In this document: piece after piece, positions 1 to 49,705 of the stretch
Position numbering within the stretch: position 1 is the first letter of the stretch
Layout: the number at the start of each line of letters is the position of its first letter
IMG/VR virus record: IMGVR_UViG_3300017728_000015
Location: 1 to 49,705 of that record
From: a virus
Strand: one strand, 5' to 3'
DNA: 49,705 nt
Translations under genes and position numbers: made by a program
The notes under the pieces: model-generated
The model's input: only the letters and a program-made list of their open reading frames with translations
Database searches by the model: none
What the model was told of the DNA's origin: nothing

Positions 1-1733
1 GAGTTTATTAAAAATCTTTTCCATAAAATATTTTGAATCTGTCTTATGCTGATCTCTGAAAATTCTTTTTCATAAGTTAAGTTTTTGCCGTCAAGCTTTG
101 TATTTACAGGATATGAAAATATTTCTTTAAAATCAAATCCCATAGACTTAAGTGCCAGAGGTAAAACAATACCATCAATTTTTTTATTTGACGATATACT
201 GTCATAATTTAAGTTAATAATTTCTGATAAGCTATCTATATAGAGTTTCAGTTCATCAAAAAATCTTGCCCATATTGAAAAGATTTTTATTAACGTCTGA
301 TTAATAGATTTACTCTCTCCTAATACTTTTTGAGAGTCTGCAGATTCATTTGATACGTAAACTTCACCTATATTATCAAAATCTGATCCCTCTATAAAGA
401 TATTTTTAGGTAAAAGCTTCCAAAAACTATTAGGATTTTCAAGATCATAAAACTTTGCTTCTACTTGTAGCTCTAATTTATTTGTTGAGTTTTGACCGTA
501 ATTCATAAATAAAACAGGATTATCACTTGTTTTTTCATAAATCAAAGGAGTTTGAACATCACTAAAAATTCCTGATCTTTCATAGACAGTATCTACTTGA
601 TTTATAATGCCATGCAACTTTTTGCCTGAAGAATCAATTATAAGATTATTATTATCGTAATCACCTGGTGGCTCGTTAAACTTTAAGTAAAGTGCAAGTG
701 AATCTTCAGAATAAACATTTTTGTTTTTTTCTTCTACTATTTTATTTTGACTTCTAGACTTACCTATATAATATCTAAACTCATCTATCAATCCACTAAA
801 TATACTATTAGCTTTCCCTATATAAAAAGCACCGCTTTGACTCCCAGAATCAACAAACTTAATTTGATCAAGACTCCCGACTTCTGCGAAGTTTATTTTT
901 TTACCGTTTTTATAAACAACGATTCTCTTCTTAATATCACCTCCGGAAAAAAACTTTTCAATGCTAAAGTTTAAATGAATAAAAGTATCTGTTTCTATTG
1001 TAATAGTGCATTTGTATGACGTTTCTTGATCAGTTTCTTCATTTTTTAATTCGAGATTTAAATTACAAGTTTTATTAATATCGTTTAGATCACTAATTTT
1101 TAAAGAAATTAAGGTATTACCGCTATTATCATTAAAAGTTGTATCTTCATCGTAGTAAAAAACAAATTTATCATCATTGGCATCATCATTATTGACGTAT
1201 AAGTTAAAGTCAAAGCTAAATTCTCTATCTAGCGGGTTAAAATTTTTAAAAGAAGGTAATCCTTTAAAATCGTCTAGAATAATGCCATTTTGGTCTTTTA
1301 TCTCAATATAGTATCTTCCTTTTGTATTGAAATAGTTAGTTGAGCATTCTATTCTATTGTTAAGCAGATATTTCTCAAAGCCTGAAAGTTTTTTAAAGTA
1401 TTGATCTACCTCAAAAAAAGATTTATCATAAGGAAAATAGTTTAATATGTTACTGTAGGCAAAGTTAACTTTTTCTAAGGCTGAATCAAAAAAAACATGC
1501 TCAGCAAAATTACTATAATCTATGCTTTCTATTTGTTGAGTTGTAAAATAGCCTTCATAATCATCTATTCTGCTATAAAATTCTGAAATGTTGTTGTTAT
1601 AAAGTTCAGAATAAGAATTGATGTCGTTTGTACTATCAATATCTTCTGAAGACAAAAATTGACTATGAGATCTGTTTTTTCTCTTTAATGACTGATTGTT
1701 AAAATATTTTTCAATGTTTGGCTTTTTTGACAT
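1..1733 (-). CDS. Partial large tail/baseplate protein with LamG-like region
   Basis: An open frame runs from an ATG at 1733-1731 to the window edge with no stop, so the C-terminus is missing (about 577 codons are present). The start overlaps the stop of the upstream gene by one base (TAATG), which indicates translational coupling. The N-terminus (MSKKPNIEKYF) is polar. Around residues 270-330 there is a concanavalin/LamG-like pattern (GLIDEFRYYIGKSRS, then LALYLKFNEPP and LIIDSSGKKLHG), typical of carbohydrate-binding beta-sandwiches in phage tail proteins. It follows gp25- and gp6-like genes, so I infer a baseplate periphery or tail protein. The exact role is unknown. Confidence 0.7.
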   Translation of the reverse strand, partial: MSKKPNIEKYFNNQSLKRKNRSHSQFLSSEDIDSTNDINSYSELYNNNISEFYSRIDDYEGYFTTQQIESIDYSNFAEHVFFDSALEKVNFAYSNILNYFPYDKSFFEVDQYFKKLSGFEKYLLNNRIECSTNYFNTKGRYYIEIKDQNGIILDDFKGLPSFKNFNPLDREFSFDFNLYVNNDDANDDKFVFYYDEDTTFNDNSGNTLISLKISDLNDINKTCNLNLELKNEETDQETSYKCTITIETDTFIHLNFSIEKFFSGGDIKKRIVVYKNGKKINFAEVGSLDQIKFVDSGSQSGAFYIGKANSIFSGLIDEFRYYIGKSRSQNKIVEEKNKNVYSEDSLALYLKFNEPPGDYDNNNLIIDSSGKKLHGIINQVDTVYERSGIFSDVQTPLIYEKTSDNPVLFMNYGQNSTNKLELQVEAKFYDLENPNSFWKLLPKNIFIEGSDFDNIGEVYVSNESADSQKVLGESKSINQTLIKIFSIWARFFDELKLYIDSLSEIINLNYDSISSNKKIDGIVLPLALKSMGFDFKEIFSYPVNTKLDGKNLTYEKEFSEISIRQIQNILWKRFLIN

Positions 1734-3616
1734 TATATAAACCTTAGTATACTATTACAAGTAACGTGCTTTTTAATACCAGAAACAATATCTACATATT
1801 CAAATTCCAACTTTATTCTTTTATTTTTAAAAGCACTCGCACAATATAGTTTTAAAACATAACTGTTACCTAAATGTTTAAGCTTCATGTCTTCTTTAGT
1901 AAAAGGAGTTTGATTATCACCATCCCAGTCAATCGGAATAGAATCTATTAGAGTTTTATTTTCGTCAACACAAATAATATTGTAAAAAACGTCGCCAACA
2001 TCTTCTGATTCTAGATCAATTTGAACATTCCTTGCATCATATTGTCTTTTAGTATCAATAAAGTCTACTTTGATATTTTGAATTGAATCATTGGCATACA
2101 AATCCTTTTCAGGCATATTGATAATCGCTCTTATATGCTGTACATTGTCTAGAGATTCTGTTACTGGCATTTGAAAAGTTTTTATTTCTTCGTTGACAAG
2201 AATCGCTGGATCGTTTGCGTGTCTGTAGACAAATTTTAAATCAACCTTGCCATTACTAACAATTTTTTGCTTTATGAAATCATTTGTTAAAGTAATAATA
2301 TTATCAGCAACTATAAATTGTTTAATTCCTGTAAGTTTATTGCCTTTATAAGAGTAAACATCTGTTCCTAAAATAGGGCCAAATTCTAAATCTTCATCTT
2401 CTTCTGAGTTTATTATTAACTCGATGTCATCACTAAAGTCTTTAAGCCTATTATTAGTGACTTTATTGAATATGAAAAATGTTTCTTGGTTCGCAATAAA
2501 TCTATTTTTATCTGAGTATGTTGCTTCGTTAATCAAGTCATCTTTTATCTTAACTTCTATGCGAGGATAATCAATTTTGTTTCTTGTATCTTTACTGGCA
2601 AACCTTTTTACAAAATAGGTATTTTCATTAAACAAATCCGTATAGTCAAAACCTACAACAAACGATTGACTTGTAACATTTCCTGCTAAGTATTCATCAA
2701 AGTAGTCTGTTATATCAAAATACAGCTCTTCGTTGCCATCAATAAAGTCAAAAGAAGCCTCAAATACTTGATCATTACTAAGTTTAACACAATCTTCTTC
2801 AGATACAAAGCTGTTTGCATGCCAGTCGTTGCTTTCGTTTATGTTAACAAAATTACTAATGCCTAAGTCTGAAAAGTGTATTGTATCTTTGCCAAGGCCT
2901 TCAACAAAATCATTCTTTAATGCTCTTAGCTTTAGAGTAAAGTTTCTAGGTTTTGTATGTAGATTACCTACATCTTTAAGTTTAATATATACTCTATAGT
3001 TGTTTTTATTGCTAAAAGCAGACTGTGCTAAATTAAATACGTGATCTGTTTTTAATCTATCAAGGTTAAACCTCAAAAGACCTGCAGAATGTTCAAACAA
3101 GTAAAAATTAGAAACAATTATGTTTGAATTTACTTGGCTACTGTTTTCTTTTTTTCCTGATACACCACTTATATTTTGTGTCAATAATATCTTGTTATCT
3201 GATATTTCTTTTGATGTAATTGTGAAAGTTAGATTATTTGCAAAATTATTAACATTATTTATTGCATCACGTAGTCTTTCTAAAGTTTGTTGTATAGTCA
3301 AAGTATTCGATAGACCTACTATGACATCTTCTCCATCAAGCGTGCCATCAAAAGTATTAGATTCGTGCACAAACTTAAAAGAAACTCCATTCTCATTGTT
3401 TAAAATATTATTATCTCTTAATGTAATAGTTGAACCATTTATTGGAACATCATTTATTTCAATGAGTGCTCTTGCTTTTATTTTTTTATTTTCTCTTGCA
3501 ATTTTAAAAAGATCTATAGTAGATGACTTTCCTACATTTGATAGCTCACCTACGTTTGTACTTGTTACTGCATTTGTTACATATGTGTCTTTTAATATTT
3601 CGCCTAAAATAATCAT
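1733..3616 (-). CDS. Tail/baseplate-associated structural protein, 627 aa
   Basis: The reading frame is long and beta-strand-rich with no signal peptide or membrane segment. The start MIILGEILKDTYV is preceded by AAAGG about 8 bases upstream. The C-terminal half has repeated Ig-like strand patterns ending in a charged, Lys-rich tail. I do not recognise a catalytic motif or a named family. It lies between the gp6-like baseplate wedge gene and the LamG-like gene, 10 bp from the former and overlapping the latter, so it is probably a baseplate or tail-connector component. It could also be a fibre-attachment protein. Confidence 0.65.
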   Translation of the reverse strand: MIILGEILKDTYVTNAVTSTNVGELSNVGKSSTIDLFKIARENKKIKARALIEINDVPINGSTITLRDNNILNNENGVSFKFVHESNTFDGTLDGEDVIVGLSNTLTIQQTLERLRDAINNVNNFANNLTFTITSKEISDNKILLTQNISGVSGKKENSSQVNSNIIVSNFYLFEHSAGLLRFNLDRLKTDHVFNLAQSAFSNKNNYRVYIKLKDVGNLHTKPRNFTLKLRALKNDFVEGLGKDTIHFSDLGISNFVNINESNDWHANSFVSEEDCVKLSNDQVFEASFDFIDGNEELYFDITDYFDEYLAGNVTSQSFVVGFDYTDLFNENTYFVKRFASKDTRNKIDYPRIEVKIKDDLINEATYSDKNRFIANQETFFIFNKVTNNRLKDFSDDIELIINSEEDEDLEFGPILGTDVYSYKGNKLTGIKQFIVADNIITLTNDFIKQKIVSNGKVDLKFVYRHANDPAILVNEEIKTFQMPVTESLDNVQHIRAIINMPEKDLYANDSIQNIKVDFIDTKRQYDARNVQIDLESEDVGDVFYNIICVDENKTLIDSIPIDWDGDNQTPFTKEDMKLKHLGNSYVLKLYCASAFKNKRIKLEFEYVDIVSGIKKHVTCNSILRFI

Positions 3617-3626
3617 TCTTTAACCT

Positions 3627-5492
3627 TTAATTGCTTATAACTACTACGTCGCTTAAATATTTTAATTCAAAAATTCCTCCTCTAGGAGGAAAAACAATTC
3701 CATTATCATAGTTTTCAAAAGGTGAAAATCTATTTTCACTATAATCTTTAAGCTGTGTTGAAGAATTTTGTTGTAACTCATCAAAAGAAGTGTAAGATCT
3801 AACTATAGTCTTGTAATTTGAAGATATTGTCATGACACCAGGCACTGCTAAAGTTATTGCAATAATATTGTTTACATTAATTCCTTCACCAATCTGTAAT
3901 GCCTTAAACTCCATCTGTTGTATTATTGAATTCTTTATTTGTCTTATAACATTATTTACATCATAATTTGACTTAATTTTAGCTTTTAGGAAAATTTTAA
4001 AATTATATATTGGAGAATCTACTATATTAAACGTGTCGCCGATTAATCTAAAATTATTAATGAAATTAGAAAGATTAACTTTAATTGCATCATTAGCACT
4101 AACAAGATTGTCATCAATATCTTTACAAATTACAAACAAATCTTTTGATATTTTTGTAAAAGGATTGGGTAAAAGTGCAGCTTTGTAAATTTTTCCAAAA
4201 TTTGTAGGCATCGTGTAAATTCTAGCAATTAAATCTTCATGGTTTACTATTCTTGACTGCATTTTTACTGCTAAAGGAATTTGCTTTTTTAATTCATCAA
4301 TATCAATAGCTTCAGCGCCACCAACTGCGTTTTCAGGATTGTTAACTGACATTGTTGATTTTACAATATCAAAATCTGAACTGGTGTTATCACTTTCCGT
4401 ATTACCAAATCTTATTAATAAACTATCTATAGTGTTAATCGAACCTGACCTTACGTTATGAGAAATGCCTCCGCCATACTTGTATTTAATAGTCAAAGTA
4501 TTTCCTGCTGGAGAAACTCCTAAGCTGTCACTTGAAATTAGCTTTTTCGGGTCTAAAGAAAAATTTGTAAAGTATTCTCTACCCACAAGAGGTAGAGTTA
4601 ATACTTCTGGGTTTATTAATAAACCATCATCTAATATTGTTTTTCCTTCGCCATTACCAAACCTTATAGTTGTTAATCCGTCGTCGAAGTCTCTTTCTAG
4701 AACGTATCTATAAGGCGCAGCTCTAACTTCAAAATAGTCTTCGTTTCTATTGTTTTCTATTCTTTTATATATAGTATCTTGTGTCAAATGTTCTACTTCA
4801 AAATATAGGTTATTAGTTGCATTATCTCTTATACTAATAACATTTGTAACATTTTCATTAGAGATAGTATAACTTAAAAAATCACTGGTTTGTGTCGGGT
4901 CAAAGCTAACAGTTTCAGTTGTAACTTCCCCTGAAGTACAAAGCCCTTGCTTTTTAACAAATAAATGAGTGATATTATCATTGCCACTATTGTTTCGTAA
5001 AACACTTGTTACAATAAATTCTTTAGTAAAATCAACATCTTCTTCGAGCGTAAAAGGTATTCCATCATTTGAAGATATTTGAGTTCCTTTTAAAATAGTC
5101 GGCAACATCTCTGGATTAGGCTCTGTAGAGTTGTCTATTAACGCCGCGACAATGCAAGAAAAGTCTACGTATACGCTAGAGGGCGAAGCAAATCCTGATT
5201 GGATGTTGGCTTTTTTAAGATGATTGTTTATATTGAATTCAGAAGTTGCAGTCTCATAGTTGAGTTCATTTATTTGAAAATCGACGTAATTTGTCAAAGA
5301 TTCGCCAACAATCGATGCAAAATCTAAAAACATACCTCCAAGGCTCGACTCTGAAAAGTCTTGAATTTGATTTTCAAAGTTTTTAGAAGCGTAATCTAAG
5401 AGTTCACTTTTAAAATCATCTCTTGTCTTAGCGATAAAGTTGTTTCTATTTGTTGCGTTTTTTTCGCTATTTTTTAAAATAATATTTGTCAA
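3627..5492 (-). CDS. Baseplate wedge protein, T4 gp6-like (baseplate J superfamily)
   Basis: This is the likely inner wedge subunit that links the gp25-like sheath initiator to the baseplate periphery. Residues ~1-110 hold the helical N-terminus seen in gp6-type proteins (ESSLGGMFLDFASIVGE). A middle beta domain contains FGNGEGK and KYKYGGG. The C-terminal half carries the J-type signature region (VGGAEAIDIDELKKQIP, SRIVNHEDLIARI) and ends with VNNIIAITLAVPGV. At 621 aa it is close to T4 gp6 (660 aa). The start is TTG at 5492-5490, with GAGG eight bases before it; no upstream in-frame ATG fits. The gene lies 5 bp downstream of the gp25-like gene, the T4-type order. Confidence 0.85.
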   Translation of the reverse strand: MTNIILKNSEKNATNRNNFIAKTRDDFKSELLDYASKNFENQIQDFSESSLGGMFLDFASIVGESLTNYVDFQINELNYETATSEFNINNHLKKANIQSGFASPSSVYVDFSCIVAALIDNSTEPNPEMLPTILKGTQISSNDGIPFTLEEDVDFTKEFIVTSVLRNNSGNDNITHLFVKKQGLCTSGEVTTETVSFDPTQTSDFLSYTISNENVTNVISIRDNATNNLYFEVEHLTQDTIYKRIENNRNEDYFEVRAAPYRYVLERDFDDGLTTIRFGNGEGKTILDDGLLINPEVLTLPLVGREYFTNFSLDPKKLISSDSLGVSPAGNTLTIKYKYGGGISHNVRSGSINTIDSLLIRFGNTESDNTSSDFDIVKSTMSVNNPENAVGGAEAIDIDELKKQIPLAVKMQSRIVNHEDLIARIYTMPTNFGKIYKAALLPNPFTKISKDLFVICKDIDDNLVSANDAIKVNLSNFINNFRLIGDTFNIVDSPIYNFKIFLKAKIKSNYDVNNVIRQIKNSIIQQMEFKALQIGEGINVNNIIAITLAVPGVMTISSNYKTIVRSYTSFDELQQNSSTQLKDYSENRFSPFENYDNGIVFPPRGGIFELKYLSDVVVISN

Positions 5493-5497
5493 TTTGC

Positions 5498-5989
5498 TTA
5501 CCTCGAAGATGCTATGTTTAGTATTAATTCGTGTGATTTGTCACTCAATAATGGAATATTAAACTCAATAATGACTTTATGATACTCTCCGTCCAAATCA
5601 TTATTTCTAAATTTTGTAGAAGTAAAGTTTATTAAATTAATTGAGGGCAAATATTCTGTCACTGCTTCTTGAACTTCTTGTGTAACGATATCATTAACAT
5701 CATCAATATTAGTTCTGGAGTATAAATCTATTATATTTGTTCCAAAGTTTGGTTTTGTAAGATATTCTCCTTTTCTTGTAAGAATTAAAGTTTTAAGATC
5801 AACTAGAAGCTGATCTTCTGGAGAATACGTCATTGCAAATAAACTTTCTGTACTTTTCTTTTTACTTTGAATAGGTAGAATAATACCAAAAGGCTTGATT
5901 TTTTTACCCTGTATTTTTTCTAAATACTCTTCAGAGTCAACAAAATCGTTTACTTTTTTGCCTGAATTTTTAAATTTAAACTTTGACAT
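5498..5989 (-). CDS. Baseplate wedge protein, T4 gp25-like (GPW/gp25 family)
   Basis: This 163-aa protein initiates sheath assembly and forms part of the baseplate wedge core. The family signature is visible at residues ~80-115: LLVDLKTLILTRKGEYLTKP, then NFGTNIIDLYSR, matching the L-x-T-x-x-G-E-R/Y-x(4)-x-F/Y-G pattern of the family. An N-terminal ~45-residue Lys-rich extension (KKIKPFGIILPIQSKKK) precedes it, as in long marine versions. GAGAA lies just upstream of the ATG. It is followed directly by the gp6-like gene, which confirms a baseplate operon. Confidence 0.88.
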   Translation of the reverse strand: MSKFKFKNSGKKVNDFVDSEEYLEKIQGKKIKPFGIILPIQSKKKSTESLFAMTYSPEDQLLVDLKTLILTRKGEYLTKPNFGTNIIDLYSRTNIDDVNDIVTQEVQEAVTEYLPSINLINFTSTKFRNNDLDGEYHKVIIEFNIPLLSDKSHELILNIASSR

Positions 5990-6027
5990 TACTAATTCTC
6001 TTTAAATAATACATAATAAATATCAAA

Positions 6028-7902
6028 TTATACAGTTTTAGCTAGCTTACTAAGAATACTATCTAAATTTTGATTAATTAAATCGAGTCTATCTGATAAA
6101 GCATTATTTGCATTAAAGTTTTTGTCAATAGACTTTTGATATTCGTCTATCTTGCTATTTATTTTATTGATACTAGAGTTTAAAGATGAATGATAATTAA
6201 TTAACAATGCAAGAACAGATGCTGCAGCAGCGCCAGGAGGTCCTGCAGCACTTAAGCTACTTTGTAAAGGTGCAGTAATTGATGAATCCAAAGGTGTTAA
6301 GGAGATTTTAAGTTCAGACTTAACAGTATCAAAAACGCTTTTTGTATCTAAAAGCATTTTCCTTGTTTGTTTTAAATTTAAAATCTTTACGTTATTAATC
6401 TCTTCAATAAACTCTTTAAGCTGTTCGCCTAAAACTAGGCTTTGAGAATCATTACTGCTGCCGCCTATAAAAACAGAAGGTGTCTTTCCGTTTTGAAGAA
6501 AGCTATATCTTTTAGATTCTCCAATCGTAATAGTAGGAGCGCTTAAAACAATATTACCTAAATTTGTTAATGTAATATGACTAGAAATATCGTCTTGCGT
6601 ACTAGGCTTTAAAAAGCTCATTACGCCTGCAGCATCTTTATGTAAAGAAAAGACGATGTTATTAGAAACACAAGATACTGAAGGTGTGTTTTTAAAGGTA
6701 TTTTCAAAATTGCTAGAAAAAGAAGCACCTGCATAAAAAAAGTTTTTAAAAGTCTTTTCTTGATTTTTTATATTTGAAGTGTTTTTTTGTGGTAAAAGGA
6801 TTTCCTTGCTTAAATCTTGAAAGTTAAAGTCAACTTCTTTTAAAAAATCAATTATTTCGCTGCCTGATTCTGATATTACTAACTTAGATAAATCGTTATC
6901 AAAACTAGTAGAAGATTTAAATCTAATGTTTTCTTTAAACTTTTCATTTTTTCTTGAATCACCCGCAAAAATACTTTGAGACTTAACTGTTTCCTTAAAA
7001 AAACCATTATCAATTACAGGCATAGCACTGTTGTAATTAGAAATATTTATGTCTTTAATTTCTTCAATTTTTTTTGCATTAGGCTTGTAAACTTTAAATA
7101 CACTACTGTCCTCAGGAGAAATTCGTCTAGACTTTTTGTTTAACCCTGCAATTAAGTCAACTTTACTATATTTTGCAGGAACAGTATTACTTGAGCCCTC
7201 ACCGTCTTCGAGCGATGCATTCTCATCAGTAAGCTTTATTATACTACCATAAGTTCCTTGCAAAACAGTATCAGTTGATTTATTTAAATTTCTTTCTACA
7301 CCATCAATATTATAAAGCTTTATTTTATTTATAATATTATTAAAGGCATTTTCTGTAATGTGTTTTTTAAATCCAAACTGATTTTCAAATACATCAACGA
7401 TAGAATCAGATATTTCTGCAGCTGACTTTAAAAAGCTTTCATAACTATTTGCTCCAGAAGATAAGCTTTTGTTTTCTAAATCTAATATATCTGATTTGTT
7501 TTTTGAATAAACATTATCATCTCTATCAATAAGTGTTAATCCAACATCCTCTGTGTTTAGTAATCCGTGTGCTCTACCAAAATAAACACCATGTATTGCC
7601 TGTTTTGACTTTGCCTTGCTTATAGGGTAAAACCAAACAGACTCTGTTGCCTTAACAGGAGTGTTAACGTGTGATGAAGCAATAGGTATTAGTATTACAA
7701 AGCTACTGTCTTGTTTACAATGACAAAACAAGGCTTCTGGGGGTAAGTTTTCTGCAAATCTAGTAAATTGCTTGTTTTGTAATCCATCGTTACTGTCAAA
7801 AAAGTATCTTCGAATATTTAGTTCTTTAAGACTTCGATCTACAAGGTCAGCATTACCAGCATCATTTTCAACAATATACAAAATAGTTGCAATTTTTAAC
7901 AT
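6028..7902 (-). CDS. Baseplate hub/tail-tip protein, gp5-like OB-fold
   Basis: This 624-aa protein has an N-terminal segment typical of gp5-type hub proteins: a stretch with ILIPIASSHVNTPVK followed by ESVWFYPI (residues ~70-100) resembles the OB-fold 'PI-x-SSH-x-PVKPGE-x-VW' region, and GVYFGRAHG follows. The C-terminal region contains SFLQNGKTPSVFIGGSS and then LVLGEQLKEFIEEI, which I recognise from the trailing domain of marine T4-like gp5 proteins. A small-residue-rich hydrophobic stretch (LSAAGPPGAAAASVLALL) near residue 565 is followed by coiled coil. No lysozyme domain is visible, so unlike T4 gp5 the spike lacks the muramidase. Confidence 0.72.
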   Translation of the reverse strand: MLKIATILYIVENDAGNADLVDRSLKELNIRRYFFDSNDGLQNKQFTRFAENLPPEALFCHCKQDSSFVILIPIASSHVNTPVKATESVWFYPISKAKSKQAIHGVYFGRAHGLLNTEDVGLTLIDRDDNVYSKNKSDILDLENKSLSSGANSYESFLKSAAEISDSIVDVFENQFGFKKHITENAFNNIINKIKLYNIDGVERNLNKSTDTVLQGTYGSIIKLTDENASLEDGEGSSNTVPAKYSKVDLIAGLNKKSRRISPEDSSVFKVYKPNAKKIEEIKDINISNYNSAMPVIDNGFFKETVKSQSIFAGDSRKNEKFKENIRFKSSTSFDNDLSKLVISESGSEIIDFLKEVDFNFQDLSKEILLPQKNTSNIKNQEKTFKNFFYAGASFSSNFENTFKNTPSVSCVSNNIVFSLHKDAAGVMSFLKPSTQDDISSHITLTNLGNIVLSAPTITIGESKRYSFLQNGKTPSVFIGGSSNDSQSLVLGEQLKEFIEEINNVKILNLKQTRKMLLDTKSVFDTVKSELKISLTPLDSSITAPLQSSLSAAGPPGAAAASVLALLINYHSSLNSSINKINSKIDEYQKSIDKNFNANNALSDRLDLINQNLDSILSKLAKTV

Positions 7903-7906
7903 TTTC

Positions 7907-8284
7907 TTATCCGTTTATTTTGCTAAAGATGTCATCATCAGATATACTTTCAGACTTTTCTTCTTCTTTTGCTATAAGCTCCGCTAATTTAAGTATTTGA
8001 TCGTTTGACTTACTCATTCTTTCAATATACTTTGACATAATAGAACCAATATTCATATGTTCGTTTACACCTCCTTGCATAGATATATAAGCATCGTTAA
8101 ATAAAAGCTTTGCTTTTTCTCTATCTTCAAGTGCATTTTCATAAATATCTTTCCACAGCATCTTTTTTTTGTCTTCTAAAGAGTCAATGTTATCCAAAAT
8201 ATCAGCAAAGTTTTTGATTTGTTTTTCTTTTTTTTCGTTTTTATCTAAGTCTTTACTTGCTTTTTCAATTTCGTTAGTATTCAT
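7907..8284 (-). CDS. Putative small terminase-like helical protein
   Basis: The protein has 125 residues, is highly charged and all helical by composition. The core (KMLWKDIYENALEDREKA, then HMNIGSIMSKYIERMSKSND and LKLAELIAKEEE) resembles the small terminase subunits (gp16-type) of marine T4-like phages, which recognise DNA for packaging. This is a memory-based family assignment without an alignment. The acidic C-terminus DDDIFSKING is also typical of that family. The gene sits between the hub gene and the late sigma gene, 4 bp and 8 bp away, with AGGA upstream of the ATG. It could instead be a chaperone or scaffold-like protein. Confidence 0.5.
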   Translation of the reverse strand: MNTNEIEKASKDLDKNEKKEKQIKNFADILDNIDSLEDKKKMLWKDIYENALEDREKAKLLFNDAYISMQGGVNEHMNIGSIMSKYIERMSKSNDQILKLAELIAKEEEKSESISDDDIFSKING

Positions 8285-8292
8285 ATTTTTTC

Positions 8293-9045
8293 CTAAAAGA
8301 ATAAATCAAATTCTTCTTTTGTTCCACTTATTTTTTTAAAATGCTTTCTAATTGTAGAAAGCGAAGAGCTAAGCTCTGTGCTATTTAGACCAGAAATTTC
8401 TCTAAGGTATACAAAAACTGCCCTTTTGTTTAGATAATCTAAGTCGTCTGCCTTCATAAATATTTCCCTTACAGCTTCAATACATCTTAAGTCTCTTTCA
8501 TCCTTAAGCCTTGTTTTAATTTCTACAACTATACTATCTATGTTTTTAGTTAAAATTGTTTTTCTTTCAAGTCTATATTGAGTTTCATCAAATTCCATGT
8601 CAGCTAATTGTCGCTTTTCTGCTGATGTAAAATCTTCTGTTGCATCAAACGATACACTTCTTTTAGCGTTTTTCAAAAGTCTTCTAGAATGTATTGTTAG
8701 CCAATTTTTTGCAACAACATTGAAATATGAGAATGCTTTTGTTCCATTGTCAGGATTCCACTTGTGAAGAGTTTCAAATAAAAAAGTTACGCAATCAGAC
8801 TTTAAGTGTGTTATTTCTTCATTTGTTGATTTAAATTTGTAAACTGAAACTAAGTTGTGAACTAATTCTTCAAATGCTGTATGTATGTGTTTTGAATATA
8901 TTCTGTTTTTTTTAATTTTTCGATCTTCGTTTTGATAATCGACAATTTTACTTTGCGTTTCAGCAGTAAAATAATAATTCTTTTTTTTCTTCTTTTCTCT
9001 AGTATTTTTTTTATCGTTCAATTCAGTAGCTTTCTTCATCATCAT
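8293..9045 (-). CDS. Late-transcription sigma factor, T4 gp55-like
   Basis: This is a 250-aa divergent sigma-70-type factor that would direct host RNA polymerase to phage late promoters. Region 2-like sequence is clear: LVHNLVSVYKF, then FLFETLHKWNPDNGTKAFSY and FNVVAKNWLTIHSRRL (residues ~60-130), the AFSYF-NVVAKN block typical of gp55 homologues. A C-terminal helical segment (KRAVFVYLREISGLNSTELS) follows; no canonical region 4 HTH is present. The extreme N-terminus is Lys-rich. The first ATGs (9045) overlap the upstream gene by 23 bases; a TTG start 8-10 codons downstream is possible. Compare the separate mini region-4 protein at 31539-31793. Confidence 0.85.
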   Translation of the reverse strand: MMMKKATELNDKKNTREKKKKKNYYFTAETQSKIVDYQNEDRKIKKNRIYSKHIHTAFEELVHNLVSVYKFKSTNEEITHLKSDCVTFLFETLHKWNPDNGTKAFSYFNVVAKNWLTIHSRRLLKNAKRSVSFDATEDFTSAEKRQLADMEFDETQYRLERKTILTKNIDSIVVEIKTRLKDERDLRCIEAVREIFMKADDLDYLNKRAVFVYLREISGLNSTELSSSLSTIRKHFKKISGTKEEFDLFF

Positions 9046-9319
9046 TAATATCTTTTTTACTTATATTTGCTAAGTCATATGATATTTCGTAAACAATACT
9101 TTTAACACTTAACACTTCTGTTAAAAGGCTTTTGATTTCAGGACTATCAAAAAAAACAGGTATTTCTGAGATTTGTGAAATTTTATTATATTTGTCGTCT
9201 ATTTTATCAAGAGAATTTTCAATTGTATCTTGAATTTTAATAATTATCAAAGCAAACTTAATACAATAAAAAACTGACAATGTTAACAATACACCTAGTA
9301 ATATTAAAAAGTAAATCAA
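9023..9319 (-). CDS. Small single-TM protein next to sigma gene
   Basis: The product is about 98 aa with one N-terminal membrane helix (YFLILLGVLLTLSVFYCIKF) followed by a cytoplasmic or periplasmic helical domain containing FFDSPEIKSLLTEVLSVK. No catalytic motif is seen. The start is uncertain. The frame is open from a TTG at 9337, but AAAGG lies about ten bases upstream of a second TTG at 9319, which also places the hydrophobic helix at the N-terminus, so I chose that one. A TAATAAATA late-promoter-like element lies at 9362-9370. It overlaps the sigma gene and probably belongs to the same operon. Function unknown. Confidence 0.6.
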   Translation of the reverse strand: MIYFLILLGVLLTLSVFYCIKFALIIIKIQDTIENSLDKIDDKYNKISQISEIPVFFDSPEIKSLLTEVLSVKSIVYEISYDLANISKKDINDDEESY

Positions 9320-9361
9320 ACTACATGTGCCTTTCAAATAAACTTTAGCAACTATATGTAT

Positions 9362-9370
9362 TATTTATTA
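9362..9370 (-). promoter_or_regulatory. Possible late promoter (TAATAAATA)
   Basis: The minus strand reads TAATAAATA 43 bp before the TTG start at 9319. It matches the element before the 1332-aa fibre gene and before 36733. It would drive the sigma/baseplate operon. Confidence 0.33.
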
Positions 9371-9391
9371 ATTTTATAAAAAAGTTAATTT

Positions 9392-10225
9392 TTATTTACA
9401 ATAATCGGTTCCCTTGAATTCGCAAAACATACAAGAATTTCTATTTTTTAGAAAAAATTGTTTTTCAACAGTTTTAATCATACTTCTAACCATTTTTCTA
9501 GACTTTTCTAAGCTTTTTGGGCCAGCAGAAACTTTTATTAGTTGACAAGATTTACCAATAGTTTTAACCTTTTTGAGCAAAACGAAACCACATTGTATAT
9601 CTTTCATCGGAATATTATGCTTTGTTCCCCAGAAGTGTTTATAAAGTATCACTTGAGCTTGTGTATTAAAGTCTCTTTGTTTATCTAAAGACCATCCTCT
9701 TCCACTCGAAGTCTTCCAGTCAATAACCCAATACTTATATTTGTCTTTATAAGGTATTTTAATAATGCAATCAATATAACCTTTAAACTTTGTCGGAATG
9801 TTTTCCATGCTTTCATAGATTGCCTCTTCAGCAGACACTATTTCCCAGCTAGGAAAAGTATCGTTCATAAATTGCGGCATTGAATTCAAGCTAGTCTCTG
9901 CCCACTGAAGCCAGTCTTTTAATTTATTATGTTTATACTTCCAACCTTGTAATTGTGCTCTATTTGTTTGTAGTTGAATAAAATCTTCTGCATCAAAACC
10001 GTGTTCATCCCAAGCTAATTTAATCTTATTTTGGGCTTCTTCGATTTTGAGCTCTTTTGTTTTTAAAAAATGTTCACATGCATCGTGGATTATTGTTCCG
10101 TAATGTAGATGTGGGCTTTCTTCAAAAGTCCTCATTTTATCTATATATAATAATTTGTGTCGCCAAGGACATTCTTTCCATTGACGAACCTCAGAATAGG
10201 AGACATGCTCCTTTAAAATAGTCAT
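9392..10225 (-). CDS. PD-(D/E)XK nuclease, Cas4/RecB-like
   Basis: The protein is a 277-aa member of the PDDEXK_1 superfamily. It shows the N-terminal SYSEVRQWKECPWRHKL motif, a GTIIHDACEHFL helix, then the nuclease core KGYIDCIIK with YWVIDWKTSSGRGW (Asp and D-x-K catalytic pattern at residues ~165-185) and QAQVILYKHFW. The C-terminus has closely spaced cysteines (SCMFCEFKGTDYC), suggesting together with the N-terminal Cys a Cas4/AddB-like Fe-S site. Such phage enzymes act in recombination or DNA end processing. An ATG six codons upstream (10243) lacks a ribosome binding site, whereas GTGAGG lies 8 bases before the ATG at 10225, which decides the start. Confidence 0.85.
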   Translation of the reverse strand: MTILKEHVSYSEVRQWKECPWRHKLLYIDKMRTFEESPHLHYGTIIHDACEHFLKTKELKIEEAQNKIKLAWDEHGFDAEDFIQLQTNRAQLQGWKYKHNKLKDWLQWAETSLNSMPQFMNDTFPSWEIVSAEEAIYESMENIPTKFKGYIDCIIKIPYKDKYKYWVIDWKTSSGRGWSLDKQRDFNTQAQVILYKHFWGTKHNIPMKDIQCGFVLLKKVKTIGKSCQLIKVSAGPKSLEKSRKMVRSMIKTVEKQFFLKNRNSCMFCEFKGTDYCK

Positions 10226-10286
10226 AACAGACCTCACTTTCATTAATATTATAACAAATGTGAGTTCGATTTATAAAACTATTTTA

Positions 10287-13200
10287 TTACATTACAACAA
10301 AGTTAATTGCAATTACGCTATCTGCATCGATTGCTTGACCTGTTCTGTTTACAAGACTGAAGTGGAATCGATTATTAGTAAGCGTATGCGCGTAAACTTC
10401 AATACCACCGGCACTAAGAATAGAAGAACCGGCAGGACCATCCAAAGCTGATGCTACTGTTCCCATAATAACAGAAGAAGCGCTAACTTCATCATTATCC
10501 ACACGGAATCCCGTAGAATGATCATTATCAGCAATTGAAGTGTGTGTTGTTAATGTTAACACGAATGCTCTAGAATTTGTTGATGCTAAAGGCGTGTTGC
10601 TGCTTCCTTCATCACCAGATGATGTACCTTTTGTTATAATAAGACCTGCACCTGCTTGTGAAGTTTTAATTTGACCGGTCTTTACATCTAATGATACTTC
10701 ATCAGGGTCAGACTTACCTTGCATTTCAATAACATTATTTGAATCATCATCAATATCAGCATTGGTTGTAAGCGTAAATTTACTCCTGACTTTAGTTTCA
10801 CCTTCATCAGCATCATGAAATATAACAGTTCTTGATGAACTATTTTTTGCGTTGATTAAGATATCTTTGCCATCTGTAACATTTTCAATAACTAAATCAT
10901 CTGATGTTACATATAAACCTGCATCACCTCCTGCACCAAGTGTTAATGATCCTGCTGCACCAACTGCAGTTCCATCGACATCAATCTTTAAAAGTCCACC
11001 AGTTGTAATATTACTAGTACCATTATAGATATTTCCAAAACCTGAACTAATTTGGCCTTGATTAAGAGTTCCAACTTGAGTTAAACCTGTTGCTGCAGTT
11101 ACTGTAGCTGCTAGAGCAGTTGAACTTAGTAAATCATTACCGTTATGCAAAAGCTTCTTCCCAGTTGCCAAATCAATATGCTCTGATGAAGTCCAAGCAT
11201 CTGTAGCGTTAACCCAATTAAAAGTATGGTCAGTAGCACCTTTTAGTGTAATGCCACCACCATTTGCTGTATCATCAGTTGGAGTTGCGACGCTACCAAG
11301 CTCAATATTTTTATCATCAACTGTTAATGTAGTTGAATTAACTGTAGTTGTTGTCCCATTAACTGTAATGTCTCCTGTAACTGTAAGATTACCTGCAACA
11401 GTAGTCAAACTAGAACTACCTGCACCAATTGTTACGTCAACTTCACCACCTGTTGCATGCTCACCTTCTAGTATTAAACCAGCTACAAGAGCTGTATTTG
11501 TGCCATCACTAGCACCAACCATAAGAGATAACTTACCAGCTTCATCAGTATTGTCAGCTTCTGATACTTCCGCTAAAATCTGTGCAAAATTAGTTTGAGC
11601 CTCAGCGCCATCTCCAGCAACAAACTCAATAATACCAATATCATCACCATCTGCACCTGCAGTTCCCCCAGGTTTATCTTTAACGAATTGAAAACGAGAA
11701 GCATTTACATCTGCATTAGTATTAATAAGTCTTACGAGTGGATCAGTAGATTGATCAGACGTAATGTCAAAAGAATCAGTGCTTACAAGAACTTTTGTTG
11801 ATGCGTCAAGTTCAATAGTTGCTGCATTAATATCAACCTTGGTAGAAGGTGCTGAACCTGTACCATTATCTGTACCAATTTGAATTGTTCTTTCACCATC
11901 TGTACCAATATTAATATTTTGATCAACATCATCATTACCAATACTAATTATTCCTGCAGATGAATTTAATTCTAGTACGCCATCTGAATCTAGAAGCAAT
12001 GTATCATCTGAATTTATAACAATATCACCGGCACCACTTGAGTTTAGAGTAATGCCACCTGTTCCTGCATCAAAATCAAGAGCAGTAGCACCTTCATCAT
12101 TACCAATAGAAATTGTACGAGCAGCATCGCCTGTACCAATATTGATGTTTTGTGCAACAGCATCATTACCAATACTAATAACTCCGCCAGATGAATTAAG
12201 CTCTAAAACTCCTGCTGCGTCTAAAATTAATGTACCACCAGATGTAGCTGTAATAGCTCCTGTTCCAGAAAGCAAGTCAACTGAAGAAGCTCCGGTATTG
12301 TTACCAATATTTACAGTACTTGCTTTTCCGCCACGAGAAATGTTAACTGTTCTTTCACCATCTGTACCAATATTAATATCTTGATCAATATCATCATTAC
12401 CAATACTAATGATTCCTGCTGATGAATTAAGTTCTAACACACCGTCTGAGTCTAAAAGTAATGTGTCATCTGAATCCAAAGAAATATCACCTGCACCAGT
12501 AGAAGCTAAAGCAATACCTCCAGTTCCTGCATTAAGAGCAAGAGCTGTAGCACCGGTAACATTACCCATTGTAATTGTACGAGCAGACGCATGCGTACCA
12601 ATTTGAATTGCACCTGCAGCAGCATTGTGTCCAATTTCAATTGCACCACCTGCTGTATCAAGAGATAAAGCGCCTGTTGCTTGACTACAGTCGATATCGA
12701 TGCCACCCTTGTTTGAGCGAAGTGTAAGGCCTGCATTATCGTCTGCTGAAGCAGCACCAATAGTGACTTCTCTTACGCCACTAGTACCAATATTGATCGC
12801 TTGATCGACAGCATCGTTACCAATGCTAATAATGCCAGCAGAAGAATTGAGTTCTAGTACACCGTCTGAGTCTAGAAGTAATGTGTCATCTGAATCTATA
12901 ACAATATCACCTGCACCAGTAGAAGCTATGTTAACGCCACCAGTACCTGAATCAATATCAACTGCAGAAGCTCCAGTTGCATTACCAATGTTAACTGTAC
13001 TTGCTTTTCCACCACGAGAAATATTAACTGTTCTTTCTCCATCTGTACCAATATTGATAGCTTGATCAACATCATCATTACCAATACTAATAACACCACC
13101 TGATGAATTAAGCTCCAAGACTCCTGCTGCATCTACAGTTACTGCATCTGTAGATGAAGCTAAAATATCACCCGTACCAGAAGTTAAAACTAATGATGAT

Positions 13201-14717
13201 GCGCCAGTATTGTTACCGACTGTAATTGTACGAGCAGCTCCGCCTGTGCCAACATTAATTGCTTGTGCAACTGCATCGTTACCAATACTAATAGCACCAG
13301 CTGATGAATTAAGCTCCAAGACTCCTGCTGCGTCAAGTAACAAGGTACCTCCTGCAGTCGCTGTAATGTGATCAGCAGTTGCTACAAGATCAATACTTCC
13401 TGCTGCTGTAATATCTAAACCATCATCGTCGTCATGAGCAATTGTAACTTCTTGAGCGTTACCTAGTTTAATTTCTTTATCTTTTCCAATATATACATCG
13501 CCAAACTCAGCGTTCAGCGCTCCAATATCAGCACCACCTACTGCAGAAGGCAACAAAGAAGCAGAAAGAGTCAATGTTGCAAAAGCTGCTGTCGCAGAAT
13601 CAGAAGATAAGTCTTGATTGATTACAGAAGTAGTGCCGCCGCCGGCGCCAAGTTCAACTGTAAGATCACCAGCAACTGTAAGTGTTTTGTCAGCATTTAC
13701 ATCAAGTGTCAAAGTGCTTCCTGTAGGTGCTTTAAATGATAGATTTGCAGTGTCATCTGCTACTTTCATAAATCCAACGACTGCCTCGCCGTCTCCTTCG
13801 ATATCTAATCCGGCGCCTGCTGATCCTGCTGTTGAACCACCGTCATTGATAAGTATATTCGCGTCTTTTACCTGCAAGTTTTGGGTATCAACTGTTGTAG
13901 TTGTTCCATTAACAGTTAAGTTGCCTCCAACAATAAGATTACCTGAAACATCTGCAATACCATCAATATCAATAGTAGTGCCTACTAAATTGATAACATT
14001 TCCAGAGTTGATTTTTAAATTACCGTCAGAAGCTGAAGTTATATATTCGTCACCTTGATCTCTAAACGCTAATCGCATACCGTCATTTAAATGTAAGCCA
14101 AAGTCATCTGTGTGAACAAGCTTAACTTCCTTGTCAGCACCAAAAACGAGCTCAGCATCATCACTTTCAAGAACTAAATCATCACCCACAAAAAGGTCTG
14201 CTGCTGTAGAAATACCACCAGTTACTATCAAAGCACCTGTTGTATCACTAGATGCATCAGTGGCATCTTGAATTGTAACAGGATTACCATTGGTAAAAGT
14301 AAAAGTAGTGCTGCTAAGTAAAGTAATTACATCTGACATTAATACTTTTTTAGTTGCATTTGAGTCAGAAGCATCACCGATAATAAGTGCATCACCAGTA
14401 GCAAGTGCCACAGAAGACCCGGCAGTTGCATCTAGTAAGTTCAATTCTTCAGGTGTTGCTGTAATAGCAGTTGTGCTAGCTGCTGCTAAAACAGGCAGTG
14501 TACCACTCTGGTTTGGCAAGTTAATGGTTCTATCTGCTGTAGGATCAACTACGCCAAAAGTTGTTTCAAAATCGTCTGCAGTGCCTTCAAAAACAAAGCT
14601 TCCTGCTGTTGTGATATTTGTTGCAATATCAATATCATGTACGAATAAGTTTCTCCATCTAAGTGCTGAAGATCCTAAGTCGTGTTTGTCGTCTGTATCA
14701 GGCTTTAATGCTGACAT
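10287..14717 (-). CDS. Giant repetitive tail fibre protein (1476 aa)
   Basis: This is a fibre/adhesin with a head-attachment-like N-terminus (SALKPDTDDKHDLGSSALRW, the 'phage-fibre head' pattern that precedes RNLFVHDIDI). Two modules of the NLTVNGTTTTV type are present (one ending in the DDKNIELGS pattern), and a long beta-roll array lies in the middle. The array has six copies of a unit containing VLELNSS and ISIGND, interleaved with INIGT and TVNIGN motifs. The C-terminal ~150 residues are not repetitive and could be the receptor-binding tip (ending VIAINFVVM). Trimeric beta-helical shafts are the usual structure. AAAGGA is well spaced for the second ATG (14717) and too close to the ATG at 14723. 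Confidence 0.8.
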   Translation of the reverse strand: MSALKPDTDDKHDLGSSALRWRNLFVHDIDIATNITTAGSFVFEGTADDFETTFGVVDPTADRTINLPNQSGTLPVLAAASTTAITATPEELNLLDATAGSSVALATGDALIIGDASDSNATKKVLMSDVITLLSSTTFTFTNGNPVTIQDATDASSDTTGALIVTGGISTAADLFVGDDLVLESDDAELVFGADKEVKLVHTDDFGLHLNDGMRLAFRDQGDEYITSASDGNLKINSGNVINLVGTTIDIDGIADVSGNLIVGGNLTVNGTTTTVDTQNLQVKDANILINDGGSTAGSAGAGLDIEGDGEAVVGFMKVADDTANLSFKAPTGSTLTLDVNADKTLTVAGDLTVELGAGGGTTSVINQDLSSDSATAAFATLTLSASLLPSAVGGADIGALNAEFGDVYIGKDKEIKLGNAQEVTIAHDDDDGLDITAAGSIDLVATADHITATAGGTLLLDAAGVLELNSSAGAISIGNDAVAQAINVGTGGAARTITVGNNTGASSLVLTSGTGDILASSTDAVTVDAAGVLELNSSGGVISIGNDDVDQAINIGTDGERTVNISRGGKASTVNIGNATGASAVDIDSGTGGVNIASTGAGDIVIDSDDTLLLDSDGVLELNSSAGIISIGNDAVDQAINIGTSGVREVTIGAASADDNAGLTLRSNKGGIDIDCSQATGALSLDTAGGAIEIGHNAAAGAIQIGTHASARTITMGNVTGATALALNAGTGGIALASTGAGDISLDSDDTLLLDSDGVLELNSSAGIISIGNDDIDQDINIGTDGERTVNISRGGKASTVNIGNNTGASSVDLLSGTGAITATSGGTLILDAAGVLELNSSGGVISIGNDAVAQNINIGTGDAARTISIGNDEGATALDFDAGTGGITLNSSGAGDIVINSDDTLLLDSDGVLELNSSAGIISIGNDDVDQNINIGTDGERTIQIGTDNGTGSAPSTKVDINAATIELDASTKVLVSTDSFDITSDQSTDPLVRLINTNADVNASRFQFVKDKPGGTAGADGDDIGIIEFVAGDGAEAQTNFAQILAEVSEADNTDEAGKLSLMVGASDGTNTALVAGLILEGEHATGGEVDVTIGAGSSSLTTVAGNLTVTGDITVNGTTTTVNSTTLTVDDKNIELGSVATPTDDTANGGGITLKGATDHTFNWVNATDAWTSSEHIDLATGKKLLHNGNDLLSSTALAATVTAATGLTQVGTLNQGQISSGFGNIYNGTSNITTGGLLKIDVDGTAVGAAGSLTLGAGGDAGLYVTSDDLVIENVTDGKDILINAKNSSSRTVIFHDADEGETKVRSKFTLTTNADIDDDSNNVIEMQGKSDPDEVSLDVKTGQIKTSQAGAGLIITKGTSSGDEGSSNTPLASTNSRAFVLTLTTHTSIADNDHSTGFRVDNDEVSASSVIMGTVASALDGPAGSSILSAGGIEVYAHTLTNNRFHFSLVNRTGQAIDADSVIAINFVVM
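11871..13340. repeat. Degenerate tandem repeats in fibre gene
   Basis: Six imperfect copies of a coding repeat encode the VLELNSS-x-G-x-ISIGND module. On the plus strand they are seen as recurring blocks such as ccaatactaat(a/g)at(t/a)cctgc and ctgttctttcaccatctgt. Units are spaced roughly 200-300 bp and several stretches of 30 or more bases are near-identical, so the locus should recombine readily. Confidence 0.75.
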
Positions 14718-14803
14718 GTACATTTCCTTTCATTGTTTATTAAATTTTAACTAACCACAAAGTTTGTTAGTCATTTTACTTATTAGTAATTATGTTTTAG
14801 TTT

Positions 14804-15082
14804 TTAATTATTTTTTTCTGCCCAAAAAAAGTCAGGAACTTCGCCAAAAAAAGCACAAACTTTTTCTTTGTTTTTTTGTGTATTTACAATTAAAAAACCT
14901 TCTGAGAGTTTGGTTAGTATTTGTTCTACATTACATGGAAAAGTTTTTTCACCTTCTTTTTTTAACCATATACATTGATTTTTTAGCGTATTACTTCTTT
15001 TTTTATTAGTTTCTTCAAGATAGTCTTTACCTTTTTCTTTCCAAAACTTTTTCATTGATTCTGATATGTTGCTGTTTTTCAT
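14804..15082 (-). CDS. Small basic protein with NUMOD/endonuclease-like DNA-binding motifs
   Basis: The product is a 92-aa Lys-rich protein between two giant fibre genes. Residues 5-30 (ISESMKKFWKEKGK, then ETNKKRSNTL) resemble the NUMOD3-type helical DNA-binding repeat. The later segment W-L-K-K-E-G-E-K-T-F-P with L-x-x-G-F resembles the W-x(3)-G-x-K-x-V-x(n)-L-x-x-G-W element that accompanies phage HNH/GIY homing endonucleases. No nuclease core is present, so it could be a remnant or a stand-alone DNA-binding protein. The ATG at 15082 follows AAAGAAA; a TTG at 15112 is also open. A TATAAT on the minus strand lies at 15103-15098, just upstream. Confidence 0.45.
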   Translation of the reverse strand: MKNSNISESMKKFWKEKGKDYLEETNKKRSNTLKNQCIWLKKEGEKTFPCNVEQILTKLSEGFLIVNTQKNKEKVCAFFGEVPDFFWAEKNN

Positions 15083-15153
15083 TTTTTTCTTTGAGTTATT
15101 ATATAACAACAATCTTATAGAAAATCAAGCAAACGTAAAACTGCAACATGATT

Positions 15154-18100
15154 TTATGGTGTTTGCTCACCATTTGTAATAAACGATGCGCCTGTAAATA
15201 GACAATCACCTTTATCGTGTACACCTTCAACAGCTACACCTATGACCAAAAAATGTCTATCAGATGACTGAACTGACTGCGAGCCGTAAAAAGAAATATC
15301 TGATCCATTTTCTGTTATAAGTTGGCCTAAGTCAAAAGCAAAAGGCCCAAAATGTGATCTAACTAAAGGAGATGAATCAAATATAACGTCTCTATTGTGC
15401 AATATATCAGCACCTAAATCATTATCAGTTGTGTCTGTCTTGAATATACCTCCGTGACGACCAAGCTGTCCGTCAACGTAGTCCTTAACAGCAGCAGAAG
15501 TTGGTAGTGTTGTATCATTATCGTTATTAGCAATACCTTCTTCTTCTAAAACAAGAGTACCTGCTGCAATGTTATCTGTTTCGATGTTGCTTATTGTATT
15601 GTTGTCTGCATCTATTGTTTTATTGGTTAATGTTTGAACACCAGTCAAAGTTGCCACAGTTGAATCAATTGCTACAGTTAATGTATTTGTATCACCTGAA
15701 GTGTCAATGCCTGTTCCACCGGCTATTACAAGAGTTTCGCTATCTAAGTCTATTGAAAGAGCACCTCCTGCGTCACCTTGCAGATCTAAGTCTTGAGCTG
15801 TAACTTGAGAGTCAACATAAGCTTTAATAGATTGCTGCGTTGCAAGTTGTGTTGCAGAATCTGATGCCATATCATCTTCATCTAATATTGCTGAACCAGA
15901 AACTGATGTGTTTAGCACAGGAGAAGTTAATGTCTTATTGGTAAGCGTTTGTTCTCCTGACAATGTTGCTACTGTAGCATCTATATTTAATGTAATTGTT
16001 TGATTTGCTGCTGTTGAAGTCAATCCTGTGCCGCCAGCTATTGTTAATGATTGACTATCTAAGTCTACTGCACCTGTTCCAGCATCGCCTGCAAGATCTA
16101 AATCTTGAGCTGTAATTTGAGAGTCGACATAAGCTTTAATAGATTGCTGCGTCGCTAATTGTGTATCTGAGTTTGAAGACATATCGTCTTCGTCTAATAT
16201 TGCTGAACCAGAAACTGATGTGTTTAATACCGGTGAAGTCAGTGTCTTATTAGTCAAAATATCTGTAGTATCTCGACCTATGAGTGTATCTGAAGCATCT
16301 GGAAGTACTAAAATTCTATCTGCAGTTGGATCTGTAACTGTGAGTGTGGTTTCATTGTCGTTTGACGTAGATCCTTCAAAAACTATAGAAGCATCACTTA
16401 AAGCTAAGCTAGAAACTGTTGGCGCTGTAATTACTTTATTAGTAAGAGTTTGTGCTCCTGTTAGTGTTGCTACTGTATTATCTATATCAAGTGTAATTGT
16501 TTGATTTGCTGCTGTTGATGTTAATCCTGTTCCGCCAGCTATTGTTAGAGATTGACTATCTAAATCTACTGCACCTGTTCCAGCATCGCCTGCAAGATCT
16601 AAATCTTGAGCTGTAATTTGAGTATCGACGTAGTCTTTAACAGCTGCAGAAGTTGGTAATGTTGTATCATTATCATTGTTACCAATACCTTCCGCTTCTG
16701 TAACAACAGCTGCAGCTGATAGTTTTGCAAATGCTATAGATGCATCATCTAATGTAATATCACCGCCTTCAGCAACTGATATTCCAGTTGAAGAAGCATT
16801 CATATTAGCAAAAATAGCATCTTCTAAGTTTGAAAAGCTAATTTTCTTTTCTGTTCCGTTGTCTGAGAAAACAAAGTGATCTTGAGTTTGATGTAGTTCT
16901 GTACCCACACCTAATGTATCAATATTTAAAATTAACGTGCCAGAAGAATCAAGTAAACCGCCTGAGCCATCACCAGCTAACATTGTTGATAGTCTAGAAA
17001 GATCAGCTCTTTTTATAGTTCCATTATCACTAACAATAATTTCATCAGTTACTGCTAAAGCAGCTCCAATATCATCAAGACCACTTACAATATTATCATT
17101 TAACATTGATGATTCAACTGCATTTGCTTGAATCGTAGAAGAACCTGTAACGTTGTTTGATCCGTCGAAGCCTGCAGACGTCCATACAACGTTACCTGTC
17201 ATAGCTATTGTTCTAGCATTTACAAGACTTGTAGCCGTATCAGCATTTCCTGTCAAAGCTCCCAAGAAAGCAGTAGATGATATAGAAGTTGCGCCTGTTA
17301 CGACGCCTGCATCAATAATAATTGTATCATCTAAAACTATTTGTTGTCCGTCTAAAGGAGTGATGTTTAAATCTGTTCCAGCAGTCGAAGATATTGTATT
17401 GCCATCTATGTTAATATTATCAACTTGTAGATCTAATAGCGTGCCTACTGATGTAAGTGATGAATTAATAACTCCTGACCCTAAAGTTGTGGCACTAAGA
17501 ACTGAGACTGGAGTTCCTGCACCATTATCAATTTTAAATTCTTTAGAGTTTGCTATTACAATATTTTCACTAAACTCCCAGGCATCCGTGTCATTTTCAA
17601 ATAAAATTGTTTTATCAACGTCACCCTTTAAAGTAATACCACCGCCATCTGCCGTAATATCTGTTGGATTTTCAACAGAACCTAGCTCAATATTTTTATC
17701 ATCTACTGTGATAGTTGTTGAATTAACTGTCGTTGTTGTGCCTTCTACAGTTAAATTACCTTTAATAACTACGCTGGTATCATCGCCATCATCACCGATG
17801 TTTAATGTATCGTTTTCATCGAGAGACGCCAAAGTAGAAATTAAATTTGCTTTAGTTACGGTGCCTATAGCATTTCTTTCAGCACCTGTAATTATTAAGC
17901 CTGAGCCTGCGTCTGTAATGCCGTCAAAAGATGTCACGCTAATTGAAGAAAATGCCACATCTGAACCGGCTGTCAACCTACCTTGTTGATCAACTGTAAA
18001 TGTTGGAATAGAATTATCAGACGCACCATATGTTCCAGGAGTAACAGCTGTGTTATCTAAATTAAAGGTTACCTCGTCATCTGTATTTGTTGAAGTAATT

Positions 18101-19152
18101 CCTGTGCCACCTAGTAATTTAAGTTTATCAGTAGCTAAAGCAACTGAATTGTCTGCAGCATCGTCTGTCTGAATTGTTAAACTAGTTGATATAGCAGCTG
18201 TACCCGCAGCTGTTAACCTACCTTGTTGATCAACTGTAAATGTTGGAATAGCAGTTGCTGATCCGTAAGCACCCGGTGTAACAGCTGTATTATCTAAATT
18301 AAAGGTTACATCATCATCTGTGTTTGTTGACGTCAACCCTGAACCACCCAGCAATTTAAGTTTATCAGTAGCTAAAGCAACTGAATTGTCTGCAGCATCG
18401 TCTGTCTGAATTGTTAAACTAGTTGATATAGCAGCTGTTCCTGCTGCTGTTAATCTACCTTGCTGATCGACTGTGAATGTTGGAATAGCAGTTGCTGATC
18501 CGTAAGGACCTGGCGTTACTGCAGTGTCGTCTAAAGCTAAAGTCAGAGTTTGTCCTGCGCCTGTTGAAGTTAATCCTGTTCCGCCAGCAATCGTTAAAAC
18601 TTGACTGTCTAAGTCTACTGCTAAAGCGCCTCCGTTATCGCCTTGAAAGTCTAAATCTTGTAGAGTTATTTGAGCATCTACATAAGTCTTTATTGCTTTT
18701 GCAGATGCAAGAGTATCATCGTCACCTGAAACGTTAGAAATATCTGCGTCAACTATATTTTCTGCAAAATTTGCAACTGTTAACGTAGTGGGTACTGCTA
18801 CTTGTCTTACATCATCATTTAATTTTTGAATTGCTGTCTTAAACGAATCTCCTGCCAAAAATGAGTCATCATTTGTTAATGCATTTCCATCGTTTCTAGT
18901 AAAGTCAGGTTTTGTGCCATCAGCATTAAAGCCTAATGAAGTCAAAAAGACAGAATCTAATCCTATTTTTAATTGACCTCCATCTAAGTCTATATCTGCT
19001 ATAGCAGGACCTTTTACAAGTAGAGAGCTTCCGCTTGCATTTTGTAAATTGTCAATCTTTAGATTAACTGCATTTACTTCTTCCCATCGTGCGTTGGAAA
19101 TACCTAATTTTCCTTGGGAATCTCCTCTTGGTACTAAATTTCTTGTAGTCAT
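15154..19152 (-). CDS. Giant repetitive tail fibre protein (1332 aa)
   Basis: This is a second shaft-like adhesin. The N-terminus MTTRNLVPRGDSQGKLGISN plus ARWEEVNAVNL matches the attachment pattern of the neighbouring fibre. Repeats include ATAIPTFTVDQQGRLTAAGT (three times), LTIAGGTGLTST, KAIKTYVDAQIT variants and QTLTNK. The module GTTTTVNSTT(I/L)TVDDKN is shared with the 10287-14717 gene. The C-terminal ~90 residues (from GRHGGIFKTDTTDND) are unique and probably form the tip. A TAATAAATA element lies 41 bp upstream of the ATG (19202-19194). The role is host recognition; the exact receptor is unknown. Confidence 0.78.
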   Translation of the reverse strand: MTTRNLVPRGDSQGKLGISNARWEEVNAVNLKIDNLQNASGSSLLVKGPAIADIDLDGGQLKIGLDSVFLTSLGFNADGTKPDFTRNDGNALTNDDSFLAGDSFKTAIQKLNDDVRQVAVPTTLTVANFAENIVDADISNVSGDDDTLASAKAIKTYVDAQITLQDLDFQGDNGGALAVDLDSQVLTIAGGTGLTSTGAGQTLTLALDDTAVTPGPYGSATAIPTFTVDQQGRLTAAGTAAISTSLTIQTDDAADNSVALATDKLKLLGGSGLTSTNTDDDVTFNLDNTAVTPGAYGSATAIPTFTVDQQGRLTAAGTAAISTSLTIQTDDAADNSVALATDKLKLLGGTGITSTNTDDEVTFNLDNTAVTPGTYGASDNSIPTFTVDQQGRLTAGSDVAFSSISVTSFDGITDAGSGLIITGAERNAIGTVTKANLISTLASLDENDTLNIGDDGDDTSVVIKGNLTVEGTTTTVNSTTITVDDKNIELGSVENPTDITADGGGITLKGDVDKTILFENDTDAWEFSENIVIANSKEFKIDNGAGTPVSVLSATTLGSGVINSSLTSVGTLLDLQVDNINIDGNTISSTAGTDLNITPLDGQQIVLDDTIIIDAGVVTGATSISSTAFLGALTGNADTATSLVNARTIAMTGNVVWTSAGFDGSNNVTGSSTIQANAVESSMLNDNIVSGLDDIGAALAVTDEIIVSDNGTIKRADLSRLSTMLAGDGSGGLLDSSGTLILNIDTLGVGTELHQTQDHFVFSDNGTEKKISFSNLEDAIFANMNASSTGISVAEGGDITLDDASIAFAKLSAAAVVTEAEGIGNNDNDTTLPTSAAVKDYVDTQITAQDLDLAGDAGTGAVDLDSQSLTIAGGTGLTSTAANQTITLDIDNTVATLTGAQTLTNKVITAPTVSSLALSDASIVFEGSTSNDNETTLTVTDPTADRILVLPDASDTLIGRDTTDILTNKTLTSPVLNTSVSGSAILDEDDMSSNSDTQLATQQSIKAYVDSQITAQDLDLAGDAGTGAVDLDSQSLTIAGGTGLTSTAANQTITLNIDATVATLSGEQTLTNKTLTSPVLNTSVSGSAILDEDDMASDSATQLATQQSIKAYVDSQVTAQDLDLQGDAGGALSIDLDSETLVIAGGTGIDTSGDTNTLTVAIDSTVATLTGVQTLTNKTIDADNNTISNIETDNIAAGTLVLEEEGIANNDNDTTLPTSAAVKDYVDGQLGRHGGIFKTDTTDNDLGADILHNRDVIFDSSPLVRSHFGPFAFDLGQLITENGSDISFYGSQSVQSSDRHFLVIGVAVEGVHDKGDCLFTGASFITNGEQTP

Positions 19153-19193
19153 ACTGTTATAATCCTAACTTAATATTCTTTTACTTATATAAC

Positions 19194-19202
19194 TATTTAT
19201 TA
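19194..19202 (-). promoter_or_regulatory. Possible late promoter (TAATAAATA)
   Basis: The minus strand reads TAATAAATA 41 bp before the start of the 1332-aa fibre gene. It resembles the T4 late element TATAAATA with one base changed plus an extra leading base. The AT-rich background makes chance matches possible. Confidence 0.35.
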
Positions 19203-19253
19203 GACTGCTAAATATAAAATTTGATTTTAATATTGTTATATATTCTTTTTTGT

Positions 19254-20315
19254 TTATTCTTTTGTCCTTATACATTCTTCTCCATCAATTAGTGTTATTT
19301 CAAAAAAAGTATCTGATATTTCATTTGATGGACGAGTTGACGGAGTATAAGCATTTATAGAACTTAGTTCTTCTAAGACATCGTGAAGTGTAACGTTTGG
19401 ATCAGCGAAATTAATGCTTGCAGCACTTAAATTAATAGCAAACATTCCAGTATCTAGTGTACCGTCAATTATTCCATGTGGAAAAAGATTATCGTTGCTA
19501 TCTAATGCCCATAATGTTGATGTAGATGCAGTAAAAGAATCTCCACCTGCATTATCATCAGCTGGAACAAATTTTGTGCCATCCCATTTTAAAACTTGAT
19601 TATTATTTGGAGCATTTGTTGTTATATCTACATCAGATAAGTCCCCAATAGAAGATGATGATATGTCTGCAGAGCTTATTGCAGTATCTGCCATTGTTCC
19701 TATATAAATGTATGCTTCTACGAAAGTTGGATTTTTTGGTTGATTTCCGTCTTGATCAGGCAAAGGATCATTAGGCGGAACGTCTTGATAAAGTATGCCA
19801 TTGAAATAGTCTAGATACCAAGATCTATCGTCAAGTAGAGGTATTTTGGTGCCACTATCTTTTGTATTTACATCACCGCCATAATAAGGTTTTGCTTCAT
19901 ATGCACTTCCAAAGTTTGGAGGAACTAGTTGTAACTTACCTATTGAATCGTGCAAATCTCTATTGTTGACAAATACACCGGTTCCTTTTTTTGGATTATT
20001 TGAAAAAGGAGCAATATCACGTGTATGATAATCAGATGGCAAGCTCAACTTAAAGGAAAACTGTTTACCATCTTTCACACCCTCAGATACTGGTGTTGCT
20101 ACTAATCTAACGTACTCAACAACATTATTTGTTCTGGAGTATAATGCTGAGCTATCCGGTGACTCAGGTATTGCATCAGAAAATATAGTTGAAGTGCTTT
20201 GTGTTAAGCCTGTAGTTTTAGGCTCTGCAAAAGCTCCAGTTAGATTTGAAGTATGAGCTTTTCCAACTAATTTTTTTAAAGCAATATTTTCTTTTGCTGT
20301 TGATGATAATGCCAT
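19254..20315 (-). CDS. Fibre-associated structural protein (353 aa)
   Basis: The N-terminal ~200 residues form a non-repetitive domain (FVNNRDLHDSIGKLQLVPP, then DDRSWYLDYFNGILYQD) typical of marine phage tail proteins. A linker then contains [12 protein letters not shown] and [15 protein letters not shown]. The same linker occurs in the 2227-aa protein just upstream, showing module sharing. GGAG lies before the ATG at 20315 and the gap to the previous gene is 3 bp, so the two are co-transcribed. Probably a short fibre, collar or fibre-tip attachment subunit. Function not established. Confidence 0.65.
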   Translation of the reverse strand: MALSSTAKENIALKKLVGKAHTSNLTGAFAEPKTTGLTQSTSTIFSDAIPESPDSSALYSRTNNVVEYVRLVATPVSEGVKDGKQFSFKLSLPSDYHTRDIAPFSNNPKKGTGVFVNNRDLHDSIGKLQLVPPNFGSAYEAKPYYGGDVNTKDSGTKIPLLDDRSWYLDYFNGILYQDVPPNDPLPDQDGNQPKNPTFVEAYIYIGTMADTAISSADISSSSIGDLSDVDITTNAPNNNQVLKWDGTKFVPADDNAGGDSFTASTSTLWALDSNDNLFPHGIIDGTLDTGMFAINLSAASINFADPNVTLHDVLEELSSINAYTPSTRPSNEISDTFFEITLIDGEECIRTKE

Positions 20316-20318
20316 GTT

Positions 20319-23300
20319 TTAACTCCAAACTATCTCTATGTTACTTAAATATCCTGTCCAATTATTGTCTGCTTCAATCTTCATTACAAAATATTCATCT
20401 CTCTTCAAATATTTTACACCAAACGTAACTATATTTGATATTGTATTACCACTAGATATTACAGAAGATAAATTGCCACTAAGTGCTCCGTCACCGTCAT
20501 TATACTGATCTGTTTCAAAATCTTTTGCAATATTTAAAAACCCAGTTGTTTGATTTTCTACTGTATTGGGTATTTTAACAGACACTTTAATGTCTGTTGC
20601 AGATAGTGATTCTGACAAGACTGTTCCGTCACCTTGTAATTGTAACGTAAATTGTTGCTGTGATGAGTTTGTATTATTTTGGAATATTCTATAAAATGTT
20701 TTTGTTCCTGTTTGCGAAGAATAATCTGGGTTACCAGATGGGGCTGTAATTGATCCACCCTCGGTTGTATCTCTAAAATCTACTTTAGGATAAGCAAGTT
20801 TTTCATCATATACCATTAATCCATCTGTAAGTGCTGCAGTAGAATCCCACGAAGCACCTGATGCGTCTGCTTGAGCTGCATATACTGCTGTTGGCATTCT
20901 TTTAGTTTCATTTGAAAAGTCTTCTTCAATAACACTCTGAACTGTACTAGAAACTGAATATTGTAAAAGCTTATTAGATGTAGCTCGCTCGCTAGCACCT
21001 GTTGTTGTTTCTCCCGCTGATGCTGTAAGTGGATGTTTAACAGTAGCATCTATTGTTATATCGTTCATATTTGTATAAGGTGTACCCGAGCTTATCTCAG
21101 GCAAAGACTTAATATAATTTGCTGAAACTACTGAATTTATCTTTAATATTTCATTTTGTGCACCAGTAGCATTTGCTACATTAATCTCTGTTAGTGACCT
21201 TGCAACTTGTGATACATCGCCTGCTTCTGTATAATTTGTAGTTACTAAGTTTCCATTTACGCCAGACTGATTTAATGTTTTTACTTTAAATTTAGAACCT
21301 GTATCATCAAAAACTTTTACAGCATCATTAGCATCACTATAAATATTTTTATATAAGTTTCTAACTTCTATTTCGTATGGAATATTAGTAACCTTTTTGT
21401 AATATTCAATTCCAGAAAGATGATTTTTCTCCGTAGAAGATATAGCAGCATTGTTTATAGAATATGTTATTGAGCCACTGTCTGTAAAGTCTGGTACATC
21501 TGTATTATTATCGTTAATCCACTCAACAATGTAAGGATTAGAAGGATGTGAAGTAGAATTGTCTATTTGATGAGTTACTTTTGCAAAGTTGTAACCATTT
21601 CTTTGCTTTGATGCAGGTATAATAAACTTTGCTTTTCTAAATATTTTATTATAGTCGGGTCTTTGATTAGTATCTCTTCCAGGAAGTGGTAAACTTAAGT
21701 TTGTAAAGCCTAATCCGTCTGAAAGCTGTGATCCCTCTAAGAAAGGTGTTGTAGATAAGTCTATTGTATGAGTATGACCTCCGGATCCAGAACCACCATT
21801 TACTTCTAATATTAATTCGCCAACGTTTCCTTGATTACCACCAAAAGATTTTGCTTCATAGTTAAAGCCATCTTGAGGAATATGGTGATTTAAGTCTCCA
21901 GTGACGTCTTCACTTCCATCGTGTATACCATATTTTATTCCACTTACGTCAAAAGAAGTATTAACATCTGTAGTATAATTTGAAAAGCCTGTAACATTAT
22001 TTGAAGTGCCAAAAGATAAATTGCCTTGAACTCCTGCAGTATCTGTAATAAAACCTATTTCTTCTAAGTTTTTCGAGTCTCCTACAGAGCCTATTACATC
22101 ATTAAAACTTACGCTCATTGAATCTACATAACCTTGCCAGTTACCGGGAGCTGTAATTTTTGCTAATACATAATCATCGGTTGATATTTCATCAAAACCA
22201 AATGTTGCAAACTTATTGTTAATTGTGCCTAAATCCATTACACCATTAGTTGCATCACCACATGTAGTGCTCAAATCATTAGTATAATCTCCTAAATCAA
22301 AATTTGACGCTACACTCATCCAGTTTGTTTCTCCTTGGCCATCTTTTTGTGGCAATTTAAACTCTACTTTTATATTGCTTGGATTACTATCATTAACTGT
22401 CTCATCTAATGTAGAATTGTTTCCAGACATTGAAAAAAGTAATTCATTAGCTGTGTTAACTGTAGTATTTTTAAATTTTCTAATCCAAATCCTGTTTGTA
22501 TTTGCTATCCCGCTGTAGTCTGGGTTATTATTAATATTAGTAAAATCACCGTTGTTTGGCAAGTCACTACTTTTTGGTGAATAAAGTCTTGAATTGAAAA
22601 CAAGAAGACCTGTTTTATGACCATCATTATTTTCATCTACTAAACTTACTGTTTTATCCCAAACATATGTATTGTTGTCAATATTAGCTTTAGAATAAGT
22701 TGTCGTGTCTATCAATCTATGATCTTCATCATTAAAGTCTGACGAAGTATCTGTGCTTGTTGCAGCTTGTTTATCTAACAAAATTCCATTTACATTTTCA
22801 TTAGTATCTGCTGACGCTATATTGTTTTTAAATGGATGACTTAAGTTAAATCCTGCTTGTAATGTACCATTTATAATTCTATTGTTTGCAGGTATTAAAT
22901 CTGTAGTTTTTGTTAAATTAATTTGTTTTGTATGATCTTCATCTCCGCCTATATCAGGAATACTAAAGTTATCAAAAGAAGCAGTGCCTTGCCCTAAAGG
23001 AGAAATATTTTCATCAAAAGTAATATCGTTATCTGAATATATGTATTTATAAAAATTATCGATATTAGCTGTATACGTTGCTGATATGTCTGTATGATAT
23101 TCTATGCCAGAAAGATATTTGCTTCCTGATTTATTTAGTGTTAAAGTCTTTGCAGATACTGCTATTTGATCTGAATTGTTATCGTTTACCCACTCAGTAA
23201 AACCTGTAACAGTTTCTGAAGCGCCTATAACATGTTTTACTTGAACATAATTTCTTCCATTAACTTGATCAGCAGTTCCTACTTGCCATGTTCCTGTTTT

Positions 23301-26300
23301 GTGTTTAAAGCTATTAAAATCTATATCAGAAGGTGATTTTCCTGATTTTAATGCTGTTAAATTAAACCCACTATTATTATTATTAAAACTAGTTCCTGCA
23401 GAAAATGTTAATGTTTCATTTACAGCATTAACCCCAGCTTCAGTAGAATTAGTTAATTCAAAACTAGTTCCGTTTATAATAGTGTTTATTTTTGAACCGT
23501 CAGGAATACCTAGTCCTGTGACACACATTCCAGCTTCAAGTAATGTTGTGTCGTCTATTGTTATAGTTGTGCTATTATTATAACTACAATTTGAATTAAT
23601 AATAGGTGTTAAAGAGACATTGTGCTTTTCTACTCCGTTGACAAGTATTTTTAAGTTTCCTTGCTCAGCAGACCCAAAAGCATTGTCAGGATAGTTCACT
23701 ATATTATTTGAGTATGTATCGCTAACAACATCTTCATTTAACGTACCGCTAACGACGCTAAAACTATTAAAAATACCTAGTCTATAGCTGTTGCCGTCAT
23801 TAGAATTTCCAGGAGTATATTGGCCATTTACATCAACAACATTAAGCCCAGTTGACAATACTGTATTTACATTTGTATATGCTGGGTCTGTATTTGCGTC
23901 ACCAAATGATAACTTTGCTGCTATTCCATTTCCTGTATCGACATCAAATTGGTCTAACGAAGGTGCTGGTTTAGGTGCTAATGCTTTAAGTACCTCGTTA
24001 AATCTATCTATCGCAGTTCCTATACTAGTATTAGCTGTAAAGTCTTCAAAAAGACCGTCAGTATAACTAGAATCTTCTGAAGTGCCAATAGTACCTCCTG
24101 TAGTTGAAATTTGACTAGCTTTTATATATTTAACTTTTCCTCCGTCTGAATGATCGTGAAGCGCTAAAAGATCATTTTCACCATCAACAGTAATTGCTGC
24201 ACCATCTTCAGCTGACATTATGAAGTTATTATTCCCTACGTAATTAATATTTACTATTGCTTCACCTGTTGTTGCACCGCCATCCAATCCTGCACCTGCA
24301 ACAACACTAGTTATATCTCCACCTCCACCTAATCCTCCGTTAGAGTCGTCTGCAGGTATGAATTTTGTGCCATCCCATTTTAAAACTTGATCATTTGCAG
24401 GAGGGGTTGTTGTAATATCAACATCAGATAAGTCGCCAATCGAAGAAGAAAAAGTTCCTTGATTATTTGAGTTATCGCTAAACGTTGTTGTAATAACTGT
24501 TCCGGAAATTGAAACATCTGTTATTGTCGACGCGTCTGCGCCTGCTTGACCATCAGCACCTGCTGGCCCTTCTGCACCTGCTGGTCCTTCTGCACCTTGT
24601 TCACCTTGCTGACCTTGTTCACCTTGGAGGCCCTGCTCACCTTGTAGGCCTTGTTCTCCTTGAATACCCTGCTCACCTTGTAGGCCTTGTTCTCCTTGAA
24701 TACCTTGCTCACCTTGTGGTCCTTGTGGTCCTTGTTCACCTTGTAGCCCTTGCAAACCCTGTTCACCCTGCGGCCCTTGCAAACCCTGTGGTCCCTGTGG
24801 TCCCTCTGGGCCTTGAGGACCAACTTCACCTTGTAGTCCTTGAGGCCCTTCTGGACCAACTTCACCTTGTGGTCCTTGAGGTCCAGTTGTTGCATCAACA
24901 TATTTAAAGTGTTCTTCAATTATATTATTAGGATCAGTATCGTCTCTCGCTACATATTGAAGTATTCTACCGTCCGATTTTGTTATGTTATTAGGATCAG
25001 GATCTATGCCATCTAATTCAAAGATATTTGATTTAATTGCAGTGTCTAGCTTAATAATTGCGTCATGATGTGAGTCACCATCAGTAATATTAATTGGGTT
25101 ATTACCGTAGGAAGGCAACGCATAGACTGCAGGTTGACCTAGATTTGCTGTGTTTTCTAAACCAACTGCAGACGCAATATTGTTTAAGTTTAATTGCTGA
25201 TTGCCGCCTTCAATTCCTGCTATTAAAGCTCTACTTTCTTTAATCGCTAAATCTAGTTTACCAATAGCAATATGATGTGTATCTGTATTATTTATAAACG
25301 TTACTGTATTATTTGCAACATAACTAGTAGGCAAATTGCCTGTTGGCGAAAGACCTGTATTGTTTGATATTGAAGAAATAATATTTCCGTTTCTAGAAAT
25401 ATTATTGTTTATACCTAAAATTTGACTGTCGATTTCGTTTTTAAGACTTATTCTATTGTTATCAAGTATTTTAATAGCGCTAATTATATTTTCATTACTT
25501 ACATCGTTTAGCGTCGGGTTTTGATTATCGAACAAAGTCAGATAAGAAAAATCATTATTTTCAAGGTCTGTAAAACCTAAGTTTGTAATTATTTTATTTT
25601 GTAAGTTTGATATTCTTATATCTTCGCTATTAAGTCCTGCAATTAATTGAGAATTATCGTTTAATTCAGAATCTAATGCTACTAAAGCACCTTTTATTGT
25701 TAGAGGGTTCGGGTTTTGATTTGTTCCAACATTTTTCAGTATATTTGTAGTGTTTGCAAAAGCTTCTAGCTCTCCAAAACTATCTTCTTCTAATGATAAA
25801 CCGATGGAGCTAACAATTGTAGTAAGGTCGCTATCAATAGAGTTTATTTCAAAATCAATTGTAGAAAGATTACTAATAATACTTTCGTTTGAGTCTAGTA
25901 CTGATAAGTTATTAAAATTATTAAACGAGAGTGTGTCGTTGTTATTTGTAATGCCAACAAGCGTATTACTTTGATTTATATAATTTAGAAGTAAAAGTGA
26001 GCCATTTAAATTATTTTCAATTTCTGTTACATTAGTTTGCGATCTAATTCTGTTTTCATCAACTACATTTTGAAGCTGCGTTAATGTTGTGTTTATTGTA
26101 TTTATTGTGCCAGAATTACTGCTAGTAGATGTTGCATTAGCATCAACTATTTGCCGGGTTTCCAGAAGTTTTTGATCTAAAATAGCATCAGCGTTAAAAA
26201 GAGAAGTAGCTGTATCAATATATTCTAAATTTAAATCTGCATCATAGACGCCATTTGATAATAATCCCGAGCCTAATTGTGTATCGTCCAACTCTTGTTG

Positions 26301-27002
26301 AAGATCACTTACTTCTGATGCTTCTGCTTTTGTTTCAATATTTCCTGCATTAATAAATATTTTATCATCAAGTATTGACAGAGCATTAAAAACTGAGGAT
26401 ACTCCAGAGGATGTATTTATATAGTTAGTGGTTTCATCTGGTGTATATTGTAATGTTTGAAGATTTAGCCCAATATTACTTTTAATAGTATCTAAATTTG
26501 TCGCTGTTTGAGTATTGACTAAATTTATTTGCGCAATACTATTTTCATTAATTTTAATTTTATTATCGAGTATAGCATCTGCTTCACCAGCAGTTGTAGG
26601 TGCAGGCTGGGCTGTACTTAGATAATTCGTATTTTGTAAATCATATCCGATTTGATTGAAATTTATAAGTTCGCCAGCAGTTGTTCTTAGATGATCTAAA
26701 AACAAAGTTCCTTTTATAAGTACATCTCCACCAAATACTGACGAATGATCATTTGGAAGAATTCCATTTCCGTCTACGCCGTTTTGTGTAGGATCGCCGT
26801 GGACGTATAACAGCGTATTACTTGGATAGTTATTGCTATTTTGCAAAAATACTTCTAAGTCATTTGTTTGACCACCCAAGTGATCACTAGCAAAATCTTC
26901 TGAGTATATTATTAGTTTTGGTTCTAATAAATTCTGACTATCTTCGTTGCTCCCGATTAAGGATCCCGTTCTTATTCTATTTGATAAAAAGTCTCTAGAC
27001 AT
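20319..27002 (-). CDS. Giant fibre/adhesin with collagen-like domain (2227 aa)
   Basis: This is the largest gene in the window. Residues ~1-690 are rich in Asn and Leu with recurring SNIGLN/ALDSEL-type heptads and probably form a coiled or beta shaft. Residues ~704-821 are an uninterrupted collagen-like Gly-X-Y tract (GPQGPQG, GLQGEQG, GEQGIQG). A linker with [12 protein letters not shown] and [15 protein letters not shown] follows. Two homologous C-terminal halves then share patterns such as [36 protein letters not shown] and the YKYIYSD/YKNIYSD motif, suggesting an internal duplication of a receptor-binding domain. The start ATG at 27002 is preceded by AAGGAA. Confidence 0.8.
24540..24890 (-). 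repeat. Collagen-like Gly-X-Y coding repeat
   Basis: A run of about 118 codons encodes Gly-X-Y triplets rich in Pro, Gln and Glu. On the plus strand it is a C/T-rich run of cct-tg-(c/t) words. It includes a perfect 36-bp tandem duplication (24633-24668 and 24669-24704), which marks recent expansion. Confidence 0.9.
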
Positions 27003-27025
27003 TGCAATTCCTTTTTTATTTAATA

Positions 27026-27571
27026 TTAAATATATTTAACGAAAGGATTTGTACCTTCGATTAGCTCAAATAAATCAGAAAATGTATCAAGATCTGTATC
27101 TATATCGTTAAGTTGTTGAATTGTTTCTGTCACAATATAATTGACAATGCCAGAATGTTTTGTACAGTTTACAATAGAAAAGCTTTCATTGCTAATGTTT
27201 TCTATAGTTAATACTGTATTTTTTCCTAAAAAATCACAAGCTATAAAAGGATTGGTAAATTTTTTGTTTTTAAAAATAACTTGAATAGAGGATTCCTTGA
27301 CAATAAATACTTTGTTTGCTTCTAAGATTGTTGTAAATTCAATTGTTTGGCTCCTGGTGCTAGTTAAGTTTGTCCATGTTGTTTCAAAAAAAGGACTTCC
27401 AAATTTTGCGTCAAGCAAGTTAATATACTCTACATTGTCTACTATGACGCTTTCTGGAGAGCCAAAGCCAGTATTTACATATGTCAATGAAGAAACATTA
27501 AAATCACTAGTCTTTAATTCAGAAGGGCTCCCAAAGCCTAATTCTGGATGATTTTTATATACAATACTCAT
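27026..27571 (-). CDS. Small structural protein with FGSP repeats and a Ca-binding-like tail
   Basis: The product has 181 aa. Three FGSP motifs recur in the first 60 residues ([24 protein letters not shown]), each followed by a short beta-like segment ending in an Asn/Asp turn. The C-terminus reads [20 protein letters not shown], which matches the thrombospondin type-3/EF-like D-x-D-x-D-x(2)-S-D-x-x-E-x(4)-G-T-N-P pattern seen in surface proteins. It lies between two fibre genes with GGAG before the ATG. I infer a fibre accessory protein; not assigned to a named family. Confidence 0.6.
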
Positions 27572-27585
27572 GTTTTACTCCGCAA

Positions 27586-29793
27586 TTAAGCATAATATAC
27601 AGTAGCTGTAAATTTTTTGTTTGAATATGAAGAGTGAATTGATGTCATATCATTAATTGAAATAAGCAGGAAATAGTCTGCCGGCAACTCAGACTGATTG
27701 TTTTGATTGTAAGTGTCATCATTCCATTCGCTAAAGCCAATACCTAAGTCGCCATACTGAACGCCAATCTTGTTTTGTTGCGGCATGTCTATTGAAGTCG
27801 ACATAGCTGGTAAAGTTTCTGATTGATTTGTTATAAATTCAGCATTGGTTGAAAAACTTGCTGACCATTTAATTGTAGTCGAGTACATTTCGTTGCATGT
27901 TAAAGATATTTTTTTAATTACAAGAGAATTTCCTGTATTGTTCTTAAAAGAAAAAATGTATTTTGAGGCACCTTCTTGAGTAGCATATTTTCCTCCGTTT
28001 GCAACAAAATCTAACACTGTTGACCAACCATCACTATGTGTGGCATGCCAAGACTTATGTGTTAAGTCGTGTATAGATTGACTTTGCCACTCGCCACTGC
28101 TGTAACTTATAACACTGCTGTCAGGAATTACGCTAGCATTTACGGCAACTATATTTTTTGGTGTAGTTCCTGATAGATATTTTAAATCAACCTTATTATT
28201 ATCAGAATCGTTTGTTTGAACGTATATATAATTATTCGAAGGTGTTTCTTCGCTTTGATTTAAATATGCAACGCCATCATTAGTAAGCGCAGTGCCATCT
28301 GATGTTGCTTCAAATATGTGTCCAGATTCATTATTCTTAGCTCCTACTAATCTAAAGTCAATAGCACCAGGGTTTCCTATCCTATACAACGTACCGGATA
28401 TTATTGCGTCAGGATTAACCTGAGAATTGCTAAATTTATAATTCTTTAAAGACAAACTTGATATATTTAAGTTTAAGCTTTTGTTGTTACTAGTACTAAA
28501 CATTTGATCGTTAACACCAAGACTTAAATTAGCATCGCCTATATTTAAAGAATTATCACTTAAAAATAAATGTCTAATCTTGTTTTCAGCACTTCCAATA
28601 TCGGTTTGCTCACTTGTTGAAGGTATTAAATGACCGGAGTTGTTAAAAGACCATCTGCTCTGATTATTTGTTTTAAAAACAATTTGACCATCTGCACCGG
28701 AATCAATTGTCTCTACAGACGTATCCCCTTCTTCAATTTTGTCACCTGTTACTACACCTTCGCCGCCGCCTGCTGAATTTACTGTGATATCGATACTATC
28801 GACATCTGATGTTACGGACGTTGTTACATTATTACCACCTATAATATTTAAAGTTCTTCCTCCTCCAAAAGTTAAAGTTGCTGAACCTGTGTCAGCTCCA
28901 AGCGCTTGAGTAACAGTGGGTATATCTACTAAATTATTATAGCTGATATTTTGGAATGTAACTATATCACTTCCGTTTGTTACTAGCGCTTGTCCTTGTG
29001 TACCCTGAACATCAAAATTAAAGGTTACATCATTTATTTCACTTAACACAGCACTGTTTGCAACTATTGTATTTGCAAAGACAAAAGAAGGCCTATTTCC
29101 GGTTATGTGGCCAATTTGTGCGTTCGCATCAGTAAATCTTAGATTAAATCCTGCACCCAATGTTAATGTATCAGTATCGTTAGAAGTTAAACCTACTAGA
29201 GAGCTTCCACCAGATGCATCTTGCCATGATAAGTTTCCATCACCTGCTGTTGTTAAAACTTGCCCGTCTGTTCCGTAAACAACAGGCAGAGTAAAAGTCT
29301 TATTAGCAGCAACATTTATTTGGTTAATTTTTTTCGTAGTACTATCTACAATTTCAGTTAAACTGCTGTATACATTGTTCCAGTCTCTTTGAGTTGCTGC
29401 AGGCTTTTCAAGATTGTTGTTGGTGCTTTTAACGCTTAGATTGATAAAATGAGATTCAGGCGCTACAAATAGATTTACTTCTGAAAAGATATCAGTATTT
29501 AAATTGCGCGCAGTAACAAATATTCTATATGTACCCCACATATCAATGCTGTTGAAGGTTATTGAGCTTTTATAAGTATCGTTGGGCGTCAATACAATGG
29601 ATGCGTTAGATGATTCTGGTTTATCAACAATATACCACTCAAAGCTAAAGCTATTATTAGCAATAGTATCTTCAGGTCGTTCAGTATCAGTAATACTATT
29701 TATAGTAAGAGCTGTATTTAAGCTTGGTGACAAGTCAACTTCATTAAAAGATGTGATATCATTAGTCGCTGTTATTGTAAAAGTAATAGACAT
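27586..29793 (-). CDS. Tail fibre protein with N-terminal Ig-like domain (735 aa)
   Basis: Residues ~1-110 form an Ig/PKD-like beta-sandwich (FSFEWYIVDKPESSNAS, then WGTYRIFVTARN). KPAATQRDWNNVYSSLTEIV is a linker frequently seen before marine phage fibre shafts. Central modules (LTLGAGFNLRFTDANAQIG, TQGQALVTNGSD and ADGQIVFKTNNQSRWSFNNSGHL written as separate blocks) are shaft-type repeats. The C-terminal ~200 residues are unique with a receptor-binding-like composition (HSSYSNKKFTATVYYA). AAAAGGAA precedes the ATG. It belongs to the fibre operon. Confidence 0.75.
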   Translation of the reverse strand: MSITFTITATNDITSFNEVDLSPSLNTALTINSITDTERPEDTIANNSFSFEWYIVDKPESSNASIVLTPNDTYKSSITFNSIDMWGTYRIFVTARNLNTDIFSEVNLFVAPESHFINLSVKSTNNNLEKPAATQRDWNNVYSSLTEIVDSTTKKINQINVAANKTFTLPVVYGTDGQVLTTAGDGNLSWQDASGGSSLVGLTSNDTDTLTLGAGFNLRFTDANAQIGHITGNRPSFVFANTIVANSAVLSEINDVTFNFDVQGTQGQALVTNGSDIVTFQNISYNNLVDIPTVTQALGADTGSATLTFGGGRTLNIIGGNNVTTSVTSDVDSIDITVNSAGGGEGVVTGDKIEEGDTSVETIDSGADGQIVFKTNNQSRWSFNNSGHLIPSTSEQTDIGSAENKIRHLFLSDNSLNIGDANLSLGVNDQMFSTSNNKSLNLNISSLSLKNYKFSNSQVNPDAIISGTLYRIGNPGAIDFRLVGAKNNESGHIFEATSDGTALTNDGVAYLNQSEETPSNNYIYVQTNDSDNNKVDLKYLSGTTPKNIVAVNASVIPDSSVISYSSGEWQSQSIHDLTHKSWHATHSDGWSTVLDFVANGGKYATQEGASKYIFSFKNNTGNSLVIKKISLTCNEMYSTTIKWSASFSTNAEFITNQSETLPAMSTSIDMPQQNKIGVQYGDLGIGFSEWNDDTYNQNNQSELPADYFLLISINDMTSIHSSYSNKKFTATVYYA

Positions 29794-29813
29794 GTAATAA
29801 TTTCCTTTTAATA

Positions 29814-30137
29814 CTAAGTATCAGTTCTGCTAATAATCTGAAGATGCACATAAACTTCAGGAGTTGCCTCAGCATTTTCTGATATTTCAACAACAACATG
29901 ATCTCTTGTTATACTTGCAATGTAAGCATTCACGTTTTCATTTTCTGGTGAAGCTACACAAATAGGAGCCTCGCTAAAAGCCTTTTGGAAATCATATCTT
30001 TTTGAGAATTGGTTTTCTACAAATCTAATCTTAATTGACTCAATTACACTGCTATTGAGGTCAACATAGACAGGCTTTCTTTTATATATGGGGTAAGTTT
30101 TTCTTTGTCTGTTTAAGTCATAAATGTTTTTAGGCAT
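29814..30137 (-). CDS. Small fibre-operon protein (107 aa)
   Basis: This short protein starts with a basic, Tyr-rich N-terminus (NRQRKTYPIYKRKPVYVDL). It continues with a beta-strand-rich core: AFSEAPICVASPENENVNAY followed by ASITRDHVVVEIS. The F-x-x-A-F-x-x-x-P-x-V-x-x-S pattern recalls the H-type lectin/tail-domain fold, but I cannot assert the family. It lies 11 bp downstream of the phoH stop and 21 bp upstream of the Ig-like fibre start. AAAGGA lies before the ATG. Probably a minor structural or fibre-tip protein. Confidence 0.6.
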   Translation of the reverse strand: MPKNIYDLNRQRKTYPIYKRKPVYVDLNSSVIESIKIRFVENQFSKRYDFQKAFSEAPICVASPENENVNAYIASITRDHVVVEISENAEATPEVYVHLQIISRTDT

Positions 30138-30147
30138 ATTTTATCCT

Positions 30148-31479
30148 TTATAGTAATTTAGCAGCTTCGTTTGCTAAAGAAGATCTGTAACCTTTTGTAA
30201 ATGATATGTGTCCTGTTAGTTTGCTTTGCTTCATTTTTTCTGTGACTATTGTTAAGCCGTTTGAAAACTTATTAACGTAAGGTAAATCAACTTGATCTAT
30301 ATCCCCTAAAAGTATAATTTTAGAATTTGATCCAGTTCTTGTAATAACAGTTTTTAATTCGTGAACAGTTGCGTTTTGTGCTTCATCAACAATAATTATA
30401 GAATCATTAAAGCTTCTGCCTCTTATATATGATAAAGGTGCAACATCAATAATACCTTTTTCAATCATTAGATTAAAGTAATTTAAATCACCGAATTGAT
30501 TTCTAAAATTATCAACAATCGGAGCAAGCCATGGAGCCATTTTTTCTTCTAAAGTGCCTGGCAAAAAACCAATATCTTTCCCAACAGTTTGAATAGGTCT
30601 AGTAAAAATTATTCTTTTTGCTTTTTCTTTTTCGATAAAGCTTAGTGAAGTCATAAGTGATAAAAATGTTTTGCCGCTGCCAGGAATTCCTGTTAATGAA
30701 ATTAAAGGTATGTTTTCATCTAAAAGCATACTTAAAGCAAAAGTCTGCTCTTTGTTTTTTGGCTCAATTCTTATTTGCTTAAATATCTCACTTTTGCTTT
30801 TAACTAGATTTAAAGAATTATGCTTTTTAATACACAAAGAAGAACTTTGACCACAAGAAGTTTTTAAAATAACACATTCGTTTTCGAACAATTCAATTTC
30901 ATTTATTTCTAGTTTTGATAAAACTAAAAACTTTTCTTTGTAAATTTTATCTATTACGTTTTTTTCAACAACTATTTCTTTATATCCAGAAAATAAGTTG
31001 TCTTTTTCTTGACTAATAAATTCATAGTCTGCGTAATAGTCATTTGCTTTAATGTTTAAAGCATCACATTTTACTCTAAGATTAATATCTTTAGTAATTA
31101 ATACAATTTCTCTATATTCTTTTTTATTTTTGTTTATTAAAAATTTTGAAACTGCAATGATTTTGTTATCGTTACAGTCCTTATCTAACCCATCTAATTC
31201 CTCCCAAAGACTTTTTGTTTCCACAGAAATTGTTATGTTTTTTTCGCTTAGATGAATACCCTTATTTAAGTTTCCATTTTCTCTTATATCATCTAAAAAT
31301 CTGTTAATAAACCTGGCATTTTCTCCTAAAATACCTTCTCTTGATTTAAATTTATCTATTTCTTCTAAAACAATCAAAGGAATAACAATGTCATTTCCAG
31401 ACATTTTTGATATGCAGTCTTTATCATACAAAATAACACTAGTATCAATTATAAAAAGTTTTCTTTTTTCTAAGCTCAT
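30148..31479 (-). CDS. phoH: PIN-PhoH fusion protein (PhoH2-type)
   Basis: This 443-aa protein combines an N-terminal PIN ribonuclease domain with a C-terminal PhoH ATPase. PIN features are residues 8-16 (LFIIDTSVIL with the acidic D12), LEEIDKFK, DNKIIAVSKFL and VLITKDINLRVK. PhoH features are the Walker A GIPGSGKTFLSL (~residue 265), FTRPIQTVGKDIGFLPGT, Walker B SIIIVDEAQN and ILLGDIDQVDLPY. Stand-alone PhoH is common in marine phages; the fusion with PIN (as in PhoH2) suggests RNA unwinding coupled to cleavage. AAGGG precedes the ATG. It is divergent from the mini sigma gene at 31539. Confidence 0.9.
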   Translation of the reverse strand: MSLEKRKLFIIDTSVILYDKDCISKMSGNDIVIPLIVLEEIDKFKSREGILGENARFINRFLDDIRENGNLNKGIHLSEKNITISVETKSLWEELDGLDKDCNDNKIIAVSKFLINKNKKEYREIVLITKDINLRVKCDALNIKANDYYADYEFISQEKDNLFSGYKEIVVEKNVIDKIYKEKFLVLSKLEINEIELFENECVILKTSCGQSSSLCIKKHNSLNLVKSKSEIFKQIRIEPKNKEQTFALSMLLDENIPLISLTGIPGSGKTFLSLMTSLSFIEKEKAKRIIFTRPIQTVGKDIGFLPGTLEEKMAPWLAPIVDNFRNQFGDLNYFNLMIEKGIIDVAPLSYIRGRSFNDSIIIVDEAQNATVHELKTVITRTGSNSKIILLGDIDQVDLPYVNKFSNGLTIVTEKMKQSKLTGHISFTKGYRSSLANEAAKLL

Positions 31480-31538
31480 TGTAAACCCTTAACAAGTATA
31501 TTATACTAAATATTATATAAAAAAGAAAGGTTTAATAT

Positions 31539-31793
31539 ATGTCTTCAGAAAATAATAAGTTAACTTGTTTTAGTGAACACAAAAAGTGTAATGTATCTTG
31601 CAAAATTAAAGATTGTAGATACTGGCATGACTTATCTGGAAAAAACAATAATTGTTTTATTAATAAAATCAACGACCAAAATAATAACATTACACTTGAG
31701 GAAATAGGAAATATATTCGGAATAACTAGAATGAGAGTTTGTCAAATTGAAAAGTCTGTGCTTTTAAAGATTAAAGATAAACTAGTCTTTTAA
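31539..31793 (+). CDS. Mini sigma-70 region 4-like protein with Cys cluster
   Basis: The product has 84 aa. The C-terminal half is an unmistakable sigma region 4.2 helix-turn-helix: TLEEIGNIFGITRMRVCQIE, then KSVLLKIKDKL. The N-terminal half has CFSEHKKCNVSCKIKDC plus a later Cys in NNNCF, a possible zinc site. It lacks regions 2 and 3, so it cannot be a full sigma factor. In T4, gp55 lacks region 4 and gp33 fills the beta-flap contact; this protein could be the functional equivalent. It is the only plus-strand gene in this block; AAGAAAGG lies 8 bases before the ATG. It converges with the Hc1 gene, overlapping 12 bp. Confidence 0.75.
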   Translation: MSSENNKLTCFSEHKKCNVSCKIKDCRYWHDLSGKNNNCFINKINDQNNNITLEEIGNIFGITRMRVCQIEKSVLLKIKDKLVF

Positions 31794-31997
31794 TGTAAAC
31801 TTAACAAAGTCAGCTGAAAATTGTTTGAGTCTTCGTAAAGACTTTCTTAGTCTCACTCCTGCTGCCTTATTTCCTTTATTTGATTTAAGGACATCAGTCT
31901 CTAATGATTCTACAAAAAGCCTTAAAGCATTATAATATTCAGCGTTATCATTTAAGTTTTCTAGTAAATCGTCTGTTTGGTTTTCTTGATCTGTCAT
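31782..31997 (-). CDS. Histone H1-like protein, Hc1 family
   Basis: This 71-aa protein has an acidic N-terminus followed by FVESLETDVLKSNKGNKAAG and VRLRKSLRRLKQ, the K-G-N-K-A-A-x-x-R-x-R core of the Hc1/histone-H1-like family known from chlamydiae and other bacteria. It probably binds and compacts DNA, either phage DNA before packaging or the host nucleoid. CAGGAG precedes the ATG at 31997. The last bases overlap the convergent mini sigma gene. Confidence 0.72.
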   Translation of the reverse strand: MTDQENQTDDLLENLNDNAEYYNALRLFVESLETDVLKSNKGNKAAGVRLRKSLRRLKQFSADFVKFTLKD

Positions 31998-32009
31998 TTT
32001 TTTCTCCTG

Positions 32010-32210
32010 TTAAATTATTATTTTTTCTTGTTTGTTTGTTACTTCTGCAACAACAGCTTTCATTATGTTTGTATCTTCTAGTTCTAAACTTAAAAGTTCA
32101 ATTAATTTTTTTATTTCACCTTGCGAAACACCAAAGTTTAAAATTTCGTTAGTAATACTTCTACATTTTTTTATTGATTCTAAGTCTTTTGGCTTGTTAG
32201 GATCTAACAT
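32010..32210 (-). CDS. Small helical protein (66 aa), unknown
   Basis: The short frame has NEILNFGVSQGEIKKLIELL and then SLELEDTNIMKAVV, a helical, Leu-rich sequence. Its ATG overlaps the stop of the upstream 155-aa gene (TAATG), suggesting coupled translation. I do not recognise a family. Codon use is similar to the neighbours. It lies in the phoH-helicase operon block, so it may be a small DNA-metabolism or regulatory protein. Confidence 0.6.
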   Translation of the reverse strand: MLDPNKPKDLESIKKCRSITNEILNFGVSQGEIKKLIELLSLELEDTNIMKAVVAEVTNKQEKIII

Positions 32211-32677
32211 TAAACGTACCTTTGTGTGATTTCTGTTTTAATTCTATGATGATCTTTTTCAATGTATAATAATTTATATACAATGTTGTTTTCTATTTCT
32301 TCTCGGCTTAACAGAATTCTTCCTTCTTTTTTGTTTTCTATAAGATGTTCTACAAGTTCCCAGTCACTTATGTCTATATCATTTATTTCTAACAAGTCAA
32401 CAATATCTCTTTTGTTTTTTGAGATTAGGTTAAACTTAATATCTTCTTTATTGTTAACAAGACTCTTTAAACTTTCTTTACCCCATTGTATTTCACTTTT
32501 AAAGGTTTCAGTTACTTTATGTAAAATGTCGCAATTATTACACATTACATATTTTTCAACAACTTTTTCATTTTCAATTTTTGAAAAAACTTGAAATTTA
32601 TGAAATATTGGTTTCGATTTGTTTTTGTAAATCTTTAAAGTACACTGGCATTCTATTAAATGTTTTACAAAATTCAT
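32210..32677 (-). CDS. Zinc-ribbon-like protein (155 aa), unknown
   Basis: The N-terminal 60 residues contain four Cys: a C-x-C pair (HLIECQC) and CNNC (YVMCNNCDILHKVTE), suggesting a zinc-ribbon. The remainder (KSLVNNKEDIKFN, then LLEINDIDISDWELVEHLIE) is helical. Function unknown. GTGAGG precedes the ATG and the gene overlaps its neighbour upstream by 4 bp (ATGA arrangement at 32674-32677), so it is in the same operon as the GroEL-apical-like gene. Possible partner or regulator of it. Confidence 0.6.
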   Translation of the reverse strand: MNFVKHLIECQCTLKIYKNKSKPIFHKFQVFSKIENEKVVEKYVMCNNCDILHKVTETFKSEIQWGKESLKSLVNNKEDIKFNLISKNKRDIVDLLEINDIDISDWELVEHLIENKKEGRILLSREEIENNIVYKLLYIEKDHHRIKTEITQRYV

Positions 32678-33858
32678 TTTTGCCTCACTACAAATCCTAT
32701 GCTTTTAAAAGTTTTTAAAAAATTTTCTGAGAGAATATTGTTATATTCTATTTCTTTTTTAAGCCTTATCTTTCCAGAACAATCTCTTACTAAACCGTAT
32801 ATTAATATATTATTATAACATAATATCAAGTTTTTAATTTCATATAAAAATTGCGTCATGTTGTTTGGAATATTAATTTCTACTACATTAGAAGATAATC
32901 TTTTTTTTCTTTTAAGTAGATAATCTTTTAAACTTTGATTATTTGTCTCGCTTAACTTTTTATTAATTTTTTCAACCAGATTTTTATCAATATTAGAAAA
33001 ATATATTTTTTCTGGAGATACTTTAAGTGACTTTAATTTTGACTTTTCAATTACAGCTTTTGAAACTATATCACCAAATTCTGAGCTCACAATATCTAAC
33101 TGTAAAGCTTCAGATAAGTCTTTAAACATAAACGGGTCGTCGTTTATAAACTTTGATGTGTAAGGGAGAACATATGCTTTGTTCTTAATCATTATTTCTC
33201 TAAGACTTTTGACAGCATAGTCTGACATTCCTCGACAGACTAATAACACAGGTAGCTTATCTTTTATAGACTTTTCAATTAAAGTCATTATTTCTGATTC
33301 TCTTTCAATATAAGCATCTAAAACTACTGTAATGAATGTTTTTGTCATTTCTTTGTTGTTTTTAAAGAAAACATCTCTAAATCTCGGGTCAATTTCAATA
33401 TTAAAAAAGCTACTATTGTATTTTGATACTTTTATTTTGTTATTATTAGTTTTTTGACAAACTAATGTTGCGTCTGGTCCTGCAAAACTTATAATTTCGA
33501 AAAACATTTCTAGGTAATCTTTGTTCACAATAGAACTGAAATATTTCTTTGTATTTTCAATATTTTTCTGTATGTCTTTAAATTCTAATTTTTCGTTGTT
33601 TTTAAAATAACTTTGAACAATTAATTTTGACAAATAATAAGACGAACCTGGACTAACTTTTTCAGACTTACTAAAAAAATTCAACAAAAGATCTTTAAAA
33701 TAAAATGCTTGAAGATCTTTTGATCTAGATAGATGGAAAAAAAACAAAAAGCTAGAGTTAAAAACTTTTTTATTAGTAATAAATCTTAATTTGTTTTTTT
33801 CAAATTTTTTATTGAAATTGTTTAAAAATGTAATGATTTTTATTTCTTCACTGTTCAT
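32674..33858 (-). CDS. Chaperonin-like protein with GroEL-type apical domain (394 aa)
   Basis: Residues ~185-290 align by eye with the GroEL apical domain. TFITVVLDAYIERESEIM corresponds to 'FILLADKKISNIREML', IKDKLPVLLVCRGMSDYAVK to 'AGKPLLIIAEDVEGEAL', DPFMFKDLSEALQLDIVSSE to 'KAMLQDIATLTGGTVISEE', and KSLKVSPEKIYFSN to 'LGQAKRVVINKD'. An earlier segment KVSPGSSYYLSKLIVQSYF sits where GroEL has GDGTTTATVLAQ, but the ATP-binding GDGTT signature is lost. Total length is shorter than GroEL (548 aa). I infer a degenerate, possibly ATP-independent substrate-binding chaperonin relative. It is followed by an ATGA overlap with the zinc-ribbon gene and overlaps the Nudix gene by 11 bp. Confidence 0.5.
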   Translation of the reverse strand: MNSEEIKIITFLNNFNKKFEKNKLRFITNKKVFNSSFLFFFHLSRSKDLQAFYFKDLLLNFFSKSEKVSPGSSYYLSKLIVQSYFKNNEKLEFKDIQKNIENTKKYFSSIVNKDYLEMFFEIISFAGPDATLVCQKTNNNKIKVSKYNSSFFNIEIDPRFRDVFFKNNKEMTKTFITVVLDAYIERESEIMTLIEKSIKDKLPVLLVCRGMSDYAVKSLREIMIKNKAYVLPYTSKFINDDPFMFKDLSEALQLDIVSSEFGDIVSKAVIEKSKLKSLKVSPEKIYFSNIDKNLVEKINKKLSETNNQSLKDYLLKRKKRLSSNVVEINIPNNMTQFLYEIKNLILCYNNILIYGLVRDCSGKIRLKKEIEYNNILSENFLKTFKSIGFVVRQK

Positions 33859-34297
33859 TTAGTTTTTCTTTGTATGTTTTTAAAAATTTTTTTAGATAAC
33901 TAGGTAATAATAAATAAGCTTCTTCGTATGTTAACCAATAATATTCTGTGTGTTCAATTATATCTGTTACGGGATTTTTTGTAAATTTTATTTCTGGTAA
34001 ATTACCGTTGATACATAAAACTTTTCCAAGAAAAATGTGTAAGCCAGTTTTATTGTAAAAATAAGAATTGTCAATAATTTTATAATCTTTATTTATAATA
34101 AGACCTGTTTCTTCTTTTGTTTCTCTAATCGCACACTGCATTAAACTTTCACATTTTTTCTCTTCGACTACTCCTTTCGGGAAGTCTCCTTTATTGTTAA
34201 TATCTTTTAAAACCAATATTAACTTTTCTTTAGCTAAACCTTTAGCTAAGCCTTTAACATTATCGTAGTACAATAAAAACCCTGAAGCTTTTTTCAT
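33848..34297 (-). CDS. Nudix hydrolase (149 aa)
   Basis: The protein hydrolyses a nucleoside diphosphate linked to another group; the substrate is not deducible. The Nudix box is clear at residues ~42-68: PKGVVEEKKCESLMQCAIRE then TKEETGLI. The R-E-x-x-E-E-x-G-L core is intact, but the spacing between the first Gly and first Glu is two residues longer than the canonical five. The C-terminus contains TEYYWLTYEEAYLLL, as in many phage Nudix proteins. AAAGGTG lies upstream of the ATG at 34297. It sits between the helicase and chaperonin-like genes, a nucleotide-metabolism context. Confidence 0.85.
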   Translation of the reverse strand: MKKASGFLLYYDNVKGLAKGLAKEKLILVLKDINNKGDFPKGVVEEKKCESLMQCAIRETKEETGLIINKDYKIIDNSYFYNKTGLHIFLGKVLCINGNLPEIKFTKNPVTDIIEHTEYYWLTYEEAYLLLPSYLKKFLKTYKEKLNEQ

Positions 34298-34321
34298 TTT
34301 TAAACACCTTTGTGACTGATA

Positions 34322-35944
34322 TTAGAATTCACTATAATTATCAAATATTTCACTTGTAGTGTTGTTTTTTGCATAAGACTTAACCCTACTCCAGTCTTGG
34401 TCGAGAATGTAAGTTACTGCGCTATCATTTTCAGACCTAATACTTCTGCCTATACTCTGTATTATTGTCCTTAAAGTTTGTGTGCTATACCACCATTTCC
34501 ACTTATTCATTTTCTTTTTAACAGCCTTGTCACCAAGAAAAGGGAAAGGTACTTTACAAATCACTTGAAATTCTGAAAGTTTTCCTTTCAGATCAACACC
34601 TTCTGCCATAGAAGGTGAAACCAGAACTGTATTGTCTTTACTGTTTATGTGCTTTTGAAGCATTTTTTCTCTATTTTCGCCATAAGCAAGTATTAGTCTT
34701 TTTGATTTTATGCTTTTCACTAAGTAATTAGCTATTTTCAAACTATGTGTATGTATTATACCTTTTTGTTTGCTGTGATTTTCCATTATTTTGCTGATCA
34801 TCTCACTCATAACAGGTAAAGTCTTATCTATGCATTTGTAAGACATGCTCCCAGCAGGACAAAACACAACCGGTCGATTTTCTTTTGGGAAAGGAGATGA
34901 CTCTTTAATGTAAATTGTATTTTCATAAGGTAGCCCTAATGATATCGAAAAGGACTCTTGTGATATAACTGTTGCTGACATAAATATTACATAATCTGCA
35001 TAATCAAACATATATTGTTTTGCGTAAGAAGATACGTCTACTGGCTTAAAAATAAATTTTTTGTATTTATCGTTTTTTTCTATATCGAATATCCAATTAT
35101 CACTATCGTATATTTCAACAAATCTATTTATTTTTTGCTGGTGCGCAACTAGCATATCGTAGTGATTTGTGATTTTTTTAAATTCTTCTAGTTTTCTAGT
35201 AGTGATTCCAAGTTTTTCAAGTTGTATTGATACAAAATTTATCTTATCAGTTACTTTTTTTAAATACTCATTCTTAATCCATCTAAAAACTTGTCCTTGC
35301 GTTTTTATTTCCTTAGGAATTTTAAGTTTTAAAATCTTTTCAGAGAAAAATTCGCTTACGTTTATTTCAATAAATCTTGTAAGTTCATTTTCTAAGTTGT
35401 GTGCTTCATCTATTACTAATACCTTTTTGTTAGGAAATTTTTTACTATAATTTTTTTCTGTTAAGAAAAAACTAAAGTTAGTAATACTTAAATCTTCTTC
35501 AATAAAAGACTTTCTCTTTTTTTTGTAGATGCAATCATAACTACACTCCTTATACGTTTTATTTTGATTGCTTGTTCTTATAGATGTTTGAATTTCTTTA
35601 CATGAAATGCTGTTTTTATCTCTTTTACAAGTGTAGTTTTTAGAAGAGTAAAGTGATATTAACCCTTTATTTGAAAAATCTTTTTCATATTGATCTTGAA
35701 GAATCTTCTGTGTTGTTAGAAAATAGCTGCCTTCTTGAAAGTTCCCTGTAAGACTTTTATCACTATTTATATATTTAGCTAAAGTTAGTCCTATAGCACT
35801 TTTACCAATACCTGTTCCACAATCAACAATAATATACTTTTTGTTATTAGACAAAGAATTAATAATGCTGTTGATTGATCTTTCTTGCTCTATTCTTGGC
35901 TTAGTGTAAGGAAAAAAATTGCTCCATTTTTCTTTATTATTCAA
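34322..35944 (-). CDS. SF2 helicase, XPD/DinG-like with Fe-S cysteines
   Basis: The 540-aa protein shows all helicase motifs: Walker A DCGTGIGKSAIG (~residue 45), the DEAH box VLVIDEAHNLENEL (~residue 178), SATVIS (motif III), and motif VI IIQSIGRSIRSE. Between motifs I and II lie four Cys (NYTC, SISC, KECSYDC), the arrangement of the 4Fe-4S domain of XPD/DinG 5'-3' helicases. It probably unwinds DNA or R-loops during replication/recombination. The start codon is TTG at 35944-35942; no ATG is available near the N-terminus. AAAGAG lies about ten bases upstream. Confidence 0.85.
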   Translation of the reverse strand: MNNKEKWSNFFPYTKPRIEQERSINSIINSLSNNKKYIIVDCGTGIGKSAIGLTLAKYINSDKSLTGNFQEGSYFLTTQKILQDQYEKDFSNKGLISLYSSKNYTCKRDKNSISCKEIQTSIRTSNQNKTYKECSYDCIYKKKRKSFIEEDLSITNFSFFLTEKNYSKKFPNKKVLVIDEAHNLENELTRFIEINVSEFFSEKILKLKIPKEIKTQGQVFRWIKNEYLKKVTDKINFVSIQLEKLGITTRKLEEFKKITNHYDMLVAHQQKINRFVEIYDSDNWIFDIEKNDKYKKFIFKPVDVSSYAKQYMFDYADYVIFMSATVISQESFSISLGLPYENTIYIKESSPFPKENRPVVFCPAGSMSYKCIDKTLPVMSEMISKIMENHSKQKGIIHTHSLKIANYLVKSIKSKRLILAYGENREKMLQKHINSKDNTVLVSPSMAEGVDLKGKLSEFQVICKVPFPFLGDKAVKKKMNKWKWWYSTQTLRTIIQSIGRSIRSENDSAVTYILDQDWSRVKSYAKNNTTSEIFDNYSEF

Positions 35945-36006
35945 TTTTATTATACTCTTTGATTTATATTAATTCAAAGAAAAATTATATTACAAAAAAT
36001 ACAAAT

Positions 36007-36486
36007 TTACAATTTATTAATATTTTTTATGTAAAAGTTGTTTAATGCTATATTCGCATCACTTTCATCATCAAATCTTGCGTATTCATAATAGTCTTCG
36101 TCTTCATCGTCATTTATTGTGCTTCTCTGCGTATTTGTATCAACTCCAACTTCAAAGTTTATGTTGTTATTTTTTGAAAGTATTTTTTTTTTAGTTATAT
36201 TACCACTATCACCTACTAAATGAGAAGAATAATTCCTGCCTGACTCCTCATTTATTTTTTTTGCAATACTTCCCGCAATCAAGTCAATATCATTGTTTCC
36301 AAAAAGTCTTACATGAGAATTTTCATAAATATTGTAAATAATTTTTTTTATGTCTTTTTTTGTTAACTTTTGCGTAATAGTTAAAATATCTTTCAAGCTA
36401 TTTGACAAGTAAAGAGATTGGGATTCGCTTAAAAGTAGAGAACAGCCGTTGATATTAACAACTATATTTTTATTTATTTTTTTCAT
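36007..36486 (-). CDS. Acidic-tailed protein of unknown function (159 aa)
   Basis: The start is the ATG at 36486-36484: AAGGATAA lies 7 bases upstream, while a nine-codon-longer frame from 36513 has no ribosome binding site. The N-terminus is basic (KKINKNIVVNINGCSLLLSE). The middle holds KKDIKKIIYNIYE. The C-terminus holds a strongly acidic run (NDDEDEDYYEYARFDDESD). No family is recognised. It overlaps the end of the small membrane protein gene by 17 bp, so translation is coupled. A structural or regulatory role is possible. Confidence 0.6.
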   Translation of the reverse strand: MKKINKNIVVNINGCSLLLSESQSLYLSNSLKDILTITQKLTKKDIKKIIYNIYENSHVRLFGNNDIDLIAGSIAKKINEESGRNYSSHLVGDSGNITKKKILSKNNNINFEVGVDTNTQRSTINDDEDEDYYEYARFDDESDANIALNNFYIKNINKL

Positions 36487-36733
36487 TTTTATTATCCTTA
36501 TCGAATATATCAACTGCTGCTGTGATATATTTGTCTAAAGCAGCTTGACCTAAAATGTAACCTATTTGTATAATGCCACTTGTAATCACAACAGTTAATA
36601 AAAAAGTAAGCTCTTCTGGATCAAGTTTAGATTGTAAATGCATAAGCATGTATAAAATAATTATTTTCCATCCGAGATCAGCTAACAAATAAGCTAAAAA
36701 TTTTTTACTTTTCAAAGGTGTTTTATCGAACAT
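36470..36733 (-). CDS. Small two-TM protein, holin-like (87 aa)
   Basis: Two hydrophobic helices are present: ~residues 12-30 (FLAYLLADLGWKIIILYML) and ~residues 45-65 (LLTVVITSGIIQIGYILGQ). A charged C-terminal tail (DKDNKNEKNK) follows. Size, topology and position at the edge of a lysozyme/envelope module suggest a class II holin or accessory membrane protein; no activity can be shown from sequence. AAAGG lies 8 bases before the ATG. A TAATAAATA late-promoter-like element is 35 bp upstream. Confidence 0.6.
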   Translation of the reverse strand: MFDKTPLKSKKFLAYLLADLGWKIIILYMLMHLQSKLDPEELTFLLTVVITSGIIQIGYILGQAALDKYITAAVDIFDKDNKNEKNK

Positions 36734-36857
36734 AAGCCTTTATCTTTCTTTATTCATCGATATTAAATATTTATTATGTATAAAAGAATCTCATATAAAA
36801 TACAATAATCTGTTTTTATTGTAAACGCACTGTTACGACAAAGAAAGATTTTTTAAA
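36734..36857. promoter_or_regulatory. Divergent intergenic promoter region
   Basis: The 124 bp separate a minus-strand gene (start 36733) from a plus-strand gene (start 36858). On the minus strand TAATAAATA lies at 36776-36768, and on the plus strand TATTAAATA overlaps it at 36761-36769. A run with TATAAAATA follows at about 36796. I infer overlapping divergent late-type promoters, but the region is very AT-rich. Confidence 0.4.
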
Positions 36858-37736
36858 ATGTCACTTGAAATAGATAAAAACATTATAGAGGCAAACATAG
36901 CAATAGTATTAACAGATATTATTGGAAGTACTAAATTTGTTCAAAAAAATGGTTCCTACGTAGCAGCAATGTGGTTCAAGATACATGATAAGGCAGTCAT
37001 GAATTTTATTGCTAGACATAACGGTCAACTTATTGATGCTTCTGACGGTCATCTAATGATGTTTCCAGTAGTATCAAATGCGATAGGTTTTGCATTTGAT
37101 TATAAAAAATATTTAAGGAAAAAGAAGTTTCCTTTTAGAAGCAGAGTAGGGATACATTGGGACAAAATGCTCATAGTAAAGTCTGAAGCGCATATTGTCA
37201 GAGCGGGTGGAAAAAGAATAAATCTAGAAGGTATTGGGAAAAATATTGCCGCAAGAACTATGTCTATATGCGGAGAAGAGCAAATTCTATTATCAAAGTC
37301 TGCATTTGTGCAATATAAAAAATATGGTCATAGAAGTAGATTTATTCCTAAAAAAGCGCAATCAGCACTTGTCGGGCTTTATAGATTTAAAGGAGTAGCT
37401 GAACCTGAAGCTATTTACGCGATTGGTTTAATAGAAGCACAATTGCAACCTCCTCCTGATGGCGAAAAAGCGAAAAGAATTGGTGGCGCAAAAAAAATAA
37501 GAACAAGACTTCGAAATAAAACTTTAAAAGAGTTATTTTGGTGGATTGTGCATAGACTTTCTTTTGTGATATCTTGTTATATTATGTGGGGACTTATTAA
37601 AACTGCTAATACTTTTCACGGCAATGCGATATTCTACACAATGACTGGAATAGACTTGAAGTATTATATTGGCTGGATATATCCTTTATTACAAGAAATA
37701 TATTTATTTTTATATCACAACACAATAGGATCTTAA
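36858..37736 (+). CDS. Class III nucleotide cyclase homology protein with C-terminal membrane anchor (292 aa)
   Basis: Residues ~12-180 match the class III cyclase homology domain: LTDIIGST (metal Asp20), DASDGHLMMF (second metal Asp63), SRVGIHWDKMLI, and GIGKNIAARTM with transition-state Asn129 and Arg133, followed by ICGEEQILLS. The two base-specifying positions are unusual: by eye Ile59 replaces the adenylate Lys or guanylate Glu, and Asn122 replaces the Asp/Thr. Two C-terminal hydrophobic segments (FWWIVHRLSFVISCYIMW; YYIGWIYPLLQEIYLFLY) anchor it. AAAGAAAG precedes the ATG. It probably makes a cyclic nucleotide at the inner membrane. The start of the next gene is 3 bp downstream. Confidence 0.75.
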   Translation: MSLEIDKNIIEANIAIVLTDIIGSTKFVQKNGSYVAAMWFKIHDKAVMNFIARHNGQLIDASDGHLMMFPVVSNAIGFAFDYKKYLRKKKFPFRSRVGIHWDKMLIVKSEAHIVRAGGKRINLEGIGKNIAARTMSICGEEQILLSKSAFVQYKKYGHRSRFIPKKAQSALVGLYRFKGVAEPEAIYAIGLIEAQLQPPPDGEKAKRIGGAKKIRTRLRNKTLKELFWWIVHRLSFVISCYIMWGLIKTANTFHGNAIFYTMTGIDLKYYIGWIYPLLQEIYLFLYHNTIGS

Positions 37737-37739
37737 ATT

Positions 37740-38210
37740 ATGTCTGACAAAGAAAAAACAAACAAGAAATTTACAAAAAGCGACAAGGCAAAAAGAGGTT
37801 GGTGGGCAAGTGTCGTATTTATGTATTGCATTTGTGAACTTATATATTTTTTATCTACAACGAAGATAGTTGAAGAAAATAGGGATATATTAATTGGTAT
37901 TATCGGCATGCTTACTGGGAGTATTTCTTCAATGCTAGCGATAGCTTCTGGAAGAGATCCTTCTGAAGTAGAAGAGTTAAAAGATAAACTTGCAACTGCT
38001 AACGCTGATCGGGCTGCATTAATAGCACGTTTGCGTGATTCTCAAATTCAAATGCAGCTATTAAGAGAGCAAATATTTGAATTACAAAATGCTGTAATAA
38101 ATAAACTTTCTGTTTTTCAAAATGAAAAGCCCATTAAAACAAAGGATCAGTCTCAAGTTATATTACATCCTGAAGTCGATGAATGGATGCCAAAAATTGA
38201 TAAAAACTAA
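37740..38210 (+). CDS. Two-TM membrane protein with cytoplasmic coiled coil (156 aa)
   Basis: After a basic N-terminus (KKFTKSDKAKRGWW) come a first helix (ASVVFMYCICELIYFL, residues ~23-38) and a second helix (ILIGIIGMLTGSISSMLAI, ~50-68). A long coiled coil (VEELKDKLATANADRA, LRDSQIQMQLLREQI, ~76-125) follows. There is no cyclic-nucleotide-binding motif that I can see. It is adjacent to the cyclase and precedes the lysozyme gene, so it may be a holin/anti-holin-like or effector partner. Function is inferred only from topology. Confidence 0.6.
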   Translation: MSDKEKTNKKFTKSDKAKRGWWASVVFMYCICELIYFLSTTKIVEENRDILIGIIGMLTGSISSMLAIASGRDPSEVEELKDKLATANADRAALIARLRDSQIQMQLLREQIFELQNAVINKLSVFQNEKPIKTKDQSQVILHPEVDEWMPKIDKN

Positions 38211-38228
38211 GCTGCAAACGTTTTTTAA

Positions 38229-38522
38229 TTAAACATTCCACCACTCATCAAAAGAACCGAATGTTATTTTTTCATACAAACTCTCAGGAATACTTCCAAC
38301 ACAATCATAACTAAACCACTCACCTTCGAGCCGATATCTATTAAGACTTTCATGAACTATTTTTTCTTTCCACCCTTCACCCTTAAAAGAAGCAATTAGT
38401 TTTAACTTGTTAGGGTTTCCAGTTTGAAGCTGTTTTAATCTTTTTTGTGGATTTCTAGATCTACCTATTTTTATCATACCAGTCATATCAGACTGAATAA
38501 TATATAAATCGTCATTATTCAT
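38229..38522 (-). CDS. GIY-YIG family protein, MUG113/T5orf172-like (97 aa)
   Basis: This small nuclease-like protein has the MUG113/T5orf172 pattern: LYIIQSDMTGMIKIGRSRNP, QKRLKQLQTGNP, KLKLIASF, HESLNRYRLEGEWFSY. The key Tyr, Lys-Ile-Gly, Arg, Glu/His and terminal Glu-Trp-Phe are all present. Family members are often encoded by mobile or phage genomes and may act as DNA nucleases. The gene is antisense within a plus-strand block, with GAAAGAAG before the ATG. It could be a selfish insertion, a host-take-over enzyme or a repressor. Confidence 0.8.
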   Translation of the reverse strand: MNNDDLYIIQSDMTGMIKIGRSRNPQKRLKQLQTGNPNKLKLIASFKGEGWKEKIVHESLNRYRLEGEWFSYDCVGSIPESLYEKITFGSFDEWWNV

Positions 38523-38596
38523 ATTACTTCTTTCTAAAATTAATTAAAAAATTTTATAATTATCTTATAATAAAAAATAAAAAGGTACAAACAAAT

Positions 38597-40009
38597 ATGA
38601 TTATAATTGCTGAAAATAAACATAATCACTACTTACTCAAAAACTTCTATAAAGAAATATCTAAAGTAGATATAAATGAAAGTTTAAGAAAAGATCAAGC
38701 AGGAGAGCACACAGCGCTAGATATTAGTGCTTTAGACTTTAATGATGCTATAATTGACAATCCAATAATAACTGATAATTTAGGAACAGAGGTAGACAAA
38801 GAAGACCTGATAAAAGCTTCACAGCTAAAGCCTAAAATGAAAAATTTACTTCCTTTACTCAACCTTAAAAAAGGCTTAAAAATATCAGCATTATCTGCAG
38901 CTTTGTTTTTTAGTGGTGATACTCCAGATGAAGAATTCAAAGCTTTAAGACAAATTGCTAATGATAACAATATTGAAGTGCAACAAGTAATAAAAGTTAC
39001 TAATAACAAACCAAAAGAAACAGCTTATAGCGCAACATCTAATGTGTCTAAAGAAAATCAAAAAACAAAGATGAAAAATGTAAGTTTAAGCGAAAAGTCA
39101 AAGTTATTAGCAAGATCTAAAACAAGGATAAAAAACTTTGAAGGGTTTAAACCCTATCCCTACAAAGATAGAGATGGAGTTTCAATAGGCTACGGTACTT
39201 TTTTTATTGACAATATCGAACCAGACAACTTGCCTGAAAATTGGATTGATAACTTGTATAAAAAATGCAACATATCTGATAGTGAAAAAAGTCAGTATGA
39301 GCAAGAAAACCAAAAAGAATTACTTAAAAACTTTAGCGAGACAATCAAAGCAAAAAAAATAAAAATTGATAAAGTAATTTTAAGAGTTAACAATAAAATT
39401 AAACTAAAAAATGCTGAACTTAAAAAATGGAAAAAAATAAAAGATACGAAAAAAAGAAAAAGGTATACTGACACTGTTGAAGCTGAAATAGAAAGATTAG
39501 GAGAAAGAAAAGATTCTTTAGAAAATCAAAAAAATGATCTCGATTTAGAAAAAGAAACTGCAAAATCGAGAGGATTTATATCAGCAGAATTAGCAGAAGA
39601 ATGTCTAAATAGATATATTAACCAATCAATAGATTATCATAATACTAACTCAGATGTTTTTAACAAATATTTTTTTCAGATGGATAAAGATGTGCAAGAT
39701 GTAATTATTGACATGTCTTATAATGTAGGTATGTACTTCTTAGAAGAAGAATTTCCTAACTTTCAAGGCTTTGTTAAAGAATATATAAATTCAATTGCAA
39801 ACAATAATGACCAATTAGGAATACAGTCTCTAAAAAATATGTTTGAAGAAATCAAGAATCGATCTCCTGAATATCATGCACAACAATCTTCAAATAAAAG
39901 AGCAGAAAAAAATACAAATTTATTAAAAAGTGCACATGAAAGAACAAAAAATAATTTAAAAGAAAATTTGTATTCTTTAAAGTCAGTTTATAATATACTT
40001 TATAGCTAA
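38597..40009 (+). CDS. Endolysin, GH24 lysozyme with extended N-terminus and coiled-coil insertion (470 aa)
   Basis: It cleaves the peptidoglycan glycan backbone. The GH24 N-lobe is at residues ~175-205 (NFEGFKPYPYKDRDGVSIGY); catalytic Glu182 and Asp191 match the T4 Glu-Asp pair and Ser196 sits near the Thr position. The C-lobe starts at ~345 (MDKDVQDVIIDMSYNVG, 362-378). Between lobes lies a ~90-residue Lys/Glu-rich coiled coil (~236-325). The N-terminal ~170 residues are extra, with a hydrophobic segment (LKISALSAALFFSG, residues ~93-107). Typical T4 lysozyme is 164 aa. AAGG lies before the ATG. A packaged or membrane-associated lysozyme is possible. Confidence 0.85.
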   Translation: MIIIAENKHNHYLLKNFYKEISKVDINESLRKDQAGEHTALDISALDFNDAIIDNPIITDNLGTEVDKEDLIKASQLKPKMKNLLPLLNLKKGLKISALSAALFFSGDTPDEEFKALRQIANDNNIEVQQVIKVTNNKPKETAYSATSNVSKENQKTKMKNVSLSEKSKLLARSKTRIKNFEGFKPYPYKDRDGVSIGYGTFFIDNIEPDNLPENWIDNLYKKCNISDSEKSQYEQENQKELLKNFSETIKAKKIKIDKVILRVNNKIKLKNAELKKWKKIKDTKKRKRYTDTVEAEIERLGERKDSLENQKNDLDLEKETAKSRGFISAELAEECLNRYINQSIDYHNTNSDVFNKYFFQMDKDVQDVIIDMSYNVGMYFLEEEFPNFQGFVKEYINSIANNNDQLGIQSLKNMFEEIKNRSPEYHAQQSSNKRAEKNTNLLKSAHERTKNNLKENLYSLKSVYNILYS

Positions 40010-40023
40010 TAAGGAGTTATAAT

Positions 40024-40788
40024 TTGAAATTAAATTATTTATCAACTATTTTTTTTGTTTGTATTTTCAATATAAGCACAGCTTTCTCTCAAGTTAACAT
40101 AGAATCTATTAGAAGTCAAAATAAAGAAGCAGTTTTTTGGGGTGAGGTTAAAGGAGGGCTTGAATTACAAAGAGGTAATGTTGATATTACTGCTTTTGAC
40201 TCAGATATTCTAGTTCATTTTAAAAAAAATAAGCATCATACTTTCTTGCAAACAAAATCTTCACAAGGACGTCAATCAGGCAATGAGTTTAAAAACAACT
40301 CGTTTGCACATCTTAGATGGACATGGATGACTTGGAAAATTTTAGGTTTTGAGATGTTTACGCAGATACAACAAGATGAATTTAAAGCACTCAATATAAG
40401 ACAGCTGAACGGTATAGGTCTAAGATCTGAGATAATTCAATCAAAAAATCTTTCTTTAAGTTTAGGTACAGGAGTAATGACAGATTATGAAATGTTAAAA
40501 GATAGAAAAGAAAGCACTTTAATTCGTAGCACGTCTTATATCACAATGGCAAAATCAGTTTCAAAAGATAGAAAGAATTTAATCCTGTTTACACTTTATT
40601 ATCAACCGCTATTTACCAATCAAGAAGACTACAGAATCAATCTAGAAGCAAACGTCAGAACAATCTTAATATCTTCTTGGAACATATCTTTAGATAACAC
40701 TTTAAAGTATATGTACGATACAAATCCGCCAGAAGATATTTTGACTAACGACATCTTGATAAAAACAAGTCTACTTTACGCTTGGTAG
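40024..40788 (+). CDS. Outer-membrane beta-barrel protein, DUF481-like (254 aa)
   Basis: A cleavable signal peptide is clear (MKLNYLSTIFFVCIFNISTA then FSQ). The mature region alternates amphipathic strands and shows DUF481/YdiY-type features: GGLELQRGNVDITAFDSDI, FAHLRWTWMTWKILGFEMF with QIQQDEF, LNIRQLNGIGLRSEI, SLSLGTGVMTDYE, and a C-terminal ALW-like aromatic end (SLLYAW). It should insert into the host outer membrane. The start is TTG at 40024 with AAGGAG 7 bases upstream. It follows the lysozyme by 14 bp. Phage-encoded outer-membrane proteins can block superinfection; that role here is inference. Confidence 0.68.
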   Translation: MKLNYLSTIFFVCIFNISTAFSQVNIESIRSQNKEAVFWGEVKGGLELQRGNVDITAFDSDILVHFKKNKHHTFLQTKSSQGRQSGNEFKNNSFAHLRWTWMTWKILGFEMFTQIQQDEFKALNIRQLNGIGLRSEIIQSKNLSLSLGTGVMTDYEMLKDRKESTLIRSTSYITMAKSVSKDRKNLILFTLYYQPLFTNQEDYRINLEANVRTILISSWNISLDNTLKYMYDTNPPEDILTNDILIKTSLLYAW

Positions 40789-40795
40789 TTATACA

Positions 40796-40826
40796 TAATA
40801 AATAATTGTCTCACAATAAATTATTA
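40796..40826. terminator. Possible bidirectional AT-rich terminator hairpin
   Basis: An inverted repeat lies between convergent genes: ATTGT-CTC-ACAAT plus outer TAATAA/TTATTA arms separated by an internal bulge. The stem is AT-rich with no strong GC clamp, and it partly overlaps the end of the minus-strand gene. Position supports a terminator; stability is low. Confidence 0.3.
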
Positions 40827-41698
40827 AAGTCAAAATTACCGTTTGAGTTATTAAACATTTTGCTTCGAATCCTATCATGTTGTACACCAGATTTTAAAGT
40901 ATCAGGTAAAACAAAGAAAAAAACAAGTGCTGCCTTTTTATGTGCTATTTCGCTTTTAAAGTATTCTTTATGAACAAGACGACCACGCTGCACAGTTTTA
41001 AAACTTAAGTCATCATCTGTGTTAATATCTGAAGGATTGATATTCCCTACTTCAGCACCTTCATAAGACTCACCAGATAACATTTTTTTTGACGCAAATT
41101 TTTTTATTTTTTTCATTCTGCTACTTCCAGCAGCAGTTTCTGCTATATCATACATATCTTCAATTGCTCTATCACTCATTTCACTTATAGCTCTTGCAAT
41201 TTCTTTATTGTATTTATTTGCCAAATCACTAGACTTATCACTTCTAGCTATTTTAGCTAATTTAGATAACTGCCCACCGTTCTTAGTAGCAAGCTTTAGA
41301 ATTGTAAGTTCTCTAGCATTTATGTTTCTTGCGTCATCTGAGCTGTATATTAAAATGTTAGGATTTTCTTTTCCACTTTCTTTATATTTAGCAGCAGTCT
41401 TTTCTGCTTCCTCTAGACTTCTTGCGACAATTGTCATAAAGCCATCATCACCGGAGACGTTATAAACAGATATTCTTCCTTCTGTTCTATTCTCTAACGA
41501 AATTGATATTTCATCTTGAATTGTAGATGTAGGAACCGCTTCTGCATAACTTGGAACTAAAGCAGCTGCTGACATTGCCAAAGTTAAAAGTGTATTTTTT
41601 AAATTTATTTCATTTAGCATCAGCTCTTCTCTACATGTGTTGTTATTTAACAATTTTCGCCAGTTTTCTACTAATAATTCTGTTTCTTGTCTGTTCAT
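40811..41698 (-). CDS. Putative packaged protein with LVE leader and signal-like segment (295 aa)
   Basis: The N-terminus (MNRQETELLVENWRKLLN) matches the leader of neighbouring genes, with L-V-E at residues 9-11 and a second L-N-E at 28-30. A Sec-like hydrophobic stretch (LLTLAMSAAALVP, ~37-49) follows and ends in A-E-A at 52-54. The mature part has a mixed alpha/beta domain (LENRTEGRISVYNVSGDDGF, ILIYSSDDARNINAR) and a helical tail. No catalytic motif is recognised. AGAGAG precedes the ATG. I infer capsid packaging followed by export; the domain function is unknown. Confidence 0.55.
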   Translation of the reverse strand: MNRQETELLVENWRKLLNNNTCREELMLNEINLKNTLLTLAMSAAALVPSYAEAVPTSTIQDEISISLENRTEGRISVYNVSGDDGFMTIVARSLEEAEKTAAKYKESGKENPNILIYSSDDARNINARELTILKLATKNGGQLSKLAKIARSDKSSDLANKYNKEIARAISEMSDRAIEDMYDIAETAAGSSRMKKIKKFASKKMLSGESYEGAEVGNINPSDINTDDDLSFKTVQRGRLVHKEYFKSEIAHKKAALVFFFVLPDTLKSGVQHDRIRSKMFNNSNGNFDFNNLL

Positions 41699-41733
41699 TT
41701 TATCTCTCTATCTTTTATACTATATATTTCAAT

Positions 41734-43404
41734 TTAGTCAAAATTTGAGTCTATTAAGATTATTAAATTGTCCATTTGAGAAATTACGTATTCTTTGTCG
41801 TATTTTTTTCTAGATCCTAAATCATAGCCCATTAAACTAGATAATTTTTGTGATATATCATTGTCAACATCGTTCTGTAAAAGACTTTTCTGCCACTCAC
41901 CATAGCTACCAATATTAAATTTTTTATTTTCATATTTGTTGAAGTAAACATCTTTCTTAGTTATCTTTTTTACATTCTGTAAAGTCTTAATTAAAGTTGG
42001 CTTGTCCATATTAAGTCCTTCAATTAAACTATGATGTATTGTTTCTACTCTCTCTTCAAGACTGTGCAAATAAATATCCCACCAACCAGAACTAACTTCT
42101 AATTTAAAGCTTCCATCATCTAAATCTTTTATACATCCTGAGCCTATTAGCATATTTATAAAAAGCTTGGCGTTTTCTATTAACTTTTTTTGACCATTTT
42201 CGTTTAAATCGTTGACGTCTGAAATGTCGAAGTTATATTGACTTGCAACTTTTTTCAACAAAAAGCCAGTTACATCTTTAAGTGTAATTTTTTCTTTTTG
42301 ATTACTATGCATATTTTCTATAAAATCATAATATGCAATGTTAATATTTTCTTTAGCATCATTAATATTCATGCTAATAACATGCCCCAATTCATGTTCG
42401 ATAACAGCTTCAGATGCGATTGGGGATAGCAAAATTAATCCTCCATGTTTACCTGAGTCTATGTTTTCTAGTGATATTGTTATGCCTTTCATATCTTCAG
42501 ACTTTAAAGTTTTATCTAATGCTTTATTTAATAAAAAAGTAAAGTAGTGATAAGGATATGTCAAACCTTTTTCTGATTTGTTTTCTATCATCTTAAAAAA
42601 ACTATTAGATACTTCCTGCAGTATTTTATTTTTCAGATCTAAAAAATCTTTTCCATTTTTTTTTACTGTTAACTTGTCTTCAAAAAAAACTTTAGTAAGA
42701 ATCTCAGAGTAATTTTTATAATTTTCAGGCTTCATAATTCCAACGTATAAATCAAAATCGCTAGCTACATCAACCTTTATAACATCACTGTTTTTGTTTT
42801 TATACAATTTTGACACAGCGTCGTAAATTTCTTTTGTTACTTTTTCGCTAGATTCTGGGCTTAAACATTGCGCTGTTACTTTAGTATAAACTCCTTGGAA
42901 TAACTTGTTAACTTTTTGATTTTCTACATCACCTAAACTTTTTTCAAAAGATTTCCTAAATAGATCTTCAATGTCAGTATCATTTGCTTTGTTAAACAAC
43001 TTATCAAAAACATCTCTATCTTTATTTAAATCTTTTGGATTAAACAATTTAAACTTATTAACAACTTTACACGCTTCATTAAAATCATTTTCATTAAAGT
43101 CATCAGAGCTAATGTTAGCATGCTCATCTGCGGCTGCTTGAACTTGAGTATAAGTCGGCAAATTGTTCTCGCTGCTATCGTAAGCATGAGCAACATCAGA
43201 ATATAGCGATATTGTTTTAATTAAAAGAATAGGAATTAATACAGAATTTTTTATCCCTTTTAACCTTAGCTTTTTTAAAAAATTTTCATTAATTAAACTT
43301 TCTTTGACTAAGCTTTCTTCAAGAAAATATATTTTTTCTTCTGTAATTAGAAAATTGTTCCAGCTTTCTACTAGTTTTTTATATTCACTATTTTTTATTT
43401 TCAT
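41734..43404 (-). CDS. Putative packaged HExxH metallopeptidase (556 aa)
   Basis: This large protein begins with the leader KIKNSEYKKLVESWNNFL (L-V-E at residues 11-13), has I-N-E at 38-40, and a hydrophobic segment 54-68 (SVLIPILLIKTISLY) ending in A-H-A at 72-74. The zinc motif H-E-L-G-H is at 337-341 within EAVIEHELGHVISM. A downstream Glu-rich helix (HSLEERVETIHHSLI) offers the third gluzincin-type ligand. The rest is helical. It resembles no specific named peptidase family that I can identify. Secretion-like segment and leader suggest export in the infected host, where it could cut envelope or host proteins. Confidence 0.6.
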   Translation of the reverse strand: MKIKNSEYKKLVESWNNFLITEEKIYFLEESLVKESLINENFLKKLRLKGIKNSVLIPILLIKTISLYSDVAHAYDSSENNLPTYTQVQAAADEHANISSDDFNENDFNEACKVVNKFKLFNPKDLNKDRDVFDKLFNKANDTDIEDLFRKSFEKSLGDVENQKVNKLFQGVYTKVTAQCLSPESSEKVTKEIYDAVSKLYKNKNSDVIKVDVASDFDLYVGIMKPENYKNYSEILTKVFFEDKLTVKKNGKDFLDLKNKILQEVSNSFFKMIENKSEKGLTYPYHYFTFLLNKALDKTLKSEDMKGITISLENIDSGKHGGLILLSPIASEAVIEHELGHVISMNINDAKENINIAYYDFIENMHSNQKEKITLKDVTGFLLKKVASQYNFDISDVNDLNENGQKKLIENAKLFINMLIGSGCIKDLDDGSFKLEVSSGWWDIYLHSLEERVETIHHSLIEGLNMDKPTLIKTLQNVKKITKKDVYFNKYENKKFNIGSYGEWQKSLLQNDVDNDISQKLSSLMGYDLGSRKKYDKEYVISQMDNLIILIDSNFD

Positions 43405-43415
43405 TTTTATTAACT

Positions 43416-43658
43416 TTACTTGTTTTCTATGTAAAACAATATATCCTTACAGTTATCTATTTCTTTGATTTCTTCTAATGATGAATCACCACAGTTTTTA
43501 ATATAATCAAAGGCACCCCTGTGTAATCCCATGCAATCTGTTACGATGTCTTTTATTTGCTTGCACTCAGATTCTACTTCTACCTCTTGCTTTTTCTCTG
43601 AACATGAAATCGTTGAAGCAAAGAAAACTGCAAAACAAATTATTATTTTTTTTAACAT
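43416..43658 (-). CDS. Small lipoprotein (80 aa)
   Basis: A lipoprotein signal peptide (KKIIICFAVFFASTISC) with the lipobox Cys at residue 19 leads a short hydrophilic mature part. Four further Cys occur at residues 32, 42, 56 and 70 with C-x2-IK-x2-V-x2-C-x-G spacing; the same cysteine framework recurs in the gene at 44487-44732. AGAAGG precedes the ATG. It could be an outer-membrane lipoprotein that acts as an o-spanin or as an inhibitor; it is the last gene of a lipoprotein/membrane set. Confidence 0.6.
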   Translation of the reverse strand: MLKKIIICFAVFFASTISCSEKKQEVEVESECKQIKDIVTDCMGLHRGAFDYIKNCGDSSLEEIKEIDNCKDILFYIENK

Positions 43659-43693
43659 TGTAAACCTTCTTATATTAACTTAATATAAATATT

Positions 43694-43837
43694 ATGAATT
43701 ATAAAATAAATTACACGCAGTTAACATGTATTAATATATTAATAAAAATATTGCAAGAAGCAATTAATAGAAAATGCTTTGACGAAGAAGAAATTAAAAA
43801 AATTTACAAAACTGTAGAAAAATTAACAAAAGCCTAA
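43694..43837 (+). CDS. Possible small helical protein (47 aa)
   Basis: This ATG frame fills a gap of 175 bp and encodes a charged helical peptide (KIYKTVEKLTKA at the C-terminus; EEEIKK inside). Its stop overlaps the convergent 43834-44073 stop. TATAAATA lies at 43684-43691, only 2 bases before the ATG, and no ribosome binding site is visible, so either translation starts elsewhere or the frame is not used. The composition looks coding. Confidence 0.3.
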   Translation: MNYKINYTQLTCINILIKILQEAINRKCFDEEEIKKIYKTVEKLTKA

Positions 43838-44073
43838 TTACAACCGCAATCTTTAATTTCATCATTAGTTAAAATAATTAAGCTATGAAGCTTTTCATTA
43901 ACTTCTTGCAGACTTTTATAATCTTCTTCTAGTTTTTCAACTTTTTCATTTAAGTCATCAATAAAAGTTGTATCTCTAGAAATAAAGGCAGTCCCTAACG
44001 ACGTCACTGATGTTATTACAGCTAGAGAAACTGCTAACCACATATTTTTATTGCTATTGTTCACTTCAGACAT
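43834..44073 (-). CDS. Small membrane protein with coiled coil, spanin-like (79 aa)
   Basis: A short polar N-terminus precedes one membrane helix (WLAVSLAVITSVTSLGTAFI, ~residues 12-31). A coiled-coil region (DLNEKVEKLEEDYKSLQEVNEK, presented here in blocks) follows, and the C-terminus ends with Cys-Gly-Cys-Asn. Topology (N-in, coiled coil outside) and small size fit an i-spanin (Rz type), with the lipoproteins next to it as possible o-spanin partners. No family match is claimed. Weak AAAAAAG before the ATG. Confidence 0.5.
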   Translation of the reverse strand: MSEVNNSNKNMWLAVSLAVITSVTSLGTAFISRDTTFIDDLNEKVEKLEEDYKSLQEVNEKLHSLIILTNDEIKDCGCN

Positions 44074-44098
44074 GCTTTTTTACCTTAATTTAAAAAAA

Positions 44099-44431
44099 TT
44101 AGCAGCCACAACAAATATTACAAACATCACAGCATTTTGCACATGCACAGATTTGATCTAAGCAATCACAACATCCTTCCATGTCACCATCACATACACA
44201 TTTGCATAATTTTTTGCAAAGATCACACATTTCAGGATTTTGTGAACAAATCATTGTGCACATCATAAACAACTTTTGTGCATCCATTCCCATGCAAGCT
44301 TGTGCTTTTTGCATCATTGAATGTCCAGAGCTTGGTGTTGAATGCATTACTGGCATAGAAACCATTTCGTGATGCATCTCGTTCATTGTTCTCTTTATAA
44401 CTCTTCTTAACTGCTTTTCTGTTATTCTCAT
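44099..44431 (-). CDS. Cys-rich protein with MRITE leader, metal-binding-like (110 aa)
   Basis: The N-terminus MRITEKQLRRVIKRTMNE matches the leader of the 45621-46127 gene. The rest is Met- and Cys-rich: 19 Cys in the C-terminal ~65 residues, arranged as C-x3-C, C-x2-C, C-x3-C and C-x4-C runs (ACMGMDAQKLFMMCTMICSQ, CDLCKKLCKCVCDGDMEG, CCDCLDQICACAKCCDV). This recalls four-helix copper-storage (Csp/DUF326) proteins or a metallothionein, but spacing is only approximate. I infer metal binding. AAAGGAT precedes the ATG. Two other ORF frames overlap but this is the coding one. Confidence 0.65.
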   Translation of the reverse strand: MRITEKQLRRVIKRTMNEMHHEMVSMPVMHSTPSSGHSMMQKAQACMGMDAQKLFMMCTMICSQNPEMCDLCKKLCKCVCDGDMEGCCDCLDQICACAKCCDVCNICCGC

Positions 44432-44486
44432 TTTAAATCCTTTTTCTGGTCTGTTTATTATATATATTTTTAAAAAACAAAATTAA

Positions 44487-44732
44487 CTATTCTTTTAAGA
44501 CTTCTAGCCTTAGTTTCCACTTTACCTCTTCACAATCGCTCGCCCAAGCAATTCCTTTATCAACTTCGTGACAACCTCCCCACATCTCAACACCAACTCC
44601 TGTACAAGCACGCACTCTCACTTTTATTGAGTCACATACCTTCTTCTTACCTAAACTATCAAAACCTTCATTACCATGATAATCACTGCAACATAGCATA
44701 AAAAACAAAAAAAAACAAGCAATTCGACTCAT
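44487..44732 (-). CDS. Small lipoprotein, paralogue of 43416-43658 (81 aa)
   Basis: The signal peptide (RIACFFLFFMLCC) carries a lipobox Cys around residues 14-15. Mature Cys are at 33, 43, 54 and 67, with the same C-x2-IK-x2-V-x2-C-x-G start as the other lipoprotein. Its ATG overlaps the stop of the 44729-45514 gene (ATGA), so translation is coupled to the packaged-protein gene. Likely outer-membrane or periplasmic. The role (spanin, exclusion or inhibitor) is unknown. Confidence 0.6.
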   Translation of the reverse strand: MSRIACFFLFFMLCCSDYHGNEGFDSLGKKKVCDSIKVRVRACTGVGVEMWGGCHEVDKGIAWASDCEEVKWKLRLEVLKE

Positions 44733-45514
44733 GGCAAATCTATTTCAATTAAGTTTTCATCTAAGCTTTCTATATAATTAAGCACCTCAGGTTCTAACTT
44801 ATAATAAGCATACGCTAAAGGACTTTCAAAATTTTTCCAGTCACCGTCAACAAAATTACCTTTTTTAGCTGAATTTAAAATAGCTGAATATTGATATATG
44901 TCGTCAGAAGTATCATTTGGCGTATACTTTTCAGTCTGCTTAAATCTTTCCTGTTCCTCGTCAGACATATCTGAAAAGGGTGCATAATACATTACATCAT
45001 CCCAAGACTCATCAGAAAAATCCATCTTAACAGCTTCAAGATTAAGCTCAGACTTAGCTCGCCTAAGATATCGATCCCAAACCCGTTCAGCTTCCTCAGA
45101 TACTTCACCTCTATCACTCATTAACGCACAGCCAAGTTTACAACTAATGATTTCCAATCCTATTTCATAAAGTAAAGGCCCAAATCCTCCCGCGACTTCT
45201 GAACCTTTTATAACATAAGCCTCACGATCACCATCAACTCTTACATTCCTATCTACAATGCCTAAGTGATTAAGCCAAGCTTTCTGGTATTCAACTTTAT
45301 TGTCACTCATAGATGAAAAGTTTATTAATTTAACTTCTAATACTGTACCATTAAAAAAAGCTTCAAGCTTAATATCTTTCCCTGTCTCTTCACGTAAAGC
45401 AACTATTCTATCAACAAACGATTTAATCTTTGTCACACCACTTATATCAGATGAAATTTCGTTTAAATAACCATTCCACCCTTCAACCAATAATTTATAT
45501 TCTTTACGATTCAT
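44729..45514 (-). CDS. Putative packaged protein with LVE leader (261 aa)
   Basis: The first 19 residues (MNRKEYKLLVEGWNGYLNE) carry L-V-E at 9-11 and are nearly identical to the leader of 46286-46882. The middle contains GGFGPLLYEIGLEIISCKLG, ALMSDRGEVSEEAERVWDRY, a block that I associate with uncharacterised phage proteins without being able to name the family. The C-terminus is acidic with no hydrophobic segment, so unlike others it lacks a signal-like region and would stay in the cytoplasm. AGGGA precedes the ATG. A transferase-like or inhibitor role is possible. Confidence 0.58.
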   Translation of the reverse strand: MNRKEYKLLVEGWNGYLNEISSDISGVTKIKSFVDRIVALREETGKDIKLEAFFNGTVLEVKLINFSSMSDNKVEYQKAWLNHLGIVDRNVRVDGDREAYVIKGSEVAGGFGPLLYEIGLEIISCKLGCALMSDRGEVSEEAERVWDRYLRRAKSELNLEAVKMDFSDESWDDVMYYAPFSDMSDEEQERFKQTEKYTPNDTSDDIYQYSAILNSAKKGNFVDGDWKNFESPLAYAYYKLEPEVLNYIESLDENLIEIDLP

Positions 45515-45588
45515 ATTTCAATCCCTGCTTAATCTTATGCATACACTTGATAATATATATATTTCTACATATAAAATTAAACTTATAT

Positions 45589-45613
45589 AAACGTCGTGAC
45601 TCTAGAGACACCC
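45589..45613 (-). terminator. Conserved hairpin copy 1, probable terminator
   Basis: This 25-bp element differs from copy 2 (46201-46225) at two positions only. On the minus strand it forms GGGTGTC / GACGTTT with wobble pairs around an 11-base loop (TCTAGAGTCAC), ending in a U-rich run. It starts 8 bp downstream of the stop of the 45621-46127 gene, the position of an intrinsic terminator. Confidence 0.45.
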
Positions 45614-45620
45614 AGCTCGA

Positions 45621-46127
45621 TCAAAAACCTATCTTCTTCATAACCTTCTTGTTAGACATTTTCTCAAATGCACGAAAAACCAAAGAATACTTCTTTTTTA
45701 ACTCAGGACTTTTCTCAAATATCGACAAAACTTCTTTCATTATTTTATCACCAGATTCACCCATTTTTTCAAACTTTTCAATGTAATCCGATAGTATATT
45801 ACTCCCGCCAAAAGGATTTGCTCTAAGTTTTTTTACTAACTCGTCTTGCTCTTTTTGTAAGTTACCTATTCCTTCAACTTCTAAATCAGCTTTGCTTTCT
45901 TCGCTTTGCGTCTGGCTAACAGTATCATTCATTTGACTTATAAAACCTTTGGCATTTGCTGTTCCACTTAACGCTAACATCATCAATCCTATCGCTGCAC
46001 CTTGACTTACTTTACCAGACAAATCTTGCAAAACACCTTCAACTATCAATGACTCATTCAATATATCATTACTCTTTACCAACTCTTCACTTATAATTCT
46101 TCTTAATCTACTCTCAGTTATACGCAT
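45621..46127 (-). CDS. Putative packaged protein with MRITE leader and signal-like segment (168 aa)
   Basis: The leader MRITESRLRRIISEELVK shares MRITE-x2-LRR-x-I with the Cys-rich gene. L-N-E is at 23-25 and I-V-E at 28-30, both of the L/I-x-E type, followed by GAAIGLMMLALSG (~43-55) and A-N-A at 57-59: a Sec-type signal peptide lying internally. The remainder is helical and charged (LQKEQDELVKKLRANPFGG). GGAG precedes the ATG. A conserved hairpin lies just downstream. Function is unknown; export after processing is inferred. Confidence 0.6.
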   Translation of the reverse strand: MRITESRLRRIISEELVKSNDILNESLIVEGVLQDLSGKVSQGAAIGLMMLALSGTANAKGFISQMNDTVSQTQSEESKADLEVEGIGNLQKEQDELVKKLRANPFGGSNILSDYIEKFEKMGESGDKIMKEVLSIFEKSPELKKKYSLVFRAFEKMSNKKVMKKIGF

Positions 46128-46200
46128 ATTTAAATCTCCGTTAATTTATACTCATAATCTATATATTTAATCAAATCACAAAATTTAACCTAGCTAAAGA

Positions 46201-46225
46201 AAACGTCGTGACTCAAGAGACGCCC
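46201..46225 (-). terminator. Conserved hairpin copy 2, probable terminator
   Basis: This is a near-identical copy of the element at 45589-45613. On the minus strand GGGCGTC pairs with GACGTTT (a compensatory G-C replaces the G-T of copy 1) around the loop TCTTGAGTCAC, followed by TTTTCTTT. It lies about 60 bp downstream of the stop of the 46286-46882 gene and upstream of the next gene. Confidence 0.45.
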
Positions 46226-46285
46226 TACTCCACACAGTCGCTTCCCAACCATCACTGTCATCAATATACTTTCCCCACTCTTTTA

Positions 46286-46882
46286 CTATTCTCTATTTAA
46301 AAAATCAAGAATAATATCACTGAGTGACCTTGTATATTTTTTTTCAATTGCTCCAATAAGATCTTTGTTGAGTTTTTGTATTATTGTTTCTTTGTGGTGA
46401 GCCATCACTTTTATCATGCCACGTAGATTTGACTTAGTTGATGGTCCTGGAGTCAATTTTTTATACACAACTTTAAAAACAAATTCGCTAGCATTTTTTT
46501 CAAAATAATTTCTTATATTGAGTTCAAAGTCGCTATCGTCAGTCTTATTCTCTACTAATTCATCTAAGTCATCTCGGTCAAGAATATCAAGTTCAATATC
46601 ATGTGCATCTCCTGACTTAGATCTATCATGAGGAAGATTAGTATTTAACTTTAAATCAAAACAACCCCACGAAAAACCTTCAGGATCATCAAGTGGCGCA
46701 AATTCAACAGAATCTAAGTCAATTAAACTCTTGAAATATTCATAATCATCAATCTTTTGAGGACGACTTCTGTTCTTACCCATAGGATAAGCCTCAACAA
46801 TTACATCAGAATCATTATTAGAGTTTTTGTTTAAATAATTTTTCCAACCTTCGACTAATAATTTATACTCTTTACGCTTCAT
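46286..46882 (-). CDS. Putative packaged protein with LVE leader (198 aa)
   Basis: The leader MKRKEYKLLVEGWKNYLNK is a near copy of that at 45514. The rest is acidic in the middle (DDPEGFSWGCFDLKLN, DILDRDDLDELVE), then basic and helical (VMAHHKETIIQKLNKDLIG). I-V-E is present again around residues 28-30. No family is recognised and no signal-like segment is present. AGGATG precedes the ATG at 46882. It is the first gene of the minus-strand block, next to the early region. Confidence 0.58.
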   Translation of the reverse strand: MKRKEYKLLVEGWKNYLNKNSNNDSDVIVEAYPMGKNRSRPQKIDDYEYFKSLIDLDSVEFAPLDDPEGFSWGCFDLKLNTNLPHDRSKSGDAHDIELDILDRDDLDELVENKTDDSDFELNIRNYFEKNASEFVFKVVYKKLTPGPSTKSNLRGMIKVMAHHKETIIQKLNKDLIGAIEKKYTRSLSDIILDFLNRE

Positions 46883-47177
46883 AACATCCTAACCTTTTTT
46901 ACTATATAACTCTATGTATCAAAAAGTTTCCCAAAATTTCTCCCGAAAATTTTTTGACAATTTGCTCAAATTACTTTCACACACTGAAAACTATTTAACA
47001 CACGTTTCTCTCTATACACGATGTATTCAGATGTGATCCCTAATACTTTTTGAAAAAGTTGCGCGAAGAAAATTCGGGTAGACGACTTAGGCCCCCCGCG
47101 TGTAAGCCCCCACAGAGTTAACAATTATAGGCCCTTAGAAGGCCCCCTAAAAAGGCCCTCTAGAGCCCCGGGGCCTA
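46883..47177. other. Strand-switch intergenic region with GC-rich island
   Basis: About 295 bp hold no convincing gene between the minus-strand block and the first early promoter. The left half is AT-rich. From 47085 to 47177 a GC-rich island has repeated GGCCC words (47090, 47130, 47141, 47154), a CTCTAGAG palindrome and the 10-bp palindrome GCCCCGGGGC at the end. A degenerate promoter-like GTGTAA lies at 47100-47105 without a good -10. It could act as bidirectional terminator, operator or origin; nothing proves it. Confidence 0.5.
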
Positions 47178-47207
47178 CGTGTATCTTTCGACGTTATAGA
47201 GTATAAT
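47178..47207 (+). promoter_or_regulatory. Early promoter P1
   Basis: CGTGTAT at 47178-47184 and TATAAT at 47202-47207 are separated by 17 bp, followed by AAAACATAAGGAGG. It differs from the other copies only in the last -35 base. It drives a short non-coding-looking leader region. Confidence 0.75.
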
Positions 47208-47380
47208 AAAACATAAGGAGGGATAGGAACAGCGGTTCCTAAGGACGAAGAGGACGGGATGGCAACCGGCTTCGGGATTCCGACTCCCAATATTTGAAAA
47301 CTAGGTAACTCCAGCTGGCGAGGTGGATCCAATACACGAGGACCACGATGTGAGATGACTCAGCTGAAAAGGACGTAATA
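47208..47380 (+). other. Structured region between P1 and P2, possible ncRNA or leader
   Basis: It begins CATAAGGAGG but no ATG follows nearby. It holds a perfect hairpin (GGAAC-AGCG-GTTCC, 47226-47239), CCGG/CTTCGG stem candidates and CCAGCTGG. A 12-codon frame (ATG 47259 to TGA 47297) and a 7-codon frame are present but weak. A structured transcript or a regulatory leader is more likely than a protein; unproven. Confidence 0.35.
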
Positions 47381-47410
47381 CGTGTAAAACTCTATTCCTT
47401 AGTCTATAAT
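47381..47410 (+). promoter_or_regulatory. Early promoter P2
   Basis: CGTGTAA (47381-47387), 17 bp, TATAAT (47405-47410). The leader then reads GTAAGGACAA and a five-fold (ATCA) repeat before AAGGAGG and the ATG at 47460. Confidence 0.82.
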
Positions 47411-47459
47411 GTAGATGTAAGGACAAGCGATCAATCAATCAATCAATCAAGGAGGTCTC

Positions 47460-47528
47460 ATGGAGACTTATATGATTCCCGACGTGATAACCTTTCTTTC
47501 TCTTGCGGCATTTGTCTGGTGGTTATAA
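47460..47528 (+). CDS. Membrane micropeptide (22 aa)
   Basis: A 22-codon frame follows a perfect AAGGAGGT ribosome binding site at 47449-47456. The peptide (start METYMIPDVITFLSL, end AAFVWWL) has one hydrophobic helix with a terminal Trp-Trp. It is too short for common families. The strong promoter P2, strong RBS and lack of any competing frame support real translation. It might modulate a membrane protein of the host early in infection. Confidence 0.55.
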   Translation: METYMIPDVITFLSLAAFVWWL

Positions 47529-47551
47529 CCCCACACCTCGTCAACTCGAAA

Positions 47552-47581
47552 CGTGTAACTCATCTATCGTTAAGATATAAT
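47552..47581 (+). promoter_or_regulatory. Early promoter P3
   Basis: CGTGTAA (47552-47558), 17 bp, TATAAT (47576-47581), then AAACCATAAGGAGATATAA before the ATG at 47603. Confidence 0.83.
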
Positions 47582-47602
47582 AAACCATAAGGAGATATAA
47601 AT

Positions 47603-47650
47603 ATGAGTTCATCAATTATCGTTATACTGGCAGTCTACTTCTTCCTCTAA
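47603..47650 (+). CDS. Membrane micropeptide (15 aa)
   Basis: The 15-codon frame starts at ATG 47603, with AAGGAGATATA 5-8 bases upstream. The peptide MSSSIIVILAVYFFL is almost wholly hydrophobic. It has its own promoter P3 and no other gene can use it before P4. One of the shortest plausible genes here; translation must be proven by experiment. Confidence 0.5.
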   Translation: MSSSIIVILAVYFFL

Positions 47651-47698
47651 TCGGATCACTACGGGAAATAAATAAAAGGAATTAAACTTAACTCTCTT

Positions 47699-47728
47699 CG
47701 TGTAACTTTCAAAACAAAGGATTATAAT
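47699..47728 (+). promoter_or_regulatory. Early promoter P4
   Basis: CGTGTAA (47699-47705), 17 bp, TATAAT (47723-47728). Here CATAAGG is replaced by CCATGG; translation of the next gene starts at 47770 rather than at the ATG at 47734, which lies at about +1. Confidence 0.82.
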
Positions 47729-47769
47729 AAACCATGGAAAACATTCAATCAAACATTCAAGGAGACAAC

Positions 47770-48417
47770 ATGGAAACAACAACAATTCATCAGCTATTTC
47801 AAGAGTTCATTAACGATGGTGGTGAGCCTAAAGTAACTTCATTCAAGAGGCATCTTGACAAGTTGATTAACCAAGAGATTAAGTCTCTTTGTGGTCGCTC
47901 GGCGAAGACTGGCCTCGTCGATGATTGGCGTAGCGAGGTGAAAGCCCGTTTCTCAGGGCGTGGAGCGAAATGGGTTAAGGTATCTGTTGAAGATATCCTT
48001 CCAACTCTCGAGGGATTTGATGATACAGGTGACTATATGGGATGGATCCAATCAGCTGGATTCGCTTGGATTCGCTTCGCAGGTCCTCGCGTCGCGAATG
48101 GAAGTAATTGTGCGGCCTTTGAGGTTAGGACTGGAGGATCTACGATCGATCATCCAAAACAGCTTCACTACATTCCTGCTCAGTTGCTTGGAGACAAGAT
48201 CGAGGCTCTTAACTCGACTCCCCATGCGATGAGACTTGAGGTCGCGACGACTCCCGTAGTGGAGGAGCCTGAAGTAGAGGAAGAGGTTATTGAGCTCAGT
48301 GGTTACGAGTTGAATCCTGACGACGACGGTGGTTCAGCTTGGGCTGAGGATGGTGACGAGGATATGATGGGTGACATTGAGGAGCTCATGGATGATGAAG
48401 ACAACTTAGACTTCTAA
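47770..48417 (+). CDS. Early protein with acidic C-terminus (215 aa)
   Basis: The start ATG 47770 is preceded by AAGGAGACAAC; the in-frame ATG at 47734 lies too close to the -10 box. The N-terminal half is basic and helical (FKRHLDKLINQEIKSL, VDDWRSEVKARFSGRG). The middle has GWIQSAGFAWIRFAGPRVAN. The last ~55 residues are extremely acidic (EEPEVEEEVIEL, DDDGGSAW, EDGDEDMMGDIEELMDDEDN). No family recognised. It might bind or mimic nucleic acid or block a host protein; unproven. Confidence 0.65.
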   Translation: METTTIHQLFQEFINDGGEPKVTSFKRHLDKLINQEIKSLCGRSAKTGLVDDWRSEVKARFSGRGAKWVKVSVEDILPTLEGFDDTGDYMGWIQSAGFAWIRFAGPRVANGSNCAAFEVRTGGSTIDHPKQLHYIPAQLLGDKIEALNSTPHAMRLEVATTPVVEEPEVEEEVIELSGYELNPDDDGGSAWAEDGDEDMMGDIEELMDDEDNLDF

Positions 48418-48458
48418 GATGTTTCGGGTGGTGGTGGCTTCGTGGCGTCGTCTCGCTT

Positions 48459-48488
48459 CGTGTAAACAACAATACCTTAGGTTATAAT
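48459..48488 (+). promoter_or_regulatory. Early promoter P5
   Basis: CGTGTAA (48459-48465), 17 bp, TATAAT (48483-48488), then ATGATCATAAGGACAA followed by a run of CAA repeats (about 48500-48522). Confidence 0.82.
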
Positions 48489-48538
48489 ATGATCATAAGG
48501 ACAAACAAACAACAACAACAACGTGAAAGGACTTCTAT

Positions 48539-48895
48539 TTGAGAAGTAACAATTCATTCCCTACCCTTATCGCTTCTTTCTGTCTCTCTGCAGTTGCTTA
48601 CAACGTCGCTCAGCCGGTTGAGGTTCCTGTTCAACGACTTGAGTTTGATGACTATGTCATTAAAGGTCACGTGCAACGACTTGAGTTTGATGACTACGAG
48701 ATTCGAATCGTTCGTGACGAAGAGACGACAGAGGTCATTGACATGGATGAGGTGATCATCATTGCGCAGGATGACGAAGCAGATGACGGTGACGGTGTGA
48801 ACATTGACATGATGAATGCTAACTGGTGTCTCATCCACCCTGACGACGTGATCTGTCAAGATGCAGACGAGGAGGACGAAGTAGAAGGCTGCTAA
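48539..48895 (+). CDS. Secreted acidic early protein (118 aa)
   Basis: The frame starts at TTG 48539 with AAAGGA 8 bases upstream; there is no closer ATG. A signal-like N-terminus (SFPTLIASFCLSAVAYNVA) precedes a tandem duplication (VQRLEFDDY-V/E-I, unit 14 residues). A very acidic region (DDEADDGDGVNIDMM) and a terminal Cys follow (three further Cys in all, as in NANWC and DDVIC). It probably acts in the periplasm. No family recognised. It could be a host-envelope or superinfection protein. Confidence 0.6.
   Translation: MRSNNSFPTLIASFCLSAVAYNVAQPVEVPVQRLEFDDYVIKGHVQRLEFDDYEIRIVRDEETTEVIDMDEVIIIAQDDEADDGDGVNIDMMNANWCLIHPDDVICQDADEEDEVEGC
48632..48696 (+). repeat. 23-bp direct repeats in acidic gene
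   Basis: caacgacttgagtttgatga plus cta recurs at 48632-48654 and 48674-48696, 42 bp apart, encoding two copies of QRLEFDDY. It shows a recent in-frame duplication. Confidence 0.85.
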
Positions 48896-48910
48896 GGATT
48901 ACGACGTTAA

Positions 48911-48940
48911 CGTGTAAGACGACGAGAGACAAAGTATAAT
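48911..48940 (+). promoter_or_regulatory. Early promoter P6
   Basis: CGTGTAA (48911-48917), 17 bp, TATAAT (48935-48940), then AAAACATAAGGAGG. A 10-bp palindrome ACGTTAACGT (48904-48913) overlaps the -35 box and may be an operator. Confidence 0.84.
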
Positions 48941-48959
48941 AAAACATAAGGAGGAATAA

Positions 48960-49151
48960 ATGACAGTTCAACAGCTAATCGAAAAGTTACAATCTTTAGA
49001 TCCTCACGACGAGGTGGTTATTGAGGTGAATCACGATGATATAGTGCCTCTGGAAGAAGACAGAATTGTTGAGGACTTTATGACACAGGATCATCGTCTC
49101 ACGACGCAAAAAGATGTAGAAGCAAGAAAGGTTATAACACTAAGAGTATGA
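48960..49151 (+). CDS. Small early protein (63 aa)
   Basis: The ATG is preceded by AAGGAGGAATAA. The N-terminus MTVQQLIEKLQSLDPHDEVV resembles small phage proteins (T-x-x-x-L-I-x-x-L-x-x-L-D-P-x-x-x-V) of unknown function. The remainder is acidic (HDDIVPLEEDRIVEDF). The stop overlaps the next start (ATGA), so the micropeptide after it is coupled. Confidence 0.72.
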   Translation: MTVQQLIEKLQSLDPHDEVVIEVNHDDIVPLEEDRIVEDFMTQDHRLTTQKDVEARKVITLRV

Positions 49152-49246
49152 TCACATTTACTGAAGCTGCTGCAAACGGGGGACTTCTCTTCGCAAGTTT
49201 CTTTATGGCAATGTTTTTATACGTCTACATTACAGATGCACTTTAA
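49148..49246 (+). CDS. Membrane micropeptide (32 aa)
   Basis: It starts in the ATGA overlap with the previous gene. The peptide has a polar N-terminus (MITFTEAAANGG) and one hydrophobic helix (LLFASFFMAMFLYVYI) with a short tail. Coupled translation supports it. Function unknown; like its neighbours, a candidate early membrane effector. Confidence 0.55.
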   Translation: MITFTEAAANGGLLFASFFMAMFLYVYITDAL

Positions 49247-49255
49247 GGATAAACT

Positions 49256-49312
49256 ATGACTTTAATCTATATGCTACTACTACTTTACATCATCACTCAA
49301 GCTAACAAATAA
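49256..49312 (+). CDS. Membrane micropeptide (18 aa)
   Basis: AAGGAT lies 6-8 bases before ATG 49256. The peptide MTLIYMLLLLYIITQANK is a hydrophobic helix with a polar end. It lies between two other small early genes 9 and 11 bp away. Too short for family assignment; expected to sit in the inner membrane. Confidence 0.5.
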   Translation: MTLIYMLLLLYIITQANK

Positions 49313-49323
49313 GGAGCAACAAC

Positions 49324-49557
49324 ATGGACATCGAAGTTATTCAAAATCACAGACGTCGCGCTGAATTCATCATTGACAATACACTACTTGCTAACGGCGT
49401 ACAACCAACCGCATCGCTCATCGAGGAGTTTCTTTCTTTCTACGACTACAACGGATTAGCTGCAACAATTAACAATATCTACAGCTACTCAAAAACAGTT
49501 CTTCATGCTCAACATGAACAGCCTTACTTCCAACTACACTTAGTGTCTCACAGCTAG
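49324..49557 (+). CDS. Small early protein (77 aa)
   Basis: ATG 49324 is preceded by AAGGAGCAACAAC. The protein is soluble and helical (HRRRAEFIIDNTLLANGVQ, SLIEEFLSFYDYNGLA, YSYSKTVLHAQHEQ) and has no recognised motif. It is the fourth gene in the operon behind P6. Function unknown. Confidence 0.65.
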   Translation: MDIEVIQNHRRRAEFIIDNTLLANGVQPTASLIEEFLSFYDYNGLAATINNIYSYSKTVLHAQHEQPYFQLHLVSHS

Positions 49558-49582
49558 GACCCTTGGCGGCGTCGACCCTCAT

Positions 49583-49612
49583 CGTGTAACTTTCAAATAA
49601 GCTTAGTATAAT
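49583..49612 (+). promoter_or_regulatory. Early promoter P7
   Basis: CGTGTAA (49583-49589), 17 bp, TATAAT (49607-49612), then ATATCATAAGGCAAC and a CAAT-rich leader up to ATG 49663. Confidence 0.83.
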
Positions 49613-49662
49613 ATATCATAAGGCAACAAACAATCAATCAACCCAAACAAAGGATAATCAAT

Positions 49663-49705
49663 ATGATTAAAACTAAAAAAGTTAGAAGAAGAATAACAGA
49701 CAAAC
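49663..49705 (+). CDS. Partial basic early protein
   Basis: ATG 49663 follows AAAGGATAATCA. The visible N-terminus (MIKTKKVRRRITDK) is very basic. The gene runs off the window. It is the target of promoter P7. Confidence 0.5.
   Translation, partial: MIKTKKVRRRITDK

Follow-up and report, generated by a model that had tools for sequence, protein, structure and literature searches.

Exchangeable N-terminal leaders resembling T4 capsid-targeting sequences on probable packaged cargo proteins of uncultured jumbo myoviruses

Why six genes of one phage should start with one of two leaders in front of otherwise unrelated proteins is the question raised by a 49,705-nt stretch of DNA (the window), a genome fragment from a jumbo T4-like myovirus. 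The source virus is an uncultured giant marine virus infecting bacteria, and its genome is AT-rich. A preliminary description had likened the leaders to T4 capsid-targeting sequences (CTSs) and the genes to a cassette of packaged, ejected proteins. All six minus-strand open reading frames (ORFs) are present (Table 1; genes are named by their lower coordinate), and the bodies behind the leaders are indeed unrelated, their mutual similarity being not significant (best E = 0.067). The set was incomplete, as the lysozyme-like gene 38597, probably a seventh member, had been missed. We conclude that the leaders are very probably T4-type capsid-targeting propeptides on packaged, ejected cargo.

Table 1. 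Features of the cargo island and its surroundings, with leader-bearing proteins of the cultured phage immuto for comparison
Feature	Position	Strand	Description	Context
Whole hypervariable cargo island	40811..46882	-		Between conserved lysozyme/DUF481 genes and early-promoter region
Probable seventh cargo, lysozyme-like, 470 aa	38597..40009	+	Own leader MIIIAENKHNHYLLKNFYKE...DINE-S	
Leader-1 cargo, 295 aa	40811..41698	-	MNRQETELLVENWRKLL, variable linker, MLNE-30, Sec-like signal peptide INLKNTLLTLAMSAAALVPSYAEA, body of unknown fold	
Leader-1 cargo, 556 aa	41734..43404	-	MKIKNSEYKKLVESWNNFL, linker, LINE-40, signal-like NFLKKLRLKGIKNSVLIPILLIKTISLYSDVAHA, HELGH-bearing body	
Island gene without leader, 80 aa, lipoprotein-like	43416..43658	-		Syntenic in G003, G007
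Island gene without leader, 79 aa, Rz-like spanin-like	43834..44073	-		PHROG Rz-like spanin E 0.003
Leader-2 cargo, 110 aa	44099..44431	-	MRITEKQLRRVIKRTMNE-18, then Cys-rich body	Orthologues in L004, L005
Leaderless small gene, 81 aa, lipoprotein-like	44487..44732	-	Overlaps end of 44729	
Leader-1 cargo, 261 aa	44729..45514	-	MNRKEYKLLVEGWNGYLNE-19, GPLLYE-family body	
Leader-2 cargo, 168 aa	45621..46127	-	MRITESRLRRIISEEL, DILNE-25 and IVE-30, then Sec-like signal GVLQDLSGKVSQGAAIGLMMLALSGTANA	
Leader-1 cargo, 198 aa	46286..46882	-	MKRKEYKLLVEGWKNYLNK, candidate displaced site VIVE-30	
Immuto proteins starting MENFDLKKFLVEN or similar	L110 8807, 22632, 23633; L111 1803			

Leader sharing exceeds chance. 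Among the 1275 pairs of N termini from the 51 called ORFs of the window, the top six scores (79, 57, 52, 51, 49, and 42) all fell inside the two leader sets, while the maximum for shuffled N termini averaged 31 (95th percentile, 37; highest of 500, 44). Codon differences within leader 1 were mostly synonymous (pS 0.77, pN 0.26), leader 2 gave pS 0.68 and pN 0.22, and the 40 nt upstream of leader genes had a mere 37 to 38% identity; the leader is thus conserved as protein, not as DNA. A chance origin, or regulatory DNA shared at gene starts, would draw on the AT-rich composition and on ATATATA boxes upstream of many leader genes (15/35 versus 43/855 others), an enrichment that may only reflect the true intergenic regions upstream of these genes. 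The shuffles, the synonymous and nonsynonymous counts, and the upstream identity have already refuted this explanation, to which we assign practically no weight.

The island's flanks are syntenic with those of three relatives (G001, G003, and G007), in which most of the cargo differs. The GC-richer right end of the window (46.9 to 49.7 kb) was considered as a chimera, which gene synteny with G001 and G003 counters. Profile searches (PHROG, Pfam, and NCBIfam) assigned the six bodies to no confident family, and tblastn of 41734, 44729, 45621, and two leader proteins of relatives (G005 2495 and G003 201929) against phage isolates returned no usable homologue; the leader peptides themselves gave no match for leader 2 and one weak match for leader 1. 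By eye, the HELGH motif of 41734 is a zincin-like lead without a Pfam match, and the AlphaFold model of this protein was poor (pLDDT 42, two sequences). The model of 44729 was middling (pLDDT 64), with best PDB matches mostly to GNAT acetyltransferase domains (Z of 6.7 or less), so that its body may be GNAT-like on matches that are not decisive. L117 has an orthologue of 45621 with 90% identity. The Phage_lysozyme match in 38597 lies below the curated cut-off (E = 0.002), and that in its G003 orthologue lies above it (E = 3e-5).

The likeness to T4 CTSs withstood a residue-by-residue comparison. The T4 IPIII CTS reads MKTYQEFIAE; in T4 CTSs, positions 4 and 7 direct targeting, positions 8 and 10 direct processing, and gp21 cleaves after L/I-X-E (PMC9026906). 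The leaders have in common with it a core, Phi-x-x-Phi-[I/L]-x-E, which takes the T4 spacing as W-x-x-[FY]-L-N-E in leader 1, as I-R-Q-V-I-K-E or L-R-R-I-I-S-E in leader 2, and as L-R-E-Y-I-R-E in a third leader class found in relatives. Within residues 1 to 24, the pattern Phi-x-x-Phi-[LIVMF]-x-E occurs in 10 of 20 leader-1 proteins (P = 5e-6) and 74 of 79 leader-2 proteins (P = 4e-64), compared with 163 of 1745 others; since sequence was the basis for selecting leader 2, its proportion is mainly evidence of register, and some leader-protein counts contain orthologues and are not fully independent. Shuffled leaders gave means of 1.6 of 20 and 4.1 of 79, respectively. As a positive control in T4, the motif picked 5 of 61 ORFs, three of which are the gp21 substrates IPII, IPIII, and gp24.

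The exact Phi-x-x-Phi-I-x-E core is present in 44729, 45621, and most relatives, and the other four window proteins would rely on displaced sites. Cut sites had been described as sitting at matching places; most leader-1 proteins do have LVE at residues 9 to 11, but the sites do not all correspond. The stronger candidate lies directly behind the leader in 44729 (LNE-19), 45621 (ISE-14), and 44099 (MNE-18) and is displaced downstream in 40811 (LNE-30), 41734 (INE-40), and 46286 (IVE-30). Such displaced sites resemble T4 IPI, which keeps F4 and F7 and has its first L/I-x-E (ITE) downstream. Comparison with orthologues in L004 showed that 40811 keeps the leader and the site plus signal (27/28 residues) and not the linker (3/11) and that 41734 has 35/38 identical residues in the site plus signal and 8/18 in the linker. 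In 38597, I-N-E-S comes after the protein's own leader, and its orthologues in G001 and G003 have the exact core (IKKFLIE and IKEFLSE).

Single [LI]xE sites often arise by chance, and residues 21 to 45 of leader-2 proteins, beyond the leader, have no excess of them. [LI]NE reaches 7.2 per 1000 residues in positions 10 to 60 of leader proteins, against 1.3 in other N termini and 0.6 in their own bodies (Fisher P = 5e-8), and the predicted cut preference in this phage group is apparently [L/I]-N-E.

A gp21-like protease, which the preliminary description suggested locating elsewhere in the genome, is present in 7/7 relatives with contigs of at least 95 kb; the window, being a fragment without head genes, has none. 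The relatives' protease (Peptidase_S77, E = 1e-24 to 6e-31; PHROG head maturation protease, E = 4e-51) keeps the His, Ser, and Asp aligned with T4 gp21 and is encoded on the same contig as leader genes; in G001, gp21 (84451-85053) shares its contig with a 44729 orthologue of 85% identity. The head module is of the T4 type and includes gp21, gp20, gp23, and a gp22-like scaffold. Small proteins adjoining gp21 in this module bear leader-like N termini: core protein A has one in 6/6 genomes where a blind leader-3 pattern located it, and leader-1 type N termini occur in the head modules of G003 and G007. The case for kinship between these head core proteins and the leaders is one of pattern and position, since their scores against a leader-2 HMM profile were weak (2 to 8 bits, with one decoy at 7.0). 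gp21, the protein preceding it, core protein A, and the gp22-like protein all have [LI]xE in excess (z = 1.4 to 5.1, against a background with a mean of 0.4 and a 95th percentile of 2.4), and the portal gp20 does not (z = -1.1 to 0.6). Another target unconnected with gp21, whether the tail, a replication compartment, or a different phage structure, is highly improbable for the leaders given this head module, the recurrence of leader types beside gp21, and a cut motif common to the gp22-like and core proteins and not the portal.

From these similarities we infer that an N-terminal segment of 12 to 19 residues with the core Phi-x-x-Phi-[I/L/V]-x-E would bind the prohead core and that a gp21-type protease would cut after [L/I]-x-E, immediately after the leader in some proteins and where the variable linker ends in others. 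The freed bodies would remain in the head until ejection, enter the next cell together with the DNA, and act there as early effectors.

Relatives of the window point to exchange of leaders and bodies. Orthologous bodies carry different leaders: in the syntenic island, the GPLLYE family has leader 1 in the window and G001, leader 2 in G007, and leader 3 in G003, and a family member in G005 also has leader 3. Each of the three largest relatives encodes about 20 to 35 leader genes. Most of the leader proteins scanned had no known family, and the rest include P-loop/PNK-like, HAD, GNAT-like, kinase-like, and lysozyme-like proteins; enzyme-like cargo bodies include an AAA_33 P-loop (L004 2051, E = 3e-9), HAD_SAK_1 (G007 18103, E = 1e-9), and lysozyme. 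It is unlikely that the leader proteins are packaged and cut yet serve a structural role, forming the prohead core or filling the head and then being degraded or retained there, even though small acidic or basic leader proteins belong to the head module (G003 112914 and 109658; G007 64803 and 60136) and T4 core proteins are cut into fragments (PMC9026906). Some of the cargo bodies are enzyme-like, and the bodies vary between phages as core proteins do not; the [LI]NE sites of leader proteins cluster at the N terminus, with few in the bodies.

Directly behind the predicted cut, 40811, 41734, and 45621 (A-x-A end) have a Sec-like signal, and L005 8987 also bears a Sec-like segment behind its leader; these segments lie 30 or more residues in. 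Together with the interleaved spanin-like and lysozyme-like genes, these signals could indicate that the leaders are extended export signals and the proteins are secreted to the producing cell's periplasm, for example for lysis. We consider this very unlikely: signal-like segments (as called without a trained predictor) are not clearly enriched in leader proteins (6/117 versus 53/1562 others) and so cannot explain the leader, and with the leader the signals would grow to 54 to 74 residues. For these four protein families, packaging and export might instead be combined in a two-step address, a tentative and rather doubtful idea drawn from the order of the motifs. Cleavage after [L/I]-x-E would free a Sec signal of 24 to 34 residues, an ordinary length, that had been buried behind the packaging tag, so that the head would be loaded with export-ready effectors whose export is blocked in the producing cell. 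After ejection, the next host's Sec system would send them to the envelope.

If capsid targeting is the correct reading, the leaders form a readable code by which proteins packaged in the virion and injected could be recognized in uncultured jumbo phages using nothing but sequence, and the leader genes of the three largest relatives become candidates for injected proteins. The T4 internal-protein system would thereby be widened from a handful of proteins to many exchangeable ones bearing several types of tag. We found no prior description of these leader peptides, or of CTS-like tags in metagenomic phages, in the open-access literature. The reading also predicts cut sites explicitly, and Flavobacterium phage immuto (MW353175) offers a cultured entry point. 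Its gp21, gp20, and gp23 module is like that of the window's relatives, and four unrelated proteins start with a near-identical M-x(1,3)-F-[DN]-L-[KR]-[KS]-F-L-[VT]-E-N-[KR]-L-T; this leader differs in sequence from those of the window. No virion proteomics came to light for the uncultured phages, nor virion data for immuto.

Other known systems invite comparison. Like the window proteins, T4 IPI, IPII, and IPIII carry a short N-terminal tag on divergent bodies, with a core spaced like CTS residues 4, 7, 8, and 10 and a gp21-type protease (PMC9026906, PMC3012670). T4 ipII and ipIII adjoin gene e, and the window's island likewise adjoins a lysozyme-like gene. The window group differs from T4 in having three or four leader classes rather than one, tagged genes numbering roughly 5 to 35 in each genome rather than a handful, larger and partly enzyme-like bodies, an apparent Asn preference before Glu, and Sec-like signals behind some cut sites. 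T4 Alt, a packaged ADP-ribosyltransferase (ART) with a gp21-cut N terminus, is a model of a packaged enzyme and has an additional C-terminal propeptide (PMC9026906); the leader-3 bearer G005 1340 looks ART-like by eye, with no Pfam match confirming ART. In phiKZ, 201phi2-1, and SPN3US, many head proteins have N-terminal propeptides cut after x-x-E, and many are ejected (PMC5694885, PMC9026906). The phiKZ-like phages use an S80 protease and an S/A-x-E or A-x-E motif (PMC5694885, PMC9026906), whereas the window group has an S77-type protease and enrichment of [LI]xE and, unlike them, places one leader on unrelated bodies.

Several independent lines, genomic throughout, support the preliminary description's reading of the leader genes as packaged cargo, and it is very probable that the leaders act as propeptides of the capsid-targeting sequence (CTS) type. 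The window, a 49,705-base IMG/VR record of 32% GC, comes from a T4-like jumbo myovirus; among its products are baseplate wedge proteins, giant structural proteins, a helicase, and a PhoH-like protein. Searches with PhoH and the cassette as queries retrieved relatives as long as 293 kb, and the window is syntenic end to end with relatives G001, G003, and G007. The six genes described as sharing leaders are present, and the bodies behind the leaders are indeed unrelated, with leader likeness far above that of shuffled N-termini. Synonymous differences within leaders 1 and 2 are high (pS, 0.77 and 0.68; pN, 0.26 and 0.22, respectively) and DNA upstream of the leader genes is only 37 to 38% identical, so the leaders are kept as protein.

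The L/I-x-E sites said to lie at matching places are real, but their position does not match in all proteins: a cut-like site immediately follows the leader in 44729, 45621, and 44099 and is displaced from it in 40811, 41734, and 46286. The motif [L/I]-N-E occurs 7.2 times per 1,000 residues at positions 10 to 60 of leader proteins versus 1.3 in other N-termini (Fisher P = 5e-8) and 0.6 in leader-protein bodies, a depletion that is not significant taken alone (P = 0.11). When a leader-1 protein has no L-N-E adjoining its leader, one is often present farther downstream (40811, 41734, L005 8987, G007 65072, and G003 113170). In 40811, 41734, 45621, and L005 8987, a Sec-like signal peptide has its hydrophobic core 6 to 14 residues downstream of the inferred cut; in the three window proteins this signal has A-x-A at its end. 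Between orthologues the linker has diverged (3/11 residues identical in 40811, 8/18 in 41734), and the cut site and signal are nearly invariant (27/28 and 35/38). Because leader proteins as a whole show no clear enrichment of Sec-like segments, these signals concern a subset.

Tag and body are independent modules, for which leader swaps on the same body count as direct evidence. The GPLLYE family carries leader 1 in the window (44729), G001, L004, L005, and G002, leader 2 in G007 (147318), and leader 3 in G003 (204615) and G005 (2495); the copies in the window, G001, G003, and G007 all lie within the syntenic island. A second family, kinase-like by eye, bears leader 1 in G002 and G003 and leader 3 in G007. 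Leader-1 and leader-2 proteins of the relatives were collected by profile, with strict counts of 24 in G004, 23 in G005, 17 in G006, and 6 to 9 in each other relative. A third class (MNLLREYIRELLAE, MILENYIKEVLLFE) yielded 47 pattern matches versus 3.8 expected from shuffles, and a fourth type stands on the lysozyme-like gene adjoining the island (YLIKKFLIE and YLIKEFLSE in the G001 and G003 orthologues). Two G004 clusters (9257-17095 and 229887-232520) hold >20 leader-2 genes in all, mostly in tandem (MKITKRQLRRIIKEE), and G004 231354 has a second leader copy within its reading frame.

Neither Peptidase_S77 nor a head module was found in the 49,705-base window; the gp21-like protease, whose presence elsewhere in the genome had been proposed as a check, is encoded by all seven long relatives, and the five proteins that were aligned all retain the residues corresponding to H, S, and D of the T4 catalytic site. 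Two small conserved proteins with N-termini like leaders 2 and 3 (MAKVSRSMLKGIVKECLVELLAEG, VTPSTIRRLVREERARLNE) are encoded between gp21 and a gp22-like scaffold. Further leader-like proteins occur near gp21, including a G003 protein of 78 residues with three leader-2-like repeats; such repeat-built proteins of G003 and G007 might serve the leaders as a partner for docking or in the core. An excess of [L/I]-x-E marks gp21 and the protein before it, core protein A, and the gp22-like protein, and is not seen in the portal. A prohead protease motif would be distributed in this way, given that T4 gp21 cuts proteins of the core and scaffold.

Family matches among the bodies comprise Phage_lysozyme, AAA_33 (L004 2051; P-loop, PNK-like), and HAD_SAK_1 (G007 18103). 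A putative GNAT assignment, including a structure model of 44729, is weaker than these, and a HELGH zincin in 41734 and kinase-like and ART-like bodies were recognized by eye only. The 44099 protein is possibly metal binding, the lysozyme-like product may be a packaged lysozyme instead of or in addition to an endolysin, and the T5orf172/MUG113 gene is perhaps related to island turnover. The promoter-like boxes recur at the G001 and G007 ends that are syntenic with this region and probably represent early promoters whose -35 box is unusual. By eye, the G001 3978 hydrophobic segment resembles pre-toxin translocation domains of polymorphic toxins, and 36858-37736 resembles a class III nucleotidyl cyclase domain (TDIIGSTKFVQKNG), with no Pfam match.

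Features of the island, its flanks, and relatives
Feature	Location	Strand	Details
T5orf172/MUG113 small gene	window 38229-38522		kept next to island in three relatives checked
Lysozyme-like protein	window 38597-40009		own CTS-like leader; internal hydrophobic segment
DUF481 outer-membrane-like protein	window 40024-40788		E 2e-20; plain signal peptide; syntenic in G003, G007
Leader-2 protein, Cys-rich by eye	window 44099-44431		about 19 Cys in 110 aa; orthologues in L004, L005
Six near-identical promoter-like boxes	window 47381-49612	+	CGTGTAA-N17-TATAAT; GC-richer region, about 0.40-0.49
Leader-1 protein	G001 3978-4703 (L030)		hydrophobic GFIPGIGEGFDAINAI...FPGVGDVIGK segment
Head-module proteins of repeated leader-2-like units	G003 109658-109894 (L059); G007 60136-60381 (L038)		78-81 residues

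In T4, ten residues of IPIII are enough for packaging, residues 4 and 7 have a role in targeting and residues 8 and 10 in processing, and gp21 cleaves after L/I-X-E (PMC9026906). Our motif scan, run on T4 as a positive control, picks up IPII, IPIII, and gp24. Membership in the T4-type internal-protein class is defined by virion presence and cleavage; the leader system would work in the same way. The T4 YQEFIAE spacing (aromatic-x-x-aromatic-aliphatic-x-E) has leader-1 equivalents in WNGYLNE, WNKFLNE, WKDFLNE, and WQRFINE, and leaders 2 and 3 keep the spacing with aliphatic residues instead. T4 ipII and ipIII adjoin the lysozyme gene e, as the island adjoins a lysozyme-like gene, and the leader system may well derive from the T4 internal-protein system.
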